Shown: one piece after another, positions 1-64,000 of the stretch
How the letters are laid out: each line of letters begins with the position of its first letter
How positions within the stretch are numbered: position 1 is the stretch's first letter
Assembly: GCA_903924985.1 (NCBI GenBank)
Contig: CAIYDT010000196.1
Location: 1 to 64,000, forward strand
From: an uncultured Acetobacteraceae bacterium
Lineage (GTDB): Bacteria > Pseudomonadota > Alphaproteobacteria > Acetobacterales > Acetobacteraceae
Direction of reading: 5' to 3'
DNA length: 64,000 nt
Made by a program: the position numbers and the translations under genes
The notes under the pieces: model-generated
The model's input: the letters and a program-made list of their open reading frames with translations, nothing else
What the model was told of the DNA's origin: nothing
Database searches by the model: none

Positions 1-11
1 CAGGCCGAGTA

Positions 12-68
12 TTCTGACGCTTGCGCCTCCGGTCGGGCTACGCCCTCCCTGCGCCGTAAGCGTCAGAA
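12..68. repeat. Inverted repeat at IS-like end
   Basis: A perfect 11-bp inverted repeat (TTCTGACGCTT at 12-22 and AAGCGTCAGAA at 58-68) encloses a GC-rich loop and would form a strong hairpin. It sits just outside the 22-bp direct repeats at 73-116 and next to a truncated gene. I read it as part of the end of an insertion sequence lying mostly left of the window. Only the hairpin is seen directly; the IS assignment is inference. Confidence 0.55.
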
Positions 69-72
69 GACT

Positions 73-119
73 TTCTCACCTTGATTGTCGCGCGTTCTCA
101 CGCTGATTGCCGCGCCGCA
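73..119. mobile_element. IS21-like terminal direct repeats
   Basis: Two adjacent 22-bp units (73-94 and 95-116) share TTCTCAC..TGATTG.CGCGC, matching at about 18 of 22 positions. IS21-family elements carry multiple imperfect repeats of this size inside their ends and usually finish in CA. Here CA falls at 118-119, after which the SPASM coding sequence resumes. The element body would lie upstream of the window. The family assignment rests on repeat architecture, since no transposase is visible. Confidence 0.5.
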
Positions 120-811
120 AACGCGTGCACTGGAGCGGCTGCGCGGCCGGACAGACCGTGTTGGCACTGGAAGCCGATGGCACTGTCAAGGGTTGCCCAT
201 CCTTGGCTACCGTCGGTTTTGCCGGCGGCAATGTGCGCGACCTCACGTTGGAGCAGATTTGGAACACCAGCGCCGAAATCCATTTCGGCCGACTTCGTTC
301 GGTGGAGGATTTGTGGGGCTTCTGCCGCACCTGTTATTACGCCGACGTGTGCCGGGGCGGTTGCACATGGACGTCCCATTCTTTGCTCGGTGAACCGGGC
401 AACAACCCCTATTGCCATTACCGCGCCCTGGAGCACGACAAGCAGGGCCTGCGTGAGCGTGTGGTCAAAATTCGCGAGGCAAAAAAAGCATCTTTCGCGG
501 TCGGAGAGTTCGAACTCTTGACCGAGCGCATCGCCGACGGTGCGATTGTCGCATCCAGCATGGCGATGCCCCGGCCAGCCAAGCGGCCCCACCCGGGCGA
601 GCCGCCAACGGTCGGGCGAATCCCGCCGCACCTGGGGCTATGCCGGTCGTGCAATGGGTATATCCATGCCACGGAAGCGGACTGCCCGCATTGCGGGGCG
701 GATGTCCAGGCCGCGGCAGCGGAATACGAGACCGAATGCGACCGTCGGCAGGCCGTGATCGCTCGGGTCGAGGAGCAACTGCGCGCTTTGACGCAGCGCG
801 CGGGCGTGTAG
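107..811 (+). pseudogene. Radical SAM/SPASM maturase, C-terminal fragment
   Basis: This is the C-terminal SPASM half of a radical SAM peptide-modifying enzyme. Visible motifs are HWSGCAAGQTVLALEADG, a GCPS cysteine, and the cluster FCRTCYYADVCRGGC, which would ligate auxiliary 4Fe-4S clusters. A separate zinc-ribbon-like tail (CRSCNGYIHA then CPHCGAD, about residues 177-197) and a short helical end follow. The radical SAM barrel with its CxxxCxxC motif is absent: the frame closes with TGA at 104-106, inside the IS21-like repeats, so the gene appears cut by an insertion near 119. A 57-residue DUF1843-type gene follows 31 bp downstream. An upstream fragment beyond the window cannot be excluded. 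Confidence 0.7.
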
Positions 812-842
812 TGCGCGTCGGAACCAACACAGGAGAGAGACA

Positions 843-1016
843 ATGCCCATTCCCCCATATGGAACCGCGATCCACCAGGCCGTCGCCAGCGGCAATCTGG
901 CGAAGATGAAAGAAACCGCTGCCTCGGCTGAGAAATATCTGGCCGAGCACGGGGACGTCCGGTCGGCGCTGGAGGTGCTGAAGGCCGAGATCGCCAAGGT
1001 GGAAGCCAAGGGCTAA
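843..1016 (+). CDS. DUF1843-type small protein
   Basis: A 57-residue protein starts at an ATG preceded by a clear AGGAG (831-835). It begins MPIPPYGTAIHQAVASGNLA and continues as an acidic/basic amphipathic helix rich in Ala, Glu and Lys. The opening and length match my recollection of the DUF1843 family, which has no known function. It lies directly downstream of, and co-oriented with, the SPASM maturase remnant. A substrate/maturase relationship is therefore possible but unproven. It has no cysteine and no signal peptide. Confidence 0.65.
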   Translation: MPIPPYGTAIHQAVASGNLAKMKETAASAEKYLAEHGDVRSALEVLKAEIAKVEAKG

Positions 1017-1190
1017 ACGGCGCGCCGGGTCCGGATCTTTACCTCGCCGGCGTAAACAGTTTGCGAATTTTTACGTGGCATGGTCGGATGATCGTGCCAA
1101 TCGTAACCCGCCTTGTCGGCCGTATCCGGATGCGGCCTCTGGTACATCGGGCTGGAACAAAACGCCGCCGTCGCGGCGGAATAAACGAAC

Positions 1191-1216
1191 CCCCTCCCCG
1201 CCGGAGCAGGGAGGGG
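1191..1216 (-). terminator. Probable terminator of the MaoC pair
   Basis: CCCCTCCC (1191-1198) pairs perfectly with GGGAGGGG (1209-1216) across a 10-nt loop. Read on the minus strand it is followed by TTCGTTTAT, a T-rich tail. It lies 11 bp past the stop of the 1227-1649 gene, the right place for intrinsic termination. Confidence 0.5.
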
Positions 1217-1226
1217 AACAAGTTTG

Positions 1227-1649
1227 TTACGGATCGATCCGCGCTGTCGCCGAGCCTGAAACGACTTCCTTGCCGTCCTGGTTCACGGTGGACAGCTTCA
1301 GATCCACGTAGTTCTGGCCGCCTTCGTTACGGATCGCTTCTACCGTCGCGGTCGATTGAAGCGTGTCGCCCGGCCACACCTGGTTGGTGAAGCGGACACC
1401 GAACTTCGTTAGGCGGCCGTCGCCCACGTAGTTGGTCAGCATCTTGCTGGTCAGGCCCATGGTCAGCATGCCGTGCGCGAAAACGCTCGGGTAGCCGGCG
1501 ACTTTGGTGGTGTAGACTTCGTCGGTGTGCAGCGGGTTGTAGTCTCCCGATACGCCCGCGTATTGGACAATCTGGGTGCGGGGCAGGTTTTCCACCACGC
1601 ACTCGGTGTGGGTGTCGCCGACCTTCAGGGCGGATGCTTTCAGTGCCAT
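1227..1649 (-). CDS. MaoC-family dehydratase (hotdog fold)
   Basis: A 140-residue single-hotdog protein of the MaoC/(R)-specific enoyl-CoA hydratase family. The signature YAGVSGDYNPLHTDEVYT (about residues 30-47) carries the Asp and His expected of the hydratase active site, followed by FAHGMLTMG. The start is an ATG behind GAGGAGGATA. Its partner, an FAS1-type N-terminal MaoC homologue, ends 13 bp upstream. The two probably form the heteromeric dehydratase seen when both hotdog halves are separate genes, acting on acyl-CoA hydration. The exact substrate cannot be read from sequence. Confidence 0.85.
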   Translation of the reverse strand: MALKASALKVGDTHTECVVENLPRTQIVQYAGVSGDYNPLHTDEVYTTKVAGYPSVFAHGMLTMGLTSKMLTNYVGDGRLTKFGVRFTNQVWPGDTLQSTATVEAIRNEGGQNYVDLKLSTVNQDGKEVVSGSATARIDP

Positions 1650-1662
1650 GTCGATATCCTCC

Positions 1663-2145
1663 TCAGCCCTGGTCCACGGGTCGTTCTGTAGTCACCCCGA
1701 CGCCGCGGGCGATCATCACCAACTCGCCCTTTTGGTCGCGGTATTCGGTCACCCGCTCCCGGAACGTCAGCTTGCCGGCGCGCTTGCTTTCACGCTCCCA
1801 GGTTTTGCCGGGGATGGTTTCGGCGGTCAGCACGTCGCCGGGGCGCAGCGGGCGGATGTATTCGTAGTGCTGTTCGGCATGCAGGCCGCCGGTGGAGGCG
1901 GGCTTGCCCTCCACGCCCGACGGGGTCTTGCCGGAGCCGAACCACTTCTGGCCGGGCTTCGGGCGCAGGTGGTAGTCGGGGTCGAACTGGGCGACCGCCT
2001 GGGCGAAACTGGGGGGGGCGATGATGCCGCCAACCTCGGATTTCTTTGCCGCCTCCGCATCGTGGTAGACGGGGTTGGTGTCGCCGATAGCGCGCGCGAA
2101 CATCATGATGTGGGTCGCTTCGACGGGGAATGTGATTTTGGCCAA
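1663..2145 (-). CDS. MaoC-like N-terminal (FAS1-type) dehydratase
   Basis: A 160-residue protein with the MaoC_dehydrat_N character: ARAIGDTNPVYHDAEAA near residue 20, IIAPPSFAQAV, and a central YIRPLRPGDVL hotdog helix region. I chose the TTG at 2145 because GGAGG (2152-2156) stands six bases upstream and no ATG lies in a better position; the open frame upstream is compositionally unlike protein. It lies immediately before the second MaoC gene and probably forms a heterodimeric acyl-CoA dehydratase with it. In such pairs the N-type subunit usually lacks the catalytic dyad and is structural. Confidence 0.8.
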   Translation of the reverse strand: MAKITFPVEATHIMMFARAIGDTNPVYHDAEAAKKSEVGGIIAPPSFAQAVAQFDPDYHLRPKPGQKWFGSGKTPSGVEGKPASTGGLHAEQHYEYIRPLRPGDVLTAETIPGKTWERESKRAGKLTFRERVTEYRDQKGELVMIARGVGVTTERPVDQG

Positions 2146-2208
2146 CGGTTTCCTCCGGTATGTGTTGCCGGGACAGCCTAGCAGGCTGCACGAAATTAGG
2201 AACAGGGC

Positions 2209-3027
2209 GTGAGGCGCCCGGTTCGGCGGGCCGGCGCATCGCGGCGCGCGGCGCTGGATTCCACGACGATTCCCACCTGGACCGGCCCCCGCGCGGTGGC
2301 GGAGACGGCGGAGTCCCTGCGCTTTCTGCAAGCCCCCGGCTGGCTGCCGCGCGGGCGGCGGGTCTACGCGATCGGGGACGTGCACGGTCACCCGGACAAA
2401 CTGCGCCGGCTGCACGCGGCCATCGCCGCCGATCTGGCGGCTCGGCCCACGTTGACAGCGACGCTGGTGCACCTGGGCGACTATATCGACCAGGGGCCGG
2501 ATAGCGCCGGTGCGATCGCATTACTGACCGACGGGCCACCTGCCCCCGGCCTGCGCGTGGTGAACCTCCTGGGCGACCACGAGCGCATGCTGGTGGACGC
2601 CCTGAACGGCGACCGCGCCGCCGCCACGGACTGGCTCTGGGCCGGCGGGAGGGAAGCGCTGGCGAGCTGGGGCCTCGACCCCGCGTTACCGCGGGAGGAA
2701 TGGGAAGCGGCGCTGCCGGCGTCGCACGTCGCCTTCCTGCGCGGGTTGGAGCTGAGTCACCGGGAGGGCGACTACGTGTTCGTCCACGCCGGCATCCGCC
2801 CTGGCGTGCCCCTGCCCGAGCAAACCACCGACGACCTGGTTACCATGCGCCAGCCGTTCCTGTGGTCGGAGGACGATTTCGGCTTCGTCGTGGTGCATGG
2901 GCATTCCTCCACCCCCGGCGTGGTGATCGGCAAGAACCGCATCTCCTTGGATACAGGTGCCGGGTTGGGGGAGAAACTGACGTGCGCGGTGCTGGAGGAA
3001 GACCTGATCGGGTTGATCGCGGTTTAA
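2209..3027 (+). CDS. Metallophosphoesterase (Ser/Thr phosphatase-like)
   Basis: A 272-residue calcineurin-type metallophosphatase. Metal motifs appear in order: IGDVHGH (about 62-68), LGDYIDQGPDS (about 91-101), LLGDHERM (about 122-129), FVHAGI and VVHGHSS near the C-terminus. This is the bacterial PPP-type layout, acting on phosphoproteins or diadenosine polyphosphates. The third motif reads GDHE where GNHE is usual, so a metal/phosphate ligand position is substituted. The GTG at 2209 is the first start in frame; an internal start nearer the domain is possible because the first ~40 residues are low in complexity. It is transcribed divergently from the MaoC pair. Confidence 0.85.
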   Translation: MRRPVRRAGASRRAALDSTTIPTWTGPRAVAETAESLRFLQAPGWLPRGRRVYAIGDVHGHPDKLRRLHAAIAADLAARPTLTATLVHLGDYIDQGPDSAGAIALLTDGPPAPGLRVVNLLGDHERMLVDALNGDRAAATDWLWAGGREALASWGLDPALPREEWEAALPASHVAFLRGLELSHREGDYVFVHAGIRPGVPLPEQTTDDLVTMRQPFLWSEDDFGFVVVHGHSSTPGVVIGKNRISLDTGAGLGEKLTCAVLEEDLIGLIAV

Positions 3028-3122
3028 TAACCATTGGCATTGGATCCGACGTGCCGGCTCTTCCTCCCCGTCATGCCGGCGAATCTAACTTACGCTCAAA
3101 GCTGCTCACACATGCCCTGGCT

Positions 3123-3167
3123 GACCGGCGCCTCCAAGACCGGCGCCTCCAAGACTGGCGCCTCCAA
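3123..3167 (+). repeat. 15-bp tandem repeat, three copies
   Basis: Three head-to-tail 15-bp units (GACCGGCGCCTCCAA; third unit with one C-to-T change) occupy 3123-3167 in the 202-bp gap before the TPP enzyme gene. Just upstream, CCGTCATGCCGGCGAATC at 3068-3085 resembles half of the dispersed CGTCATG-type palindromes found elsewhere in the window. Nothing else is seen in this gap. Confidence 0.7.
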
Positions 3168-3229
3168 GTTGACGCCGCCCCGTCCCTGTCCCAGCTTGCC
3201 CGCCCACCCAAGGGGGAGAGACCACACCC

Positions 3230-4894
3230 ATGTCAACCGACTACACCGTCGGCGATCTCGTCGCCGAGTTCCTGTCCGCGTGCGGCGTAACGACCGCGTT
3301 CGGCATTGCCTCCATCCACAACATTCCGATGCTCGACGCGATCGGCCGGCGCAACACCATCCGCTTCATGATGGCGCGCGGGGAACTCGGCGGGCTGCAT
3401 ATGGCCGACGGGTATGCGCGGGTGAATGGTGGCCTTGGGGTGTTCTTCTCCTCCACCGGCCCCGGCGCGGCCAACACCGTGGGCGGCCTGATCGAGGCCC
3501 ACTTCGCCCACTCCCCCGTGCTGCACATCACCGGCCACACCGCGACGAAATTCGCGGACCGGGAGCTTGGCACCGTCCACGATCCCTACGACCAGCTTGG
3601 CATGATGCGGTCCGTGGGCAAATCCGCCTACCGCATCCGCTCCGCCCAGCAGGCCATGGGGGTGCTGACCCGCGCCGCCGTGGACGCATTAACCGCCCCC
3701 ATGGGCCCGGTCAGCGTCGAAATCCCCATCGACCTGCAACGCGCCAAGATCGCCCGCCCCGGGGAGCTGGACAGTTTCGTGCTGCCCTTGCCGCCACCGC
3801 GCATGCCCAGCGCCTCCGAACTCGACGAACTCGCCTCCCGCGTCCTGGCCGCCAAACGCCCCGTCCTGTGGCTCGGCCACGGCGCCACCAACGCGGGTGC
3901 CGAGGCGGCGAAGCTGCTGGACCTCGGGTTCGGCATGGTCACAAGCTGGAACGGTCGCGCTACGGTGCCGGAGGATCACCCCCAAAATCTCGGCGGCCTG
4001 ACCGGCAACGGCCTGCCCATCGTCGCCGACTTCTACAAAACCGTGGACCTCTGCCTGGTTGTCGGCAGCCGGTTGCGCGGGCACGAAACGGGCGATTTCG
4101 GTATTCCTCTGCCGTCCAACCTTATTCAAATCGATGCCGACCCGATGGCGAACGGCCGCACCTACGCCAATACCTTCTTCGTCTGCGGCGACTCCCGCGA
4201 AACGTTGAAGGGGTTGCTTGCCCGGATCGAAGGGAAGACCCAAATCCAACCCGGTTATCCCAAGGAATTCGCCGCCCTCAAAGTCGCCGCGCAAAAAGAC
4301 TTCATGGGCACGCTCGGGGTCTACGGCACGTTCTCGGAACAACTGCGCAAGGTCATGCCGAAAACCGCCGTCTGGGCGCGCGACATCACGCAAAACAACA
4401 CCACCTGGGGCAACCGCGTCTTCCCGCTGAATGACCCGCACCAGAACGTCTACCCCACCGGCGCGGGCATCGGGCAAGGCCTGTGCCTCGGCATTGGGGC
4501 GGCCGCGGCGGCGATGCAGAGCAACCACAAGACCGTGGTCATGAGCGGCGACGGCGGCTTCTACCTCAACATGGGGGAACTCTGGACCGCGGTGCAGGAG
4601 GATCTGGATCTCACGGTGCTGGTCATGAACGACCAGGGCTACGGCGTCATCAAGCGCATCCAGGACCATACCGCGCAGGGCCGCCGCTACTACGCCGACC
4701 TGCAAGGCCCGGCGCTGGAGAAGGTCGCGGCCATGTCCGACATCCCCTATTTCAAGGTGGAGCGCGCCGAGGCCTTCGGCGAAACCATGGCCAAAGCCAT
4801 CGCCATCAAGGGCCTGACGCTGGTGGAGGTAGACATGACGGCGGTGGGAGAATTCCCGCCTTACTACCCCTTCAACATTCGTCCCGGCGGCTGA
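3230..4894 (+). CDS. TPP-requiring enzyme, acetolactate-synthase-like
   Basis: A 554-residue thiamine-diphosphate enzyme with the three-domain fold of acetolactate synthase and decarboxylases. The N-terminal PYR domain has the catalytic-Glu region RGELGGLHMADGYAR (about 45-59). The middle domain carries GLTGNGLPIVADF, and the C-terminal PP domain has the TPP/Mg motif SGDGGFYLN ending in MND (about 438-465). It likely decarboxylates or ligates a 2-oxo acid in the cytoplasm. No regulatory small subunit lies nearby, which argues against biosynthetic IlvB. The next gene, a nucleoside transporter, starts 3 bp after its stop, so the two are probably cotranscribed. Substrate unknown. Confidence 0.85.
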   Translation: MSTDYTVGDLVAEFLSACGVTTAFGIASIHNIPMLDAIGRRNTIRFMMARGELGGLHMADGYARVNGGLGVFFSSTGPGAANTVGGLIEAHFAHSPVLHITGHTATKFADRELGTVHDPYDQLGMMRSVGKSAYRIRSAQQAMGVLTRAAVDALTAPMGPVSVEIPIDLQRAKIARPGELDSFVLPLPPPRMPSASELDELASRVLAAKRPVLWLGHGATNAGAEAAKLLDLGFGMVTSWNGRATVPEDHPQNLGGLTGNGLPIVADFYKTVDLCLVVGSRLRGHETGDFGIPLPSNLIQIDADPMANGRTYANTFFVCGDSRETLKGLLARIEGKTQIQPGYPKEFAALKVAAQKDFMGTLGVYGTFSEQLRKVMPKTAVWARDITQNNTTWGNRVFPLNDPHQNVYPTGAGIGQGLCLGIGAAAAAMQSNHKTVVMSGDGGFYLNMGELWTAVQEDLDLTVLVMNDQGYGVIKRIQDHTAQGRRYYADLQGPALEKVAAMSDIPYFKVERAEAFGETMAKAIAIKGLTLVEVDMTAVGEFPPYYPFNIRPGG

Positions 4895-4897
4895 TCC

Positions 4898-6142
4898 ATG
4901 GCGCATGCGGCGCTGGGCCTCCTGGTATTGCTCGCCTTGTCCTGGGCGATCAGCGAGGACCGGCGCCGCATCCATTGGCGCACCGTCATCGCCGGCGTGG
5001 CGCTGCAACTGGCGTTCGCCGTGTTGCTGATCGGGGTCCCCGTGGCCGACAGGGCGCTGTTCCTGCTGAACGACGCCGCCAACGCGCTGCATAAGGCCAC
5101 CGAAATAGGCACCGCGTTCGTGTTCGGCTACCTCGCCGGTCAGTCGCTACCCTTCGCGGAGACCCACCCCGGCGCCAGTTTCATCCTCGCCTTCCAGGCG
5201 CTGCCGATGGTGCTGACGATCTCCGCTCTGGCCTCCCTGCTGTTCCACTGGGGCATTTTGCAGCGGATCACCGGAGGTTTCGCCTGGCTCCTGCGCCGCT
5301 CGATGGGCGTCGGTGGGCCGTTAGCCTTAGGCGCGGCGGTGCATATCTTCGTCGGCATGGTGGAGGCGCCGTTGCTGGTCCGCCCCTACCTCGCCCGCAT
5401 GCAGCGCGGCGAGCTGTTCGCCCTGATGACCTGCGGCATGGCCGGGGTCGCCGGCACCGTCATGGTGATCTACGGCGCTTTCCTGTCCGCTACCGTACCG
5501 AACGCGCTGGGCAACATCCTGATCGCGTCCGTTATCAGCACCCCCGCCGGACTGGCCATCGCGGCCCTGATGGTGCCCTTCGGCCCGCCCGAGGAAGCCG
5601 AGGGCCGGTTGGAAATCCACGACAAACCCGTCAGCGCCATGGATGCGCTGGTGAAGGGCACCATGGACGGCGTGCCCATCCTGGCCGCGATCGTTGCTAC
5701 CCTGCTGGTGACGGTGGCGATCGTCGCGCTGCTGAACATGGGCCTGGCTTTGCTGCCGGACTGGGGTGCGTCTCCAGTGACGCTGCAACGCTTGTTCGCA
5801 TTGCCGTTCCGCCCCGTCATGTGGTTGATCGGGGTGCCCTGGGGGGAGACCGGGTTGGCGTCATCGCTGATGGCGACAAAGACGGTGCTGAACGAGTTCG
5901 TCGCCTACCTGAACTTTTCGCAATTGCCACCGGATGCGTTTTCACCGCGCAGCCGCATGATTCTGACCTACGCTTTGTGCGGCTTCGCCAACTTCGGCAG
6001 CCTGGGCATCATGATCGGCGGCCTCGGAGCCATGGTCCCCGCTCGACGGCATGAGATCGTCGGGCTGGGGATGCGGTCGATCCTGTCCGGCACGATCGCG
6101 ACGTGCATGAGCGGGGCCGTTGCCGGGGCGCTCATGCCGTAG
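4898..6142 (+). CDS. Concentrative nucleoside transporter (NupC/CNT)
   Basis: A 414-residue integral membrane protein of the CNT family, which imports nucleosides with H+ or Na+. It has about 8-10 hydrophobic segments, including GAAVHIFVGMVEAPLLVRPY, whose VEAPLL resembles the conserved CNT substrate-site region, and FGSLGIMIGGLGAMVP near the end. It begins with ATG 3 bp after the TPP-enzyme stop. Length matches the roughly 400-residue bacterial NupC proteins. Its 3' end abuts a remnant of an oxidoreductase gene on the opposite strand. Confidence 0.9.
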   Translation: MAHAALGLLVLLALSWAISEDRRRIHWRTVIAGVALQLAFAVLLIGVPVADRALFLLNDAANALHKATEIGTAFVFGYLAGQSLPFAETHPGASFILAFQALPMVLTISALASLLFHWGILQRITGGFAWLLRRSMGVGGPLALGAAVHIFVGMVEAPLLVRPYLARMQRGELFALMTCGMAGVAGTVMVIYGAFLSATVPNALGNILIASVISTPAGLAIAALMVPFGPPEEAEGRLEIHDKPVSAMDALVKGTMDGVPILAAIVATLLVTVAIVALLNMGLALLPDWGASPVTLQRLFALPFRPVMWLIGVPWGETGLASSLMATKTVLNEFVAYLNFSQLPPDAFSPRSRMILTYALCGFANFGSLGIMIGGLGAMVPARRHEIVGLGMRSILSGTIATCMSGAVAGALMP

Positions 6143-6244
6143 CTTTGCTTCGAAGGCCGCCGGGGCCGGGTTGGCCACGGTCACCGCCTCGGTGCGCAGG
6201 ACCGACGGCCCCCCGAATTCCCGCAACACGATCGCCAGTGCCAT
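6143..6244 (-). pseudogene. Quinone oxidoreductase N-terminal remnant
   Basis: From an ATG at 6244 the minus strand reads MALAIVLREFGGPSVLRTEA followed by VTVANPAPAAFEAKL. This is the opening beta-sheet of an MDR-superfamily quinone oxidoreductase (typically MKAIVLREFGGPEVL). It then runs into the antisense of nupC, where the resemblance stops. Only about 34 of ~330 residues remain, so a deletion has joined this remnant to the nupC end. It lies 26 bp downstream of the MFS gene and was probably once in that operon. Confidence 0.5.
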
Positions 6245-6270
6245 TGTGCCAATCCCATCCCGTCGATGAC

Positions 6271-7410
6271 TCACCGCCGCACCAGTGCCAGCCCCGCCCC
6301 GATCACCGCCACCACCGCCGTCAGCGGCCCGAACCCCGAAAATCCCTGTGTCGCGACCATCAAGCCACCGAGCCCCGACGCGCCCATCCAGCCGATCGAC
6401 GAGCATGTCACGTTCAGCCCCATGACCGTGCCGCGCACATGCTCCGGCACCTCCGCCAGGGACGCCAGCATGGCCGGCCGAGCGATGGCGTTCAGGAAAA
6501 CGTAGACGAAACCCAACCCGACCGAGGCAGCCACACCGGACTGCCACCCGAACAACGCCAAAGCCGCCCCGCCCGAGGCCACCATCGCCACTGCATACGT
6601 GCGTGCTCGGTTTCCGAGCTTATCCGCGAGCTGCCCGCCCAGGATCGTCCCGAGAATGTTACCCGATGCGAATACCGCCAGCGGCATCGCCACCGCGTCC
6701 AGTGTCAAACGATAGGTGGATTGCAGGAACGTCGCGAAATACACCGCCGTGAGGCCGTAACAAATCCGCTCCATGATCCCCATGCCGAGCAGCCGGATCA
6801 CCGGCAGGGACAGCGCGGAGCGTAACGATGGGGCGCGGGAGCCGCGTGCCCTGGCGCTGCTGGCACGCCCCCGTGTCGTGACCAGCATCGCAACAGCCGA
6901 GGCCGCCGCCAGTGCGGCCACGCACAGATTGACCCCGCGCCAACCGATCAACGATCCCACGAAGGCCGCCAGAGGCACGCCAACCAGCAGCGTCAACGAC
7001 TGCCCGCTCATGACCCAACCCAGCGCGCGGCCCTGCTGGCTGGCGTCGACGCGGGCGGAAACCTCCGCGAAGATCACGCCGGTGAACATGCCGCTGCACC
7101 CGCCGGACGCGATCGACCACAAGATCGCCTCGGGGAAATCGCGGGCGCCGGCAACGCCGATCAGCGCGAAGCACAGTGCGACGGGCCCGAGGATCAGGAA
7201 CGGCCTTCGCCCCCACCGGTCAGATCCCGCTCCGGCCAGCATGCCCGCCGCCGCCCATGACACCGACGTTGCCGCCACCAGATTGCCCACCAGCGCCAGG
7301 CTGGTGGAAAGATCGCGCGCCATATCCAGCAGAAACGGCGCTCTTGTGGTACCGGAGGACGCCGCGACGAACATCGCCAGCGCCGACGCCGCCAGTAGCG
7401 GCCATGGCAT
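6271..7410 (-). CDS. MFS transporter
   Basis: A 379-residue major facilitator with about 12 hydrophobic segments. The loop 2-3 motif appears as GAGSDRWGRRPFLILG (about 62-77) and the second-half counterpart as GGQLADKLGNRAR. The start is ATG 7410, only 5 bp after the stop of the VOC gene, and the weak RBS implies translational coupling. It is a putative exporter or importer of the small compound handled by its neighbour; substrate unknown. The longer frame upstream overlaps the VOC gene and is not used. Confidence 0.85.
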   Translation of the reverse strand: MPWPLLAASALAMFVAASSGTTRAPFLLDMARDLSTSLALVGNLVAATSVSWAAAGMLAGAGSDRWGRRPFLILGPVALCFALIGVAGARDFPEAILWSIASGGCSGMFTGVIFAEVSARVDASQQGRALGWVMSGQSLTLLVGVPLAAFVGSLIGWRGVNLCVAALAAASAVAMLVTTRGRASSARARGSRAPSLRSALSLPVIRLLGMGIMERICYGLTAVYFATFLQSTYRLTLDAVAMPLAVFASGNILGTILGGQLADKLGNRARTYAVAMVASGGAALALFGWQSGVAASVGLGFVYVFLNAIARPAMLASLAEVPEHVRGTVMGLNVTCSSIGWMGASGLGGLMVATQGFSGFGPLTAVVAVIGAGLALVRR

Positions 7411-7415
7411 GCGGG

Positions 7416-7958
7416 TCAAGCGGGTCGGTCGTGGTTGTTGGTCCTCCGGTCTCCCGCCAGCCAGCGCTGCAATTCCGAATGCGCATCCTTCCGCCGCATC
7501 GCCGCAATGGCATTGGCATCCGGCGCATCGACGGTGAACTCCAGCCGCAGCCCGTCGGGTGTCTTCAGGTACAGGGACACGCAATACCCATGATCGGTCC
7601 GCCGGAACGGCACACCGGCGGCGGTCAAACGCGCGGCCATCGCGTCGAACGTCGCCTGCGTCACCTTCAGCGCGAGGTGCCACGTCCCCCCGTTCGGTGC
7701 CAAAATCGCGCGGTTTTTCTCCCATGCCTCCTCATCGGCGAACTGAAAGAACGCCAACGCGCCCCCGTCGGCGATCTCGAAAAACGTATGGCAATAATCG
7801 ACCTCTCGCCCGACCTCGGGGCGGAAGGTGCGCTCGCACCAGGTGGCGACGAGGGGGATGCCCAGGATGTCCTCGATGAAGTGGCGGTTCGCCTCCTGGT
7901 CCCGCACCGCGAAAGCGTGGTGGTGCAGGCGCAGCGGCAGCTCGGCGCTTTCGGTCAT
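7416..7958 (-). CDS. VOC-family (glyoxalase/dioxygenase-like) protein
   Basis: A 180-residue vicinal-oxygen-chelate protein. It has paired beta-alpha-beta-beta-beta modules, the first beginning LPLRLHHHAFAVRDQEANRHFI and the second GTWHLALKV...LYLKTPDGLRLEF. The His near residue 13, the His in WHLALK and the Glu in LEF are the usual metal ligands. It could be a glyoxalase, epimerase, extradiol dioxygenase or antibiotic-binding protein. The start is an ATG with GGAGGAAA eight bases upstream. It is coupled to the downstream MFS gene. Confidence 0.8.
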   Translation of the reverse strand: MTESAELPLRLHHHAFAVRDQEANRHFIEDILGIPLVATWCERTFRPEVGREVDYCHTFFEIADGGALAFFQFADEEAWEKNRAILAPNGGTWHLALKVTQATFDAMAARLTAAGVPFRRTDHGYCVSLYLKTPDGLRLEFTVDAPDANAIAAMRRKDAHSELQRWLAGDRRTNNHDRPA

Positions 7959-8038
7959 GGTTGTTTCCTCCGAAGCCCAGATTGCCGCCCAACGGCCCCT
8001 TCCACAACCCGCCGCCAGCGGCGATGATAGCGATAACC

Positions 8039-8074
8039 CCAAAGGGAAATCCAAAGGGAAATCCAAAGGGAAAT
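8039..8074 (+). repeat. 12-bp tandem repeat upstream of dehydrogenase
   Basis: Three exact copies of CCAAAGGGAAAT (8039-8050, 8051-8062, 8063-8074) end 15 bp before the ATG of the 2-hydroxyacid dehydrogenase. They therefore fall in its 5' untranslated leader, between divergent genes. The period is a multiple of three, and an upstream in-frame start at 7961 would encode repeated Pro-Lys-Gly-Asn. I consider this less likely than ATG 8090. Confidence 0.75.
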
Positions 8075-8089
8075 ACGGAGTCCGAACGC

Positions 8090-9058
8090 ATGAAGCCGAA
8101 GCTGGTCCTCGCCTGCCTGGTGCCCACCGATGTCGTTACACGCGCCCGCACCGAATTCGACGCGGTGATTGCCCCCGGCCCGAACGATATGACCGTGCCG
8201 GAGATTATCGAGGCCGCGACCAGCCATCAGGCCGATGCCATCGCCTTCACCAACACCTTGCCCCTGAACGCCGCCGCCGTCGCCGCTTTGCCGCCCAGAG
8301 TGAGAATTGGCGCCACCATCAGCGTGGGCTACGACCATTTCGACGTTGCCGCCGCCAAGGCCCGCGGCATGCAGGCCACCAACACACCCGGCGTGCTGAC
8401 CGAGTGCACCGCCGACTTCGCCTTCATGCTGCTGCTCGACGCAGCTCGGCGCGGCGGGGAATACGACCGCATCATGCGCAAGGGCTGGCGCTACCGCATC
8501 GGGCAGGGGGACCTTCTCGGCGTCCGCGTTACCGGCAAGCGGCTGGGCATCCTGGGCATGGGCCGCATCGGGCGCGCCATGGCGCAGCGGGCGCGCGGTT
8601 TCGACATGAAGATTTTCTACCACGCCCGCAGCCGCCTGCCGCCGGAGATGGAACTGGGCGCGACGTACTGCCCGACGTTCGAGGACATGCTGCCGCACTG
8701 CGATTTCCTGTCCGTGCACGCCCCCGCCGGTCCTGCGACCGACAAGATCGTGAATGCCCGCACGTTGGCGCTGCTGCCGGACGGGGCGGTGTTCGTAAAT
8801 GCCTCCCGCGGCGGCCTGGTCGATGAGGACGCGCTGTACGATGCGCTCACATCCGGGAAACTGTTCGCCGCCGGGCTGGACGTTTTCCGTTCCGAACCCG
8901 ACTACGATCTGCGCTTCTCCTCGCTGGAGAACGTGGTGTTGGCCCCGCACGTCGGGAGCGCGTCGAAGGAAACGCGCAATGCCATGGGGTTCCGGGCACT
9001 GGATAACATCGCGTCGGTTCTCGCCGGCAAAGGGCCAATCGATCCGATTTGGACCTGA
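8090..9058 (+). CDS. D-2-hydroxyacid dehydrogenase
   Basis: A 322-residue NAD(P)-dependent D-isomer 2-hydroxyacid dehydrogenase (glyoxylate/hydroxypyruvate reductase-like). The Rossmann motif is GILGMGRIGRAMA (about 153-165). The catalytic Arg lies in VNASRGGLVDEDAL, the Glu in the F-R-S-E-P segment and the His in VLAPHVGSAS. The start ATG 8090 follows GGAG at 8077-8080. A close paralogue follows 9 bp downstream and an M81 peptidase after that, all co-oriented. The operon probably reduces or oxidises a 2-oxo/2-hydroxy acid in a catabolic route. Confidence 0.88.
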   Translation: MKPKLVLACLVPTDVVTRARTEFDAVIAPGPNDMTVPEIIEAATSHQADAIAFTNTLPLNAAAVAALPPRVRIGATISVGYDHFDVAAAKARGMQATNTPGVLTECTADFAFMLLLDAARRGGEYDRIMRKGWRYRIGQGDLLGVRVTGKRLGILGMGRIGRAMAQRARGFDMKIFYHARSRLPPEMELGATYCPTFEDMLPHCDFLSVHAPAGPATDKIVNARTLALLPDGAVFVNASRGGLVDEDALYDALTSGKLFAAGLDVFRSEPDYDLRFSSLENVVLAPHVGSASKETRNAMGFRALDNIASVLAGKGPIDPIWT

Positions 9059-9067
9059 AAGAATGTC

Positions 9068-10024
9068 ATGACAAAGCCATTACTGTTGGTTACCCGCCGC
9101 CTCCCCCACGCCATTGAGGCGCGCGCTGCTCGGGATTACGACGCTCGGCTTACGCCGTCCGACACGCCGATGCAGGATGTGGTGGCGCGGGCGCAGGGGG
9201 CGGAGGCCGTCATCTGTTGCCCCGGCGACGTGTTCGACGCGGCCCTGATCGCCGCGCTGCCCGCAAGCGTAAAGGCCATTGCCACCTTCAGTGTCGGCTA
9301 CGATCACGTGGATGTCGCGGCGGCCCATGCGCGCGGCATCGCGGTCTGCAACACCCCTGACGTGCTCAGCGTCGCCACCGCCGAGTGCGCGCTGCTGCTG
9401 ATCCTCGCCGCCGCCCGCCGCGCGGGGGAGGGGGAGCGGATGATCCGCGCCGGCAACTGGCATGGCTGGGCGCCGACGCAGCTGATGGGCACGCAGGTGT
9501 CCGGCCGCCGCCTGGGCATCTTCGGCTTCGGCCGCATCGGGCGGGAGCTGGCGAAGATGGCGCGCGGGTTTGGGATGCAAATCCACTACCACGACGTCGC
9601 CCGCCTGCCGCCGGAACTGGAAGGGGACGCGATCTTCCACCCCACCGAAGCGACATTCCTGCCGATATGCGACGTCCTGTCGCTGCACGCCCCCGGTGGA
9701 GCCGGCACCCGCCACTGGCTGAACGCCGCCCGCATCGCCGCACTCCCCAAGGGTGCGGTGGTCGCCAACGCCGCGAGAGGCACCCTGATAGACGACACCG
9801 CGCTGATCGCTGCCTTGACCAGCGGCCAGATCGCCGCCGCCGGGCTGGATGTTTACGATGGGGAGCCGCGCGTGAACCCGGGCTATCTGGGTCTGGAGAA
9901 CGTGGTGCTGCTACCGCACCTCGGCAGCGCGACGACCGAAACCCGCGACGCGATGGGGCATCTGGCGCTCGATGGCATCGACGCCATACTGGCGGGCCGA
10001 ACCCCGGCCAATCTGGTGAGGTAA
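9068..10024 (+). CDS. D-2-hydroxyacid dehydrogenase (paralogue)
   Basis: A 318-residue second copy of the family, sharing segments such as TFSVGYDHVDVAAAHARGI, GIFGFGRIGRELA and VLLPHLGSAT with the upstream gene. The catalytic Arg (NAARGTLID), Glu (DVYDGEPRVN) and His are all present, so it should be active. Tandem duplication followed by divergence is the simple explanation. The two may act on different chain lengths or as opposing oxidase and reductase. It lies 2 bp before the M81 gene. Confidence 0.88.
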   Translation: MTKPLLLVTRRLPHAIEARAARDYDARLTPSDTPMQDVVARAQGAEAVICCPGDVFDAALIAALPASVKAIATFSVGYDHVDVAAAHARGIAVCNTPDVLSVATAECALLLILAAARRAGEGERMIRAGNWHGWAPTQLMGTQVSGRRLGIFGFGRIGRELAKMARGFGMQIHYHDVARLPPELEGDAIFHPTEATFLPICDVLSLHAPGGAGTRHWLNAARIAALPKGAVVANAARGTLIDDTALIAALTSGQIAAAGLDVYDGEPRVNPGYLGLENVVLLPHLGSATTETRDAMGHLALDGIDAILAGRTPANLVR

Positions 10025-10026
10025 CC

Positions 10027-11505
10027 ATGCGCATCGCCATCGGCGGCTTCCTGCACGAGAGCCACTCCTTTGCCCCTCGCCCCACGACATACGCCGATTT
10101 CCTGAACCCCGGCGGGTTGCCGGCGATGCAAGTGGGGGAGGCGTTGATCCCCGGCCTACGCACGACGTCCGCCCCCATCGCCGGCGCGATCGGGGTGGCG
10201 GAAGCCGCCGGCGTGGAGCTGATGCCCCTCGCCTGGGCCTTCGCCAACCCCGCCGGCCCCGTGCAGGATGAGGCGTTCGAACGCCTGTCCGCCCAGATTT
10301 GCGCCCGCCTGTCGGACGCCCTGGATGCCGGCCCGCTGGATGGGGTGTACCTGGACCTGCACGGCGCAGCGGTGGTGGAGTCGTTCCCCGACGCGGAGGG
10401 CGAACTCCTGCGCCGCGTCCGCGCCATCGTGGGGGAGGCGCTGCCGCTGACCATCAGCCTCGACCCGCACGCCAACCTGACTTCGGCGATGGTGCGGCTG
10501 GCCGACGCGGCGGTGCCGTTTCGGACTTATCCCCATGTGGACATGAAGGCGGCCGGCGCCCAGGCGATGCGGTTGTTGCTGGAGCGGATCGCACGGGATG
10601 CGCCGTGGTTCCGAGCGTTCCGGCAGTTCGATTTCTGGATTCCGCTGGGCAGCCAATGCACCCTGATGGCCCCCATGGCCGACGTGATGACCGAGCGCTT
10701 GGCATTGGCGGAACGGATGGGCGTGGCGGAGTTGGCGTGGTGCTTCGGCTTCCCTTACGCCGATTTTCCGGACTGCGGCCCGGCGGTCGCGGCTTACGCG
10801 GAGACGCAGGCGGCAGCCGACTCGGCGGCGGACGCCTTCGTGGCGCTGGTCGCGGAGCGTGAGCGGGAATTCGTGCAGGACACGATGGAATCCGCCGAAG
10901 CGGTGGCCGAGGCATTGCGCGTCGGCCGGGGTACGGTCGTGCTGGCCGACACCCAGGACAACCCCGGCGGCGGCGGGCACGGCGACACCACCGAATTGCT
11001 GTCCGAGCTGGTGCGGCAGAAGGCCAAAGGCGCACTGGTGTGCCTGATCAACGACGCCGAAAGCGCCGCCGCCTGCCATGCGGCGGGGGTGGGTGCCCGT
11101 GTCGAGCTATCGCTGGGCGGCAAGTCGGACGGGATGCCGTTCCCATGCTCCGCCGTGGTTGAGAAACTGACGGACGGCGTATTCACCCTGACTGGGCCGA
11201 TGGGCGCCGGGAACCCCGGGAATTTGGGGCCGACGGCGCTGATCTCGGTCGAGGGTGTGCGGGTGATTGTCTCCACCCGGAAGATGCAGGCGCTGGATCA
11301 GGCGATCATCCGGCATGTGGGGGTCGAGCCTTCTTCCTGTTCCGTTTTGGCGTTGAAGTCGTCCGTGCATTTCCGGGCGGATTTCGGGGGGATGGCGGAG
11401 CGGATCATCGTGGCGATTGCCCCGGGGCCGGTGGTGGCGGATCCGGCGGTGCTGAACTTCCGGCATGTGCGGGCAGAGGTTAGGAGACGGCCAAGGACGG
11501 TGTGA
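10027..11505 (+). CDS. M81 family metallopeptidase (MlrC-like)
   Basis: A 492-residue protein of the M81/MlrC family, named for microcystinase C, which cleaves linearised microcystin. The N-terminal metal motif is GGFLHESHSF (about 6-15). VYLDLHGAAVVE and ISLDPHANLT follow, then the C-terminal MlrC domain with DNPGGGGHGDTTELL and MGAGNPGNLGPTAL. Members outside cyanotoxin degraders have mostly unknown amide substrates. The start ATG is 2 bp after the dehydrogenase stop. Its grouping with two 2-hydroxyacid dehydrogenases suggests release and then oxidation of a hydroxyacyl amide; this is inference. Confidence 0.85.
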   Translation: MRIAIGGFLHESHSFAPRPTTYADFLNPGGLPAMQVGEALIPGLRTTSAPIAGAIGVAEAAGVELMPLAWAFANPAGPVQDEAFERLSAQICARLSDALDAGPLDGVYLDLHGAAVVESFPDAEGELLRRVRAIVGEALPLTISLDPHANLTSAMVRLADAAVPFRTYPHVDMKAAGAQAMRLLLERIARDAPWFRAFRQFDFWIPLGSQCTLMAPMADVMTERLALAERMGVAELAWCFGFPYADFPDCGPAVAAYAETQAAADSAADAFVALVAEREREFVQDTMESAEAVAEALRVGRGTVVLADTQDNPGGGGHGDTTELLSELVRQKAKGALVCLINDAESAAACHAAGVGARVELSLGGKSDGMPFPCSAVVEKLTDGVFTLTGPMGAGNPGNLGPTALISVEGVRVIVSTRKMQALDQAIIRHVGVEPSSCSVLALKSSVHFRADFGGMAERIIVAIAPGPVVADPAVLNFRHVRAEVRRRPRTV

Positions 11506-11756
11506 CGTTTTAGTCCTGCAAGGGACATTACATTTTCATCGTCATTGTCGCTGCGGGTGTCTCCTAACGTCTGGTAGACGAATACAAGTTTGAATGCCCT
11601 CAGACTTGAGTTACGCTACACGAATGATTAGAAAATGCGCGATCGCCGTGTTGGCGGTTTTTGCATGACCTGTGCCGACGGCGCCGATGCCTGCGCCCTG
11701 ATCGTCTTTCACGGCTACGGCGGCGCGGGCATGAGTGCCGCCGGCAAGCGCGCAAT
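11506..11756. other. Gap with no intact gene
   Basis: This stretch after the M81 gene holds no convincing gene. At 11622 an ATG opens MIRKCAIAVLAVFA, which looks like the start of a lipoprotein-type signal peptide, but a TGA follows at once. I read it as gene debris next to the PIN-domain remnant. Confidence 0.4.
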
Positions 11757-11897
11757 GGGGACGGTGACGTCTTCGTCTCCTCCATCACGGTGTAGGAGAT
11801 CACGCGCAAGATCGCGCTCGGTCAGGGCATGACCATTGTCAGCAACGATGGGGTGTTCGCACGGTATGCGGTGCCAGACGATCTGGTGAGTTGCTGA
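11757..11897 (+). pseudogene. PIN-domain (VapC-type) toxin remnant
   Basis: In one frame the DNA reads GDGDVFVSSITV, a TAG stop, EITRKIALG, then directly QGMTIVSNDGVFARYAVPDD and a TGA. These match two conserved parts of VapC PIN toxins: the 'vSaiTvwEItrKialGk' helix and the C-terminal 'gltLvTaDrrfarYgvp' strand. The ~50 residues that should separate them are missing. The gene is thus dead by an internal stop plus a deletion. No antitoxin partner is visible. Confidence 0.55.
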
Positions 11898-11909
11898 GGA
11901 AAGGCGTGG

Positions 11910-11931
11910 ATGGCGGGCCTTCGCCCGCCAT
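11910..11931. repeat. REP-like palindrome
   Basis: ATGGCGGGC (11910-11918) pairs perfectly with GCCCGCCAT (11923-11931) across CTTC. It is flanked by GTGG and GACGGGG, so the unit resembles the CGTCATG-type palindromes at 15805 and 31405-31519. It lies in the intergenic space between gene debris and kdgK. Confidence 0.6.
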
Positions 11932-12002
11932 GACGGGGAGGGAGCGGCGTCCCCCGCACCATTCGACGCAGCCGTGGCGCTATCGGAAGCCCCAGACCAC
12001 AT

Positions 12003-12929
12003 TTAACGGCGCATCACCCCTCTTACCGCCTCCGCCGTCGGAATAGGCCCCACCGCCCCATACCCCGTGCACTTCAACGCCGCCGCGACCGCCGCATACC
12101 GCGCGGCATCCTCGGGCCCATCCCCCGCCAAAACACGCGCCAGGAACGACCCGCAGAACGTGTCCCCCGCACCGGTCGCGTCCACCGCCCGCACCGGAAA
12201 CGCCGGGATCAGCACCCGCTGCTGAGGCGTCGCCACCCAGGCTCCGGTCTCGCCCATTTTCAGCACAACGACCTTTGGACCCAGCCGCAAGTAGAAATCC
12301 AGCATCGCCTGTGGTTCGGTCAGCCCGGTCAAGATCCGGACATCCTCCACCCCCGGCAGCGCGTAATCAACCGAGCCCATCGCCGCGTGCATCACCGCCG
12401 CCGCCCGCGCCGGGGGCCACAACCGGGGCCGGTAATTCGTATCGTAAGCCACCGAAACCCCATGCCGCCGAGCCACATCGATCGCCGCGAACACCGCGTC
12501 GCAGGCGGTTCCCGAAATCCCCTGGCTGATCCCCGATACGTACAGCATCCGAGCCGAAGCGATGGCCGCCTCCGGCACATCCGCCACCCCGTACAACGAC
12601 GCCGCCGATCCCGCTCGGTAGTGCAGGAAATGGTGCCCATCCGCATCGTGGGTAACGAAATACAGGCCCGTCTGCGCGCGGTCGGAGCGCACGACGCAGG
12701 ACGTATCCACGCCCTCCCGCGTCCAAAGACGGATAAAACTATCGCCCGGCATGTCCTGCCCGACGGCGGTAATCATCCCAACCCGAGCACCCTGCCGTGC
12801 CGCGGCGATGGCTGCGTTGGAGGTGTCGCCGCCGTGCCCCTCCAGATAATGCTGCGACCCATCGGGGCTTAAGGGGAGCTGATTGAACTCAAGCATCGGC
12901 TCGCCCATGCACAGCAGGTCGACGCTCAT
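12003..12929 (-). CDS. kdgK: 2-keto-3-deoxygluconate kinase (PfkB family)
   Basis: A 308-residue PfkB/ribokinase-family sugar kinase. The N-terminal motif GGDTSNAAIAAARQGARVG lies at about residues 33-51. The C-terminal ATP/anion-hole motif is VDATGAGDTFCGSFLA (about 242-257), with the catalytic Asp in GAGD. The start ATG overlaps the stop of the upstream KDPG aldolase gene by four bases (ATGA), so the two are translationally coupled. Together they convert 2-keto-3-deoxygluconate via KDPG to pyruvate and glyceraldehyde-3-phosphate in the lower Entner-Doudoroff pathway. Kinase specificity is inferred mainly from this pairing. Confidence 0.85.
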   Translation of the reverse strand: MSVDLLCMGEPMLEFNQLPLSPDGSQHYLEGHGGDTSNAAIAAARQGARVGMITAVGQDMPGDSFIRLWTREGVDTSCVVRSDRAQTGLYFVTHDADGHHFLHYRAGSAASLYGVADVPEAAIASARMLYVSGISQGISGTACDAVFAAIDVARRHGVSVAYDTNYRPRLWPPARAAAVMHAAMGSVDYALPGVEDVRILTGLTEPQAMLDFYLRLGPKVVVLKMGETGAWVATPQQRVLIPAFPVRAVDATGAGDTFCGSFLARVLAGDGPEDAARYAAVAAALKCTGYGAVGPIPTAEAVRGVMRR

Positions 12930-13546
12930 ACCAGCACGGCCCGAGCGGCGGCCTCGATTGCAGCGCGATCCCCGGCGGCGATGCGCTTTTCGTCCACCAG
13001 CGCGCCACCCATGCCGACGAAGGCCGCGCCGGCTACCAGATAGGCGGCGACATTCCCTGGCTCGACCCCACCGGTCGGGCAGAACGCCACGCGCGGAAGA
13101 ACGCTGGCCAAAGCCTTGATGTGCGCCGGCCCGCCGACGGACGATGCCGGAAACACCTTCACCACATCCGCCCCGGCCGCCAGCGCCGCCCGTACCTCGG
13201 TGGGGGTCAGAGCGCCCAGCATCAACGCCGCCCCCGCGTCGCGGCACGGCGCGGACAGCGAGGCATCCACCCAAGGCGCCACGATGAACCGCGCCCCGGC
13301 TTTCAAACAAATCTCCGCCGTCGCTCGGTCGCCGACCGTGCCCGCGCCGATCAACAGCGTAGAGTCCGACGCCAGATCCCGGATCAAGGCCGGCGCGTCC
13401 GGGATGGTCATGGTGATCTCGAAAATGCGCAGCCCGGCGTCGCGCAGCCAGCCCACGGCAGTGGCGGCATGGGCGGCGGTGCTGGTGCGCACCACAGGTA
13501 CTACACGAGCGGCGCGTAGGGTGGCGATCAGGTCGTGGTCGAGCAT
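12926..13546 (-). CDS. eda: KDPG aldolase (Eda)
   Basis: A 206-residue class I aldolase of the KDPG/KHG family. The segments VVPVVRTS, FEITMTIPDA (catalytic Glu), LLIGAGTV, and the Schiff-base Lys in ADVVKVFPASSVGG (Lys about 130) with FCPTGGVEP are all visible. It cleaves 2-keto-3-deoxy-6-phosphogluconate to pyruvate and glyceraldehyde-3-phosphate. The variant TMTIPDA instead of TLRTP is common among aldolases outside the enteric Eda subgroup, so KDPGal or a related substrate is possible. It is four-base coupled to kdgK. Confidence 0.9.
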   Translation of the reverse strand: MLDHDLIATLRAARVVPVVRTSTAAHAATAVGWLRDAGLRIFEITMTIPDAPALIRDLASDSTLLIGAGTVGDRATAEICLKAGARFIVAPWVDASLSAPCRDAGAALMLGALTPTEVRAALAAGADVVKVFPASSVGGPAHIKALASVLPRVAFCPTGGVEPGNVAAYLVAGAAFVGMGGALVDEKRIAAGDRAAIEAAARAVLV

Positions 13547-13579
13547 GCCGGCGATCCTCCTGCCCGCACGAAGCAGAAA

Positions 13580-13886
13580 TCAGGCGCCGGGCGCAAGCAC
13601 GGCGTCGGTCCAGTCCTCCATCGCCTGCGCATCGCTGTTCACGGCGGCCACTTGGGTGCCGAGGCCGGGCCAGGCTGTCCTGGTAATCGGTCAGGCTGGC
13701 GCCGAGGCCGCTCATGATCCCCCGCAATTCCGTTAACGTTTCCCGCCATGCGGCGACGGCCACCCGCTGCTCAGCCAGGGCGAAGTCCAGTGCCGTCAGG
13801 GCGTTGGTCAGCCGTTCGTTCTGGCTATTTTCCGCCGTTTTGCGCATGGGAAAAAGAATGATCTGGGCGCTGCGGGCGGCTTGCAT
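13580..13886 (-). pseudogene. Small helical protein, frameshifted
   Basis: From ATG 13886 the frame reads MQAARSAQIILFPMRKTAEN and then a charged helical region ending LTDYQDSLA. There the sensible continuation GLGTQVAAVNSDAQAMEDWT and APGA-stop lies in another frame. One extra base near 13675 (CTGGCCCGG) accounts for the shift. The repaired product would be about 101 residues, predicted all-helical, unknown function. In the unshifted frame translation runs on without stop through eda into kdgK, clearly an artefact of GC richness. A sequencing indel is as likely as a real mutation. Confidence 0.5.
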
Positions 13887-14007
13887 GGGGGGCTCCGGTC
13901 GGCGGATAATGGTTAACAAACCACAAGTCACGCTCAAAAAACAAGATAATTCTCAGCGTGCGATGGTATGTCGCAATGACCGCCCGCCCGTGCTATGCGA
14001 CGCCATC

Positions 14008-15309
14008 ATGGGAACCGGTCTCGAAATCCTCTTCATCCTGCTGCTCATCCTGCTGAACGGATTGTTCTCGATGAGCGAGCTTGCACTCGTCTCCGTCCGC
14101 CGCGCCCGCCTGGCAGTGCTGGAGCGCAAAGGCGTCGCTGGCGCCAAAGCCGCCCGCGCCTTGGCGGAGGACCCGCAGCGCTTCCTGCCCACGATCCAGG
14201 TCGGCATCACGCTCGTCAGCGTCCTGACGGGCGTGTTCGGCGGCGCGCGCATCGCGTCGCACTTGCAGGAGTGGCTGGAGACATTCCCATCGCTGGCTCC
14301 CTTCGCGGAGACGCTGTCGCTGGCCGTGGTCGTCCTGGTGACTACCTATTTGACCCTGGTGATCGGGGAACTGGTGCCCAAGCACCTCGCGCTGCGCAAC
14401 CCCGAACTGACCGCTTCCAAGGTTGCCCGCCCCATCGCCTGGGTGGCGCGTATCGGTGCCCCGGCCGTGTGGGTCCTCGGAGCCTCCACCGGCTTTATCC
14501 TGCGCCTGATGGGTGCCCACCGAGCACCATCGCAGACCGTGACGGAAGAGGAGCTGAAAATGCTGCTCGCCGAGGGCGCCCAGGCCGGCGTGCTGGAAAC
14601 CGAGGAGCACGACATGATCGCCCGCGTGCTGCGCCTGGCCGACAAGCCGGTGCGCGCGATCATGACCCCGCGCACGGAACTCGCCTGGATTGACCGCACC
14701 GATCCGCCCAAGGACATCGCCGCGGCGCTGAAGGCCGCACCGCACTCCCGCTTCGTCGTGTGCGACGGGTCGGTGGATAATGTGGTCGGCGTGGTGCAGG
14801 CCAAGGATCTGCTTGACGGCATCCTGAGCGGTGGGGAGTTGTCGTTGGCCTCCGCCCTACGCCAACCCATCATCGTGCCGGACACCGTCACCGCCTTGGA
14901 CGCCATGGAGCGCCTCAAATCCGACGTTCTTGGCCTGGCCTTGGTGATGGACGAGTACGGCAGCTTCGAGGGCGTGGTAACCGCCGCCGACGTGCTGGAG
15001 GCGATCGTCGGCGATCCCACCGACACGGAAACCGAGATCGGCGCTACTGGCCCGGATGGCGAGACCGCCCTGACGATGGACGGCATGATGCCGGTGGATG
15101 AGGTGAAATCCCGCCTGGCTTTGCCCGACCTGCCCGCCGAGGGCAGCTACCACACGCTGGCCGGCCTGTTGCTGGCACTGCTCCGTCGCGTGCCCCGCTC
15201 CGGCGACCGCATCGTGTTTGCCGGCTGGCGGTTCGAGGTGTTGGAAATGGAAGGCCGCCGCGTCGAAAAAGTCCGCGCCAGCCGAGACGCGGTAGCGGAG
15301 CCCTCCTGA
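14008..15309 (+). CDS. CNNM/CorC-type (HlyC) membrane CBS-domain protein
   Basis: A 433-residue protein with the DUF21/CNNM layout. An N-terminal membrane domain (about 1-180, opening MGTGLEILFILLLILLNGLF and containing SELALVSVRRARL) is followed by tandem CBS domains (about 205-330; PVRAIMTPRTELAWI) and a C-terminal CorC/HlyC transporter-associated domain with GSYHTLAGLLLALL. Family members are implicated in Mg2+/Co2+ efflux or resistance. The start ATG 14008 gives the normal N-terminus; longer frames upstream are implausible. Its stop overlaps the start of the next gene (TGATG). Confidence 0.88.
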   Translation: MGTGLEILFILLLILLNGLFSMSELALVSVRRARLAVLERKGVAGAKAARALAEDPQRFLPTIQVGITLVSVLTGVFGGARIASHLQEWLETFPSLAPFAETLSLAVVVLVTTYLTLVIGELVPKHLALRNPELTASKVARPIAWVARIGAPAVWVLGASTGFILRLMGAHRAPSQTVTEEELKMLLAEGAQAGVLETEEHDMIARVLRLADKPVRAIMTPRTELAWIDRTDPPKDIAAALKAAPHSRFVVCDGSVDNVVGVVQAKDLLDGILSGGELSLASALRQPIIVPDTVTALDAMERLKSDVLGLALVMDEYGSFEGVVTAADVLEAIVGDPTDTETEIGATGPDGETALTMDGMMPVDEVKSRLALPDLPAEGSYHTLAGLLLALLRRVPRSGDRIVFAGWRFEVLEMEGRRVEKVRASRDAVAEPS

Positions 15310-15845
15310 TGCGCGCGCTGTTCCTGGACCGCGACGGCGTCATCAATATCGACCACGGACACGTCGGCACCCGCGATCGTTTCGAATGGGTAGAAGGTGC
15401 TCGTGAGGCAGTCGCCCACGCCACGAAATCCGGTTGGCGCGTCTTCATCGTCACCAACCAATCCGGCGTCGCTCGGGGATATTACACCGAGGACGACGTG
15501 CGATCGTTGTTGGTCTGGATCGCGGATGAATGCCGCTTATATGGCGGAACGATCGACGATACTCGGTATTGCCCGTACCACCCGGAGGCGAAGGTCGAGG
15601 CATATCGCCGTGTCAGCGACTGGCGGAAACCCGAACCGGGGATGTTGCTGGATTTGATGCGGGTGTGGGATCTGACGCCAGATCGTTGCGTACTGGTCGG
15701 CGATCAACCGACGGATATTCAAGCCGCGGAGCGGGTCGGGATGAAGGCGCATTTATTCCCGGGTGGAAATCTCCTGGAATTCGTGCGGCCGATCCTCACC
15801 CCTCCCGTCATGGTCGAGTTTGACCCGACCGCCTCAGGCCAGTGA
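15309..15845 (+). CDS. HAD-IIIA phosphatase, GmhB-like
   Basis: A 178-residue HAD hydrolase. It opens with the nucleophile motif FLDRDGVIN (Asp6, Asp8), then TNQSGVARG, CPYHPEA, WRKPEPGM and GDQPTDIQAA. This is the heptose/histidinol-phosphate phosphatase class, typified by GmhB, which removes the C7 phosphate of heptose bisphosphate for LPS core synthesis. Only the first half of the GmhB zinc loop (CPYH) is present; the second cysteine pair is absent. The last ~15 codons coincide with a REP-like palindrome at 15805-15830, so the tail is probably acquired. It is coupled to the CNNM gene. Neighbouring genes do not confirm the heptose role. Confidence 0.75.
   Translation: MRALFLDRDGVINIDHGHVGTRDRFEWVEGAREAVAHATKSGWRVFIVTNQSGVARGYYTEDDVRSLLVWIADECRLYGGTIDDTRYCPYHPEAKVEAYRRVSDWRKPEPGMLLDLMRVWDLTPDRCVLVGDQPTDIQAAERVGMKAHLFPGGNLLEFVRPILTPPVMVEFDPTASGQ
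15805..15830. repeat. REP-like element inside the HAD gene end
   Basis: CCGTCATGGTCGAGTTTGAC followed by CCGACC closely matches the intergenic copy at 31405-31432, which reads CCGTCATGGTCGGGCTTGAC. Here the element forms the 3' end of the HAD gene. Confidence 0.65.
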
Positions 15846-15852
15846 GGCCCCT

Positions 15853-17049
15853 TCAAACCACCCCTTTATCCTTCAACGCTTTCACGTCGGCCGCCGAAAT
15901 CCCACAAAGCTCGCCCAACAGCACCTCGGTATGCTCCCCCAACAACGGCGGCCGCGTTACCGTCACGGGTGAGTCCGACAATTTGATCGGCGATCCCACC
16001 GTTTGGTAGACGCCGCGTGTGGGGTAATCGACGTCCAGGATCATTTCCCGCTCGCGCAGATGCGGATCGGCGAGAACCTCCCCTGTATCCAGGCATGCGC
16101 CGCAGGGCACGCCGGCATCGCCCATCAGTTTCATGACCTCGTGCTTGCTGCGTTGCGAGGTCCAGGCGGTGACGATGGCCTCCATCGCCGCTTTGTTTTC
16201 CCAGCGGGCGTCGGCCGTCGCGAAGCGGGGATCGTCCAGCAATGACGGCTGCCCGAGCACGCCGACGAAGGGTTTCCACATCTGCGGCTGGCAGAAGATA
16301 TAGACATAGTCGTTCGGGCCGCCCGGGGCGCAGGGGAACGTCGTTCCGGGCACGGTGCGGCCGAGTTGGTTGCCGGAACGGGCCGGGGGGTGGCCGTAGC
16401 GCTGGTGATCGCGCAACGACACGCGGATCAGGTTGACCACGGCGTCCTGCATGGAAACCTCCACATGCTGGCCCTTGCCGGTGGTGTGCCGCTGCTGCAA
16501 TGCGGCCAGGATGCCGATGGCCATGTGCATGCCGGTGCCGGAGTCCCCAATCGCGGGGAAATTGAACGTCGGCGGGCCGTCGGCGGTGCCGGTGACGCAC
16601 ATCGCCCCGCCCATGGCCTGGGCGATCGGCTCGAAGCTCTTGAAGTCGCTATAGGGGCCGTAGGTGCCGAAGCCCTTAATGGTGGAATAAATCAGCCGCG
16701 GATTCAGTTTCGACAGCACATCGTAGCCCAGGCCGAGCCGGTCCAGCGCGCCGGGGCCGAAATTCTCCAGTAGCACGTCGGACTCGGCGATGACTTTCTT
16801 GAACAGCGCCTTGCCTTCCTCGGATTTCAAATTCAGCGTCAGGCTTCTCTTGTTGGCGTTCAGGATGAGGAAAAATAAGCTGTCGCTGTCCTTGATGTCG
16901 CGCATGTTGGTGCGGGCGACGTCGCCGCCTTTGGGCTCCTCCAGCTTGATCACGTCGGCGCCGAGGAAGCCGAGGATCTGCGCGCAGGCGGGGCCTGCCT
17001 GATTGTGCGTCATGTCGATGACGCGGATGCCGGTCAGGGCCTGGGTCAT
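15853..17049 (-). CDS. CaiB/BaiF CoA-transferase, formyl-CoA-transferase-like
   Basis: A 398-residue class III CoA-transferase. The N-terminus GIRVIDMTHNQAGPACAQIL, the SFEPIAQAMGGAM segment and GKGQHVEVSMQDAVVNLIRV (catalytic Asp about 172) are close to formyl-CoA:oxalate CoA-transferase (Frc). The protein is about 30 residues shorter than Frc, mainly in the loop after the active site. It moves CoA between carboxylic acids in the cytoplasm. It is the last gene of a minus-strand operon with an MFS transporter, an AroE-like dehydrogenase and an alpha/beta-fold protein. No oxalyl-CoA decarboxylase is seen beside it, so the oxalate role is unproven. Confidence 0.85.
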   Translation of the reverse strand: MTQALTGIRVIDMTHNQAGPACAQILGFLGADVIKLEEPKGGDVARTNMRDIKDSDSLFFLILNANKRSLTLNLKSEEGKALFKKVIAESDVLLENFGPGALDRLGLGYDVLSKLNPRLIYSTIKGFGTYGPYSDFKSFEPIAQAMGGAMCVTGTADGPPTFNFPAIGDSGTGMHMAIGILAALQQRHTTGKGQHVEVSMQDAVVNLIRVSLRDHQRYGHPPARSGNQLGRTVPGTTFPCAPGGPNDYVYIFCQPQMWKPFVGVLGQPSLLDDPRFATADARWENKAAMEAIVTAWTSQRSKHEVMKLMGDAGVPCGACLDTGEVLADPHLREREMILDVDYPTRGVYQTVGSPIKLSDSPVTVTRPPLLGEHTEVLLGELCGISAADVKALKDKGVV

Positions 17050-17079
17050 TGTTTTTCCTCCGAAGGTCTGGAGCGCACG

Positions 17080-18228
17080 TTACCGTCGTGGCGAGCGGAT
17101 GCACAGCAGCAGCAGGAAGGATACGCCAACGAGTGCGCTGGACAGTGCCAGCGCGGCGTAGGGGCCGGCGTCGTCCAGCACCAGCTGGAACAGCAATGGT
17201 GCCCCGCCCTGCAAAATGCGGGTGGGCGCCGCCAGGATTCCCGTGCGCAGCCCGTAGCCGGCGGGTCCGAACAGCGCGAGCGGCAGGGTGCCTCGGGCGA
17301 TGGTCATGATGCCGTTGCCGCCGCCGTGCATCATCACGAAAAGCACCGCCGCCGGTGCCCCGACGATCGCCAGGATGACGGCACCGATCGGGTGCATAGC
17401 CGTCGCGACGCGGGCGGATAGCAACGGGGAGGCTTTTCGCATCAGGGTGAACTCCGCTACCCGCGCGGCGACCTGCGCCGGCCCGACCAACGCCGCGGCG
17501 GCGATGGCGGCGACCGGAGTCGCGCCCATCGCCTGCAGCAGCCGCGGCAGATGCGACGCCATGGCCGCGGAGACAAACCATGTGCTGGCGAACACCCCGG
17601 CCAGGACGATCATCGTCCAGGACACGCCCCCTGCTTCTCCTGGTTCCGTGGCTGGCACCGGTTCGGGCGGCGGGGCCTTCGGCACCAGGAACCGGTTCAT
17701 CGGCAGCCCCACCAGCAGATGCAGCGCGGCCCAGCCCAGGCAGGCGCCACGCCAGCCGAATGCGTCGATCATAAACGCGCTGAGCGGCCAGCCGACGGTG
17801 GAGGCGAAGCCCGCCACCAGCGTGATGCCGGTGATGGCATTGCGGGCTTCCCGCCCATACAGCCCAGCGACGGTGGCGAACGATGCCTCGTACAAGCCGA
17901 AACCCATGGCAACACCGATGATCGCCCAGGCGGCGATCAGGCCGGTGGGTCCGTTCGCCAACGAAAGCATGACGAGGCCGGCGGCGAAGACGATGTTGGT
18001 GCCCGCCAAGACGTCGCGACCACCACGCTGGTCGATCATGCGCCCGGCCCAGGGCCCCAGCAGCCCCGACAGCAGCAGGGCGGCGGAGAAAACGCCGAAG
18101 AACCAGGTTTTCGACAGATGCAGATCCGTCGCGATGGGATCGGCGAATACCGCCGTTAAATAGTAGCTCGACCCCCAGGACAGGGTCTGAGTGATGCCGA
18201 GCGTCGAGACGACGACGCTGCGCCTCAC
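17080..18228 (-). CDS. MFS transporter
   Basis: A 382-residue 12-TM major facilitator, opening VRRSVVVSTLGITQTLSWGS and having the A-motif region GPWAGRMIDQRGGRDVL (about 55-71). The GTG at 18228 is taken as start because it overlaps the stop of the AroE-like gene by four bases (GTGA), giving coupled translation and the correct first helix. The overall character resembles oxalate/formate-antiporter-like MFS proteins, but the substrate is not determined. It probably imports the compound degraded by the operon. Confidence 0.85.
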   Translation of the reverse strand: MRRSVVVSTLGITQTLSWGSSYYLTAVFADPIATDLHLSKTWFFGVFSAALLLSGLLGPWAGRMIDQRGGRDVLAGTNIVFAAGLVMLSLANGPTGLIAAWAIIGVAMGFGLYEASFATVAGLYGREARNAITGITLVAGFASTVGWPLSAFMIDAFGWRGACLGWAALHLLVGLPMNRFLVPKAPPPEPVPATEPGEAGGVSWTMIVLAGVFASTWFVSAAMASHLPRLLQAMGATPVAAIAAAALVGPAQVAARVAEFTLMRKASPLLSARVATAMHPIGAVILAIVGAPAAVLFVMMHGGGNGIMTIARGTLPLALFGPAGYGLRTGILAAPTRILQGGAPLLFQLVLDDAGPYAALALSSALVGVSFLLLLCIRSPRR

Positions 18229-19031
18229 GACGCCGCCACCCCCATGAACCCGGCCAGCGACAGCAGCTGCGTCTCCGTCATCTCCAACCCGGTCTGGATC
18301 GTGCAGCCGCGCTGTTTCGCCAACGTCAGGAGCGGGGTCATGGTGGGTGCCGTCACGACCTCGGCGACGAAGCAGCGTCCCGTCAGGCCCGCCAGAACGG
18401 AGTCGGGCAGCGGCAGCCTCGGGTCGCCATTCATGCCAACAGGGGTGGCATTGACCAGGATATCGAGGTCCGCGGTGCCGGCAATTCCGGCAGTTATTTC
18501 GATGGCCGGAAACGTCCCGCGCAGCGTCGCGATCAGGGTGTTCTGCTTGGCCCGATCCAGGTCCTGGATGGATAAATGCGAGACCTCGCTCTCGCACAAG
18601 GAGTTGGCAATGGCGCAGGCCACCCCGCCGGCGCCAACCACCGCGGCCCGCTTCCTGGCGGGGTTCACACCATGGATGGCGGCTGCGGCAACGAACCCGA
18701 CCCCGTCGAACATCTCCCCTTCCAGCGTTCCGTCCGGGTCGCGGCGGAACACGTTGACGGTGGAAAACCGAGCGGCGCGCGGCGTCAACCGGTCCAGTAG
18801 CGGGGCGACGATCTGCTTGTAGGGGACGGTGACGATGATGCCTTTGCAGTTGGTCCAGCGCCGCACGGTGGCGATAAAGCCGGGAATGGCATCCGGTGCG
18901 ATCTCCATGGGTATCAGCACGGTGTTCAGCCGGTGATCGGCGAAATACCGGTTCATCACCCCGGGCGATTTCACCTGCACGATAGGGTTGCCGATGATCC
19001 CAACGATGGTCGTGGTGCCGGTAACGTGCAT
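18225..19031 (-). CDS. Shikimate dehydrogenase-family protein
   Basis: A 268-residue AroE/YdiB-family oxidoreductase. The substrate domain has IIGNPIVQVKSPGVMNRYF and IIVTVPYK (Lys of the catalytic dyad), then FDGVGF (Asp partner). The nucleotide domain has VVGAGGVACAIANSL. The usual SxS substrate-carboxylate motif (NPIxHSxSP) is altered to VQVKSP, so one substrate Ser is missing. With a catabolic-looking operon around it, I expect a quinate-, aminoshikimate- or other hydroxy-acid-specific enzyme rather than biosynthetic AroE. The stop is coupled to the MFS start. Confidence 0.8.
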   Translation of the reverse strand: MHVTGTTTIVGIIGNPIVQVKSPGVMNRYFADHRLNTVLIPMEIAPDAIPGFIATVRRWTNCKGIIVTVPYKQIVAPLLDRLTPRAARFSTVNVFRRDPDGTLEGEMFDGVGFVAAAAIHGVNPARKRAAVVGAGGVACAIANSLCESEVSHLSIQDLDRAKQNTLIATLRGTFPAIEITAGIAGTADLDILVNATPVGMNGDPRLPLPDSVLAGLTGRCFVAEVVTAPTMTPLLTLAKQRGCTIQTGLEMTETQLLSLAGFMGVAAS

Positions 19032-19036
19032 GGGGC

Positions 19037-19846
19037 CTATCCCCCGTTCTTCGCGATAAACGCCAGCACCGCGTCCGCCGCCGGCTCGGCGTGTGTCGCC
19101 GCCACGTGGTAGGAATTGCCGGGCAGGACCAAGAGCTCCGAATTCTTGATCTGCTGCTGCCAGGCGCGGGTTTCTTCGGGGGTGCCAAGGCCGCTCTTTT
19201 CCGTGGTCACCACCAGCGTCGGGCAAGCGATTTTCGGCAGATCCTCCCGAATATCGGCGCAGGCGATGGTGCCCATGAAGCCGAGCTGGGTGGACAGGGC
19301 GGTGCGGCCCATGAAATGGCCCCACCAGTCGACGCCGGCGGGTGCGAACTCCGTGCCAAGGCGGGTGCCCATGTTCTGCAGCGCCCAGGCTTCGACGCCG
19401 TGGGCCTTCAGGTCTGCGATCAGCTGTGGGACTTTCTCCTTAACCCCAACCCGCAGCGGGGCTGGGGTGCCGATCACACTCAGCGTCTTCACCCGATCCG
19501 GCCGGCGGGCGGCGAAGGCTCGGGCGATTGTCCCGCCAATCTTGGCTGCCACGACATGAAATTTGTCGATGCCGAGGTGGTCCATCAGGGCGCAGAAATC
19601 CTCGGTCAGGCTATCCATCGTCCAGGGATATTCCGCCGGCATGGGGGACGATTGGCCGAACCCGCGCATGTCCGGGCGGATGACTCGGTAATGCCGAGCG
19701 AGTTTGGGTGCCCAGGCGTACCAGGACAGGCTGCTCTCGGCGTTGCCGTGCAGCATCAGGATGGTTTCGGGCTTGGTCCACGGGTCGGTGAAATCGTCGT
19801 CCCGGTAGAACATGTCGCAATCGGGCGTGGGGCGGAAATGGGGCAT
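19037..19846 (-). CDS. Alpha/beta-hydrolase-fold protein lacking the Ser nucleophile
   Basis: A 269-residue alpha/beta-hydrolase-fold protein with ILMLHGNAESSLSW (oxyanion HG, about 29-42) and RPDMRGFGQS (about 57-66). The nucleophile elbow, normally GxSxGG, reads HVVAAKIGG: the Ser is Lys102. The region of the acid (normally GxxD) reads VVTTEKSG, without an obvious Asp. The late His is kept (NSYHVAA). It may be a non-hydrolytic enzyme or a binding protein. The start ATG has AGGAGG upstream. It is first in the operon, 5 bp before the AroE-like gene. Confidence 0.85.
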   Translation of the reverse strand: MPHFRPTPDCDMFYRDDDFTDPWTKPETILMLHGNAESSLSWYAWAPKLARHYRVIRPDMRGFGQSSPMPAEYPWTMDSLTEDFCALMDHLGIDKFHVVAAKIGGTIARAFAARRPDRVKTLSVIGTPAPLRVGVKEKVPQLIADLKAHGVEAWALQNMGTRLGTEFAPAGVDWWGHFMGRTALSTQLGFMGTIACADIREDLPKIACPTLVVTTEKSGLGTPEETRAWQQQIKNSELLVLPGNSYHVAATHAEPAADAVLAFIAKNGG

Positions 19847-19890
19847 GGTCGGGTCCTCCTGTTTTCGGGACGGTCGTCGCCGCATTGGTC

Positions 19891-20306
19891 TCAGTCCACC
19901 GCGCCTCGCGCGGTCACGATCCAAAATGCGCCGGCGAGCAGGACACCGTCCGGCGCTTCCAGCAGGGCATAGGCCGTCGCGATGGCGTCGGTCGCTTGCT
20001 GCTTCACATCTGGTCCCAGCAAACCGCGCGCCCCTGAGCGTGCGCGAGCATTGGTCCGGAAATATCGACGCCCTGTACATGCCCGGCCCCTCCCACCGCT
20101 CGGGCGAGGTCCAGCGTCGTCGCGCCACAGCCGCATCCGACGTCGATGACGCGTTCGCCAGGCTGGGGCTTCGCGGCGGCCAACGCGGCGTCGGAAAACC
20201 GCCCGAACAATGCGTCCAAACGGTCCTGCAATGTTACCCAGGGTGCGGTGACATCGCTGTTCCAATAGCGGGCCTGTTGGGCGTCGGCGTCGAGGGGCAC
20301 CGCCAT
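19891..20306 (-). pseudogene. Class I SAM methyltransferase, internally deleted
   Basis: The N-terminal part (from ATG 20306) reads through the SAM motif GERVIDVGCGCGATTLDLAR to DISGPMLAHAQG and then stops at 20004. A C-terminal part in another frame (19891 to about 20025) reads KQQATDAIATAYALLEAPDG and LAGAFWIVTARGAVD, the usual last strands of a ~280-residue methyltransferase. About half of the protein, the whole middle, is missing at the join near 20020. It lies directly upstream of the LLM gene at 20307 only in coordinates: on the minus strand it follows that gene. Confidence 0.65.
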
Positions 20307-21272
20307 CTACGTCAACCTATCCAGTACCCCGTCCTTGAACCGGCGCATATTCCCAAGGGTCTGTTCCACGACCTCATCGCGGGTGCGGCCGAACAGGCGG
20401 ACGTCGACGCAGGACACGCCGAGTGCCTCAAGCGTCTGGATATCGCCCACCCAATCGGCATCGCTGCCGGTGAACATCTCGGCCTCGCCGTCGATCGAAC
20501 CGCGCGGCCTCTGCCCCGGCGCGGCCAGCACGCGTAAAGCCAGAGTGATCTCCGACGGGTCGCGGCCGGCTTTTTCGGCGAAGCCGCGGAACCGCTCCTG
20601 GCTCTTCTTGAAGCGTCCGAGCGTGTTCATCGGAAACTGTGGATTAGTACCAACCGGATACCAACCATGCGCGTATTTCACCGTCCGCCGCAACGCCGGC
20701 CCGCTCTCACCGCCGACCCAGATGGGGATGGGCTTCTGCGCCGGTTTCGGAGTGAACTGCACGTCGTCGAACTTGACGTATTTGCCGCTGAAACGCGGTT
20801 CCTCGGCGGTCCACAGCTCCATGCACGCCGCCATCCATTCGTCAGTGACATGGCCCCGGTCGTCGAAGGGGGCGGCGCCGATGGCCTCGAACTCCTCCCG
20901 GCACCAGCCGACGCCGATGCCGCAGGTCAGGCGGCCCTTGGACAGGAAATCGATGGTGGAGAGCAGTTTCGCGGTCAGCACGGCGGGCCGGTGAGGGACC
21001 ACCATGACCGAGAGCACGAAGCGCATTTTCTTCGTCATTGCCGCGATCCAGGCGGTGGTGGCGAGCTGATCCAGCCACGCCGCCTGGGTGCCGGCCGGGA
21101 ACTCTCCTGTGTCGGTATAGGGATACTTCGAGTCCAGGTTGCGCGGCACCATGATGTGATCGCTGATGGTGACATAGTCAAAGCCGAGGTTTTCGCCCTC
21201 GACGACGATCCGAGACAGCGAATCCGGCTCGATCAGCGGACCGGAGGTGGGCGCGTTGAAACCGATCTGCAT
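20307..21272 (-). CDS. LLM-class F420-dependent oxidoreductase
   Basis: A 321-residue luciferase-like monooxygenase-fold protein of the F420-dependent type. It begins MQIGFNAPTSGPLIEPDSLS. The cofactor-pocket strand DYVTISDHIMVP (about 32-43), the central VMVVPHRPAVLTAKLLSTID and GIGVGWCREEFEAIG, and IPIWVGGESGPALRR are typical. It shares long segments with the gene at 22339-23292 and is its paralogue. Such enzymes transfer hydride between F420H2 and an unsaturated or alcohol substrate in the cytoplasm; the substrate is unknown. Its placement within 4 kb of fbiC supports F420 rather than FMN. Confidence 0.82.
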   Translation of the reverse strand: MQIGFNAPTSGPLIEPDSLSRIVVEGENLGFDYVTISDHIMVPRNLDSKYPYTDTGEFPAGTQAAWLDQLATTAWIAAMTKKMRFVLSVMVVPHRPAVLTAKLLSTIDFLSKGRLTCGIGVGWCREEFEAIGAAPFDDRGHVTDEWMAACMELWTAEEPRFSGKYVKFDDVQFTPKPAQKPIPIWVGGESGPALRRTVKYAHGWYPVGTNPQFPMNTLGRFKKSQERFRGFAEKAGRDPSEITLALRVLAAPGQRPRGSIDGEAEMFTGSDADWVGDIQTLEALGVSCVDVRLFGRTRDEVVEQTLGNMRRFKDGVLDRLT

Positions 21273-21335
21273 GGTCGATCCTCCCTAGGGTCGCCCAGGC
21301 ATAACCAATCGGGGATGGCCCGGCAAATCCACGGC

Positions 21336-21387
21336 TGTCGCTAGCAAATGAAAATGACCGGTTTAGGTAGCACATCAATTGACCGGT
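21336..21387. mobile_element. IS21-like terminal repeat remnant
   Basis: Two related units, TAGCAAATGAAAATGACCGGT (21342-21362, first 20 bases matching the plan) and TAGCACATCAATTGACCGGT (21368-21387), follow a TGTCGC at 21336. Direct repeats of about 20 bp beginning shortly inside a TG end are the plan of IS21-family termini. No transposase frame is attached, so only an end remains. This is inference from repeat form. Confidence 0.4.
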
Positions 21388-21394
21388 CTGTTCT

Positions 21395-21426
21395 GCCCAT
21401 GGGTGGGGCATGCCCCACCCATGGGC
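21395..21426. repeat. Perfect 32-bp palindrome
   Basis: GCCCATGGGTGGGGCA at 21395-21410 is followed without spacer by its exact reverse complement at 21411-21426. The centre is GCATGC. It lies in the 215-bp gap between two minus-strand genes, 8 bp after the IS21-like repeats. It could be an operator, an IS target or end, or a cruciform/terminator; no T-tract is adjacent. Confidence 0.85.
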
Positions 21427-21487
21427 GGCGCGCGTGACGAGGCCAAGGGATTGAGCCAACGATCATGCGGTTGACGGGGATTGGATA

Positions 21488-21697
21488 TCAATCACCCGGC
21501 GGACCTGCGAGCATACGCAGTTGCGCCGTCCGCGCCAATTCGATGCCAACGTAAGCGGCAGCAATCCCAATGCCAATTACAATCCACTGGCCGAGGAGCG
21601 CTAGCCAAGCGTCGCTCACGAACCAGCCGACAAAGTTGATAAACATCCCAAGAGTTGACACTAGTACTAGCATTGGCCCCTCTGATTGTGACGCCAC
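21488..21697 (-). CDS. Small membrane protein, unknown
   Basis: A frame of up to 69 residues (GTG at 21697, or 61 residues from ATG 21673) with two hydrophobic segments, MLVLVSTLGMFINFVGWFV and LLGQWIVIGIGIAAAYVGI, and a basic/polar tail. I do not recognise a family. It begins at the stop of hicB and could be its operon partner. Function unknown; it could also be a chance frame. Confidence 0.4.
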   Translation of the reverse strand: MASQSEGPMLVLVSTLGMFINFVGWFVSDAWLALLGQWIVIGIGIAAAYVGIELARTAQLRMLAGPPGD

Positions 21698-22101
21698 TAC
21701 GCTGCCTCGCGATCTCGCCGCATCCGCTCCCGCACCGCCTGAGCGAGCAACCCCGATCGGGAATATCCGGTGCGCGTGGCATACCGGTCCACCGCGGCCA
21801 GCAAATCCTCGGGTAGCGTGATGTTCACACGAACGGCCTTTCCCGGCAGTTCGGCACGAATAAGCACGCGGGCGGCCTCGTTCACAGCCGGATCATGTGG
21901 GATCGCATCCAAGGCTGATGGGTCGGGCAGCACATCTCCATGCTCGATCGACAGGTCGATGTGCGCCTGCAACGCCTCTTCGGCATTCAACGCGGCTTCC
22001 TGAATCGTCGCTCCCGCGCTGGTACAGCCGGGCAGGTCCGGGAAAAAGACCCCGTACCCGTCGGCGGCATGCTCGATAATGGCGGGGTAGTAGCGTGCCA
22101 T
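21697..22101 (-). CDS. hicB: HicB-family antitoxin
   Basis: A 134-residue antitoxin. The N-terminal partial RNase-H-like HicB domain reads ARYYPAIIEHAADGYGVFFP, then DLPGCTSAGATIQEAALNAE (about 1-45). The C-terminal ribbon-helix-helix DNA-binding domain reads VNITLPEDLLAAVDRYATRT and SRSGLLAQAVRERM (about 92-128). It would bind HicA and autoregulate the pair. The ATG is 2 bp after the end of hicA. The antitoxin frame is intact although the toxin is not. Confidence 0.88.
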   Translation of the reverse strand: MARYYPAIIEHAADGYGVFFPDLPGCTSAGATIQEAALNAEEALQAHIDLSIEHGDVLPDPSALDAIPHDPAVNEAARVLIRAELPGKAVRVNITLPEDLLAAVDRYATRTGYSRSGLLAQAVRERMRRDREAA

Positions 22102-22103
22102 TC

Positions 22104-22297
22104 TCAATCCTTGCGCAATACGACACCCGACTGCCGCTCGATGCTCCGCAGGGTGCCCGGAGGAATATCCTTGACGGGATGGGAAACCGTGGTGGTGCCG
22201 GGACGATCCGAGTGGCGGAAATGGTGTGGCTGCCGGTGATCCGCACCTGCCGCCACCCAGCCGCTTCCAACGCTCGGATGACCGTTCGGCTATCCAT
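22104..22297 (-). pseudogene. hicA: HicA toxin, frameshifted
   Basis: From ATG 22297 the frame gives MDSRTVIRALEAAGWRQVRI then TGSH, the normal HicA start with the catalytic-His region. The remainder, HFRHSDRPGTTTVSHPVKDI then PPGTLRSIERQSGVVLRKD, is in another frame and ends at 22104. Loss of one C in the CACCAC repeat near 22225 (encoding the His run) explains it. Repaired, the protein would have 64 residues, the family norm for this dsRBD-fold mRNA interferase. As written it is inactive; an assembly error must be excluded. Confidence 0.8.
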
Positions 22298-22302
22298 GTG
22301 TA

Positions 22303-22332
22303 GTTATACTCACCGCTAGCCGAGGGAGGCAA
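22303..22332 (-). promoter_or_regulatory. hicAB promoter, probably leaderless
   Basis: On the minus strand TTGCCT (22332-22327) and TATAAC (22308-22303) are separated by 18 bp, a good sigma-70 match. The predicted transcription start, 6-7 bases past the -10, coincides with the hicA ATG at 22297. No Shine-Dalgarno lies before that ATG. The mRNA would therefore be leaderless or nearly so. Confidence 0.5.
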
Positions 22333-22338
22333 CAGCGG

Positions 22339-23292
22339 TTAACGCACCTTCGCGATAACCTCATCCCGGAATCTCCGCATATTGTCCACGGTCGCATCCA
22401 GGCTGGGGCCGAACAGGCCGAAGTCGAACGCGGTCACGCCCACGTCCCGCAGTGCCTTGATATCACCGACAAAATCCGCAGCGCTTCCGGTAAACAGCTT
22501 GCGTTCGCCATCGACGGTGCCCTTCGGCTGTGCTTCGGGGTTGGATGACACGCGATAGGCCAACCCAACCGCTTTGGGGTCGCGGCCGGCTTTTTCCGTC
22601 ATGGCCGCCAACTTCGCCGCGCCGACCTTGAAGCGGTTCAGCGTGTCCATCGGGAATTGCGGGTTGGTGCCGATGGGATACCAGGCGTCCCCATACCTGG
22701 CGGTGCGGCGCATGGCCGGGCCGCTCTCGCCGCCGACCCAGATGGGGATCGGCTGCTGCACCGGCTTGGGCGGGAACAGCACGTCCTTGAACTGGACGTA
22801 TTTGCCGTCGAATTTGGGCTCGTCGGCGGTCCATAACTCCTTGCAGACCATCATCCACTCGTCCGTCACCACGCCGCGTTCGGCGAAGGGGGGCGCGCCG
22901 ATGGCGATGAACTCCTCCTCGCACCAGCCGGCCCCGATGCCCAGGGTGATGCGTCCCTTCGATAGAAAGTCGAGCGTCGCCAGGATTTTCGCGGTCAGCA
23001 CGGCCGGACGGTGCGGCACGACCATAACGGAGGTCACGATCCGCAGTTTCGATGTGACGGCGGCGATGAAGGTGGCTGCGGTCAGTTGCTCCAGCCGGGC
23101 GGCGGCGGCGCCGGAGGGGAACTCGCCCGAATCGGAATAGGGATATCTGGAGGCTATCGAGGTCGGGATCATGACGTGATCGCTGACCGTGACATAGTCG
23201 AAGCCCAGCATCTCCGCTTCCGTGGCGATGCGGACGAGGCTGTCGGGCCCGATCAAGGGGCCGCTGCTGGGTGCGCTGCAACCGATCTGCAT
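22339..23292 (-). CDS. LLM-class F420-dependent oxidoreductase
   Basis: A 317-residue paralogue of the 20307-21272 gene, opening MQIGCSAPSSGPLIGPDSLV. It has FDYVTVSDHVMIP (about 30-42), VMVVPHRPAVLTAKIL, GIGAGWCEEEF and IPIWVGGESGPAMRRTARYG. The C-terminal part ends VTAFDFGLFGPSLDATVDNM. The start is an ATG behind GGGAGGAA (on + strand 23300-23307). It is transcribed divergently from the next LLM/fbiC pair, 85 bp away, so a shared control region is possible. It is a likely consumer of F420H2; substrate unknown. Confidence 0.83.
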   Translation of the reverse strand: MQIGCSAPSSGPLIGPDSLVRIATEAEMLGFDYVTVSDHVMIPTSIASRYPYSDSGEFPSGAAAARLEQLTAATFIAAVTSKLRIVTSVMVVPHRPAVLTAKILATLDFLSKGRITLGIGAGWCEEEFIAIGAPPFAERGVVTDEWMMVCKELWTADEPKFDGKYVQFKDVLFPPKPVQQPIPIWVGGESGPAMRRTARYGDAWYPIGTNPQFPMDTLNRFKVGAAKLAAMTEKAGRDPKAVGLAYRVSSNPEAQPKGTVDGERKLFTGSAADFVGDIKALRDVGVTAFDFGLFGPSLDATVDNMRRFRDEVIAKVR

Positions 23293-23377
23293 GATAAATT
23301 CCTCCCGCGTGTGTTTGCGCTGTCGGCCTCGATAGCACACGATGCGACCGCCAATGGCAACATGGAGGAAAAAGCGG

Positions 23378-24334
23378 GTGGAGTTCGGCATCCATATTGG
23401 GCCACGCGGCTGCATGACGACGCGCGCCAACATCATGACGCTGGGCACGCGCGCCGAGGCCCTGGGCTACGACATTCTGGGCGTGGCCGATCACGTGATC
23501 GCGCCGGTGACCACGGGCGTGCGGTATCCCTACACCGCCGACGGGGTGTGGCCGGGTGCTCCAACCGGCGAATGCATGGACACGCTCGCGGTGCTGGCGT
23601 TCCTGGCCGGTTGCACGCAGCGGATCAAGTTGCTGACCTCGGTCATCGTGGTGCCGCACCGCCAACCGGTGCTGACCGCCAAACTGTTTTCCACCGCCGA
23701 CGTACTGTCCGATGGCCGGGTCATCGCGGGCGTCGGCGCCGGCTGGATGCCCGAGGAATTCGCGGCCCTCGGAACGCCGCCCTTCGAGGAACGCGGCGCG
23801 GTCACGGACGAATATATCCGCGCCTGGAAAACGCTGTGGACGCAGGATCGGCCGGAGATGGCCGGCAAATACGCGTCATTCACCAATGTGGTGTTCGAGC
23901 CCAAGCCCGTCTCCAAGCCGCATCCGCCCATCTGGGTTGGCGGCGAAAGCCCACGTTCCCTGCGCCGGGTGGCCGAGTTGGGCGACGGCTGGTACCCGGT
24001 GTCGAACAACCACCAGGTGCTGTTGAACACCCCGGCGCTGTTGCAGGCCGGGATCGGCCGCATGCATCGCGCGGTCGAAAAAGCGGGGCGCGACCCCAGC
24101 ACCATCGACATCGCCTATGTCTGGTTCATGCCACCAAGCTGGAAGGCCCGTACCGGTCCTGACGGTAAGCGGCAGATGTTCAGCGGCAGCGGGGACGATA
24201 TGCTGGAGGACGTCGCGGCCTTACAGGCGATCGGCGTCCGGAACCTCATTTTCTACCTACAGCGCCCGACGATCGAGCAAACGATGGAACTGACCGAGCG
24301 GTTCGCCGAAGACGTGATACGGAAGGCACCATGA
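23378..24334 (+). CDS. LLM-class F420-dependent oxidoreductase
   Basis: A 318-residue LLM-fold oxidoreductase. I chose GTG 23378 (VEFGIHIGPRGCMTTRANIM) because GGAGG at 23364-23368 precedes it by nine bases; an ATG at 23342 in the same frame adds 12 unconvincing residues. Motifs are YDILGVADHVIAP (about 33-45), VIVVPHRQPVLTAKLFSTAD, GVGAGWMPEEF and PPIWVGGESPRSLRR. Its stop overlaps the fbiC start by four bases (ATGA), so it is cotranslated with F420 chromophore synthesis. That makes F420 its most likely cofactor. Confidence 0.85.
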   Translation: MEFGIHIGPRGCMTTRANIMTLGTRAEALGYDILGVADHVIAPVTTGVRYPYTADGVWPGAPTGECMDTLAVLAFLAGCTQRIKLLTSVIVVPHRQPVLTAKLFSTADVLSDGRVIAGVGAGWMPEEFAALGTPPFEERGAVTDEYIRAWKTLWTQDRPEMAGKYASFTNVVFEPKPVSKPHPPIWVGGESPRSLRRVAELGDGWYPVSNNHQVLLNTPALLQAGIGRMHRAVEKAGRDPSTIDIAYVWFMPPSWKARTGPDGKRQMFSGSGDDMLEDVAALQAIGVRNLIFYLQRPTIEQTMELTERFAEDVIRKAP

Positions 24335-26691
24335 CAGACACTGACCTGCGGACCTGGCTCCACGCCACCCCTCTGCCCGAGCTGATGGCGGCGGCGGCGG
24401 CCAGGCGCGACGAGACTTATGGGCGGTTAATTTCTTATTCCCGCAAGGTTTTCATTCCGCTGACGAAGCTGTGCCGCGACGTGTGCCACTATTGCACCTT
24501 CGCCGAACACCCGCGCGACGGCCACGCCGCGTACCTCACGGGCGGCGAGGTGCTGGCGATCGCCCGCGCCGGCCAGGCCGCCGGCTGCACCGAGGCGTTG
24601 TTCACACTGGGCGACAAACCCGAACTGCGGCACCGCGCGGCGCGCGAGGCTTTGGCCGCATTGGGGCATGAAACGACCATTTCGTACCTGCGCGAAATGT
24701 GCGCGCTGGTGCTGAAGGAAACGACTCTGCTGCCGCACGTGAACCCCGGTGTGATGACGCGGGAGGAAATCGCGTCGTTACGGGAGGTGTCTGCCAGCCA
24801 GGGCGTGATGCTGGAATCCACCTCAGAGCGGCTGTGCGAACCCGGCGGTGTGCATTTCGGCTCCCCCGACAAGAAGCCGGCTGTGCGGCTGGAAACCCTG
24901 CGGCTGGCGGGCGAACTGGCGGTGCCCTTCACCACCGGCATCCTGATCGGCATCGGCGAAACGGTCGACGAGCGCCTGGACGCCCTGTTCGCCATCCGCG
25001 ACCTGCACACGGCGCACGAGCATATCCAGGAAGTCATTGTCCAGAATTTCCGGGCGAAGGAAGACACCAAACTGGCGGGCGCGGATGAGCCCGGGCTGGA
25101 CGACCTGCTGTGGACCATCGCCGCCGCGCGCCTGATCCTGCCGACGGATGTGCATGTGCAGGCGCCACCCAACCTGTCTCCGGGTGTTTACCAAAAGTTG
25201 ATCGGCGCCGGCATCGACGATTGGGGCGGCGTATCGCCCGTCACCCCGGATCATGTGAACCCTGAAGCCCCTTGGCCGGAGTTAGAGGCTTTGGCCGACC
25301 GTACCGCCGAGATGGACAAAATCCTGGTCGCTCGGTTGCCGGTTTATCCTTCCTACGCTTTCGATGTGGCCCGCTGGGCGCATCCCAAGATCGCAACGCG
25401 GATCCTGCAACACGCGGATTCCGAGGGCTGGGCGCGCGACGACGACTGGGCACCAGGTTTGACGTTTGCCCCGAAACCCCGGACGGTGCGACTCGACAGC
25501 GTCGACCCGGCGGTCGAAGGCGCCATCGCCAAGGCCATGCAAGGCAAGCGGCTGAACGAAGCCGAAATTGTGCGCCTGTTCGCCGCCCGCGACGCCGATT
25601 ACGAGCGGGTGATCACGGCGGCCGATGAGTTGCGACAGGCTGTCAGCGGCGACGTGGTGCGCTACGTCGTGAACCGCAATATCAACTACACCAACATCTG
25701 CTACTACAAATGCAAGTTCTGCGCGTTCTCCAAGGGCAAAACCCACGAGGCCCTGCGCGGCACGCCCTACGATCTGGAATGGAGCGAGATCGTTCGCCGT
25801 TCCGAAGAAGCCTGGGACCGCGGCGCCACCGAGGTCTGCCTGCAAGGCGGCATCCACCCCGATTACACCGGCGAGACCTACATCGGCATCTGCAAGGCGA
25901 TTAAAGCCGCCGTGCCGGATATGCACATTCACGCTTTCTCCCCGCTGGAAGTGACGCAGGGCGCAGCGACGCTGGGCCTCTCGCTTGTGGAATTTCTGTC
26001 GCGGCTGAAGGATGCGGGGCTCGGAACGTTGCCGGGCACCGCGGCGGAAATTCTGGACGACGAAATCCGCGCCATCATTTGCCCGGATAAAATCAACGCG
26101 CAACAATGGGTAGACGTGGCGCGCGCGGCGCACTCATTGGGTCTGCGCACCACATCCACCATCATGTATGGCCATGTCGAAGGTCCGCTCAATTGGGCCC
26201 GCCATCTCCTGGTGCTGCGCGACCTGCAAGCCGAGACCGGCGGCTTCACCGAATTCGTGCCACTGCCCTTCGTGCACATGGAAGCGCCGATGTACTTGCG
26301 TGGCATGGCCCGCAAAGGCCCGACCACGCGGGAGGCGGTTCTGATGCACGCCATCGCACGCCTGACGCTACATCCGCTGATCACCAATATCCAGACGTCC
26401 TGGGTGAAAATGGGACCGGAGGGCGCGGCGTTGTGCCTGAACGCCGGCGCCAACGACATGGGCGGCACGCTGATGAATGAGAGCATCAGCCGCGCCGCCG
26501 GGACTCAACACGGGCAGGAATTCCCGCCCGAGGCGATGGAAGGCCTCATCCACGGCATCGGACGGCAGCCGCTGCAGCGCTCGACCGCTTACGGTGGCGT
26601 GTCGAATGAGCGGCAAGTTGTATCGTTCAACGCGCCGGAGTTAACGCCGGTGGTGCAGACGCCGCCCCGGAAGGTGTTGGTGGGGGAGTAG
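24331..26691 (+). CDS. fbiC: FbiC: fused CofG-CofH, Fo synthase
   Basis: A 786-residue two-domain radical SAM enzyme making 7,8-didemethyl-8-hydroxy-5-deazariboflavin (Fo), the chromophore of coenzyme F420, from tyrosine and the riboflavin precursor. The CofG half (about 1-370) has its cluster cysteines at 48, 52 and 55 (KLCRDVCHYCTF). The CofH half (about 410-770) has Cys457, 461 and 464 (NICYYKCKFCAFSKGK). Fused FbiC is the actinobacterial arrangement, whereas archaea have two proteins. It is four-base coupled to an LLM oxidoreductase. A decayed copy of its 3' end lies at 27985-28102. Confidence 0.95.
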   Translation: MTDTDLRTWLHATPLPELMAAAAARRDETYGRLISYSRKVFIPLTKLCRDVCHYCTFAEHPRDGHAAYLTGGEVLAIARAGQAAGCTEALFTLGDKPELRHRAAREALAALGHETTISYLREMCALVLKETTLLPHVNPGVMTREEIASLREVSASQGVMLESTSERLCEPGGVHFGSPDKKPAVRLETLRLAGELAVPFTTGILIGIGETVDERLDALFAIRDLHTAHEHIQEVIVQNFRAKEDTKLAGADEPGLDDLLWTIAAARLILPTDVHVQAPPNLSPGVYQKLIGAGIDDWGGVSPVTPDHVNPEAPWPELEALADRTAEMDKILVARLPVYPSYAFDVARWAHPKIATRILQHADSEGWARDDDWAPGLTFAPKPRTVRLDSVDPAVEGAIAKAMQGKRLNEAEIVRLFAARDADYERVITAADELRQAVSGDVVRYVVNRNINYTNICYYKCKFCAFSKGKTHEALRGTPYDLEWSEIVRRSEEAWDRGATEVCLQGGIHPDYTGETYIGICKAIKAAVPDMHIHAFSPLEVTQGAATLGLSLVEFLSRLKDAGLGTLPGTAAEILDDEIRAIICPDKINAQQWVDVARAAHSLGLRTTSTIMYGHVEGPLNWARHLLVLRDLQAETGGFTEFVPLPFVHMEAPMYLRGMARKGPTTREAVLMHAIARLTLHPLITNIQTSWVKMGPEGAALCLNAGANDMGGTLMNESISRAAGTQHGQEFPPEAMEGLIHGIGRQPLQRSTAYGGVSNERQVVSFNAPELTPVVQTPPRKVLVGE

Positions 26692-26747
26692 CGAATTTTA
26701 TACGCGGTTGAGCCGCAACCTGTCGTTATCCGGCGCCAGCAGCCGAT

Positions 26748-26790
26748 CTGACCCGCACACCGGATGGCCTGCACCCGGTGTGCGGGTCAG
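26748..26790 (+). terminator. Strong stem-loop after fbiC
   Basis: A perfect 16-bp stem (CTGACCCGCACACCGG at 26748-26763 with its complement at 26775-26790) has an 11-nt loop, 57 bp past the fbiC stop. No T-tract follows, so it may be a Rho-type terminator, an mRNA stabiliser, or the end of an inserted segment, since the DNA from here to about 27985 interrupts a duplicated fbiC end. Confidence 0.55.
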
Positions 26791-26888
26791 TGCAGAATGC
26801 GATCTACGAACCGTAGCCGCGGTTGACGCAAACCGCTGCGACGTCCAGCATGCCGCACAACGATTTTTAAAAAGGATGAAAAATCACG

Positions 26889-27887
26889 ATGTTAGAACGC
26901 ATCGGAAATCGGAATCAGATCTCTCGTCGAACGATGTTGGGCGCCGCGGCCGCGACCGTCGCGACGCCAGCACTGGGTGCCGGATGTACTGTTGGTCCGG
27001 TGGCACACGAAAAGGGACCGAAAGTCTGGCTGGATTTGGATCAGGTCGAGCTCGATGCTTCTTACGACCAATCCGCTTATGCGCCGATGATCAATCAAAT
27101 TCAGAAGCGCTTCACCACGAGCAGCAACACCACGCGGGACCGTCTTGGTGCACCGAAACGCATGGCCTATGGGCCTACGACGGTCGAGCAGCTCGATCTC
27201 TACCCTGCCAAAACGCCGAACGCACCGATTTTCGTGTTCATTCATGGCGGCCGCTGGCTTCTCACAGCCGCCAAGGATTACGGCTTCCCGGCGGACCTCT
27301 TCGTCAACGCGGGCGTCAACTACATCGTGCCCGATTTTATTCAGGCCGATGCCGCGAACGGCGACCTCCGGCCGATGGCGGATCAGGTACGACGCGCGAT
27401 TGCATGGGTCTACAAGAACGCAGATAGTTTCGGGGGAAACAACAAACGCTTCTATGTCGGCGGACATTCGTCGGGCGGTCACCTGTGCGGCGTCGCACTC
27501 GTCACCGACTGGGAAAAGGATTTCGGTCTGCCGGCGGATATGGTCACCGGTGGACTTTTGATGAGCGGGATTTATGACCTGAAGCCGGCTCGGCTGTCCA
27601 GCAGCCGCAGCGCCTACATTAAGTTCGATGATGATATGGAACAGTCTCTGAGTTCGATCCGGCATCTCGACAAGCTGCGCGCACCGATTACCGTCGTCTA
27701 CGGAACATTTGAAACGCCCGAATTCCAGCGGCAAAGCCGCGATTTCGCCGCCGCGGTCAGGGCCGTCGGCAAGCCGGTCGAACTCATCGAAGCGCCGAGT
27801 TATAACCATTTCGAAATGTGCGAAAGTCTTGGGAATCCGTACGGGCCGAATGGCTTGGCGGCAATGAAGCTGATGAAGCTGGTCTAG
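26889..27887 (+). CDS. Tat-exported alpha/beta hydrolase (BD-FAE/arylformamidase-like)
   Basis: A 332-residue hydrolase with a twin-arginine signal: SRRTMLGAAAATVATPALGA (about 12-31) ends at a Cys, so it may also be lipidated. The mature part has the oxyanion HGGRW (about 119-123), the nucleophile elbow GGHSSGGHLCG (about 195-205) and a late SYNHFEM carrying the His. This is the BD-FAE/kynurenine-formamidase-like esterase class, acting in the periplasm. Codon use looks less GC-rich than its neighbours. It sits between fbiC and a decayed duplicate of the fbiC end, suggesting it came in with that rearrangement. Confidence 0.82.
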   Translation: MLERIGNRNQISRRTMLGAAAATVATPALGAGCTVGPVAHEKGPKVWLDLDQVELDASYDQSAYAPMINQIQKRFTTSSNTTRDRLGAPKRMAYGPTTVEQLDLYPAKTPNAPIFVFIHGGRWLLTAAKDYGFPADLFVNAGVNYIVPDFIQADAANGDLRPMADQVRRAIAWVYKNADSFGGNNKRFYVGGHSSGGHLCGVALVTDWEKDFGLPADMVTGGLLMSGIYDLKPARLSSSRSAYIKFDDDMEQSLSSIRHLDKLRAPITVVYGTFETPEFQRQSRDFAAAVRAVGKPVELIEAPSYNHFEMCESLGNPYGPNGLAAMKLMKLV

Positions 27888-27984
27888 CGCGTCGTATTCG
27901 TCAGGATCGCTCTCATCGGCTTGAGGGCGTCGCATACACATTGATCATGAGGCACTACCCCGCGGCGCCTGACCGATCTGCCAG

Positions 27985-28102
27985 GCGGGGGCTCAGCATT
28001 GCCCGGAATTCCCGCCCGAGGCGACGGAGGGCCTGATCCGCGTCAGCGGCCGCTCATCAGTCCAGCGCTCGACGGCCTACGGTGGTGTGTCAAATGAGCG
28101 GT
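27985..28102 (+). pseudogene. Decayed duplicate of the fbiC 3' end
   Basis: This DNA aligns with fbiC 26507-26622. It encodes EFPPEATEGLIRVSGRSSVQ then RSTAYGGVSNER and a TAG, against EFPPEAMEGLIHGIGRQPLQ then RSTAYGGVSNERQ in fbiC. It carries many substitutions and no upstream coding sequence, so it is an old partial copy of about 115 bp rather than a functional gene. It marks the right flank of the segment holding the Tat-exported hydrolase. Confidence 0.75.
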
Positions 28103-28340
28103 AGATCATCTTGCGCAGTGCTTGGCGCCCTTCGCGAGGAACCTTTCTTGCCCGCCTACCAACCGCGCGGTCACCGATAAGCAGCGTCCACCATCTCCGT
28201 TGGACATACCGGGGTGTGAGTTCGCCCGTTGCCGCCTGTCCCCGCAGAAAATCGTCCCCGAGTTTACGGTCCGTTAACCTTTTTGGGTTCACAGTCGCAT
28301 TTCCCGCTTGCATCACCGAACCTAAAATGGTACACAAATC
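28103..28340. other. Gap before the toxin gene
   Basis: No convincing gene is seen in this stretch. The last 20 bases hold TAAAAT at 28323-28328, a good -10 element 13 bp before the toxin ATG, with only a poor -35 (TTTCCC at 28300). Together with the fbiC duplicate, the whole interval 27888-28340 is decayed intergenic DNA. Confidence 0.4.
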
Positions 28341-28733
28341 ATGCTTCACCTGCTCACCCGCCCCCAGCGACTGGTTATCGCCGATTTCTATCAGACCGAA
28401 CTGGGCCGGGAGCCGGTGCGGGAGTGGCTGAAGACACTGACACCTGCGGAACGGCAGGTGATCGGCAAGGATGTGCGGAAGGTCGAATACGGATGGCCGT
28501 TGGGAATGCCGACATGTGCGCCAATCGGGGACGGGTTGTGGGAAATTCGTACCCACCTGGAAAACCGTATCGCCCGGATTTTCTTCTGCTTCGTGCGGGA
28601 GAAGATGATTCTGCTGCACGGGTTCATCAAAAAATCCCGCGTGGCGCCAACCACCGATCTCACCCTCGCTCGGGATCGCAAAGCCGACCTGGAACGCCGG
28701 TTAAGCACCACTCTATTAAGGCAACGGACATGA
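28341..28733 (+). CDS. Gp49/HigB-like (RelE superfamily) toxin
   Basis: A 130-residue protein of the phage Gp49-like/HigB family. Features are FYQTELGREPVREWLKTL (about 17-34), GWPLGMP, GDGLWEIRTHLENRIARIFF (about 66-85) and LLHGFIKKSRVAPTTDLTLA (about 92-111). These toxins have the RelE fold and cleave mRNA at the ribosome. The ATG 28341 gives the normal start. The stop overlaps the antitoxin ATG by four bases, and toxin-first order is typical of HigBA-type modules. Confidence 0.85.
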   Translation: MLHLLTRPQRLVIADFYQTELGREPVREWLKTLTPAERQVIGKDVRKVEYGWPLGMPTCAPIGDGLWEIRTHLENRIARIFFCFVREKMILLHGFIKKSRVAPTTDLTLARDRKADLERRLSTTLLRQRT

Positions 28734-29032
28734 ACGACCCCGACGACATCTCCCCCATCGGCTCCAGCTTCGAAAGCTTCCTCGAAGACGAAGGTATTCT
28801 TGCCAGCGTCGACGAGGCCGCGGTCAAGGAAGTGATCGCCTGGCAGGTGGCCGAGGCGATGAAGACCCTCGGCCTGACCAAATCGGCGATGGCGGCGGCG
28901 ATGCAAACCAGCCGGACGCAGGTGAACCGGCTGCTCGACCCCACCAATACCAGCGTGGCGCTGCACACGCTCTATCGTGCCGCCGAGGTGCTGGGGAAAC
29001 GGCTGCGGATTGAGTTGGTGGACGTGAAATAA
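28730..29032 (+). CDS. XRE-type HTH antitoxin
   Basis: A 100-residue partner of the upstream toxin. The C-terminal two thirds is a helix-turn-helix: VAEAMKTLGLTKSAMAAAMQ then TSRTQVNRLLDPTNTSVALH (about 44-83), followed by AAEVLGKRLRIELVD. It should neutralise the toxin and repress the module. It is translationally coupled to the toxin, and its stop lies 3 bp from the convergent cofC stop. Confidence 0.85.
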   Translation: MNDPDDISPIGSSFESFLEDEGILASVDEAAVKEVIAWQVAEAMKTLGLTKSAMAAAMQTSRTQVNRLLDPTNTSVALHTLYRAAEVLGKRLRIELVDVK

Positions 29033-29035
29033 AGC

Positions 29036-29680
29036 CTACAGCCCAAACGCGTCCAGCAGCGCCAAGGTCCGCGTCGGCTTACGCGGCGCCCGCAGGAACG
29101 CGCGCAGATCGACGGGATGGTCGATGTCCAGCCCAATCCCCGGCAGCCGCACGACGGTCGGTTCGATCCCCGACCGCCGCGCCGCCGCCAGATGCGGGAA
29201 GTAGCTGTCGTCTCCGAAGCGCAACGGGACCGCGAACGCCGGGTTGCATAGCACGGCATTCGAACCGAGCTCGTCGTGCGCCGGCACGATGGTGAACGAC
29301 GGGGCGTCCAGGCAGGATGACACCACCGCATCGACCTCGGCCGAGGTCACGCGCGGGATATCGCCAGGCATGGTCAGCAGCGCACCGGCACCCTCGGCTG
29401 CCAACACGCGAGCCATGCCCATGACCGCACCGGTGTGGCCATCCAATGCACCCTCGGTCACCACGCGAGCGCCATACCGTACAGCCAAAGCCGCAGCCCG
29501 CGAGTCCACGGTGTTCACCAAGATCCCCGCCAAGCGCGTGGCGCCGGCCAAGGCCGCCAGCACGTCCTCCAGCATGGTCGCGGCCAGGACTTCCCGTTGC
29601 GCGGGCGTGAGAAAAACCGACAGGCGCTGCTTCGCCCCGGTGAACGCCTTCACCGGCACGCAGGCGTAAACCTGAGTCAC
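29036..29680 (-). CDS. cofC: CofC/FbiD guanylyltransferase of F420 synthesis
   Basis: A 214-residue nucleotidyltransferase with the MobA-like fold. It activates 2-phospho-L-lactate, phosphoenolpyruvate or 3-phosphoglycerate with GTP, depending on lineage. Visible are VYACVPVKAFTGAKQRL (about 3-19; Lys and Arg contact GTP), MPGDIPRVTSAEV (metal-binding Asp), NAVLCNPAFAVPLRFGDDS and LDIDHPVDL. The GTG start at 29680 overlaps the cofD stop by four bases. Which phospho-acid is used cannot be told from the sequence alone. Confidence 0.9.
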   Translation of the reverse strand: MTQVYACVPVKAFTGAKQRLSVFLTPAQREVLAATMLEDVLAALAGATRLAGILVNTVDSRAAALAVRYGARVVTEGALDGHTGAVMGMARVLAAEGAGALLTMPGDIPRVTSAEVDAVVSSCLDAPSFTIVPAHDELGSNAVLCNPAFAVPLRFGDDSYFPHLAAARRSGIEPTVVRLPGIGLDIDHPVDLRAFLRAPRKPTRTLALLDAFGL

Positions 29681-30615
29681 TTGCGGCGCCGCAGCACGGC
29701 GGCGGCATCCAGCACGGTGCGGGCCAGCGCCTCCCGGTCCTCGATGGTCGTCATCATGGTTTGCGCCAGGGTGACGCGGGCGTCGATCGACACGACCTCC
29801 GCCATGTCGGCGTGATCGATCACGTAGCCGTCCAGCAGGTCGGCATAACGGTGCGCCACCGAACCGGCCGACGGATCCAACCCTAGCTCGGTCATCATCT
29901 TGGCCGTCGGTCCTTTCACGGCCCGTCCAGCGATAATGGGAGACACGGCGATCACCGGTGCTTTGCAGGCAACCAGTGCCTCCCGCACGCCCGGGATGGC
30001 CAGGATCGGTTCGACGCTGATGAAGGGGTTGGACGGGCAGATCACCACCGCCTGCAACGCCGGGTCGGCCAAAGCCGCCATGAACGCCGGGTGCGGCGTC
30101 GCTTCCGCCGCGCCCTCGAAAGCCAACGCGCGAACCACCGGCTCGCAGCGGCGATGGACAAAATAATCCTGGAAATCCAGCCAGCCATGCTCGGTCAGCA
30201 GCCGGGTCCGCACGCGGTCGTCGGTCATGGGGACGACCCGAGGCCCGATGCCTAGGCGTCGGCACAGATCGGCGGTGACTTCCGACAAACTCTCCCCAGC
30301 CCGCAGCCGCCGCGTCCGCACCACATGCAGCGCCACGTCGCGGTCGCCGAGGCGGAACCAGGTTTCGCCGCCCAGGCTCTCCATGGTTTCCATGAACGAC
30401 CAGGTCTCGTCGTGCCGGCCCCAGCCGACCTCCCGATTGGCCAACCCGGATAGCGTATAGGTCACGGTGTCGATATCGGGGGAGATCGACAGGCCCAGAT
30501 GCTCGAAATCGTCGCCGGTGTTGACGACGACCATCAACTCCTCAGGCGGCAGGATCCGGGACAGGCCGAGGGCCAGCTTGGCGCCGCCGACCCCGCCGGA
30601 TAGCGCGATGATCAC
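29677..30615 (-). CDS. cofD: CofD/FbiA 2-phospho-lactate transferase
   Basis: A 312-residue enzyme that transfers the phospho-acid from its GDP-activated form to Fo, giving F420-0 (or dehydro-F420-0 in the PEP route). The N-terminus IIALSGGVGGAKLALGLSRI, NTGDDFEHLGLSISPDIDTV (about 32-51) and CPSNPFISVEPIL (about 193-205) are the family's nucleotide- and Fo-binding segments. Length is normal. It is four-base coupled to cofE upstream and cofC downstream, forming a cofE-cofD-cofC operon. Confidence 0.95.
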   Translation of the reverse strand: MIIALSGGVGGAKLALGLSRILPPEELMVVVNTGDDFEHLGLSISPDIDTVTYTLSGLANREVGWGRHDETWSFMETMESLGGETWFRLGDRDVALHVVRTRRLRAGESLSEVTADLCRRLGIGPRVVPMTDDRVRTRLLTEHGWLDFQDYFVHRRCEPVVRALAFEGAAEATPHPAFMAALADPALQAVVICPSNPFISVEPILAIPGVREALVACKAPVIAVSPIIAGRAVKGPTAKMMTELGLDPSAGSVAHRYADLLDGYVIDHADMAEVVSIDARVTLAQTMMTTIEDREALARTVLDAAAVLRRRK

Positions 30616-31379
30616 TGGAACAGATCCTCCTCGGGCGGGCGTACCAGGTCCGACACCGGCGCCTCGGGCGCGGTCCAGGTCAGGCCGCGGATGACGACGA
30701 CCGGCTGCCCCTCGGCTGCCTGGCCTTGCAGCAGGGAGGCCGCGGCGGCGATCTCGTCCGCGAAGCCGATGATGCTGACTTCCAGGATGCGGCCGAACAA
30801 ATCGGGCTGGCCGCGGAGATCGATGAAGGACGGCAACCCAGCGCAGCCAATGGCGACCCCCGCTGTGCCACGGCGCCAGGGACGGCCGAAACTATCGCTG
30901 ATCACGACGCCAAGCTTAACGCCGAACCGATCGGCCAAAGATGCCCGGATCGCCTCCGCCGACCCGTCCGGGTCCAGCGGCAGCAGCAGCGCGCGGTGCA
31001 CCCCGTCGGCCGGCGCGACATTGGACTGATCCACACCGGCATTGGCCATCACGAAACCCAGCCGGTGCTGCATGATCATCAGATTGGGTCGGCTCCGCAC
31101 CACCTTCACGGAATCCGACAGCACCACCTGCACGATGCGCGGGTCCTTGCCGACCTCGGCGGCCAGCTTTTCCGCATCCGCCGAAGGCACGACGGACGCG
31201 AGATCGACGCCACGCCCCTCGGCCTTCGACACGATCTTCTGCGCCAGCACGACCACATCGCGGTCGTGCAGCGTCAGACCGGCGCGGCCCAGGCCGTCGG
31301 CGATCAACGCCGGCAGGTCGTCCCCCTCCCGAACCATGGGGAAGCTCGGGATGGCGAAGAGTTCGAGGCGGGAGGTCAT
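30612..31379 (-). CDS. cofE: CofE F420-0:gamma-glutamyl ligase
   Basis: A 255-residue ligase that adds the gamma-glutamate tail to F420-0 using GTP. Segments include LELFAIPSFPMVREGDDLPA, VVLAQKIVSKAEGRGVDL (about 43-60), RPNLMIMQHRLGFVMANAGV with DQSN, and VISDSFGRPWRRGTAGVAIG (about 159-178). It consists of the ligase domain alone: the C-terminal nitroreductase-like domain of mycobacterial FbiB, which reduces dehydro-F420-0, is absent. It is first in the operon and coupled to cofD. Confidence 0.93.
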   Translation of the reverse strand: MTSRLELFAIPSFPMVREGDDLPALIADGLGRAGLTLHDRDVVVLAQKIVSKAEGRGVDLASVVPSADAEKLAAEVGKDPRIVQVVLSDSVKVVRSRPNLMIMQHRLGFVMANAGVDQSNVAPADGVHRALLLPLDPDGSAEAIRASLADRFGVKLGVVISDSFGRPWRRGTAGVAIGCAGLPSFIDLRGQPDLFGRILEVSIIGFADEIAAAASLLQGQAAEGQPVVVIRGLTWTAPEAPVSDLVRPPEEDLFQ

Positions 31380-31404
31380 CCGGCTACACGCCGGCTACCC
31401 CATA

Positions 31405-31519
31405 CCGTCATGGTCGGGCTTGACCCGACCACCTCCCGCGGTACGTGGCGTTGAAATCGCACGGTGTTCACTGGTGCCTCATTGGCCTGAGATGGCCGGG
31501 TCAGGCCCGGCCATGACGG
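31405..31519. repeat. Inverted pair of REP-like palindromes
   Basis: CCGTCATGGTCGGGCTTGAC-CCGACCACC (31405-31432) and GATGGCCGGGTCAGGCCCGG-CCATGACGG (31491-31519) are two versions of the same palindrome in opposite orientation, about 60 bp apart. They fill the gap between fgd and cofE, like a BIME-type intergenic mosaic. Related units lie at 11910 and 15805. Confidence 0.65.
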
Positions 31520-31525
31520 TTGTAC

Positions 31526-32530
31526 TCAATCGAACCGAGCGCGCAGCTTGGGCAGCACTTGCTCCCCGTACAGCTTCAGGAAGCGGGCCTGATCCGGGCC
31601 GGGGGCATGGAAGACCAAGTGGCGGAAGCCCATCTCGATGTAGGGTTTGATCTTCTCGATATGCTCGTCGGGGTCATTGGACACGATCCAGCGGCTGGCG
31701 GCCCGTTCCACCGGCAGGGCATCCGCCAGGCGCTCCATCTCGACCGGGTCCTCCACCGACATTTTTTCTTCCGGGGTCAGGGCCAGCGCCGCCCAGTGGC
31801 GGGTGTCATGCAAGGCGCGGTCCTTGTCGGCGTCGAACGAGACCTTCATCTCGATCATCCGGTCGTAGTTGGGCTTCGGCTTGCTCGCGAGCTTCATGCC
31901 TTCTTCGACGTTCGGCAGCAGGGTCTCGGTGTAGAGCTTCCATGCCTTCCCGGACGTGCAGATAAAGCCTTCGCACATGCGCCCCGCGTATTTCGCGACC
32001 TGCGGGCCGGCGCCGGCGACGTAGATGGGAACGGGGTTCGCGGGCTTGTCGTAGATGGTGGCGCTTTCGGTGCGGTAGAACTCGCCCTCGAAGCTCACGC
32101 GATCCTCGGTCCAGAGCTTGCGGATCAGAGTCAGCGCCTCGCGCAACCGAGCGAAGCGTTCCTTCGTTTCCGGCCATTTGATGCCCATGGCGGGGACTTC
32201 ATTCAGGCCTTCCCCGGTGCCGACGCCCAGCACCACGCGGCCGGGGAACATTGAGCCCAGTGTCCCGAACACCTGCGCCACGATCGAGGGATGATAGCGG
32301 AAGGTCGGGGTTAGGACGCTGGTGCCCATCACGATCTTCGACGTGCTGGCGCCCAGCGCGCCCATCCACGCAAGCGCCGAGGGTGCGTGCCCATCCGTAT
32401 GCTTCCATGGCTGGAAATGGTCGCTAATAAACACCGAATCGAACCCGCACTGCTCGGCCAGGACGGAGAAGTCCAACAGCGGTTTCGGCGCGAACTGTTC
32501 GGCGGACGCCTTGTATCCAAGCTTGAGCAT
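31526..32530 (-). CDS. fgd: Fgd-like F420-dependent sugar-phosphate dehydrogenase
   Basis: A 334-residue LLM-fold enzyme strikingly like mycobacterial Fgd1, which oxidises glucose-6-phosphate and reduces F420. It opens LKLGYKASAEQFAPKPLLDF, then ISDHFQPWKHTDGHAP (Asp37, His38, Trp42 correspond to the Fgd catalytic/F420 residues), LGVGTGEGLNE (Glu equivalent to Fgd Glu109), KYAGRMCEGFICTSGKAWKL and RHLVFHAPGPDQARFL near the end. The ATG has AGGAGGGAG upstream. It would generate F420H2 for the LLM enzymes. The sugar phosphate is inferred from the family, and other sugar phosphates are possible. Confidence 0.85.
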   Translation of the reverse strand: MLKLGYKASAEQFAPKPLLDFSVLAEQCGFDSVFISDHFQPWKHTDGHAPSALAWMGALGASTSKIVMGTSVLTPTFRYHPSIVAQVFGTLGSMFPGRVVLGVGTGEGLNEVPAMGIKWPETKERFARLREALTLIRKLWTEDRVSFEGEFYRTESATIYDKPANPVPIYVAGAGPQVAKYAGRMCEGFICTSGKAWKLYTETLLPNVEEGMKLASKPKPNYDRMIEMKVSFDADKDRALHDTRHWAALALTPEEKMSVEDPVEMERLADALPVERAASRWIVSNDPDEHIEKIKPYIEMGFRHLVFHAPGPDQARFLKLYGEQVLPKLRARFD

Positions 32531-32699
32531 GACGGGATCTCCCTCCTGAGCGATGGGCCAAGCTACCGCTGGGGACACGTGCCCGCAATCCAGGGGCAAT
32601 CCGGTGTGGACACTTGCCCGGCGCGCATGCTCGTTCTACCGAATGGAACGCCCAGTGTGGCGTCAAACAAATACCGATAATCCAGGGAGAGATCAGATC

Positions 32700-32778
32700 A
32701 TGCCGCCCCCCCCGTCTCGTACTGGCGGCGCTCGCCGCGACCGCACATGCCGGTCTCGTCGCAATCGGCGGCAAGTAA
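32700..32778 (+). pseudogene. Possible degenerate secreted micro-ORF with poly-C tract
   Basis: An ATG at 32700, preceded by AGGGAGAG, opens onto eight consecutive C (32706-32713). If one C is skipped it encodes RLVLAALAATAHAGLVAIGG then K and a stop, a signal-peptide-like sequence. As written the frame differs and is meaningless. It could be debris, a sequencing slip in the C-run, or a slippage-controlled peptide. The rest of the 32531-32845 gap shows nothing else. Confidence 0.25.
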
Positions 32779-32845
32779 CCTTGTAACGGGCGATCCCGGG
32801 CGCTACGTCGTGCCCGGGATATCTGTTGGCAGGAGAACGGCGACG

Positions 32846-34393
32846 ATGGCGGTACAGACGACCCGGCCTGTGATGCTGGTCATCCTGGATGGGTTCGGCT
32901 GGCGGGAAGAGACTGCCGATAACGCCGTGCACCTCGCCAAGACCCCCAATTTCTCCAACCTGTGGGCATCGTCCCCGCATGCGCTGCTGGATACGTCGGG
33001 CCGCGATGTCGGGCTGCCGTCCGGCCAAATGGGCAACTCCGAGGTCGGGCACCTCAACATCGGTGCCGGCCGGGTGGTGAAACAGGAACTGGTGCGAATC
33101 GGCGACGCGGTCGCGGACGGCTCCATCGCGAAAGCCCCGGCATTCACCGATCTGGTCGCACGTCTTCGCGCGTCCGGCGGCACGTGCCACTTGATGGGTT
33201 TGGCGTCCCCCGGCGGCGTGCATTCGCACCAGGACCACGCCGCCGCACTGGCGCATTTCCTGCGCGAGGCCGGCGTTCCCGTCGCTGTTCACGCTTTCAC
33301 CGACGGCCGCGATACGCCACCGCAATCGGCGGGCGAGGACCTGACCCGGCTGCGCGCCGCGCTGCCGGCGGATGTGCCCATCGCCACCATCACCGGCCGC
33401 TATTTTGCGCTTGACCGCGACAAAAGATGGGACCGTGTCAGTACGGCCTACGCCGCGATGGCTGAGGGCCATGGGCCCCGTTTCGCTAACCCGCAAGCGG
33501 TCATCGCTGCCGCCTACGCCGACGGCAAATTCGACGAGTTCGTGCCGGCGTCGGTCGTCGGCGACTACCAAGGTATGAAGGATGGGGACGCTATCCTGTC
33601 CTTTAACTTCCGGGCGGACCGCATCAGAGAAATCCTGGCGGCCTTCCTCGATCCCGCGTTCGACGGCTTCCCCCGCGCGCGCGTGTTAAAATTCTCCGCC
33701 GCCGCGGGCATGACCCGCTACTCCGACGCGCTCGCCCCGTTCCTCGGTGTGTTGTTCCCGCCGGAGGAACTGGACAACGTGCTCGGCCAGGTGGTCGCCG
33801 ATGACGGCCGCACCCAGCTCCGCATGGCGGAGACGGAGAAGTTCGCTCACGTCACGTACTTTCTGAACGGCGGACGGGAGACGCCCTACACGGGTGAAGA
33901 CCGCATCATGGTGCCGTCCCCCAAGGTCGCCACCTACGATCTGCAGCCGGAGATGTCCGCGGCGGAACTGACAGACCGCGCCGTCGAGGCGATCGACGGA
34001 AAAAAATACGATCTGATCGTGCTGAACTTCGCCAACCCCGACATGGTCGGCCACACCGGCAGCCTGCCGGCCGCGATCAAGGCTGTGGAGACGGTGGACA
34101 CCTGCCTCGGACGCATCGCCGCCGCGATCAAGGCCCAGGGCGGCGCCATGCTGGTGACCGCCGATCACGGCAATTGCGAGATGATGAAGGACCCGGAAAC
34201 CGGCGGTCCCCATACCTCCCACACCACCAACCCGGTGCCGGTGTTGTTGATGGGCGGCGGGGTAGCCTCGATCCATCACGGGCGGCTGGCCGATATCGCT
34301 CCGACGCTGCTGTCGCTCATGGGATTGCGGCAACCCAGGGAAATGACCGGCCAATCCATTGCGCGGCACGATGCGGCGCGCGCCGCGGAGTAG
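32846..34393 (+). CDS. gpmI: Cofactor-independent phosphoglycerate mutase
   Basis: A 515-residue iPGM of the alkaline phosphatase superfamily, interconverting 3- and 2-phosphoglycerate with two Mn2+. Motifs: VILDGFGW (metal Asp), LPSGQMGNSEVGHLNIGAGR (catalytic Ser in GNSEVGH, about residue 65), SPGGVHSH, FTDGRDTPP, FNFRADR, NPDMVGHTG and TADHGNCE. The start ATG follows AGGAG; a longer frame begins 99 bp earlier without support. The peptidoglycan hydrolase activator gene overlaps its 3' end, as in many alphaproteobacteria. Confidence 0.96.
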   Translation: MAVQTTRPVMLVILDGFGWREETADNAVHLAKTPNFSNLWASSPHALLDTSGRDVGLPSGQMGNSEVGHLNIGAGRVVKQELVRIGDAVADGSIAKAPAFTDLVARLRASGGTCHLMGLASPGGVHSHQDHAAALAHFLREAGVPVAVHAFTDGRDTPPQSAGEDLTRLRAALPADVPIATITGRYFALDRDKRWDRVSTAYAAMAEGHGPRFANPQAVIAAAYADGKFDEFVPASVVGDYQGMKDGDAILSFNFRADRIREILAAFLDPAFDGFPRARVLKFSAAAGMTRYSDALAPFLGVLFPPEELDNVLGQVVADDGRTQLRMAETEKFAHVTYFLNGGRETPYTGEDRIMVPSPKVATYDLQPEMSAAELTDRAVEAIDGKKYDLIVLNFANPDMVGHTGSLPAAIKAVETVDTCLGRIAAAIKAQGGAMLVTADHGNCEMMKDPETGGPHTSHTTNPVPVLLMGGGVASIHHGRLADIAPTLLSLMGLRQPREMTGQSIARHDAARAAE

Positions 34394-35633
34394 CCTGCTC
34401 GCGCTGCTTCTGCCGGCTTTACTGGCTGCCGTCGGCACGCACGCGGAACCCGCGCCCAACTCCTCCGCGACCTCCCGCGATGTACGTGCGGCGGAGCGCG
34501 CCCGAGCAGCGGAACTCGCGGCGCAGAAGGATGCCGCTGCCCAAGCGGGTAAGGCCACGGCGGAGGAACAGCGCCTGACGCAGGAACGCATCGGCGCCGC
34601 CGAGGTCTTGCGCACCACCGAAGCCGCTACGTCCGACGCCGCGGCCCGCATGGATGAACTCTCCGCCCGAAGGCGCGACGCCGAGACCCGCTTGGCGAAG
34701 CGGGCGGAAACGATGCTGCCTTTGCTGCCGCTGATCGAGCGCCTGTCCCTTTATCCAGCGGAAACGCTGTTGGCCGTGCCAGCCTCACCCGAGGATCGAT
34801 TGCGCGGCGTACTGGTGCTGCAAGGGTTGACGCGGCAGTTGGAAACCGAAGCCGAGGCACTGCGTCAGGATCAGACCGCCTTGGATGCCGCCAGTGCGGC
34901 GATCGCCGCCGAAACCCCCAAACTTGCCGCCGCCCTCGCAGCGCAGGCTGAACGTGCCGCCGAACTGGACCGAATGATCGGCGATGCCCAGGAACGCCGC
35001 CGTCAGGCCGAATCCGCGGGCGATACCGCTGCCAAACGCGCCGCCGCCGAGGCAGCAAGGGCCGACACCCTACGCGCCGCGCTGGCGGCGCTGGAAGCCG
35101 GACGCAAGGCGGAAGAGGCCCGGGCGCATGAGGAAGCCCTGCGCGCCGAACGACAGAAACACGCCGCGGAATCCGATGCCGCCCACATGCGGGAGGCCGC
35201 TTTGGCCCGCCCACCCGGCAGCCTGAGCCAGGCCGGCGGCGTCAAAGGCCAGTTGGCGGCCCCTGTGGCCGGCAAAATGATCCGCGCCTACGGAGACCCG
35301 ACCGACGCCGGCCCCGCCACGGGCCTGTCCTATCAAGCGCCGCCAAATGCCCGCGTCGTTGCCCCCTGCGGCGGCCGGATCGCCTTCGCCGACAAATTCC
35401 GCACCTATGGCCAGTTGATCATCATCGACTGCGGCGGCGGATATCACGCGGTTTTGTCCGGCCTGGAGAAGTTGGACGCCAAAGTCGGGCAGCCGGTTCA
35501 AGCGGGGGAACCAGTCGGCACCATGCCCAACTGGGAACCGGGCGGCACCGGCCGGCGGCCAGCGCTATACATCGAACTCCGCCACGACGGTCAGCCGGTC
35601 GACCCGGCGCCATGGTTGCGGGCGAAGGGGTAG
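34371..35633 (+). CDS. envC: EnvC-like murein hydrolase activator (M23/LytM)
   Basis: A 420-residue exported protein: signal peptide RRAPRSSLLALLLPALLAAV (about 2-21), a long Ala/Glu/Arg-rich coiled coil (about 35-260), and a C-terminal LytM domain from AGKMIRAYGDPTDAG to LYIELRHDGQPVDP. The HxxxD and HxH zinc ligands of active M23 peptidases are not present (GLSYQAPPN stands where the first His is expected), so it is the non-catalytic EnvC type that activates amidases at division. The start overlaps gpmI by 23 bp; a TTG at 34359 is an alternative. Confidence 0.9.
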   Translation: MRRAPRSSLLALLLPALLAAVGTHAEPAPNSSATSRDVRAAERARAAELAAQKDAAAQAGKATAEEQRLTQERIGAAEVLRTTEAATSDAAARMDELSARRRDAETRLAKRAETMLPLLPLIERLSLYPAETLLAVPASPEDRLRGVLVLQGLTRQLETEAEALRQDQTALDAASAAIAAETPKLAAALAAQAERAAELDRMIGDAQERRRQAESAGDTAAKRAAAEAARADTLRAALAALEAGRKAEEARAHEEALRAERQKHAAESDAAHMREAALARPPGSLSQAGGVKGQLAAPVAGKMIRAYGDPTDAGPATGLSYQAPPNARVVAPCGGRIAFADKFRTYGQLIIIDCGGGYHAVLSGLEKLDAKVGQPVQAGEPVGTMPNWEPGGTGRRPALYIELRHDGQPVDPAPWLRAKG

Positions 35634-35667
35634 GGTGCCGCAATCCTTACCAAAAGAATACTGGACG

Positions 35668-35699
35668 CTGGCGCCAGCCTGGCGTTCATAGTGTATAAG
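35668..35699 (+). promoter_or_regulatory. Possible ctpA promoter region
   Basis: TATAAG at 35694-35699 is a good -10 element 65 bp before the ctpA ATG. The palindrome CTGGCGCCAG (35668-35677) occupies the -35 position, where no TTGACA-like sequence is seen, so an activator may be needed. ctpA may also be read through from envC. Confidence 0.3.
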
Positions 35700-35763
35700 T
35701 TATCGGCCCTCGTGGGCGGTTGCGTGTGCTACCCCAAGGGGTTGCGGCTAGAGGGATACAAAC

Positions 35764-37143
35764 ATGGATTTGCGCCAGCGGCGCCTTCGCACCGCCTTGA
35801 TGCTTGGTACGGCTTTCCTTGCCGGCATCGCCGTCGCCCCCGCGACCGGGATGCTCGGTCACGCCTTGGCTCAGAAGGCCGGCAATGCGCAGATGTACCA
35901 GCTCTTGAAGGAATTCGGGGACGTGGTGGAGCGCGTCCGCGCCGACTATGTCCAAGCCCCGAACGACCGGGAGCTGATCGAAAATGGCATCAACGGTATG
36001 CTAACCGGCCTGGACGCGCATAGCTCCTACATGAACGCGAAAGCGTACAAGGACATGCAGATCCAGACCAAGGGCGAGTTCGGCGGCCTTGGCATCGAAG
36101 TCACGCAGGACAACGGCTTCATCAAGGTCGTTTCCCCAATCGACGATACCCCGGCATTCCGAGCGGGTATCAAGCCGGGCGACATCATCACCGCGCTGGA
36201 CGGCAAGACCGTGCAGGGCCTGTCGCTGAACGACGCCGTGGAGAAGATGCGTGGCCCGCCCAACGCCAAGATCGTCCTGACCATCAAGCGTCAGGGCGTC
36301 GACAAGCCGCTGGAAGTGCCGCTGATCCGCGAGACCATCCACATCCAGGTCATCAAGTCCCGGATGGAGGCGGATAACATCGGCTATATCCGGCTGTCGC
36401 AGTTCACCGAACAGGCCGACTCAGGCCTGCGCGACGCCATCAAGTCACTGCGGGCGAAATCGGATGGCAAGCTTAAGGGGCTGATCCTGGACCTGCGGAA
36501 CAACCCGGGCGGGCTGCTGGATCAGGCGGTCAACGTGTCCTCGGACTTTATTGACCAAGGGGAGATCGTTTCCACCCGCGCCCGCCATCCCGAGGACAGC
36601 AACCGCTGGAACGCCAAGGGCGACGATCTGCTCAGGAGCTTGCCGCTGGTGGTGCTGATCAATGGCGGTTCGGCCTCGGCCTCAGAAATCGTCGCCGGCG
36701 CATTGCAGGATCACCGGCGGGCTATCCTGCTGGGCACCCGCAGCTTCGGCAAAGGCTCCGTCCAGACCGTCATCCCGTTGCCCGGCAACGGCGCCATGCG
36801 GCTCACGACCGCGCGGTACTACACGCCGTCCGGCCGCTCCATCCAGGGCCTGGGCATCGAACCGGAGGTGACGGTCGCGGAAACGCGGGAGGATCCGGGC
36901 AGCTTCGGCGGCGACCGGGAGGCCGATCTGAACCGCACCATCACCAACCAGGGCGGCACCGCGCCGGACAAGGTCGAACCCCGCACCGACCTGCCGCCCA
37001 TCGTGTCGGAGATTCCCAGGAAACCCCCGGAAGGCTTCCCAAAATTCGATCCGCTGAAGCCATCGGAGACCGACTTCCAGCTGCAACAGGGGCTGGTTCT
37101 GGCCAAGGCGATGGTCGCGCAAAAGAGCGCGTCCGCGCACTGA
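35764..37143 (+). CDS. ctpA: Carboxy-terminal processing protease (S41)
   Basis: A 459-residue periplasmic S41 protease. N-terminal signal/anchor (LRTALMLGTAFLAGIAVAPA), then a PDZ domain (about 90-175, GEFGGLGIEV...PAFRAGIKPGDII), then the catalytic core with GYIRLSQF, LDLRNNPGGLLDQAV, the nucleophile Ser in NGGSASASEIVAGAL (about 305) and the Lys in GTRSFGKGSVQT (about 330). It trims C-termini of envelope proteins such as murein hydrolases, consistent with envC just upstream. A proline-rich C-terminal extension follows. The ATG has AGAGG nearby. Confidence 0.95.
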   Translation: MDLRQRRLRTALMLGTAFLAGIAVAPATGMLGHALAQKAGNAQMYQLLKEFGDVVERVRADYVQAPNDRELIENGINGMLTGLDAHSSYMNAKAYKDMQIQTKGEFGGLGIEVTQDNGFIKVVSPIDDTPAFRAGIKPGDIITALDGKTVQGLSLNDAVEKMRGPPNAKIVLTIKRQGVDKPLEVPLIRETIHIQVIKSRMEADNIGYIRLSQFTEQADSGLRDAIKSLRAKSDGKLKGLILDLRNNPGGLLDQAVNVSSDFIDQGEIVSTRARHPEDSNRWNAKGDDLLRSLPLVVLINGGSASASEIVAGALQDHRRAILLGTRSFGKGSVQTVIPLPGNGAMRLTTARYYTPSGRSIQGLGIEPEVTVAETREDPGSFGGDREADLNRTITNQGGTAPDKVEPRTDLPPIVSEIPRKPPEGFPKFDPLKPSETDFQLQQGLVLAKAMVAQKSASAH

Positions 37144-37161
37144 CCTCGGGCCGAACCCGCC

Positions 37162-38223
37162 ATGCGTGGGGTCGCGGCGTTCTTCGACGGGTGGCGCGGC
37201 CTTCGGCGCTTTTGGGGCCTGATTCTGCTGGCGTTATTCACCACCGGCGCGACGCTGCAAGTGCTCGGCCCTCTGCCGACGGCACGCCGGCCGGAAAACG
37301 CCGCCGTCAAGCGGGAGCCAGTGCCTGAACCGGTGGTCATCCACCAGGCATCGCCGCCGGCCGGCGCGCAAAGCGTGCGCCCAGGGCGGGGTCTGCCAGG
37401 ACCCGTCAACGATCCGGACCCAGCATTGCTTGAGCCGGCTCCCGGTTCGCCCACCAATGTTGTGCCGCGTATCGCCGCGGACGGGCGCAGGCCGATGCAG
37501 TACTACGCCGCCGGCTTCGACCCCACCACGACCCGCCCCCGCGTCGGCCTGCTGCTGGCGGGGATCGGCCTGAGCTTCGCCGACAGCAAGAAGGCACTGA
37601 CCGACCTTCCCGCGCAGGTGAGCTTTGCCGTCTCCCCCTACACCGCGAACCCAGAACCGCTGCTGTCGTCGGCGAGGCTGAGGGGACACGAGTATTTGCT
37701 GTCCATTCCCATGGAGCCCATGCGATTTCCGATCGCCGACCCCGGACCGAATGCCCTGATGACCAGCCTGTCGCCACGGGAGAATCAGCCGCGGCTGCTT
37801 TGGGCATTGAGTCGGCTACGAGGCTATGCCGGCGCGACTTCCATTCTTGGCGCATTGCGGGGGGAACGGTTGGCCGACATGCCGGACCAGATCGAACCGG
37901 TCCTGGCGGAGCTCGGCCGGCGCGGGTTGATGTATGTTGGGGCACCCGGCCAGGCGTCTCCGGTGCCGCATGCCTGGAGCAAATCCGTCGACGTCGTCAT
38001 TGATGAACCCGCTACCGCCGCGGATATCGACGCCCGTCTGGCGGTGCTTGAGGGCATGGCGCGGGATCGTGGCGCGGCGCTTGGACTTGCTGTCGCGCCA
38101 CGTCCGGTGACCGTCGAGCGGATCGCGGCCTGGACCACGGGCCTTGCCAATCGAGGACTGGCGCTGGCGCCGGTGTCCGCGCTGATGCTGCCGCCTGCCA
38201 CCGAACAGGAGGCGCCGAAATGA
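37162..38223 (+). CDS. Divergent polysaccharide deacetylase (YibQ/DUF610-like)
   Basis: A 353-residue protein: a transmembrane anchor near residues 15-33 (FWGLILLALFTTGATLQVLG), a Pro-rich linker, then a divergent polysaccharide-deacetylase fold beginning RPRVGLLLAGIGLSFADSKK. It contains LPAQVSFAVSPYTANPEPLL, EYLLSIPMEPMRFPIADPGP and a late ALGLAVAPRPVTVERIA. YibQ-type proteins are envelope-located and typically adjoin envC and ctpA, as here; their catalytic role is unsettled. The stop is coupled (ATGA) to rppH. Confidence 0.88.
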   Translation: MRGVAAFFDGWRGLRRFWGLILLALFTTGATLQVLGPLPTARRPENAAVKREPVPEPVVIHQASPPAGAQSVRPGRGLPGPVNDPDPALLEPAPGSPTNVVPRIAADGRRPMQYYAAGFDPTTTRPRVGLLLAGIGLSFADSKKALTDLPAQVSFAVSPYTANPEPLLSSARLRGHEYLLSIPMEPMRFPIADPGPNALMTSLSPRENQPRLLWALSRLRGYAGATSILGALRGERLADMPDQIEPVLAELGRRGLMYVGAPGQASPVPHAWSKSVDVVIDEPATAADIDARLAVLEGMARDRGAALGLAVAPRPVTVERIAAWTTGLANRGLALAPVSALMLPPATEQEAPK

Positions 38224-38705
38224 CCGATTTGCCCTATCGCCCCAACGTCGGAGCCGCCCTGTTCAACAACAAGGGACTGGTGTTCGTCGCACGCCGCGCC
38301 AACTTCCCCAACGCCGAGGGTGCCGCCGGCGGCTGGCAATTGCCACAGGGCGGCATCGACGCGGACGAAAACCCGCGGGAGGCCGTGCTGCGCGAGTTGG
38401 CCGAGGAAATCGGCACCGACCGCGCCAAAATCATCGGCGAACACCCGGAATGGCTGACCTACGACCTTCCGCCGGACCTGATCGGCAAGGCGCTGCATGG
38501 GCGCTGGCGCGGGCAGCGGCAACGCTGGTTCGCGCTCCGGTTCACCGGGGTGGACGCCGATATCCGGCTGGATTTGGACCCGCACCCGGAATTCGATGCC
38601 TGGCGCTGGGCGGAACTGCGGGAGCTGCCGGCTCTGGCAGTCGACTTCAAACGGCCGATTTATGAAATTCTGGCGGCGTCCTTCGCGGGGTTCGCTCGGG
38701 GTTGA
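38220..38705 (+). CDS. rppH: RNA pyrophosphohydrolase RppH (Nudix)
   Basis: A 161-residue Nudix hydrolase that removes pyrophosphate from mRNA 5' ends to start decay. It has YRPNVGAALFNNKGLVFVAR, WQLPQGGIDADENPREAVLR and ELAEEIGT (Nudix box, about 41-68), and the RppH-typical YDLP and WRGQRQRWFALRF. It overlaps the previous gene by four bases. Gene order (envC, ctpA, DUF610, rppH) is the usual alphaproteobacterial one. Confidence 0.95.
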   Translation: MTDLPYRPNVGAALFNNKGLVFVARRANFPNAEGAAGGWQLPQGGIDADENPREAVLRELAEEIGTDRAKIIGEHPEWLTYDLPPDLIGKALHGRWRGQRQRWFALRFTGVDADIRLDLDPHPEFDAWRWAELRELPALAVDFKRPIYEILAASFAGFARG

Positions 38706-38767
38706 CGATGGCGCGCTTCGCGGCATGTATGCGCCCGCGTCACCGCAATACACTTTGGGAGGATACC

Positions 38768-39433
38768 ATGGGCAATACCATCAATCTGACGGCCGCCGAC
38801 GGCCACACGCTTTCGGCGTACGTCGCCGGCCCCGCCAACGCCACCAGGGGCATCGTCGTGATCCAGGAGATCTTCGGCGTCAACCACCACATGCGCGACA
38901 TGGCCGACCGCTTCGCCGCGCTGGGCTATGCCGTCGTGACGCCGGCGCTGTTCGACCGCGCCGAACGCGGCGTAGAACTGGGGTACACCCCGGACGACAT
39001 CGCCAAGGGCCGTGACTACCGCATGAAGCTGACAGACGCGCAGGTGATGGCCGACGTCGAAGCCGCCGCCAAGCACCTGGCCGGCAAGAAGCTGGGCATC
39101 GTCGGCTACTGCTTCGGTGGCACCGTTGCCTGGTGGGGATCCACCCGCGGCAAGAGCTTCGCCGCGGCATCCTGCTGGTACGGCGGCGGCATCGCCGGCA
39201 CGAAGGACGAGAGCATGAGCTGCCCGGTGCAGATGCACTTCGGGGAGAAGGACGGTTCCATCCCGATGACCGACGTGGATGCGATTCGCGCGGCGCAACC
39301 GAAGGCCGAATCCCACGTTTACATGGGCGCGCAGCATGGCTTCGGTTGCGATGAGCGCGGCAGCTACAGCAAGCCGGATTACGATCTGGCACAGCAGCGC
39401 ACGGTCGAATTCTTCGCCAAACACCTGGGCTGA
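38768..39433 (+). CDS. Dienelactone hydrolase family protein
   Basis: A 221-residue cytoplasmic DLH-family hydrolase. Features are VVIQEIFGVNHHMRDMADRF (Glu of the triad environment), nucleophile Cys in GIVGYCFGGTVAWW (about residue 119), Asp in EKDGSIP and His in AQHGFGC. This Cys-His-Asp arrangement is that of carboxymethylenebutenolidase, which opens dienelactone in chlorocatechol degradation, though many homologues are general esterases. ATG with GGGAGG at 38757-38762. The frame upstream to 38702 is not used. Confidence 0.88.
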   Translation: MGNTINLTAADGHTLSAYVAGPANATRGIVVIQEIFGVNHHMRDMADRFAALGYAVVTPALFDRAERGVELGYTPDDIAKGRDYRMKLTDAQVMADVEAAAKHLAGKKLGIVGYCFGGTVAWWGSTRGKSFAAASCWYGGGIAGTKDESMSCPVQMHFGEKDGSIPMTDVDAIRAAQPKAESHVYMGAQHGFGCDERGSYSKPDYDLAQQRTVEFFAKHLG

Positions 39434-39445
39434 TTGTCGGGGCGG

Positions 39446-39472
39446 CGGGTCGGGGGACGTGCCCTCGGCCCG
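39446..39472. terminator. Bidirectional terminator between convergent genes
   Basis: CGGGTCGGGGG (39446-39456) pairs with CCCTCGGCCCG (39462-39472) with two G-U pairs and a 5-nt loop, between the DLH stop and the convergent ligase stop. The + side is followed by a moderately T-rich run. Confidence 0.45.
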
Positions 39473-39479
39473 GTGACCG

Positions 39480-40853
39480 TTATCGTTGTTGCCAACTGGT
39501 GGGTGCTGGCAAGTCGGGAGACGGGGTGGCCCTCTGAACCGCACCTTTCCAGCCGGTGGATTTGGTGGTCGTGCTAAGCGCGTTCACCCGTCGCACATAT
39601 TCGCGCAAGCTAACGGACAGCACAATAAAATACCAAAAAATCGGCTGAAAGGCGATCCCAACGAATGCGCCCGCGCTCATGAAGACCATGATGCCGCTCT
39701 GCAACGCGTCGGACATGTCCGCACACCATGCCAGATGCGGTATATTGCGAGTTCGCTTTGCCAATCTTCGTAAACCGATAATCGTGCTGAGGGCAGCGGT
39801 CAGAAACATCGCCAAGCCTGGCCAGCCTTGCTCGCCCAACATCTCGAAGTAACTGCTGTGGAAGGCGCGTCCGTTTTGGATGATGGATTCCGGATTGATC
39901 GAGTCTCCGGGCACTTCGATGACGTTGGTCAAATAGGAATTGAACCCGCCACCCAATGGATGCGTAAAGGAAAAACTCAAGGTCCAGCGCCAGACTGCCA
40001 GACGGATTAAGGCCGAGCTGTCGGCATGGTAAGACCCGATCGTTTCCATGCGCTTCATAAACAAGCCCGACGAAGTATACAGCAGTGCCGTGACTCCAAC
40101 TCCCAGAACCATGCCGAAGACTATTTTCCGGCGGGAGCGCATGAACATGTATATCCCAAGGACCCCGACCCCAACGAGCGCGCTGCGCTCGAATGTGCCG
40201 AGCGCGGTGACGACGGCCAGAACGATAATTCCCAGGTAAGCGGCCTTGGTGGCGATATTCATGGGTATCAGTTGCGCATGTTTCGACAGATAGTACGCGA
40301 TTGGCACTGCCATCAGACAGAATGTCGAAAGCTGACTCCCTTCGGCGAGGCCTGCGTTGCCCGCAATCAGGCCGAGGTTCATCCCGTAACCCCCGCCGCT
40401 GATCATGGTCTTCACGCCGAACGGGATGATGTTGCCGGCCAGCGCGAACAGATAAACCTGAGCCATGGCCTCAATCTGCACGCGAGAACGAATAACCAGC
40501 GGCAGGAATGCCGAAAATGCCAGCGTTTTGAATGCCCAGTCCCACTTGGTCCAGCCGGATTCGGGCGCGACCGCCCACATCATGGTAACGGTGCACCAGA
40601 CCGCCATCAAAGCCGGAATAGCGCCAGCCAGCGTGAGGCGGGGCGGATCCCTTCGGTCGAACACGAAATAGCTGCCGACTGCCGCGGCGCCCATGATCAT
40701 CGCGACCGGTAATTGATTCAGGATGATGTAGGCGATTTCTTGAGGGCGGAATGTGTCCACCCATATATAGCCGAGCGCGAAAATGAATGGCGCCGAGGCG
40801 CCGAGACCGCAGAAGGCGATGTAAACAAACAGCAGCCAGATGCTACGCAGCAT
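39480..40853 (-). CDS. O-antigen ligase/O-glycosylation ligase-like membrane protein
   Basis: A 457-residue polytopic membrane protein of about 10-12 segments. A DUF5935-like N-terminal half (WLLFVYIAFCGLGASAPFIF, YIWVDTFRPQEIAYI) is followed by a Wzy/WaaL-type region with FERSALVGVGVLGIYMFM and the periplasmic loop AFHSSYFEMLGEQGWPGLAM, whose His is typical of ligases. Such proteins polymerise or ligate polysaccharide, and the DUF5935 type is often called exosortase-A-associated O-glycosylation ligase. No exosortase is in the window. A small membrane-anchored protein gene lies 41 bp upstream. Confidence 0.8.
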   Translation of the reverse strand: MLRSIWLLFVYIAFCGLGASAPFIFALGYIWVDTFRPQEIAYIILNQLPVAMIMGAAAVGSYFVFDRRDPPRLTLAGAIPALMAVWCTVTMMWAVAPESGWTKWDWAFKTLAFSAFLPLVIRSRVQIEAMAQVYLFALAGNIIPFGVKTMISGGGYGMNLGLIAGNAGLAEGSQLSTFCLMAVPIAYYLSKHAQLIPMNIATKAAYLGIIVLAVVTALGTFERSALVGVGVLGIYMFMRSRRKIVFGMVLGVGVTALLYTSSGLFMKRMETIGSYHADSSALIRLAVWRWTLSFSFTHPLGGGFNSYLTNVIEVPGDSINPESIIQNGRAFHSSYFEMLGEQGWPGLAMFLTAALSTIIGLRRLAKRTRNIPHLAWCADMSDALQSGIMVFMSAGAFVGIAFQPIFWYFIVLSVSLREYVRRVNALSTTTKSTGWKGAVQRATPSPDLPAPTSWQQR

Positions 40854-40894
40854 GGCGTATCAACGCTTTCCGAACCACCAGGTGCGGTTCGGGA

Positions 40895-41086
40895 TCACTG
40901 GTTTTGTTTCCGCCATGCCGGAATGTGGCGCGCGGCATTGGCTCGCGCCTTGTCCAACCCGGTCAAAGGGGCATTCGGATCGGGCGGCGTTTCGAACCAT
41001 GGCGTGCGGCTATCCAGTTGGGTCGCGCGAAAGATCACGATCAGCATCATGACGGAACTGACCAGGATTCCCGTGAGATCGAGCAT
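40895..41086 (-). CDS. Small membrane-anchored protein, unknown
   Basis: A 63-residue protein with one N-terminal transmembrane helix (LTGILVSSVMMLIVIFRA) and a polar C-terminal domain containing WFETPPDPNAPLTGLDKARA. The ATG 41086 is preceded by GGAAGG. It is co-oriented with and 41 bp before the ligase gene. I do not recognise the family; it could be an accessory of the glycosylation machinery. Confidence 0.5.
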   Translation of the reverse strand: MLDLTGILVSSVMMLIVIFRATQLDSRTPWFETPPDPNAPLTGLDKARANAARHIPAWRKQNQ

Positions 41087-41269
41087 GATGCGGTACCTTC
41101 CATCCGGCCACGCCTGCTGACGCTGCCAACGCCAACTATCTTAACCCAACTGTGCCCATCTGTCGCGGGTTCAGTGTTAGCACACGACCTAACCTAACGA
41201 TCTAACGATCTCGACAGAATACGCCGGTCGGGTTAGGCTGCGAGCCATGCTACGCGGGGGATTGGATAA

Positions 41270-42223
41270 ATGATCGAGCATCTTCTGCGCAGCGGGCCGG
41301 TCGCCGATGAGCCCCGCAACGCCTGGACCGATCCCGAGAACGCACCGTACCGCCTTGGTACCGGCGATTGGGATGGTTGGCGCCGGACCGGCATTCCGAT
41401 TGAAGATATTTTGGCGGAAGCGCGGCGATGGGCGGACCATTTTCGTGGGGTTCAGCTGCCCTGGCTCTGCTGGAACGTCGATTCGGATTGGTCCCTTGTT
41501 CAGCAACGCCAGGTCATGGAGGTCGGTTGGACGCCGATCGTAGGCTTCGATCCCCGCGTCGGACCGCCACCGCTCATTCCCGGGGCGATCCTGATCGACT
41601 TCAATGAACGCCTGCGCTTGCCAACAATGTGGTTGCACTTCCCACTCGAATTCCTGTTTCTGTATGTCGAGGAGCGGATGGCGTACTGGCATGCCGACTG
41701 CCTGATCCGGCCCGAAAAGATGCGCCGGTTCGCGCGGGACTTTGCCGCTCTGCGGGACGGCGAAATGTCCGCCGTCGCGCCACGGGAAAAGTTGCTGGCG
41801 CGCCTGAAGCCGAACACATTGCGCTATTGGGAAGTTCTGGGATGCAGCACCGTTGGGGCTAGCCGATCTCAGTTCGAACACGGCTGCGGCTGGTGGTTGA
41901 ACATGGCACAGCACCCTCGATCGCCCGAGGCGGAACGCCATATCCGCGGCAGGATGCACTGGGAGTGCGGCGTCGGCACCCGCTATTGGAAGCGTCGCTA
42001 CGGCGGGGTCGTCCACGCTATCCCGGAAAAAGAGATTGCCGAAGGGCATTTCACATTGATCGGACGTAAGGATTACAAGCGCGCGTCCCCTGTTCACTTC
42101 AAGCGGGACCTGTCAAAGGAGTTGTCGCTGAACAATGACTTGACCGACGCTTGCCGGAAGCTTGGCCTGACGCACCTGCTGACCGGCGATGTTTGCCAAA
42201 CGGTCTCATGCTCGACTTCGTAA
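41270..42223 (+). CDS. Hypothetical protein
   Basis: A 317-residue soluble protein, rich in Trp and aromatic residues, that I do not recognise. Features include WLCWNVDSDWSLVQQRQVME near 65-84, VGPPPLIPGAILIDFN, LRYWEVLGCSTVGASRSQFE and GCGWWLNMAQHPRSPEAERH near 205-224. No signal peptide, no transmembrane segment and no familiar catalytic motif are visible. The ATG 41270 follows GGGGGAT. It overlaps the FkbM methyltransferase gene by 16 bp, so the two are coupled, and a glycan/nucleotide-sugar role (for example an unrecognised glycosyltransferase) is a guess from context. Confidence 0.7.
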   Translation: MIEHLLRSGPVADEPRNAWTDPENAPYRLGTGDWDGWRRTGIPIEDILAEARRWADHFRGVQLPWLCWNVDSDWSLVQQRQVMEVGWTPIVGFDPRVGPPPLIPGAILIDFNERLRLPTMWLHFPLEFLFLYVEERMAYWHADCLIRPEKMRRFARDFAALRDGEMSAVAPREKLLARLKPNTLRYWEVLGCSTVGASRSQFEHGCGWWLNMAQHPRSPEAERHIRGRMHWECGVGTRYWKRRYGGVVHAIPEKEIAEGHFTLIGRKDYKRASPVHFKRDLSKELSLNNDLTDACRKLGLTHLLTGDVCQTVSCSTS

Positions 42224-42960
42224 AGGCTTTGACGCTGCGGTCCATGGCGAGCTACGCGGTCTGGAAGCTGCGTGGACGGGTTGGGGAGGTCGATCTGACC
42301 TTCCGGCAGGGTGGCAGGGCGCGCCTGGGTCGATCCGACTTCGGTTCGGCGTATGAGGTGTTTGCCAACGGCGACTACAATCTAGCCCCACGTGACAACG
42401 TTGCCGCCGTTCGCCGCATCGTCGATCTAGGCGCCAATGTTGGCATGACGGTGTTGTTTTGGCTGCGAACATACCCCAACGCTCGGGTTATCGCTTTCGA
42501 ACCTCACCCCGCGCACATCGCACGGTTGCGGGCTAACCTGGCCCTTAACGATGCGACGGCGAGGGTAGAGCTGCATGAGGCAGCAGTTGGGCGAGAGGTC
42601 GGTGAGATGGCATTGATTGATGCCGGCATGTCGTCGTCGGTCGTTGCCCCCGATGCCGCGCTCCATAGTTCTGTATTCAGAACTATTGCGGTGGAGGTTG
42701 AAGATGTGTTCGACACGCTTCTCGCCGATCCGATCGACATTCTGAAAATCGACATCGAAGGCGGGGAATTCCCCATTTTGATCGATACACGCTTTGCTGC
42801 CGTGCAGGCGCGGGCGATCGTACTGGAATGGCACCGGACTGGCGACGGCAAAGGCGAACAGTGGTGCGTGGAGAAACTCCGCGCAGCGGGTTACGAAGTC
42901 AGGCCGGTCGTCAACCTTCGCGACCACGGCCTGCTGTGGGCTTATAAGCCGGTCGATTGA
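42208..42960 (+). CDS. FkbM-family methyltransferase
   Basis: A 250-residue class I methyltransferase of the FkbM family. SAM-binding IVDLGANVGMTVLFWLRTYP (about 71-90), then VIAFEPHPAHIARLRANLAL, the catalytic-region ILKIDIEGGEFPILI (about 180-194), and the final AIVLEWH. FkbM members O-methylate sugars or polyketides and are frequent in polysaccharide loci. The start ATG 42208 lies within the end of the preceding gene. Confidence 0.88.
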   Translation: MLDFVKALTLRSMASYAVWKLRGRVGEVDLTFRQGGRARLGRSDFGSAYEVFANGDYNLAPRDNVAAVRRIVDLGANVGMTVLFWLRTYPNARVIAFEPHPAHIARLRANLALNDATARVELHEAAVGREVGEMALIDAGMSSSVVAPDAALHSSVFRTIAVEVEDVFDTLLADPIDILKIDIEGGEFPILIDTRFAAVQARAIVLEWHRTGDGKGEQWCVEKLRAAGYEVRPVVNLRDHGLLWAYKPVD

Positions 42961-42971
42961 ACCGTGTTCTA

Positions 42972-43160
42972 TGAGGTGGTCCCCAAAAATCGGACAGAAG
43001 CCGAAGCTTGGTTCGCATGACAAGGACAAACCCGATGACGGGCAAACGGAAACGATACGGCGCGGACGAACCGGTCCTCGCCACGCCGGACACCTTTACG
43101 TTGGCGATGATGACGCGGAATAATTCGAAAGATCTATTGCTGTTACGGCCGGGGGCGTAG
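42972..43160 (+). mobile_element. IS3-type remnant
   Basis: TGAGGTGGTCCCCAAAAATC then GGACA at 42972-42996 resembles an IS3-family terminal repeat. At 43035 a short frame opens MTGKRKRYGADE, like the orfA start (M-GKRKRYSAEFKAKVALEA). After those 12 residues it diverges into 29 unrelated codons ending at 43160. The element is therefore a left-end stub whose body has been deleted. The family call is from memory of the motif. Confidence 0.45.
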
Positions 43161-43169
43161 AGCGGTTCC

Positions 43170-44669
43170 CTACCCCAAATACCGCTCCGTGAGATGCGCC
43201 TGAAAATCCGCCGGATCCAACGGCTTGCCCGTGGCCGCACGCAACAGATCGTTGAATCCCAGCCGATTGCCCAGCGCGTGCACATTCGCGCGTAGCCAGC
43301 CCAGCAACGGTGTCATATCCCCCTGGCCCAGCGCGGTATCCAGATCGGGCACGGCCCGACGGGCGGCGTTCATGAGCTGCGCCGCGGCCATGGCCCCCAG
43401 CGTATAGCAGGGGAAATAGCCGAACGCCCCGTCGTACCAGTGGATATCTTGCAAGCACCCGCTTGCGTCGTCGGGCGGCACGATGCCCAGCAGGGCGTGC
43501 AACCCGTCGTTCCAGGCGCCGGGCAGGTCGGCCACCGCCAGATCGCCCGAAATCAGCGCCTGCTCCAGCTGGAAGCGCAGGATGACGTGTGCGGGGTAAG
43601 TCATCTCATCGGCGTCGACGCGAATGAAGCTGCGTTCCACCCGGCGCCACAGGCGCCCAAGGTTGTCCGGCTGGTAGGGTGCCGGGTCGCCGCCGAACGT
43701 CGCGAGGAGTTCTGGGCCGAGCCATGACAGGAACGCGTCCGACCGGCAGGCCTGCATCTCCACGATCAATGACTGGCTTTCATGCACGCCCATGCCGGCG
43801 GCCTCACCCACCGGCTGGCGGGCGTAATCCGCTGGCAAGCCGCGCTCATACAGCGCGTGCCCGGTCTCGTGCACCACCGCGAGCACGGCCTGGGTGAAGT
43901 CCGCCTCGACATAGCGGGTGGTGATCCGCACGTCCGTGGGTGTGCCGCCGGAAAACGGGTGCGCCGAGCGGTCCAGCCGCGCATGGGCGAAGTCGAGGCC
44001 CAAACGTTCGGACAGCCGTCGGCAGAGGGCCTCTTGCGCATCGGTCGGAAAGGGGCCTTGCGGGCGAGCCGGGGCCGGCGCTCGGGACTGGCGTGCCTCC
44101 GCTTCCGGCAAAGCCCGAGCCAGGAAGGTTTCGTAAGCAGCGAAGACCGATGCCACATCGGCGGCGCGCACACCCCGCTGATTGCCGTCCATCAGAGCGT
44201 CGTACGGGCTGAGGCCCAGGGCCGGGGCCAGAGCGTCCGCCGCTTGCCGCGCAAGGCGCAAGACTTCGTTCAAAAAAGGCCGGACCTGGGCGAAGTCGGA
44301 GGCTTTGCGTGCCTCCCGCCATACTTTCTCGGAGGCTGAATTGGCGCGTGCCTGCGCCTCCACCAGATCGGCTGGCAGAGCGGTGGCGCGCTTATATGCC
44401 TGACGCATGAGCGAAAGATTGGCGGTGCGCCAGGGATCGCCGCCGGTGCCCTCGGCTTCGGCCGCGGCCAGTTCATCGCCGGTTTCGGCCGCCGTCAGTT
44501 GCGCGTGCGACAGACCCGCCAATACCGCCAGTTGGTCACCCCGCGCCGCCCCGCCGCCCCGCGGCATCATGGCCGCCGCGTCCCACCCCAGCATCGACGC
44601 ACATTCCCCGATCGTCGCGATGCGGGAGAAGCGGTCGGTCAGCCGGTCGTAGGACGAGGTGTTACGCAT
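43170..44669 (-). CDS. M32 carboxypeptidase (Taq type)
   Basis: A 499-residue zinc metallocarboxypeptidase. The HExxH motif is in AVLAVVHETGHALYERGLPA (about 258-277), followed by the family-typical GVHESQSLIVEMQACRSDAF (about 291-310) containing the third ligand Glu, and the IRVDADEMTYPAHVILRF stretch. It removes C-terminal residues from peptides in the cytoplasm. The ATG 44669 overlaps the surf1 end by eight bases; an ATG at 44690 in the same frame adds seven residues. It ends the cox operon, and its function is unrelated to oxidase assembly as far as known. Confidence 0.93.
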   Translation of the reverse strand: MRNTSSYDRLTDRFSRIATIGECASMLGWDAAAMMPRGGGAARGDQLAVLAGLSHAQLTAAETGDELAAAEAEGTGGDPWRTANLSLMRQAYKRATALPADLVEAQARANSASEKVWREARKASDFAQVRPFLNEVLRLARQAADALAPALGLSPYDALMDGNQRGVRAADVASVFAAYETFLARALPEAEARQSRAPAPARPQGPFPTDAQEALCRRLSERLGLDFAHARLDRSAHPFSGGTPTDVRITTRYVEADFTQAVLAVVHETGHALYERGLPADYARQPVGEAAGMGVHESQSLIVEMQACRSDAFLSWLGPELLATFGGDPAPYQPDNLGRLWRRVERSFIRVDADEMTYPAHVILRFQLEQALISGDLAVADLPGAWNDGLHALLGIVPPDDASGCLQDIHWYDGAFGYFPCYTLGAMAAAQLMNAARRAVPDLDTALGQGDMTPLLGWLRANVHALGNRLGFNDLLRAATGKPLDPADFQAHLTERYLG

Positions 44670-45357
44670 ACGGAGTGCCTTTGCGAGCATAGACCAGGAA
44701 AATGACCACCAGCGCGGCGGCTAATCCGTACCAGGTGATCACATAGGATAAATGGTTGTTCGGCGGCTGCGGCAGATGGTGCGCCGGCTCCGGCCACAGG
44801 GACGCCGGCTTGGGACCGAGGACCACCAGCACGAAGGGTTCGGCGTCCTTCAGGCGCAAGGCCGCCGCGATCGCGGCCGGATTCAGCGTGTAAAAATGCC
44901 GCTCCGCCACGTTATCGGCGGCGCTGAACCAGCCGGGCTCCTCGGGCGGATGCACGAAGCCGGTCAGGCTGACGCGATCGGCAGGAAGATCGAGAGGCCT
45001 GTTCGGCGCCAACGGCACCCAGCCGCGGTCGACCAATAACGGCCGCGCCCCATCGCGCTCCAGCGGCACGAGCAGATGCGCGCCCATTTTGGGCCCGTTC
45101 GGGGTTTCCCGCACTTCGGCGCCGTACAGCACATTCAGGTCGCCGCGCAGCCGGCCCTCGGCCACGACCTTGGTGTACGGCGACGGATCGGTGGTCAGGG
45201 GGATCGGGGCATTTGCCTCGGCATGGGCGATGCGGGCGATAACATCCTGTTTCCAGTGCAATCTTTGTACCTGCCAGGTGCCCAGCCCGATCAGGACGAT
45301 CAGCATGACGATGGTCATGACCGCCGGCCATAACAGGCGGCGGGACGCCGATATCAC
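44662..45357 (-). CDS. surf1: SURF1 family oxidase assembly protein
   Basis: A 231-residue inner-membrane protein with the SURF1 plan: N-terminal helix (LLWPAVMTIVMLIVLIGLGT then WQVQRLHWK), a periplasmic domain with LLVDRGWVPL (about 103-112) and FYTLNPAAIAAALRL, and a C-terminal helix after NNHLSYVITWYGLAAALVVI. It assists heme a insertion into the CuB/a3 site. The GTG 45357 overlaps the DUF983 stop by four bases, so it is translationally coupled. Confidence 0.92.
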   Translation of the reverse strand: MISASRRLLWPAVMTIVMLIVLIGLGTWQVQRLHWKQDVIARIAHAEANAPIPLTTDPSPYTKVVAEGRLRGDLNVLYGAEVRETPNGPKMGAHLLVPLERDGARPLLVDRGWVPLAPNRPLDLPADRVSLTGFVHPPEEPGWFSAADNVAERHFYTLNPAAIAAALRLKDAEPFVLVVLGPKPASLWPEPAHHLPQPPNNHLSYVITWYGLAAALVVIFLVYARKGTPYA

Positions 45358-45713
45358 AATCCCATCTCGGTCGAGCGGTGGCGGTACTGCATGCCGATCA
45401 TCGCGGATTTGGCCAATCGCATCAGGAATATAGCGGCGGGAACCGTGACGACCGGCCAGATCAGCGCGTGCAGCCACCAAGGCGGGTCGAACCGGAACTC
45501 GGTCCAGATCGCGAGGCCGCCGACGATGGCGCCAAGCAGAATGATGATCAGGACCGCGCCGGCATCGCCGGTATCGCTTTGCCGCAGGTCCAGGTCACAG
45601 GCCGGGCAATGGTCGTGAACGGCGAGGATCCCCTTAAAGAGATTGCCGCGCCCGCATCGCGGGCAGCGGCAACTCAAGATAGCCTGTGGCAGTGAAACCG
45701 TGGGTTCGGTCAC
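45354..45713 (-). CDS. DUF983 protein
   Basis: A 119-residue protein with an N-terminal zinc-ribbon-like CRCPRCGRGNLFKG...CPACDLDLR (about 16-44) and two transmembrane segments. DUF983 proteins are common between coxC and surf1 in alphaproteobacterial aa3 operons, and their role is unestablished. The start ATG lies 6 bp after the coxC stop. Confidence 0.88.
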   Translation of the reverse strand: MTEPTVSLPQAILSCRCPRCGRGNLFKGILAVHDHCPACDLDLRQSDTGDAGAVLIIILLGAIVGGLAIWTEFRFDPPWWLHALIWPVVTVPAAIFLMRLAKSAMIGMQYRHRSTEMGL

Positions 45714-45719
45714 GCTGCC

Positions 45720-46568
45720 TCACTCGACGGCGATTTGGCCGGCGCCGTACCAGTAGATGCAAGCGAACAGGAACAGCCACACCACGTCGACGAAGTGCCA
45801 GTACCAAGCGGCGGCTTCGAACCCGAAATGCCGCTCCGGCGTGAAGTGGTTGGCCTTGGCGCGGAACCAGCAGACCGCCAGGAATGTGGTACCGACGATG
45901 ACGTGGAAGCCGTGGAACCCGGTTGCCAGGAAGAAGACCGAGGAATACACGCCGCCGCCGAAGAACTTGAACGGCGCGTGCGAATATTCGATCGCCTGGC
46001 AGGTGGTGAACAACAAACCCAGAATAACGGTCAGCCCCAGCCCACGCAGCAGGTCGCGGCGGTTGCCTTCCAGCAGCGCGTGGTGCGCCCAGGTGACCGT
46101 GGTGCCGGACAGCAGCAGGATCATGGTGTTCAGCAGCGGCAGGTGGAACGGGTCGAAGGTGAACACGTTGGTCGGCGGCCACACCGTCTGGCCGTTGCCC
46201 TGGGTTTCCGGGAACAGCAGGAAGTTGAAGTACGCCCAGAAGAAGCCGACAAAGAACATCACCTCGGACGAGATGAACAGCAGCATGCCGTAGCGGAGGC
46301 CGAGTTGCACAACCTTGCTGTGCAAGCCCGGTGTGCGGCTTTCCTTCACCACGTCGCGCCACCAGCCGGCCATGGTCGCGATGACCACCAGCGCGCCGGC
46401 CACCAACACCATGTAGTTATGGTAGTGCGAGGCGATGACGATGCCGAATACCGTCAGGAATCCGCCGAGGGCACCGACGATCGGCCAATGGCTGGGTTCG
46501 ACCAGGTGATAAGGTTGTTTCAGGCCGTGACCTGCCGGCGCCGTGGCACCGTGTGCGTCGCTGCTCAT
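45720..46568 (-). CDS. coxC: Cytochrome c oxidase subunit III
   Basis: A 282-residue, seven-helix subunit III. Recognisable segments are KQPYHLVEPSHWPIVGALGG, FISSEVMFFVGFFWAYFNFL, LNTMILLLSGTTVTWAHHAL, SVFFLATGFHGFHVIVGT and AAWYWHFVDVVWLFLFACIY. It stabilises subunit I of the aa3 oxidase during turnover. The ATG 46568 is chosen over longer frames since translation begins MSSDAHGATAPAGHGLKQPY, usual for alphaproteobacterial CoxC. Confidence 0.96.
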   Translation of the reverse strand: MSSDAHGATAPAGHGLKQPYHLVEPSHWPIVGALGGFLTVFGIVIASHYHNYMVLVAGALVVIATMAGWWRDVVKESRTPGLHSKVVQLGLRYGMLLFISSEVMFFVGFFWAYFNFLLFPETQGNGQTVWPPTNVFTFDPFHLPLLNTMILLLSGTTVTWAHHALLEGNRRDLLRGLGLTVILGLLFTTCQAIEYSHAPFKFFGGGVYSSVFFLATGFHGFHVIVGTTFLAVCWFRAKANHFTPERHFGFEAAAWYWHFVDVVWLFLFACIYWYGAGQIAVE

Positions 46569-46676
46569 ACCGAATCCATTACAACTCCGCCGGGGAAACC
46601 GCCCCGACACGGATGGCGCATCATCGCCAATTCCCGCGCCAGTTCAAGGGGCGGGAGCAAGGTAAAATCGCGGTGG

Positions 46677-47273
46677 TCAATTCGTCGCCTGACCCGGCCC
46701 AACATGCGGCCCGGCCTTGGCGAGCGCGCCGGACTTCGCGGCGTCGTCCAGCGCTTTGTAGAAGGTGTAGGACAGCACGATGGCGTGCACATCCGCCGTA
46801 TTCGGGTCGCGGGCGATTTCGGGATCCACCCAGAAACTGAGCGGGAAGCTCATGTCCTGTCCGGGCTCCAGCGTCTGCTCGTTGAAGCAGAAGCAGGCGG
46901 TCTTGTGGAAGTACTTGCCGGCCTTCTCGGGTGTCACGTTGTAAAGCGCGACCCCTGTCACCGCTCGGTTGGCCTTGTTGTGGGCGTGGTAGGCGGCCAG
47001 ATGGTCCTCACCGAGGGGAACGGTGACCTCGGTCACGTCGGGGGCGAATTGCCATGGCAGGCCGGGGTTGGTGTCGGCGTTGAAGCGCACGCGGATGGTT
47101 TTCCCGTCACCGCCCGGGGCGGCCGCGACTCCGATCCTGGGCGTGCCGCCGTACCCGGTCGCGGCGCAGAACGCGCGATAGAGGGGGATCGCCGCGAACG
47201 ACAGTCCGACCATACCAACCACGATCGCGGCGACCGCGAGTCCGGTGACACGATTGCTGGACCGCCGCGGCAT
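46677..47273 (-). CDS. ctaG: CtaG/Cox11 copper chaperone
   Basis: A 198-residue protein with one N-terminal helix (VTGLAVAAIVVGMVGLSFAA) and a periplasmic immunoglobulin-like domain. FNADTNPGLPWQFAP and the copper-binding KTACFCFNEQTLEPGQ (Cys pair about 125 and 127) are diagnostic. It delivers copper to the CuB site of subunit I. The next gene upstream, the 49-residue membrane protein, ends 1 bp before this start. Confidence 0.94.
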   Translation of the reverse strand: MPRRSSNRVTGLAVAAIVVGMVGLSFAAIPLYRAFCAATGYGGTPRIGVAAAPGGDGKTIRVRFNADTNPGLPWQFAPDVTEVTVPLGEDHLAAYHAHNKANRAVTGVALYNVTPEKAGKYFHKTACFCFNEQTLEPGQDMSFPLSFWVDPEIARDPNTADVHAIVLSYTFYKALDDAAKSGALAKAGPHVGPGQATN

Positions 47274-47274
47274 G

Positions 47275-47424
47275 TCAGGGTTTCACCATCTTCACGATGG
47301 TGATGGCGTAAAACAGCAGCGACAAACCGACCAGAACGAGGATGATCGCCACATTGCGGCCGCGGCGGCGGCGGCGGAAGGCGTCGGCCTCCGATCCGGT
47401 GGGGGGCTTGGGGAATTCGGCCAT
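47275..47424 (-). CDS. Small single-TM protein of the cox operon (CoxF-like)
   Basis: A 49-residue protein with an acidic/Arg-rich N-terminus (SEADAFRRRRRGRN) and one helix, VAIILVLVGLSLLFYAITIV, ending in KMVKP. It lies between ctaB and ctaG, 1 bp before ctaG and 5 bp after ctaB. A short single-TM gene is commonly found at this place in alphaproteobacteria and is often annotated CoxF; its role is unknown. Confidence 0.7.
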   Translation of the reverse strand: MAEFPKPPTGSEADAFRRRRRGRNVAIILVLVGLSLLFYAITIVKMVKP

Positions 47425-47429
47425 GGCGT

Positions 47430-48392
47430 TCAACCTATCAGCCGGTCGACGGCCAAAGCAGCAAATAAAACAAACAGGTATAGGATCGAGTATTTGAACG
47501 CGGCGCGGGCTGGCGCGTCATTCGTCAGGCTGACCCCCGCCGCGTCCTGCTTGTCGGTGAAAACGCGGGCGACGCAAACCAAGAAACCCAGGCCAAGTAC
47601 GGCGGCGGAGACGCCATAAATCGCGCCGGAAAAGCCCAGGTACCACGGCACCAGCGATAGTGGCACCAGCGCCAGCGAATACAGCACGATCTGCTTGCGA
47701 GTTTCCCTCGCCCCTGCCACCACCGGCAGCATCGGCACGCCCGCTCGGCGGTAATCGTCGTTCGCCCACAGCGCCAGCGACCAAAAATGCGGCGGCGTCC
47801 AGATGAACACGATGCCAAACAGGATCAGCGGGATCAGGTCCACCGACCCGGTGACCGCAGCCCAGCCGATCACCGGCGGGAAGGCCCCAGCCGCGCCGCC
47901 GATGACGATATTCTGCGGGGTGCGGCGTTTCAGCCACATCGTATAAATAAACACGTAGAACCCGATCGACAGCGCCAAAACCGCGGCGGCCACCAGATTC
48001 ACCGCCAAGCCCATCACGATCACCGAACCCACCGCAAGCACGATGCCGAAGCCCAGCGCGCCGCCGGGGGCGATTCGCCCGGCGGGAATGGGGCGGTTCT
48101 TGGTGCGCCGCATGACCGCGTCGATGTCGCGGTCGTACCACATGTTGATGGCGCCGCAGGCCCCCGCCGCTACCGCGATGCACAGCACCGCCGTGAACGC
48201 GAGGATCGGGTGCAAATGCCCCGGCGCCACCAGCACGCCGATCAGGCCGGTGAACACCACCAGACTCATGACGCGAGGTTTCAGCAGCGCGATCCAGTCG
48301 CGGACATCGTCTTCCATGGCGGGCGCATGAGAAGACAGGGGGGATTGCTCCCCCCTGTCCCTGCCGGCCGGTTGTGCGGTGAATTCGCTCAA
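47430..48392 (-). CDS. ctaB: Heme O synthase (protoheme IX farnesyltransferase)
   Basis: A 320-residue UbiA-family prenyltransferase with about nine helices. The first Asp-rich motif is NMWYDRDIDAVMRRTKNRPI (about 103-122) and the second is WANDDYRRAGVPMLP (about 209-223). It adds farnesyl to heme b to give heme o, the precursor of heme a. It lies 19 bp after coxA. The N-terminal ~30 residues are poorly conserved and an internal ATG (MEDDVRDWIALLKPRVM) is an alternative start. Confidence 0.95.
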   Translation of the reverse strand: MSEFTAQPAGRDRGEQSPLSSHAPAMEDDVRDWIALLKPRVMSLVVFTGLIGVLVAPGHLHPILAFTAVLCIAVAAGACGAINMWYDRDIDAVMRRTKNRPIPAGRIAPGGALGFGIVLAVGSVIVMGLAVNLVAAAVLALSIGFYVFIYTMWLKRRTPQNIVIGGAAGAFPPVIGWAAVTGSVDLIPLILFGIVFIWTPPHFWSLALWANDDYRRAGVPMLPVVAGARETRKQIVLYSLALVPLSLVPWYLGFSGAIYGVSAAVLGLGFLVCVARVFTDKQDAAGVSLTNDAPARAAFKYSILYLFVLFAALAVDRLIG

Positions 48393-48411
48393 AGGTTAAG
48401 TCCCATTGGGT

Positions 48412-50019
48412 TCAGAGAATCCTGGGAAGTTCGGTGTAGGTGTGGAACGCGGGCGGGGAGGTCTGCGTCCACTCCAGCGTGGTGGCGCCATCGCCCCAAT
48501 AGTTGTCGGCCACATGTACCTTGGAGGTGAAGGTCCGGTAGCAGACATACAGGAACACCAGCGTCGAAAGGCCCGAGATATACGCCCCGATGGAGGACAC
48601 GTAGTTCCAGCCCGCGAAAGCGTCCGGATAGTCGGGGTAGCGGCGCGGCATGCCGGCCAGACCCAGGAAGTGCTGCGGGAAGAACGTCAGGTTCACGCCG
48701 ATGAAGAACAGCCAGAAGTGCACCCGGCCCCAGAACTCCGGATATTGGCGGCCGGACATCTTGCCGATCCAGTAGTAGAAACCGCAGAAGATCGAGAACA
48801 CCGCGCCCAGCGACAGCACGTAATGGAAGTGGGCGATGACGTAGTAGGTGTTGTGGATGACCTCATCGATGCCCGCGTTGGCGCAGACCACGCCGGTCAC
48901 GCCGCCGATGGTAAACACGAACAGGAAGCCAATCGCCCACAGCATTGGGGTTTTGAACTCGATGGAGCCGCCCCACATCGTGGCGATCCAGGAGAAGATC
49001 TTCACCCCGGTCGGCACCGCGATCACCATCGTGGCGCCCATGAAGTAGGCCCGCGTGTCGACGTCGATGCCCGAGAGATACATGTGGTGAGCCCATACGA
49101 CGAAGCCGACCACACCGATTGCTACCATCGCGTAGACCATGCCCAGGTAGCCGAAGATGGGCTTCTTGCTGAACGTGGAGATCACGTGGCTGATGATGCC
49201 GAAGCCCGGCAAAATCATGATGTACACCTCGGGATGTCCGAAGAACCAGAACAGATGCTGGAACAGCACCGGGTCGCCGCCGCCGACGGGGTCAAAGAAC
49301 GCGGTGCCGAAGTTGCGGTCGCAGATCAGCATGGTGATCGCGCCGGCCAGCACCGGCACCGACAGCACCAGCAGCCAGGCGGTCACCAGCTCCGCCCATA
49401 CGAACAGCGGCAGCTTGTGCATCGTCATGCCGGGGGCGCGCATGTTGAAGATGGTAGTGATGAAGTTCATCGCACCCAGCAGCGAGCTTGCACCGGCGAG
49501 ATGGAGCGCGAACAGGGTGCAGTCCATACCCATGCCGGTCTCGTAGGTCGCGTTCGACAACGGCGGATAAAGCGTCCAGCCGGAACCCGATTCGCCCATC
49601 ACCAGCCCGATGCAGATCAGCACGAAAGCCGGCGGCAGCAGCCAAAAGCTGATGTTGTTCAGGCGGGGGAACGCCATGTCCGGCGCGCCGATCATCAGCG
49701 GGATGAACCAGTTGCCGAAGCCGCCGATCAGCGCCGGCATGACCGAGAAGAAGATCATCAGCAGCCCGTGGGTAGTGATGATCGTGTTCCATTCCTGCCC
49801 GTCGGACACGATGTGGCTGTTCGGGAATTGTAGCTGCGCCCGCATGATCTCGGACAGCACACCGCCCACCAGCCCGCCGACGACGGCGAAGATCAGATAG
49901 AGGGTGCCGATGTCCTTGTGGTTGGTGCTGCACAGCCACCGCGTCAGGAAAGGGGGTTTGTGATCATGCCCGTGGGCATCGTCGTGCCCGTGGGCATGGT
50001 CATGGGTCGTGTCAGCCAT
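48412..50019 (-). CDS. coxA: Cytochrome c oxidase subunit I (aa3)
   Basis: A 535-residue, 12-helix subunit I. It has [20 protein letters not shown] (heme a His), [20 protein letters not shown] (CuB His, the His-Tyr pair and the conserved Glu of the A1 type), [20 protein letters not shown] (CuB His-His) and [15 protein letters not shown] (heme ligands). This is an A1-family heme-copper oxidase reducing O2 to water with proton pumping. The N-terminus has a His-rich stretch ([15 protein letters not shown]) unusual for the family and possibly metal-binding. Confidence 0.98.
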
Positions 50020-50050
50020 CGTCTGTCTCCTTCGCGCGCCAACCCGGGGG

Positions 50051-50923
50051 TTAGCGCTGAACCTGATTCGCCGTCGCGTCGGTTGCCGCCATCAGCCGGG
50101 GCTGAACCCCGGCCGGCGCACCCGCGTCGGCCGATTTCTTTGTCTGCTCGGTCCAGGCCTTGAATTCCTGCTCCGATACCGCGTGCACCGCGATCGGCAT
50201 CTTGCTGTGGTCGGCACCGCAGATCTGGTTGCACTGGCCATAGTACACGCCGGGCTTGTCCACCGAGAACCAGGTTTCGATCGTACGGCCCGGGATCGCA
50301 TAACGCTGCACGCCCAAGGACGGGACGAAAAAGCTATGGATAACCTCGGGGCTGCTGGTCAGGATGCGGATGTTCTTACCGACTGGTACCACCATCTGAT
50401 TGTCGACATCCAGCAGGCGCAGTTGGCCGGGCTTCAGGTCCTCATCGTGGATGTAGCGGCTCTCGATCGAGAAATCGCCCTGGTCCGGGTAGGCGTATTC
50501 CCAATACCACTGGTGCGCGATGACCTTGATCGTCAGGTCGGGATTGGGGGTGCGATCCTGGAAATAGATCAAGCGGAACGACGGGATCGAGATGACCACC
50601 AGCAGCAGCACAGGAATCACCGTCCAGGCGATCTCCAGTCCGATATGGTGGCTGGTCTTGCTCGGGATCGGGTTGGCCTTGGCGTTGAACCGCACCATCA
50701 CGATCACCAGCAGCACGGCGACGAAAATGGTGGTCAGGGTGATGATCCAGAACACCAGATCGTGCAGGTCGATCACCTTCTGCTTGATCAGGTTGGCTGC
50801 CGGCTGCATGCCGACTTCCCATGGCTTCGGCACCTGCGCGAAGGCGCCGAAGCCGTCCGGCATCGCCAGAGGTGCCATCATCAATAGTGTCAGCGCGGCG
50901 AAAAGCCGTCGAAGAAGCAGCAT
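50051..50923 (-). CDS. coxB: Cytochrome c oxidase subunit II
   Basis: A 290-residue subunit II with signal peptide, two helices ([20 protein letters not shown] and [20 protein letters not shown]) and a CuA domain. Ligands are visible as [13 protein letters not shown] (His) and [20 protein letters not shown] (Cys, Cys, His, Met). [15 protein letters not shown] is the aromatic electron-entry stretch. The ATG 50923 is preferred; a GTG at 50935 is in frame. It heads the operon. Confidence 0.96.
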
Positions 50924-51049
50924 CAGACTACCCACCCGTTCCGTATCTGGCCCCCAAACGGCATCGCGCCGATGGGACAAGCTCATGCCCCACCGCGTAC
51001 CGGACAGTCGCGCGGAGATCAAGATGCCAGCGGGACCGCTGCGGCGATT

Positions 51050-51078
51050 AAGGTATTTTTCTGTCGCGGCGTGGCCAA
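51050..51078 (-). promoter_or_regulatory. Possible promoter of the cox operon
   Basis: On the minus strand TTGGCC (51078-51073) and TACCTT (51055-51050) are 17 bp apart, about 130 bp before coxB. The -10 is weak, so this is tentative. Confidence 0.3.
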
Positions 51079-51095
51079 CTGGATAAATAGCGCCG

Positions 51096-51776
51096 CTAAT
51101 TCGCCAGCCGGGCGAGGGTGAAAATGCCGATCGGCGGCACGGACGTGAAAGTGACCTGCGCCAGATCCTCGGGCACGAACAGCGCTTCCACGGCGAAATC
51201 AGGGTGCCATCCCAGCGCCCGGGAAGCTGGCGCCATAGCGCGTTCCACCCACCAGCGCGGCCCGCGCGGCGCTGCGAAGTGGTTGACGAACAGGATGTTG
51301 CCGCCGGGTTTCACGACGCGGCGCATTTCCGCCAGCAGCCGCCTTGGGTTGGGCACGACCGAGGCCACGAACATCGCGACTGCCGTGTCAAAGCTGTTAT
51401 CGGGGAAATCGGTTGCCTCGGCGTCCATCTCATGCAGCGCCTGGACGGTATGCAGGCCTTCCCGCGCCACCCGGCGGCGAGCCTGCTTCAGCATATCGAC
51501 CGACAGATCGATGCCGGTGATCCGCTTATCGTTATCGTAGCGCGGCAATGCGAGGCCGGTGCCGACCCCGACTTCCAGCACTTCCTGACCGGCCAGCCGG
51601 TTGACCACGGCGACCGCGCGGCGCCGCGCGGTCGCGGAGACCGCACCGAACAACGAGTCGTACACACCTGCCCAACGCCGGTACGCATCCTGTATGGAGG
51701 CGGTATCCAACGAAGAAAGCGGCGTTATGCCGGGGCCCGCGCGCCGGCCGCGCCTGTCATCCAGGGTATGATTCAT
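51096..51776 (-). CDS. PmtA-like phospholipid N-methyltransferase
   Basis: A 226-residue class I methyltransferase. AYRRWAGVYDSLFGAVSATA (about 31-50), VLEVGVGTGLALPRYDNDKR (about 65-84), GIDLSVDMLKQA and MDAEATDFPDNSFDTAVAMF with FVNHFAAPRGP follow the pattern of the Rhodobacter-type PmtA. PmtA methylates phosphatidylethanolamine towards phosphatidylcholine, and a ubiquinone/menaquinone-type methyltransferase is the alternative. It is upstream of and co-oriented with coxB, but about 170 bp away, so probably separately expressed. Confidence 0.75.
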   Translation of the reverse strand: MNHTLDDRRGRRAGPGITPLSSLDTASIQDAYRRWAGVYDSLFGAVSATARRRAVAVVNRLAGQEVLEVGVGTGLALPRYDNDKRITGIDLSVDMLKQARRRVAREGLHTVQALHEMDAEATDFPDNSFDTAVAMFVASVVPNPRRLLAEMRRVVKPGGNILFVNHFAAPRGPRWWVERAMAPASRALGWHPDFAVEALFVPEDLAQVTFTSVPPIGIFTLARLAN

Positions 51777-51898
51777 GCACGCGTTTCATTTTGATGACTC
51801 CTGCCTAGAGGAGCGCGCCGCGTCACGCAAGGGCAAGCGGAAGATTCGCGCATCACCATAAGGTGGGACGCCAGTACCGGTTCGGCAAAGGAAATCGC

Positions 51899-52108
51899 TC
51901 AGCCGGACGGAACGAGATCGACCGCGGCGGCGCGCCCGTTCTGCTGCTGCTCGATTTCGAAGGCGAGCTTCTGGTTTTCGTTCAGCGTGCGCAGGCCGGC
52001 CTTCTGAACCGCGCTGATGTGAACGAAAACGTCCTTGCCCCCGGTGTCCGGTGCGATGAACCCATAGCCCTTGGTCGGGTTGAACCATTTTACAATGCCC
52101 TGCGGCAT
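51899..52108 (-). CDS. Cold shock protein (CspA family)
   Basis: A 69-residue OB-fold protein with both RNA-binding motifs: [18 protein letters not shown] (RNP1, about 4-21) and [10 protein letters not shown] (RNP2). It binds single-stranded RNA/DNA and prevents secondary structure. The start is ATG 52108; the ten residues encoded upstream are not conserved in the family. Length is normal. The stem-loop at 52154-52183 lies just upstream. Confidence 0.95.
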
Positions 52109-52153
52109 CGACGTCGCCTTTCTGCCTGAGAGCGTCACCGGCCGATCAGCCGA

Positions 52154-52183
52154 CCGAGCGCCCTGGTTAACAGGGGCGTTCGG
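52154..52183. promoter_or_regulatory. Stem-loop between csp and tatA
   Basis: CCGAGCGCCC (52154-52163) pairs with GGGGCGTTCGG (52173-52183), with G-U pairs, and TTTCTTA follows on the + strand. In csp it would fold in the 5' leader, a place where cold-shock mRNAs often carry regulatory structure. It could also be a + strand terminator. The 52109-52458 gap otherwise contains only the tatA promoter. Confidence 0.4.
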
Positions 52184-52362
52184 TTTCTTACGCCGCGCCG
52201 CCCTCCCTATGGCTGTATCCTGAACATCGTTTGACCCGTCCGGGTTTGCCAGCCTTCGGGACGATACAGCTGTCTCAGGTCAATCGCAACGAAATCCGGC
52301 ACGACACGTCGCGACAAAATGTCACAATCGGGGGGGCCACCGCGGCCGTTCCACACAATCCG

Positions 52363-52391
52363 TTGGCAGCCCCGGCGGGTGAGCCTATAGA
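52363..52391 (+). promoter_or_regulatory. tatA promoter
   Basis: TTGGCA (52363-52368) and TATAGA (52386-52391) are separated by exactly 17 bp, 67 bp before the tatA ATG. It is the best sigma-70-type match seen in the window. Confidence 0.6.
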
Positions 52392-52458
52392 GTGCGCCGC
52401 ACGGGTGGATAAGCAGCCGGCGCAAGCGGGTTCGGGTCCATCCCGGTATGGAGGTTTC

Positions 52459-52695
52459 ATGGGTAGTTTCAGCATCTGGCACTGGATGGTGGTGCTGCTG
52501 GTCGTCATGCTGCTGTTCGGCGGCGGCAAGGTCAGCAGCCTGATGGGCGACTTCGCGAAGGGCATCAAATCTTTCAAGAAGAACATGGCGGAACCCGACG
52601 ATGAGTCGATGGAAGCCAGCGCGGACAAGCCGGCCGGCAAGCTGCCGGGCGCACAGGCATCTGCCACGACCCGCGAGTCCACCACCACTCGCTGA
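52459..52695 (+). CDS. tatA: Twin-arginine translocase subunit TatA
   Basis: A 78-residue protein with the short TatA plan: [20 protein letters not shown] (transmembrane helix), the FGGGK hinge, and the amphipathic helix [20 protein letters not shown], then a polar tail. It forms the pore for folded proteins. The ATG 52459 has GGAGG just upstream. tatB and tatC are not adjacent in this window. The Tat substrate at 26889 and the Rieske protein at 62900 would use this system. Confidence 0.92.
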
Positions 52696-52722
52696 ACCAG
52701 CACCCCTCACGGAGACCGGCCG

Positions 52723-53673
52723 ATGGCCACGCACCGCATTCCAGCCAATGCGTCGACCATCCGGTGGGGGACGTTCGATGCCGCCTACAAGCCGCTGGTC
52801 ACGGTCAACTCCGGCGACACGGTGGTGCTGGAGTGCGTCTCCGGCGGCCCGGAGGTGATGCCGCCGCCGGGTTCCGGGCTGACCATTCCTCCGGCGCTCG
52901 CGGCGCTGCATGCCGCCAATCCGCCGCGCGGACCGGGCCATATCCTGACGGGGCCGGTTGCCATCGCGGGCGCCATGCCGGGCGACATGCTGGAAGTGCA
53001 CATCGATAAGATCGAACTCGGCGCCGACTGGGGCTATTGCGGCTTCCGTCCGCTGATGGGCACCCTGCCGGAAGACTTCCCCGAGAAATTCCTGTCCCAC
53101 ATTCCGGTCGACCGAGCGGCTGGGACGTGCCGGCTGCCGTGGGGCACCGAGTTGAAGCTGGCGCCGTTCTTCGGCGTGATGGGCGTCGCTCCGCCGCCCG
53201 GCTACGGCACCATCTCCACCATCCAACCGCGCGAGCACGGCGGCAATCTGGACAACAAGGAGCTGACCCAGGGCGCGACGCTATTCCTGCCCGTCTGGGC
53301 GGAGGGGGCGCTGTTCTCGGCCGGCGACGGCCACGGCGTGCAGGGCGATGGGGAGGTCTGCATCAATGCGCTGGAGATTTGTCTGACCGGCACGTTCACC
53401 TTCACGCTGCACAAAGCAGCCGGCGCGCCGCTGCTGACCTACCCGCGGGCGGAAACGCTGACCCACTATATTAGCATGGGCATGCACGAAGACCTGGATC
53501 AGGCGATGAAGCAGGCACTGCGCCAGATGATCGCCTTCATCGCCAGCCGCACCAACCTCTCGCGGGAGCAGGCCTATCAATTCTGCTCCCTCGCGGTGGA
53601 TTTTCACGTCACCCAGACGGTGAACGGTGAAAAAGGCGTGCACGGCCTGCTGCGGAAGGGCCTGATTCTCTAG
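52723..53673 (+). CDS. Acetamidase/formamidase family protein
   Basis: A 316-residue amidase of the FmdA/AmdA family. It begins HRIPANASTIRWGTFDAAYK. It has GPGHILTGPVAIAGAMPGDM (about 67-86), EHGGNLDNKEL (about 172-182) and LFSAGDGHGVQGDGEVCINA (about 203-222), which carry the conserved Asp/His/Asn residues. It hydrolyses short aliphatic amides such as formamide or acetamide to ammonia. It starts 27 bp after tatA with a GGAG nearby. Whether it is cotranscribed with tatA is uncertain. Confidence 0.9.
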   Translation: MATHRIPANASTIRWGTFDAAYKPLVTVNSGDTVVLECVSGGPEVMPPPGSGLTIPPALAALHAANPPRGPGHILTGPVAIAGAMPGDMLEVHIDKIELGADWGYCGFRPLMGTLPEDFPEKFLSHIPVDRAAGTCRLPWGTELKLAPFFGVMGVAPPPGYGTISTIQPREHGGNLDNKELTQGATLFLPVWAEGALFSAGDGHGVQGDGEVCINALEICLTGTFTFTLHKAAGAPLLTYPRAETLTHYISMGMHEDLDQAMKQALRQMIAFIASRTNLSREQAYQFCSLAVDFHVTQTVNGEKGVHGLLRKGLIL

Positions 53674-53763
53674 GGCTTGTGGTCGAATCGGAAGTTGTCC
53701 ACAACTTTTTGTGGTCCGAGTCGGATTTTTCATTGACCCCAGCCTCGGGGTCTATACCGTATC
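53664..53763 (+). promoter_or_regulatory. gcrA upstream region with GANTC methylation sites
   Basis: Three GANTC sites lie before gcrA: GATTC (53664-53668, inside the amidase end), GAATC (53685-53689) and GAGTC (53718-53722). TTGACC (53733-53738) with TATACC (53753-53758) could be a promoter, though the spacing is short. In Caulobacter, CcrM methylates GANTC and GcrA activates from methylated sites, so autoregulation or cell-cycle control fits. Confidence 0.4.
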
Positions 53764-53794
53764 TTGTGGTTGAACTAGCAGGGGGACCCACAAG

Positions 53795-54349
53795 ATGGAG
53801 TGGAACGAGGACGTCATCGGCCGTCTACGGGAGTTGTGGACGGAAGGGCACTCGACAGCCGAAATCGGCCGCCGCCTGGGCGTATCCAAAAACGCCATCG
53901 TCGGAAAAGCGCATCGCCTCGATCTTCCCGCCCGGCCTTCGCCGATCCGGCGCGAAGGCAGCGCGCCATCCACCGAACGACGCGCCGCGCCGCGTCGGGT
54001 GGAGGGACCGACCTTGCCGCCGCTGGCGAGCACAGGCGGGGCGACCGTCATGACGCCGATCGTGGCTGCTCCCGCCGTCGCGCCTGCATTGGTGGTCGCC
54101 GTGGCGCCGGCGCCGGTGCAGCCGAAATTTGTGCCCCCGCGGCCCATGCAGGTCGCGCCGCCACGGATACAGGCCGTGGCGCCGCGTCCGTACGGACGCA
54201 TCGTCACCTGTTGCTGGCCGATCGGTGAGCCGGGCACCAAGACCTTCCGGTTTTGCGACGACCGGTCGGAGCCCGGCAAACCGTACTGCGAGGACCATGC
54301 GAAGCTGGCGTACGTAAAGGTTCGGGACCGCCGCGAAGACGCGGCTTAA
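53795..54349 (+). CDS. gcrA: GcrA cell cycle regulator
   Basis: A 184-residue GcrA. The DNA-binding N-terminus [20 protein letters not shown] then [20 protein letters not shown] is highly characteristic. A Pro/Ala-rich linker (about 50-130) follows, then the C-terminal RNA-polymerase-sigma-interacting part with [20 protein letters not shown] and [12 protein letters not shown]. It is a sigma-70-dependent activator working with CcrM methylation. The gene is an alphaproteobacterial hallmark. The ATG is preceded by a GGGGG-type RBS. Confidence 0.96.
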
Positions 54350-54441
54350 CCCCACCCGGTCTCCCCCGTATTGCTCCCGGCAGGGCAGCGGCGTATGCGT
54401 CCGCCGCCTTGTCGTAGGGCAACTGTCCAGCAGGAGACCAC

Positions 54442-54486
54442 ATGGTCGAAGCCGTTCCGGGGCTTTACGCGCGAGTCCGCCCGTGA
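54442..54486 (+). CDS. Leader ORF coupled to kup
   Basis: A 14-codon frame ([14 protein letters not shown]) starts at an ATG preceded by AGGAG (54432-54436). It ends with TGA at 54484-54486, overlapping the kup GTG (54483-54485). kup itself has no Shine-Dalgarno in front of its GTG. The arrangement suggests that kup is translated by termination-reinitiation from this leader. It is not recognised as a conserved peptide. Confidence 0.45.
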
Positions 54487-56372
54487 CCGATGACCCGCAT
54501 GCCAGTCCGTCAGGCAAGGCCAAGCTATCCGCCGGCACGCTGCTGGGCGTTCTAGGTGTCGTCTACGGCGACATCGGCACCAGCCCGCTGTATGCGTTCA
54601 AAGCCAGTCTGGACCTGTTCAAGAACGTCCCCATTACCAATACCGAGGTGCTGGGCATCCTGTCGCTGATCTTCTGGTCGCTGGTGCTGATCGTCACGGT
54701 CAAATACGTGATGCTGGTGATGCACGCCGACAACCGGGGGGAAGGCGGCATCCTGGCGCTGATGGCGCTGGCACAGCGTGTGTCCACGGGTACCGCGATG
54801 CGCAGCACGCTCGCGCTGGTCGGCATCGCCGGCGCCTGCCTGTTCTTCGGTGACGGCATTATCACGCCCGCGATTTCGGTTCTTTCGGCCGTCGAGGGGC
54901 TGGAGGTTTCCGCCCCTGGCCTCAAGGAAGTGGTTCTGCCGATCTGCGTCGCGGTGATCGTTCTGCTATTCACCATGCAGTATCGCGGAACACACTCGGT
55001 CGGCCGGGTGTTCGGGCCGATCATGGCGGTGTGGTTCCTGATCATCGGACTGATGGGCCTGATCGAAATTGCCCGGCACCCCTTCGTACTGATGGCTGTT
55101 TCGCCGTTCTATGCCTTCGAACTCTGCGTTCAATATAAAGGCCTGTCGTTCATCGTGCTGGGCGCGGTGGTGCTCTGCGTCACCGGGGCGGAGGCGCTTT
55201 ACGCCGACATGGGCCATTTCGGCGCCAAGCCCATCCGTTACGCCTGGACCGGCTTCGTGCTGCCCTGCCTGGTGCTGAACTATTTCGGGCAAGGTGCGCT
55301 GGTGCTGCACGATCCCGGTGCCATCGAAAACCCCTTCTTCCTCCTCGGACCCGCATGGACCCGCTTTCCGATGGTCGTGCTGGCCACGGTTGCGACGGTG
55401 ATCGCCAGCCAGGCGGTGATATCGGGCGCGTATTCCATGACCCGGCAATGCATGCAGCTGGGCTTCCTGCCGCGCATGACGGTGCGCCACACGTCGATTA
55501 CCGAGGAAGGCCAGATCTACGTCCCGCAGGTGAATGCGGCGCTGATGGTCGGTGTGCTGATCCTGGTGTTGGCGTTCAAGACATCCGACGCGCTTGCCGC
55601 GGCTTACGGCATCGCGGTCACCGGCACGTTCATCTGCACCGCCGTGCTGGCGATGGTGGTGTTTCGCCGGCAGTTCCACTGGTCCCGGCTGGCCTCGGTG
55701 GCGGTGTTCGGCAGCTTCTTTGTTGTCGATGGCGTCTTCTTCTCGGCCAACACCCTGAAGGTGGTGGAGGGCGGTTGGGTCCCGCTGGCACTGGGCATAT
55801 TCCTGACGGTGCTGATGACGTCGTGGAAGCGCGGACGGGACCTGCTGTTGGCCCGCTGGCAGCAGGACAGTATGCCGCTGGCGCCGTTCCTGGCTCGGTT
55901 GCCGCAGTCCCGCATCGTTCGGGTGCCCGGCCTCGCCGTGTTCCTGACCGGCAACCCCAACTACGTGCCGACGTCGTTGCTGCATAACCTGAAGCACAAC
56001 AAGGTGCTGCACGAACGGGTTCTGTTCGTCACCGTGCAGAACGAAGACGTGCCGGAAATCGCACCTGCCCGGCGGGTAACGGTGTCGGAACTGGCGGCTG
56101 GTGTGCACCGGGTGGTGCTGCGTTACGGCTTCATGGAAAGCCCAAATATCCCGCGGGAGCTGGAGGAACTGGGGGATGCTGTCGCCTTCGATCCGATGCA
56201 GGCGAGCTACTTCCTGGGCCGCGAAGTCCTGGTGCCCGCGATGGTGCCCAAGATGCCCTGGTGGCGCCTGTGGCTATTCCTGGTGATGGCACGCAACGCG
56301 GTGCCGGCAACGGAGTTCTTCCGTATCCCCAGCGACCGCGTGGTCGAATTGGGCGTGCGGGTCGCGATCTGA
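54483..56372 (+). CDS. kup: Kup-family potassium uptake protein
   Basis: A 629-residue KUP/HAK/KT transporter with 12 helices in the first ~440 residues and a cytoplasmic C-terminal domain. It has [20 protein letters not shown] (about 20-39), [20 protein letters not shown] (about 122-141), [13 protein letters not shown] and [20 protein letters not shown] with MTVRHTS. It imports K+ by H+ symport. GTG start, coupled to the leader ORF. A strong terminator follows the stop. Confidence 0.95.
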
Positions 56373-56388
56373 CCGGTCCGTACCGACG

Positions 56389-56420
56389 GAGCGCGCTGAC
56401 CGTGATCGGTCAGCGCGCTC
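56389..56420 (+). terminator. kup terminator
   Basis: A perfect 13-bp stem, GAGCGCGCTGACC (56389-56401) with GGTCAGCGCGCTC (56408-56420), and a 6-nt loop is followed by TGGCTTATTGTTTTG. It begins 16 bp after the kup stop. Confidence 0.8.
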
Positions 56421-56435
56421 TGGCTTATTGTTTTG

Positions 56436-56484
56436 TAGAGCAGATTCACACGTTCGTACATCCGCTCTCCCGCGATCTGCTCTA
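56436..56484. repeat. Dispersed-type inverted repeat
   Basis: TAGAGCAGAT (56436-56445) and ATCTGCTCTA (56475-56484) are a perfect 10-bp inverted pair around CACACGTTCG-type sequence. This form resembles the GAGCAGATTCAC repeats known between genes in related bacteria. It also could terminate the small minus-strand gene whose stop it contains. Confidence 0.5.
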
Positions 56485-56631
56485 GTGCGGCGGGCCGGAG
56501 ATCCAGACGGACACCATCGTGGATATCAGGAACAAAAGCACGGCGACCACGAATGGCATGACGTGGCCGTTCGAGGGTTCGATCACTTCGACCGTTGGGT
56601 GGACACCTTCGGGGAGGATGGCGGTGGTCAA
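56482..56631 (-). CDS. Small single-TM protein, unknown
   Basis: A 49-residue frame from a TTG at 56631, with GGAG (56638-56641, minus strand) correctly spaced. It reads TTAILPEGVHPTVEVIEPSN and then a helix VMPFVVAVLLFLISTMVSVW ending ISGPPH. One C-terminal transmembrane segment is clear, and no family is recognised. It lies alone between kup and the marR gene. The remaining DNA of the 56373-56906 gap shows nothing more than the repeats. Confidence 0.4.
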   Translation of the reverse strand: MTTAILPEGVHPTVEVIEPSNGHVMPFVVAVLLFLISTMVSVWISGPPH

Positions 56632-56906
56632 TGGACTTCTCCATGGTTGATATCCCGGTATCCCAACAGGCGCTGCGCCGCACCGCTTTGATTTGGATCA
56701 AAGCAACCGGAGGTGTTACATATCCACCATTCCGTGACGATTATGCGGGAAACCATGACTTGAGCCGATCAGATCCGTCCGGCATGAACGCAAATTTACT
56801 TGATTGCGGCTTCGTTCCGCGACAGGATTAGGACACGGGGAAGAATCGGGAGCCCGGTTCGCCGGCACCGGGGTTTATGTCGGTCCATCTTGAAAGGTCC
56901 AATAAA

Positions 56907-57299
56907 ATGAGCGGCAGCGACGACACTGAAAGTCTGGTCGGAATCCTGCGTGGCACCGTGGTATCGCTGGTGCGCCGTGCCGGCCCCGACTTATCCGCCC
57001 GCCAATTGGCGGTTCTGCTAACGTGCTATCTGGAATCGGAAGCCCAAACGGTCCGCGGCCTCGCGGCGACTTTGGATGTTTCCAAGCCGGCGATTACCCG
57101 AGCGCTGGATCGTTTGGCGGAATTCGATCTGGTCCGTCGTAAGACCGACCCGACTGACCGCCGCAGCGTATTGGTGCAGCGGACCCCGAAGGGCACCGCC
57201 TTCATCCGCGACCTGCGTGGCATCATGAAAGACGCGTCCAAGGTGAAACCCGCCGCCGACGCCGGCGGACGCAAGAAGGGCGCCCGAGGCGCACGTTAA
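56907..57299 (+). CDS. MarR-family regulator
   Basis: A 130-residue winged-helix protein. LSARQLAVLLTCYLESEAQT, VRGLAATLDVSKPAITRALD (recognition helix, about 55-74) and LVRRKTDPTDRRSVLVQRTP (wing) are clear. The C-terminal dimerisation helix is short, replaced by a Lys/Arg-rich tail. The ATG 56907 has AAAGG upstream; another ATG at 56877 in frame would add ten residues. It precedes msrC by 4 bp, so it may regulate or be coexpressed with the methionine sulfoxide reductase; ligand unknown. Confidence 0.85.
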   Translation: MSGSDDTESLVGILRGTVVSLVRRAGPDLSARQLAVLLTCYLESEAQTVRGLAATLDVSKPAITRALDRLAEFDLVRRKTDPTDRRSVLVQRTPKGTAFIRDLRGIMKDASKVKPAADAGGRKKGARGAR

Positions 57300-57303
57300 A
57301 CCG

Positions 57304-57813
57304 GTGCACGACGCGACACACACCGCCCCGTGGTCTGTGGGGCAAGAGGCGGTGGTGGATAAAGCCGTCCTTTATCGGGACCTCGCCGAGGAGCTGAACG
57401 CGCTGCTTACCGGCGAGGCCGATCGTACGGCCAATGCCGCGAACGCGGCTGCCGCCATCTACCACAGCTTGCCGGCCCTTAACTGGGCTGGTTTCTACTT
57501 CCTGCGCGGCGACGAACTCGTCCTCGGACCGTTTCAGGGTAAGCCCGCTTGCGTGCGAATTCCGATGGGTAAGGGCGTTTGCGGCACGGCCGCCATCGAA
57601 CGCCGCTCCATCCTGGTTCCGGACGTGGAAGCGTTTCCCGGTCATATCGCCTGCGACTCCGCTTCCCGCTCCGAACTCGTGATTCCGCTATTGGATGGGG
57701 AACGGCTGTTGGGCGTGCTGGACATGGACAGTCCAGATCTGGCCCGCTTCGACACTGAAGACCAAGCCGGGTGCGAGGCGCTGGCCGCCATTGTGGTTCG
57801 GCATTTGCGCTGA
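57304..57813 (+). CDS. msrC: Free methionine-(R)-sulfoxide reductase (GAF)
   Basis: A 169-residue single GAF domain enzyme. LNWAGFYFLRGDELVLGPFQ and GKPACVRIPMGKGVCGTAAI with GHIACDSASRSELVIPLLDG hold the three cysteines of the fRMsr family (equivalents of E. coli Cys84, 94 and 118), so it should reduce free Met-R-O. The GTG start is used. It is 4 bp after marR. Confidence 0.9.
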   Translation: MHDATHTAPWSVGQEAVVDKAVLYRDLAEELNALLTGEADRTANAANAAAAIYHSLPALNWAGFYFLRGDELVLGPFQGKPACVRIPMGKGVCGTAAIERRSILVPDVEAFPGHIACDSASRSELVIPLLDGERLLGVLDMDSPDLARFDTEDQAGCEALAAIVVRHLR

Positions 57814-57897
57814 TCCGTGCTTTCTTGCGCGCGCCGCCAACTGGTGGCGTCAATCAAGCCCGCCGCGTCCACGCGGCACCGTTCAAGGAGAACAATT

Positions 57898-58221
57898 ATG
57901 CTCGTCGACCATCGCACCTACACCGTTAAGCCCGGCACCATGGCCAAGCAGATGGCGCTCTACCAGGAATACGGCCTGAAGGCGCAGAAGCGGCACCTCG
58001 GTGAACCGCTGGCGTACCTGATCACCGAGTCTGGCGAGGTGAACACCTACATCCACATTTGGGTTTACAAGGACGCCGCCGATCGCGCCGCGAAGCGGGC
58101 CGCGATGCAGGCGGACCCGGAATGGCAGGTGTTCATGCAGAAGGGCGCCGAAGCCGGCTACCTGATTGCCCAGCGCAACAACCTGATGAACGACGCGCCC
58201 TTCGCGCCGATCGTTCGGTAA
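57898..58221 (+). CDS. NIPSNAP family protein
   Basis: A 107-residue dimeric alpha/beta-barrel protein of the NIPSNAP family. LVDHRTYTVKPGTMAKQMAL (about 2-21), EYGLKAQKRHLGEPLAYLIT and NTYIHIWVYKDAADRAAKRA show the pattern. Function is not established; family members bind small ligands. The start ATG has AAGGAG upstream. It is followed by a clear hairpin terminator. Confidence 0.88.
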   Translation: MLVDHRTYTVKPGTMAKQMALYQEYGLKAQKRHLGEPLAYLITESGEVNTYIHIWVYKDAADRAAKRAAMQADPEWQVFMQKGAEAGYLIAQRNNLMNDAPFAPIVR

Positions 58222-58235
58222 TCGGTTCCAGTACG

Positions 58236-58255
58236 CCCCCGGGTTCGCCCGGGGG
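58236..58255. terminator. Terminator between NIPSNAP and yggS genes
   Basis: CCCCCGGG (58236-58243), a TTCG tetraloop and CCCGGGGG (58248-58255) form a perfect hairpin between two convergent genes. The poly-T is weak, so it may serve both strands. Confidence 0.65.
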
Positions 58256-58921
58256 TCACCTTGACCCGAAGATCGCGCTCCCCACGCGAACCCATGTCGC
58301 GCCGGCGGCGATCGCGATCTCGAAATCCGCCGACATGCCCATCGACAGCGTTATCAGCCCGTGTTTCGCGGCACGGTTCGCCAGCCAGTCGAAGTGTGGG
58401 CGCGGGTCCTCGTCATGCGGGGGCACGCACATCAGCCCGGCCAGCAGATCCCCGAACCGGCCCTTGCAATCGGCGATGAACCCGTCCGCATCGTCACGGG
58501 ACACGCCGGATTTCTGGGGTTCGGAGCCGGTGTTGACCTCGATCAGCAGCTTGGGGTGGCGGTTCTCCTTCGCCATGGCCGCGGCGATGGCGTCCGCCAG
58601 TTTGGGACGGTCGAGCGTTTCGATCACATCGGCCAGGCGCACAGCGTCGCGCGCCTTGTTGCTTTGCAGGCCACCGATCAAATGCAGGTCGAACCGGTGA
58701 GCGGCGCGCAGCGGGGGGAACTTGTCCTCGGCCTCCTGCACCCGGTTTTCCCCGAAAACCGTCTGCCCAGCCTGGATCGCCGCCAGGACCGCTTCGACGG
58801 GTTTGGTCTTGGAGACGGCAACGAGGGTCACATCCCCCGGTTTACGCCCGGCGGCGATGGCCGCGTTGGCAATGCGATCCTTGACCCGGCGGAGGTTGTC
58901 GGCGATCTCGATGCTGTCCAT
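58256..58921 (-). CDS. yggS: PLP homeostasis protein YggS
   Basis: A 221-residue alanine-racemase-fold protein binding pyridoxal phosphate without known enzymatic activity. VTLVAVSKTKPVEAVLAAIQ contains the Schiff-base Lys (about residue 35). FGENRVQEAEDK, HLIGGLQSNKA, LLIEVNTGSEPQKSGVSRDD and LSMGMSADFEIAIAAGATWV with RVGSAIFG complete the family pattern. The DUF6165 gene is 6 bp upstream, making a two-gene unit. Confidence 0.95.
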   Translation of the reverse strand: MDSIEIADNLRRVKDRIANAAIAAGRKPGDVTLVAVSKTKPVEAVLAAIQAGQTVFGENRVQEAEDKFPPLRAAHRFDLHLIGGLQSNKARDAVRLADVIETLDRPKLADAIAAAMAKENRHPKLLIEVNTGSEPQKSGVSRDDADGFIADCKGRFGDLLAGLMCVPPHDEDPRPHFDWLANRAAKHGLITLSMGMSADFEIAIAAGATWVRVGSAIFGSR

Positions 58922-58927
58922 GGCGGC

Positions 58928-59314
58928 TTAATACCTCGAATACTGCTTCTCTTCCACCAGCGCGGAACGCAACACACGGTTGATCGCCGCCTTGATCCGC
59001 CCGCGCTCATCGTTTTCCCGGTAAACCGAGCGCGCCAGGGCGATGAAGGCCTCGCCGAAATCCTGGGCTGCTTCCTTCTCGCGGATGGCGTCCTCGATCT
59101 CCCACAGACTTGTGTTCACCGTGACCAGCGCCGCCCGTTCGGTTGCGATGGCGTCCGCGACCGGCGCCAGCACCGCCGCCAACGCCGCCAAGTCCCGAGC
59201 GGCGTTGGCCACCGCCTCGGGCGCGCGCAGGCGGGCGCACTTGATCTCCAGGATGCTGACCTTGTCGGCCAGTTCGCCCCAGGAGACAGGGATCAGCGGT
59301 GCTTCGGTGGTCAT
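58928..59314 (-). CDS. DUF6165 family protein
   Basis: A 128-residue helical protein. IPVSWGELADKVSILEIKCA (about 8-27), SLWEIEDAIREKE and VYRENDERGRIKAAINRVLR then EKQYSRY resemble the DUF6165 family, which is of unknown function and often near tetratricopeptide and glycan genes. The ATG at 59314 follows a GTCTCC-type weak RBS. It is probably cotranscribed with yggS. Confidence 0.75.
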   Translation of the reverse strand: MTTEAPLIPVSWGELADKVSILEIKCARLRAPEAVANAARDLAALAAVLAPVADAIATERAALVTVNTSLWEIEDAIREKEAAQDFGEAFIALARSVYRENDERGRIKAAINRVLRSALVEEKQYSRY

Positions 59315-59362
59315 GATGGGTGCATTATGCTGCGATGCGCCCGCACAGGACAGGGGGACATC

Positions 59363-60130
59363 ATGACATCGATGCTCGAAGGCAAAACCGCGCTCGTAAC
59401 CGGCGGCGGCAACGGCATAGGACGCGCCGCGGCGCTCGCCTTTGCTCGGGAGGGCGCACGCGTCGCGGTCGCCGATTATGAGGCCGAGGCCGCCAGCGCC
59501 ACCGTCGCGCTGATCAATCAGGCCGGCGGTCAGGCAATTTCCTTGTCCGGCGACGTGACCGACGCGGCGCAGGTCAAGGCCATTGTCGATGCCGCCGTCG
59601 CGGCGTACGGGCGCCTCGATTGCGCCTTCAACAACGCCGGCATCGCGCCGCATCAGGTGGATGCCGCCGGGCTGTTCACCACCGATTGGTCGGAGGCCTC
59701 GTTCGACCGGATGATCGCGGTGAACCTGAAAAGCGTCTGGCTCTGCCTGAAATACGAGATCCCCGTCATGCAGGCTCAGGGCGGCGGGGCGATCGTCAAC
59801 ACCGCCTCGATTGCCGGGTTGATCGGGTTGAAAAATGCCACCGCTTACGTCGCGGCCAAGCACGGGATGATCGGGCTGACCAAGACGGCGGCGATGGAAT
59901 ACGCCGAAGATAACGTGCGGGTGAACGCGGTGTGCCCTGGCTTCATCCGCACCCGCATGACCGCCAAGACCCTGGAGCAGCGGGAGGACCAGATCGCCGG
60001 CCGCACTCCGATGGGGCGAGTTGGCAATCCGGAGGAAATCGCGGAAATGGTGGTTTGGTTATGCTCCGACCGCGCCAGCTACGTCACTGGCGCGGCATAC
60101 GCGGTGGATGGCGGCTGGACCGCTATGTAA
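59363..60130 (+). CDS. SDR family oxidoreductase
   Basis: A 255-residue classical short-chain dehydrogenase. TALVTGGGNGIGRAAALAFA (TGxxxGIG, about 9-28), DYEAEA acidic NAD selector, NNAGIAP, NTASIAGLIGLKNATAYVAAKH (catalytic Ser, Tyr and Lys, about 144-165) and the CPGFIRTRM segment. It oxidises or reduces an unknown alcohol/ketone with NAD(H). The stop overlaps the convergent FN3 gene end by eight bases. Confidence 0.93.
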   Translation: MTSMLEGKTALVTGGGNGIGRAAALAFAREGARVAVADYEAEAASATVALINQAGGQAISLSGDVTDAAQVKAIVDAAVAAYGRLDCAFNNAGIAPHQVDAAGLFTTDWSEASFDRMIAVNLKSVWLCLKYEIPVMQAQGGGAIVNTASIAGLIGLKNATAYVAAKHGMIGLTKTAAMEYAEDNVRVNAVCPGFIRTRMTAKTLEQREDQIAGRTPMGRVGNPEEIAEMVVWLCSDRASYVTGAAYAVDGGWTAM

Positions 60131-61223
60131 CGGTAATCGGCCCGGTCGCCAGGGCGCCGGTGGTGACCCCTCCGATGCCTTGCGCCAGCAGCCACAAATA
60201 ATAGGTGCCGGCGGAGGCCGGTGCGTTGAACCACTGCCCCCAGCCGTTGGTCTGCCCGTCGGCCCCGGCCGAGATCAGTCCCGACGTCGGGACGGCCGTA
60301 TTGCTGGTGGACCACGCCAAGGCGGCGCCGCTGACCGCCGTCGGCGCGGCGACCGCTACCAACTGCGCGCCGCCGTTCGGCGCGACACTGGCGCCATGGG
60401 TCTGAGATGTTGCCGGCACCCAGTTGCCCGGCGCGACCGTGGCGCCCCAGGTTGTCGCCGTCGTGGCCGCCGACCACGCCCCCGGGCTGGCCGCCGCGTT
60501 GGTGCCCTGGACCTCCACATCCATCGCCGCCGCGCCGCTGAGGCCCGTGATTGCGTATGGGCTGATGACCCCTGTTACCGTCGTCCAGGCGCCCGCTCCA
60601 GAGGGGCTGTAACGCAGGTTGTATCCGGTGGCGTCGCCGTGGGTGCCGTCGGTGGCGGGCGCGGTCCAGGTCACGGTCAGCTTGCTGGCGGTGCCATCCG
60701 GTGGCGGCGCGACGCCGGCGATCGCCGGCGCGTTCGGCGCGTAGGGGCCGGCAGAGGCGGTTGTCAGCGTGCTGGTGGCCGACCACGTGCTCACGCCGGC
60801 GGCGTTGGTGCTTTGGACCTGCACATCGAACGCGGTGCCGGCAGCCAGGCCCGATAGGTCATAGGGGCTGCTGGCCTGCGACACCGTCGCCCAACTGCCG
60901 ATTCCGGCCCGGCTGAAGCGTAGATTGTAGCCCGTGGCCGTGGCGTGCGTGCTGTCGGTGGCGGGCGCTGTCCAGGTCGCGATCAGATCGCTGCCGGTTC
61001 CCTGCGCCAGGGACAGGGCGGTCGGCGGGTACGGCAGCGGCGTCGACGGGTGCGGTACGCCAGGCGTGCTGACCTTGCCCCGCCCCTGCTGCGCCCACCC
61101 CGTGCGCGGTGCGGGCGCGCTTGGATGCCCGAAGGTATGGACTTCGGCCATGCGCGGGTTCGTCGGAATTGGGGTACTCGGTTTCGGCATTGGCGTGCGG
61201 TTCCTGTTAGTGTCGACAGACAC
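60123..61223 (-). CDS. Fibronectin type III repeat protein
   Basis: A 366-residue protein without a signal peptide or membrane segment. An Asn/Pro-rich N-terminus (about 1-65) is followed by two FN3 repeats of about 95 residues that are nearly duplicates: SDLIATWTAPATDSTHATAT then GYNLRFSRAGIGSWATV, and SKLTVTWTAPATDGTHGDAT then GYNLRYSPSGAGAWTTV. A C-terminal Ala/Gly/Trp-rich domain (about 265-366) ends the protein. Such proteins occur as phage-tail or surface adhesin components, but no other phage gene is near. The real role is unknown. Confidence 0.72.
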   Translation of the reverse strand: MSVDTNRNRTPMPKPSTPIPTNPRMAEVHTFGHPSAPAPRTGWAQQGRGKVSTPGVPHPSTPLPYPPTALSLAQGTGSDLIATWTAPATDSTHATATGYNLRFSRAGIGSWATVSQASSPYDLSGLAAGTAFDVQVQSTNAAGVSTWSATSTLTTASAGPYAPNAPAIAGVAPPPDGTASKLTVTWTAPATDGTHGDATGYNLRYSPSGAGAWTTVTGVISPYAITGLSGAAAMDVEVQGTNAAASPGAWSAATTATTWGATVAPGNWVPATSQTHGASVAPNGGAQLVAVAAPTAVSGAALAWSTSNTAVPTSGLISAGADGQTNGWGQWFNAPASAGTYYLWLLAQGIGGVTTGALATGPITVT

Positions 61224-61357
61224 ATGGGGCGCTCAATGCAATCAACAATAGTTAATAAAAATAACTAACATAAGGGCCGATAATCATCCACCAACGTTGC
61301 AAAAAAGGCACATCCCGATAGGCTACCCCCCGCACCCGCCGACAAGGAACCCCCAGG

Positions 61358-61798
61358 ATGAGCGACGATATCCGCCCGCACGAGGTCGCGGTCGCACTGC
61401 CCGACCATACCGACGCCGGCATCTACTTCATCGGCGCGATCCGTACTCCGTGGAAAACCCGTGACGAATGCCCCCGTCGGGGGGAAAGCGACGGCCCGGT
61501 ATGCCGCATCGAGGTTGATCCCCGTTGGGCCGAGGCGCTGCGAGGGCTGGAGGCGCATCCGCGCATTCAGGTGCTGTACTGGATGCACCAGGCGCGGCGC
61601 GATTTGGTGGTTCAGGCGCCGAGACGGCGCCCCGTCATCGCCGGGACCTTCGCGCTGCGCTCGCCGTTGCGGCCGAACCCGATCGCGTCATCAATGGTCG
61701 ATCTGGTGGGGGTCGAGGGCACGACGGTCCTGGTGCGCGGCATGGACTGCATCGACGGCACGCCGTTGATCGATCTGAAGCCGGCGCCGGCGGGGTAG
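61358..61798 (+). CDS. trmO: TrmO (TsaA) tRNA N6-methyltransferase
   Basis: A 146-residue single-domain TrmO/UPF0066 protein, which methylates t6A37 in tRNA-Thr(GGU). IGAIRTPWKTRDECPRRG (about 25-42), VLYWMHQARRDLVVQ and TFALRSPLRPNPIASSMVDL (about 98-117) form the characteristic pattern. It is shorter than enteric TrmO, lacking the C-terminal domain, as in many bacteria. It ends 3 bp from the convergent hemF stop. Confidence 0.85.
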   Translation: MSDDIRPHEVAVALPDHTDAGIYFIGAIRTPWKTRDECPRRGESDGPVCRIEVDPRWAEALRGLEAHPRIQVLYWMHQARRDLVVQAPRRRPVIAGTFALRSPLRPNPIASSMVDLVGVEGTTVLVRGMDCIDGTPLIDLKPAPAG

Positions 61799-61801
61799 CG
61801 A

Positions 61802-62689
61802 CTACGGCCACTTCACCTCGGGCGGCAGGCTCATGAGGATCGCGTCCACGTTCCCCCCAGTCTTCAGGCCGAACAGCGTCCCCCGGTCGTGGATCAAATT
61901 GAACTCCACGTAGCGCCCCCGTCGAATCAGTTGGTGCTCCCGCTCCGCCGCCGTCCAGGGTTCCCCCATGCGGCGGCGGACAATGGATGGATAGGCGTCC
62001 AGGAACGCCTCCCCCACATCGCGTACGAAGGCGAAATCGCGCTCGGCCGCTCCGGTGTTTAGGCGGTCGAAGAAGATGCCGCCGGCGCCGCGCGGCTCAT
62101 TGCGGTGGGGCAGGAAGAAGTAGCGGTCGCACCAGGCCTTGAAGTCGGGGTAGTACGCCGGGTCGTGCCGGTCGCAGGCCGCTTTGAACGCGGCGTGGAA
62201 GCTGGCGGCGTCTTCCACCGCCTCCGGCGCGTCGAGTCGCATGGGTGTCAGATCCCCCCCGCCGCCGAACCAGCCTTTGGTGGTGATCAGCATGCGGGTG
62301 TTGAAATGCGCCGCCGGCACGCGGGGGCTGCGCATGTGCGCTACCAGACTGATGCCACTGGCCCAGAAGCGGGGATCCTCCTCCGCGCCGGGAATCTGTG
62401 CCCGAAAGTCGGGGCTGAACTCGCCCGAGACGGTCGATACGTTGACGCCCACCTTCTCGAACACGCGGCCCTTCATCACGCTCATGACGCCGCCGCCGCC
62501 GTCCGACCCGTCCTCGGTCGGGCGTTGCCAGGCGGTGCGCACGAAGCGCCCGGCGTCCGAACCGGTGCCCTCGATCGCCTCGAACGTGGCGCAGATTCGG
62601 TCGCGCAGGGCCTCGAACCAGGTGCGCGCCTGATCCTTCAGTGCAACATGCTCGGCTGGCGTGCCGGATTCGGTCGATTTCACGGTCAT
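61802..62689 (-). CDS. hemF: Oxygen-dependent coproporphyrinogen III oxidase
   Basis: A 295-residue Hem[21 protein letters not shown] (about 67-86), the catalytic-region [20 protein letters not shown] (about 130-149), [20 protein letters not shown] and the C-terminal [20 protein letters not shown] (about 257-276) are all present. It decarboxylates coproporphyrinogen to protoporphyrinogen using O2. The ATG 62689 is preferred; a TTG at 62704 is an alternative. It is divergent from petA, both serving respiration. Confidence 0.95.
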
Positions 62690-62899
62690 TGAGACTTGTT
62701 CCAACGGCTAAGGCAGGGTAGCCCATGGTTTCGGCATGCGGGAGGGGTGTGTTGCGGGTCGCGTTTACGCCCGTTAGAACCTCCCCAGTATGCAGAACGT
62801 ACGGGCTGGCCTGCCGGCCTGCCCGGGGTCAGCCGCGCGTCGCGTCTGGCTCGCACTGATCAAGACCGTTTGGGTAGCCGAACGGAGCAAGAGGGGAAG

Positions 62900-63472
62900 A
62901 TGGCTGATTCGACCGACGCCAGCACTGTAGACTCCCATGGGGGTCATCCCGCCGATCCCAGCAAGCGCGACATGCTCGAGCTGTTGGCCACGGCCGGCGC
63001 CGCGATCTTTGGCGCCGCCATCGTCTGGCCACTCGTCGCCTCGATGAACCCAGCCAAGGACGTGCTCGCGCTGTCCTCGGTTGAGGTCGACCTGGCCCCG
63101 ATCCAACCGGGCCAGGGCATCGTCGTTTCCTGGCAGGGCAAGCCGATCTTCGTCCGCCACCGCACCCCGGAAGAGATCAAGGAAGCCGGGGACGTGAGGC
63201 CGTCCGACCTGCCCGACCCGCAGGCCGACAAGGCTCGGATCAAGGCGGGGCACGACCAATGGCTGGTGCTGATCGGCATTTGCACCCATCTGGGATGCAT
63301 CCCGCTGGGCAACAAGCCCGCCGACACGCGCGGTGAGTTCGGCGGCTATTTCTGCCCCTGCCACGGCAGCCAGTACGATACCTCCGGCCGCATCCGGAAG
63401 GGACCCGCGCCAGCCAATCTGGCGATCCCGCCCTATGCGTTCGAATCCGACACCAAGATCAAGATCGGCTGA
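62900..63472 (+). CDS. petA: Ubiquinol-cytochrome c reductase Rieske subunit
   Basis: A 190-residue Rieske protein of the bc1 complex. The N-terminal helix [20 protein letters not shown] (about 24-43) lacks a twin-Arg pair in the usual place (SKRDML), so its Tat signal is of the weak type. The cluster ligands are in CTHLGC (about 134-139) and CPCHGSQYD (about 154-162). It transfers electrons from quinol to cytochrome c1. The start ATG has GAGGGGAA upstream. Confidence 0.95.
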
Positions 63473-63504
63473 TTCAGCCGCCCCGCGCCCCAAGGGAACC
63501 CAAT

Positions 63505-64000
63505 ATGGCCGGCCTGCATAAAAGCGATTTCGCCAACCCGGTGATCAACTGGGTCGACTCACGTCTGCCCATCTTCACGATGATGCAGAAGGAGTACGGG
63601 GTTTTCCCGACTCCCAAGAACTTCAACTACTTCTGGAACTTTGGCGCGCTGGCCATGGTGTGCCTGATGGTCATGATCCTGACCGGCATTTTCCTGGCGA
63701 TGAACTACCAGCCGAACAGCGAACTGGCGTTCGCCTCCGTGCAGCACATCATGCGCGATGTGAACTACGGCTGGCTGATCCGCTACGTGCACCAGAACGG
63801 CGCGTCGATGTTCTTCATCGTCACGTATATCCACATCTTCCGCGGCCTGTACTACGGGTCCTACAAGGCCCCGCGCGAGCTGCTGTGGATGCTGGGCGTG
63901 GTTATTTTGCTGCTGATGATGGCGACCGCGTTCATGGGCTACGTGCTGCCCTGGGGCCAGATGTCCTACTGGGGCGCCACCGTCATCACCAACCTGTTCT
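63505..64000 (+). CDS. petB: Cytochrome b of the bc1 complex, 5' part
   Basis: The first 165 codons of cytochrome b; the gene runs off the right edge. Features are [30 protein letters not shown], the heme-ligand helix with [20 protein letters not shown] and YIHIFRG, and [19 protein letters not shown], which is the Qo-site-proximal loop. It starts 32 bp after petA, the usual pet/fbc operon order. Confidence 0.95.

Follow-up and report, generated by a model that had tools for sequence, protein, structure and literature searches.

A coenzyme F420 locus of an Acetobacteraceae bacterium with a predicted Fgd in the place of Fno

How did an alphaproteobacterium come to carry a cluster of genes for making and using coenzyme F420, and how would that cofactor be finished and recharged there? 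The locus lies in a Rhodopila-like Acetobacteraceae genome bin, on one contig of 64,001 bp, and "the window" below means the whole stretch of DNA analysed, 64,000 nucleotides long. The presence of F420 and Fgd in Alphaproteobacteria has already been predicted in print, and in a literature search (titles and abstracts, most subscription papers being outside its coverage) we found none on these loci or on the mutual exclusivity of Fgd and the NADPH-type reductase Fno. The reading that we regard as very probable is that the locus makes F420 and supplies it with electrons, and that it is part of an old alphaproteobacterial line of F420 loci in which Fgd stands in Fno's place.

Gene content and proposed working

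Gene calls were judged against the NCBIfam curated cut-offs, which all named genes pass (Table 1); the CofC score was taken within an over-long open reading frame (29036-30265). FbiC contains both CX3CX2C radical SAM motifs. CofE, with 255 amino acids, has F420_ligase as its sole Pfam match and is without the C-terminal reductase domain of FbiB. Four-base GTGA overlaps are found between cofE and cofD (30615-30612) and between cofD and cofC (29680-29677), and by this arrangement the three genes are translationally coupled. The open reading frame of LLM2 extends to 23448, and its start is most likely at 23292 (MQIGCS...), as set by alignment with LLM1, to which LLM2 is 62% identical; LLM2 and LLM3 would therefore be divergent, without overlap. 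The stop of LLM3 overlaps the start of fbiC in the sequence ATGA (24331-24334).

Table 1. Features of the F420 locus, in window coordinates, with scores and curated cut-offs in bits
Feature	Position	Strand	Score	Cut-off
LLM1, TIGR03619-family LLM oxidoreductase	20307-21272	-	207.8	166.9
LLM2, TIGR03619-family LLM oxidoreductase	22339-23292	-	231.2	166.9
LLM3, TIGR03619-family LLM oxidoreductase	23342-24334	+	243.6	166.9
fbiC, fused CofG-CofH (FO synthase)	24331-26691	+	1136.1 (NF006687)	1018
Alpha/beta hydrolase (hormone-sensitive-lipase-like esterase), between fbiC and cofC	26889-27887	+		
Gp49/HTH toxin-antitoxin-like pair, between fbiC and cofC	28341-29032	+		
cofC, phospho-carboxylate guanylyltransferase	29036-29680	-	113.5	105
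cofD, phospho-carboxylate transferase to FO	29677-30615	-	311.8	257.45
cofE, F420-0 gamma-glutamyl ligase, free-standing	30612-31379	-	272.6	180.65
Fgd	31526-32530	-	479 (TIGR03554)	420

The gene content thus upholds the original prediction that an alphaproteobacterium carries a locus for both making and using F420: the fused cofG-cofH, the coupled cofE-cofD-cofC operon, the three LLM-class homologues, one of them (LLM3) coupled to fbiC by four bases, and the Fgd-like dehydrogenase are all in place. The alpha/beta hydrolase is probably outside the F420 pathway. A HicB gene and a seemingly broken HicA lie between LLM1 and LLM2, and scans for promoters and terminators gave matches no more numerous than in shuffles.

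The activities and in vivo substrates that we infer are as follows. FbiC would form FO from tyrosine and a riboflavin precursor, CofC would activate a three-carbon phospho-acid (2-phospholactate or PEP), CofD would link the activated acid to FO, and CofE would append the glutamate tail. Fgd would then reduce F420 with glucose-6-phosphate, and LLM1-3, together with numerous LLM paralogues encoded in other parts of the genome, would consume the F420H2. Against this reading, a review reports no more than traces of F420 from two other alphaproteobacteria (PMC8498797).

Host and descent of the locus

A contaminant contig from another organism would be one explanation of such a locus. Contamination of the bin is put at 7.51%, and Fgd lies beside gpmI-envC-ctpA in only one of the seven same-genus regions inspected, with different neighbours in the other six. 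However, the same Fgd-gpmI-envC-ctpA arrangement recurs at 72-95% identity in G234, a same-genus genome with a listed contamination of 1%; L031, a contig of a named Acetobacteraceae MAG, carries the CNNM/CaiB side and an FbiC 95% identical to the window's; and cofD was found in all seven other same-genus genomes listed, 194 unmatched genomes being outside the listing. Contamination is therefore extremely improbable, and an alphaproteobacterial origin of the contig is supported, as had been proposed for the host.

The more difficult issue is recent acquisition from an actinobacterium, an actinobacterium-like source having been proposed on the basis of the fused FbiC and the Fgd-like enzyme. Mycobacteria are the best-known carriers of Fgd, and the window's copy is 56-60% identical to plasmid copies of Rhodococcus and Nocardia. 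Two published accounts also lean this way: fbiC is held to have arisen in Actinobacteria and then been passed on (PMC8498797), and for Gram-negative producers Actinobacteria are given as the probable source (PMC8764529). Several observations speak against a recent acquisition: (i) among the best 80 FbiC loci listed from a species-genome collection, 63 count as alphaproteobacterial by record title (one titled only Proteobacteria), 14 are from Chloroflexota, two are betaproteobacterial, one is unplaced, and none has an actinobacterial title, the actinobacterial plasmid copies being 44-54% identical to the window's FbiC; (ii) in two FbiC trees, where actinobacterial sampling is thin (four or five rows, all plasmid records), the window falls inside an all-alphaproteobacterial clade (19 rows, SH-aLRT 99, and 11 rows, 100/98), and the second tree, which includes the Miltoncostaea FbiC (54%, the nearest actinobacterial copy by identity) that a coverage filter had kept out of the first, gives the same answer; (iii) a grouping of five actinobacterial FbiC rows with the window and four close relatives, defined after tree inspection, is rejected as a clade (p-AU 3e-5); (iv) in the Fgd tree, the 28 alphaproteobacterial rows group together (93/93, not starred), whereas two Ktedonobacteria and the only four actinobacterial rows, all Rhodococcus plasmid records, fall outside; and (v) CofE is free-standing, and the GC content of the island falls inside the range of the whole window. 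The fusion itself is no actinobacterial mark, since a one-piece CofG-CofH match is also found in the listed Chloroflexota loci and in many proteobacterial copies (that of T. roseum is split).

The neighbourhood tells the same story. A block of LLM2, FbiC, CofC-D-E and Fgd is common to Acetobacteraceae, Reyranella and Bradyrhizobium, that is, it is present across several alphaproteobacterial families, and 27 of 47 kindred loci (L031-L077) preserve the order LLM2-FbiC-CofC-CofD-CofE-Fgd. The survey of synteny in relatives suggested with the original prediction recovers the block, and the FbiC and Fgd trees suggested with it reveal no recent transfer. Because the trees are alphaproteobacterial, the clade with actinobacteria is rejected and the block is shared so widely, we consider a recent actinobacterial transfer very improbable; within the thin actinobacterial sampling, the trees, the clade test and the list of the best 80 loci lead us to reject it. 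An ancient one is a different matter: because the FbiC copies of Miltoncostaea and Rhodococcus DK176 branch just outside the entire proteobacterial/Chloroflexota group, that group may still have a very old actinobacterial origin. The locus itself, judged from gene order and trees, appears to be an old, shared alphaproteobacterial gene block.

Several known systems come close to this locus. The alphaproteobacterial loci of Paracoccus and Oligotropha have the same enzymes (CofG/H, CofC, CofD and a free-standing CofE; PMC8498797). In the plasmid loci of Paracoccus alcaliphilus and Leisingera, cofG and cofH are split and npdG (Fno) lies beside cofE, whereas in the window the two are fused, Fgd is present instead of Fno, and the locus is partly divergent. 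The mycobacterial/actinobacterial system (FbiA-D and Fgd) has the fused FbiC in common with the window, and in Mycobacterium Fgd, not Fno, is the dedicated F420 reducer (PMC8498797), as it would be here; in contrast, actinobacterial FbiB is a CofE fused to a nitroreductase, the window's genes are clustered, and the FbiC and Fgd trees are separate. Two Ktedonobacteria (Chloroflexota) resemble the window in having a one-piece FbiC and Fgd over the cut-off, with Fno not over it, but they also have an FbiE-like nitroreductase of about 144 bits (below the cut-off), of which none was seen in the window's genome, and no cof genes were found in the flanks of their FbiC.

Side-chain saturation

The pathway had been called complete, and for its core genes this is so; the word needs a caveat because no dehydro-F420 reductase is recognisable. 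The best match to FbiE scores 24.6 bits, far below the cut-off of 249.55, and the 11 nitroreductase matches in the genome reach at best 64.3 bits with FbiE-like queries (the FbiE of T. roseum is not among these yardsticks), queries that recover the actinobacterial loci L114 and L116 at 89-125 bits. The FbiB C-terminal model may miss a true FbiE, since none of 34 genomes exceeds its cut-off. With no FbiE found, a pathway that starts from PEP would have no recognisable enzyme for saturating the side chain.

The product might instead be 3PG-F420, made by a 3-phosphoglycerate route that needs no reductase. This reduction-free route of Mycetohabitans (Betaproteobacteria; PMC8764529) would fit the missing FbiE, the top-scoring structure for CofC is that of a 3-PG enzyme (7P97, 1.6e-25), and a gpmI-type phosphoglycerate mutase gene adjoins fgd. 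The CofC sequence points the other way. In Mycetohabitans CofC, S162 governs 3-PG use (PMC8764529), but by pairwise alignment the window's CofC has Gly at this determining position, as do all 84 CofC rows aligned, a set that includes the window's own copy more than once and lacks a 3-PG enzyme to serve as positive control. In the same study, Paracoccus and Oligotropha CofC worked best with 2-phospholactate. With Gly in the place of Ser (or Thr) at position 162, 3PG-F420 is improbable, and we prefer classical F420 as the product.

LLM2 was also considered as a general dehydro-F420 reductase. This role is weakened because the Fgd-bearing loci L244-L250, which lie outside the Acetobacteraceae/Reyranella/Bradyrhizobium group, have no LLM2 match beside FbiC.

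Electron supply and F420 users

Fgd retains H40, W44, E109, K198, K259 and R283 (M. tuberculosis FGD1 numbering; six of six identical), which we take to be the active-site residues of FGD1, and it probably recharges F420 with glucose-6-phosphate. It would occupy the position held by Fno (NADPH:F420 reductase) in other alphaproteobacterial loci. Of 387 alphaproteobacterial genomes, nine, the window's own included, have Fgd over the cut-off, and all nine belong to the 53 that have CofGH over its cut-off. Fno is over the cut-off in 0 of 21 Fgd-bearing genomes and in 23 of 23 Fgd-lacking, FbiC-bearing genomes (predicted producers), in a sample that covers 23 of the 44 Fgd-lacking genomes with CofGH over the cut-off and contains many close kin. 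Among 63 named loci, 26 have Fgd, 12 have Fno, and none has both. An independent-pairs test offers two pairs on starred branches, both concordant, and six on all branches, numbers with which significance is unreachable. In other words, Fgd and Fno do not co-occur within the sample.

For the LLM enzymes, the family also includes FMN-dependent members, TIGR03619 is a subfamily-domain model, many FMN-type LLM models match as well (more weakly), and LLM1 and LLM3 are absent from most kindred loci, all of which would suit FMN-dependent monooxygenases that merely adjoin the F420 genes. Yet LLM1-3 all score above the threshold for a subfamily that bears the name F420-dependent, and in 45 of the 47 kindred loci an LLM2 homologue on the opposite strand adjoins FbiC or is separated from it by LLM3 alone. 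Moreover, Acetobacteraceae genomes with an F420 locus are richer in loose LLM candidates, with medians of 106 (eight of the genus) and 41.5 (12 others) against 16.5 in 20 without the locus, the excess outside the genus having a size-adjusted t of about 2.2. We therefore hold FMN use to be unlikely and LLM1-3 to be likely F420 users. In 4 of the 47 loci an LLM3 is flanked by LLM2 and FbiC, and this gene is a local addition.

A broader reading, which we offer tentatively as a possibility for the whole group, is that alphaproteobacterial F420 loci carry one of two interchangeable genes for electron input, either Fgd (glucose-6-phosphate) or Fno (NADPH), and in no case the two together; that the gene was swapped several times, mostly inside or beside the cof locus; and that sugar phosphate is the sole source of F420H2 electrons in one lineage. 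The Fgd lineage would also be without the usual dehydro-F420 reductase, its side chain coming from 2-phospholactate or being saturated by a different enzyme; a candidate for that enzyme would be LLM2, which stays next to FbiC in the Acetobacteraceae/Reyranella/Bradyrhizobium group.

The complete separation of Fgd from Fno across our sample provides a testable rule on how F420 is fed in aerobic bacteria, and it contradicts a published statement that alphaproteobacterial producers carry both. The locus also sharpens the question of how the side chain is saturated where FbiE is not recognisable. The likely users of F420 gain relatives in Acetobacteraceae, Reyranella and Bradyrhizobium with a linked Fgd, and some carriers are in culture, among them Rhodopila globiformis DSM 161, and could be examined for the cofactor.

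Layout of the F420 locus and its host bin

The F420 biosynthesis island originally predicted in this alphaproteobacterium is sound as an observation, and every named F420 gene, from the fused FO synthase gene fbiC to fgd, passes its NCBIfam cut-off. We take the run of genes beyond fgd to be typical of alphaproteobacteria. The Gp49-like gene and the weak HTH match resemble a toxin-antitoxin pair. In the HicA remnant ORF the match is limited to residues 4-26 (26.1 bits, slightly below cut-off), and its probable remainder sits in a different frame; the toxin gene beside HicB looks broken or misread.

Features of the F420 locus and its surroundings (window positions)
Feature	Position	Strand	Remark
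Shikimate dehydrogenase-like N-terminal domain ORF	18225-19325	-	overlaps longer MFS transporter-domain ORF; borders ambiguous
F420 locus	20307-32530	both	order LLM1 to fgd
LLM1, LLM2	within 20307-32530	-	precede LLM3
HicB-like antitoxin gene and HicA remnant	21697-22332 and 21893-22297	-	
LLM3, fbiC	within 20307-32530	+	overlap ATGA
Esterase, then Gp49/HTH pair	3' of fbiC, before cofC	+	
Gp49-like (DUF891) gene	28341-28733	+	between fbiC and cofC
HTH match	about 28711-29032	+	weak, below its cut-off; after Gp49-like gene
cofC, cofD, cofE	within 20307-32530	-	adjacent genes overlap by GTGA
fgd	end of 20307-32530	-	beyond cofE
gpmI, murein hydrolase activator, CtpA-like protease, polysaccharide deacetylase, NUDIX gene	downstream		beyond fgd

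The bin comprises 5.59 Mb in 285 contigs (98.7% complete, 7.5% contaminated), and the window belongs to its contig C196 of 64,001 bases. Contamination of the bin by this contig would be a rival explanation of the locus, but a genome of the same genus (G234) has Fgd-CofE-CofD-CofC adjoining gpmI-envC-ctpA in the same arrangement, which argues against it. The other six same-genus regions fetched have different neighbours, so the block has no constant place within the genus. The family survey (60 genomes from 60 genera) turned up cofD in 18, and the order survey in 36 of 250 (35 over cut-off), own genome included in both; all seven other genus genomes among those listed have a match (194 unmatched genomes lie outside the listing).

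Of the 47 top-ranking kindred loci (L031-L077), 27 share the order LLM2 (-), FbiC (+), CofC-CofD-CofE-Fgd (-), or 26 with a stricter Fgd score; in the remaining 20, contig ends intervene or the complete cof set was not seen within the flank examined. Among these 20, Rhodopila globiformis carries Fgd-CofE-CofD-CofC on a separate contig (L253).

LLM2 adjoins FbiC, or only LLM3 intervenes, in 45 of these 47 loci. The four-base coupling of an LLM gene to fbiC is real as the ATGA overlap, but it is not the rule: LLM3 lies between LLM2 and FbiC in only four loci (L031, L033, L036, and L037, of which L033 and L036 are among the 27) and in the genus members G274 and G250, so the coupling is a local addition. 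LLM1 is a paralogue of LLM2 (62% identity), and LLM3 is 41% identical to LLM2.

The genus, this genome included, has a very large repertoire of LLM (bacterial luciferase-like) genes. Our bin has 122 loose candidates, and all 42 scored (the maximum per genome) were matches. In a set of 40 genomes chosen by hand from the family and order cofD surveys, the eight of the genus had a median of 106 loose candidates; the 12 cofD carriers from elsewhere in the family had 41.5, and the 20 family genomes lacking cofD had 16.5. Correcting for genome size leaves a modest effect beyond the genus (t about 2.2).

Phylogenetic placement of FbiC and Fgd

An actinobacterium-like source had also been proposed, and the FbiC trees speak against a recent one. 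Among the matches listed, the closest FbiC proteins are from Acetobacteraceae (a MAG at 95%, R. globiformis at 84%). A 65-row tree puts the window inside an alphaproteobacterial clade of 19 rows (SH-aLRT 99). Three actinobacterial rows sit apart from it on a long branch, and one Rhodococcus plasmid copy forms a long branch of unsure placement. Because this tree lacked Miltoncostaea, the actinobacterial copy nearest by identity, we built a 45-row tree with it: the window lies in an 11-row alphaproteobacterial clade (100/98), and all five actinobacterial rows fall outside a 36-row proteobacterial/Chloroflexota group (99/98). A clade joining the window and four close kin to the five actinobacterial rows was rejected (p-AU 3e-5; the group was defined after a tree was seen, and long branches are present). 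Because Miltoncostaea and Rhodococcus DK176 branch beside the 36-row group, an ancient actinobacterial origin of that whole group is possible.

In a 37-row Fgd tree, 28 alphaproteobacterial sequences stand together (93/93, not starred), apart from two of Ktedonobacteria and four of Rhodococcus; the root is weakly placed. Transfer within the class is suggested by Bradyrhizobium, which is nested in the Reyranella rows of the FbiC tree and adjoins the Reyranella rows in that of Fgd.

Fgd, Fno and the side-chain step

CofGH is over cut-off in 53 of 387 alphaproteobacterial genomes surveyed (own included; a few whose strong CofG/CofH matches are split or incomplete and fall below cut-off are uncounted), and Fgd, the glucose-6-phosphate-type reducer, in nine, all among the 53. 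We ran the profile TIGR01915 for the NADPH:F420 reductase Fno on 47 genomes. Fno passed in none of 21 Fgd-bearing alphaproteobacteria (nine from the 387-genome survey, five from another, and seven of the genus by tblastn) and in all 23 genomes examined that have CofGH but no Fgd over cut-off, the top-ranked by CofGH among 44 such genomes. It also passed in G058, a genome counted in neither set, and stayed below cut-off in two Ktedonobacteria with Fgd (best 78 bits versus 149.8). Among the 63 named alphaproteobacterial FbiC loci, Fgd occurs alone in 26 and Fno alone in 12; no locus combines the two, and 25 have neither inside the flank examined. Mapped on an FbiC tree of 42 rows, two of them the Ktedonobacteria, the Fgd/Fno state switches six times, with at least two switches forced by starred branches; both independent pairs on starred branches are as expected, too few for significance. 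The sample shows Fgd and Fno as alternatives, like the actinobacterial precedent. The six FGD1 active-site residues checked are all conserved in the Fgd of the window. Fno-matching F420 loci also occur on plasmids, some predicted conjugative, of Agrobacterium, Leisingera, Paracoccus, Sinorhizobium, and Novosphingobium (L122, L123, L124, L125, and L126).

A serine is decisive for 3-PG use by CofC, according to PMC8764529. Pairwise alignment places glycine at this position in the CofC of the window, as in all 84 aligned rows (the window's own copy present more than once). Because CofC has glycine, not serine, the product should be F420 made by the 2-phospholactate or PEP route. A dehydro-F420 reductase is required for the PEP route. 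On our genome the FbiB C-terminal model gave 24.6 bits (cut-off 249.55), and none of 34 genomes tested passed: two of eight Chloroflexota reached about 144 bits and the other six at most 52, and one of 26 alphaproteobacteria (Xanthobacteraceae G678) reached 136 bits and the other 25 at most 66. Because scores stay below this cut-off, the organism would either use 2-phospholactate or employ an enzyme beyond the reach of these models. In G678, a copy of the FbiE-like nitroreductase (15381-15983) stands about 3 kb from FbiC in the F420 locus L105, which has Fno as well.

F420 synthesis and Fgd in Alphaproteobacteria are already predicted in print, and this locus fits that known kind; the split between Fgd and Fno and the reduction of the side chain without a recognised enzyme deserve a second look.
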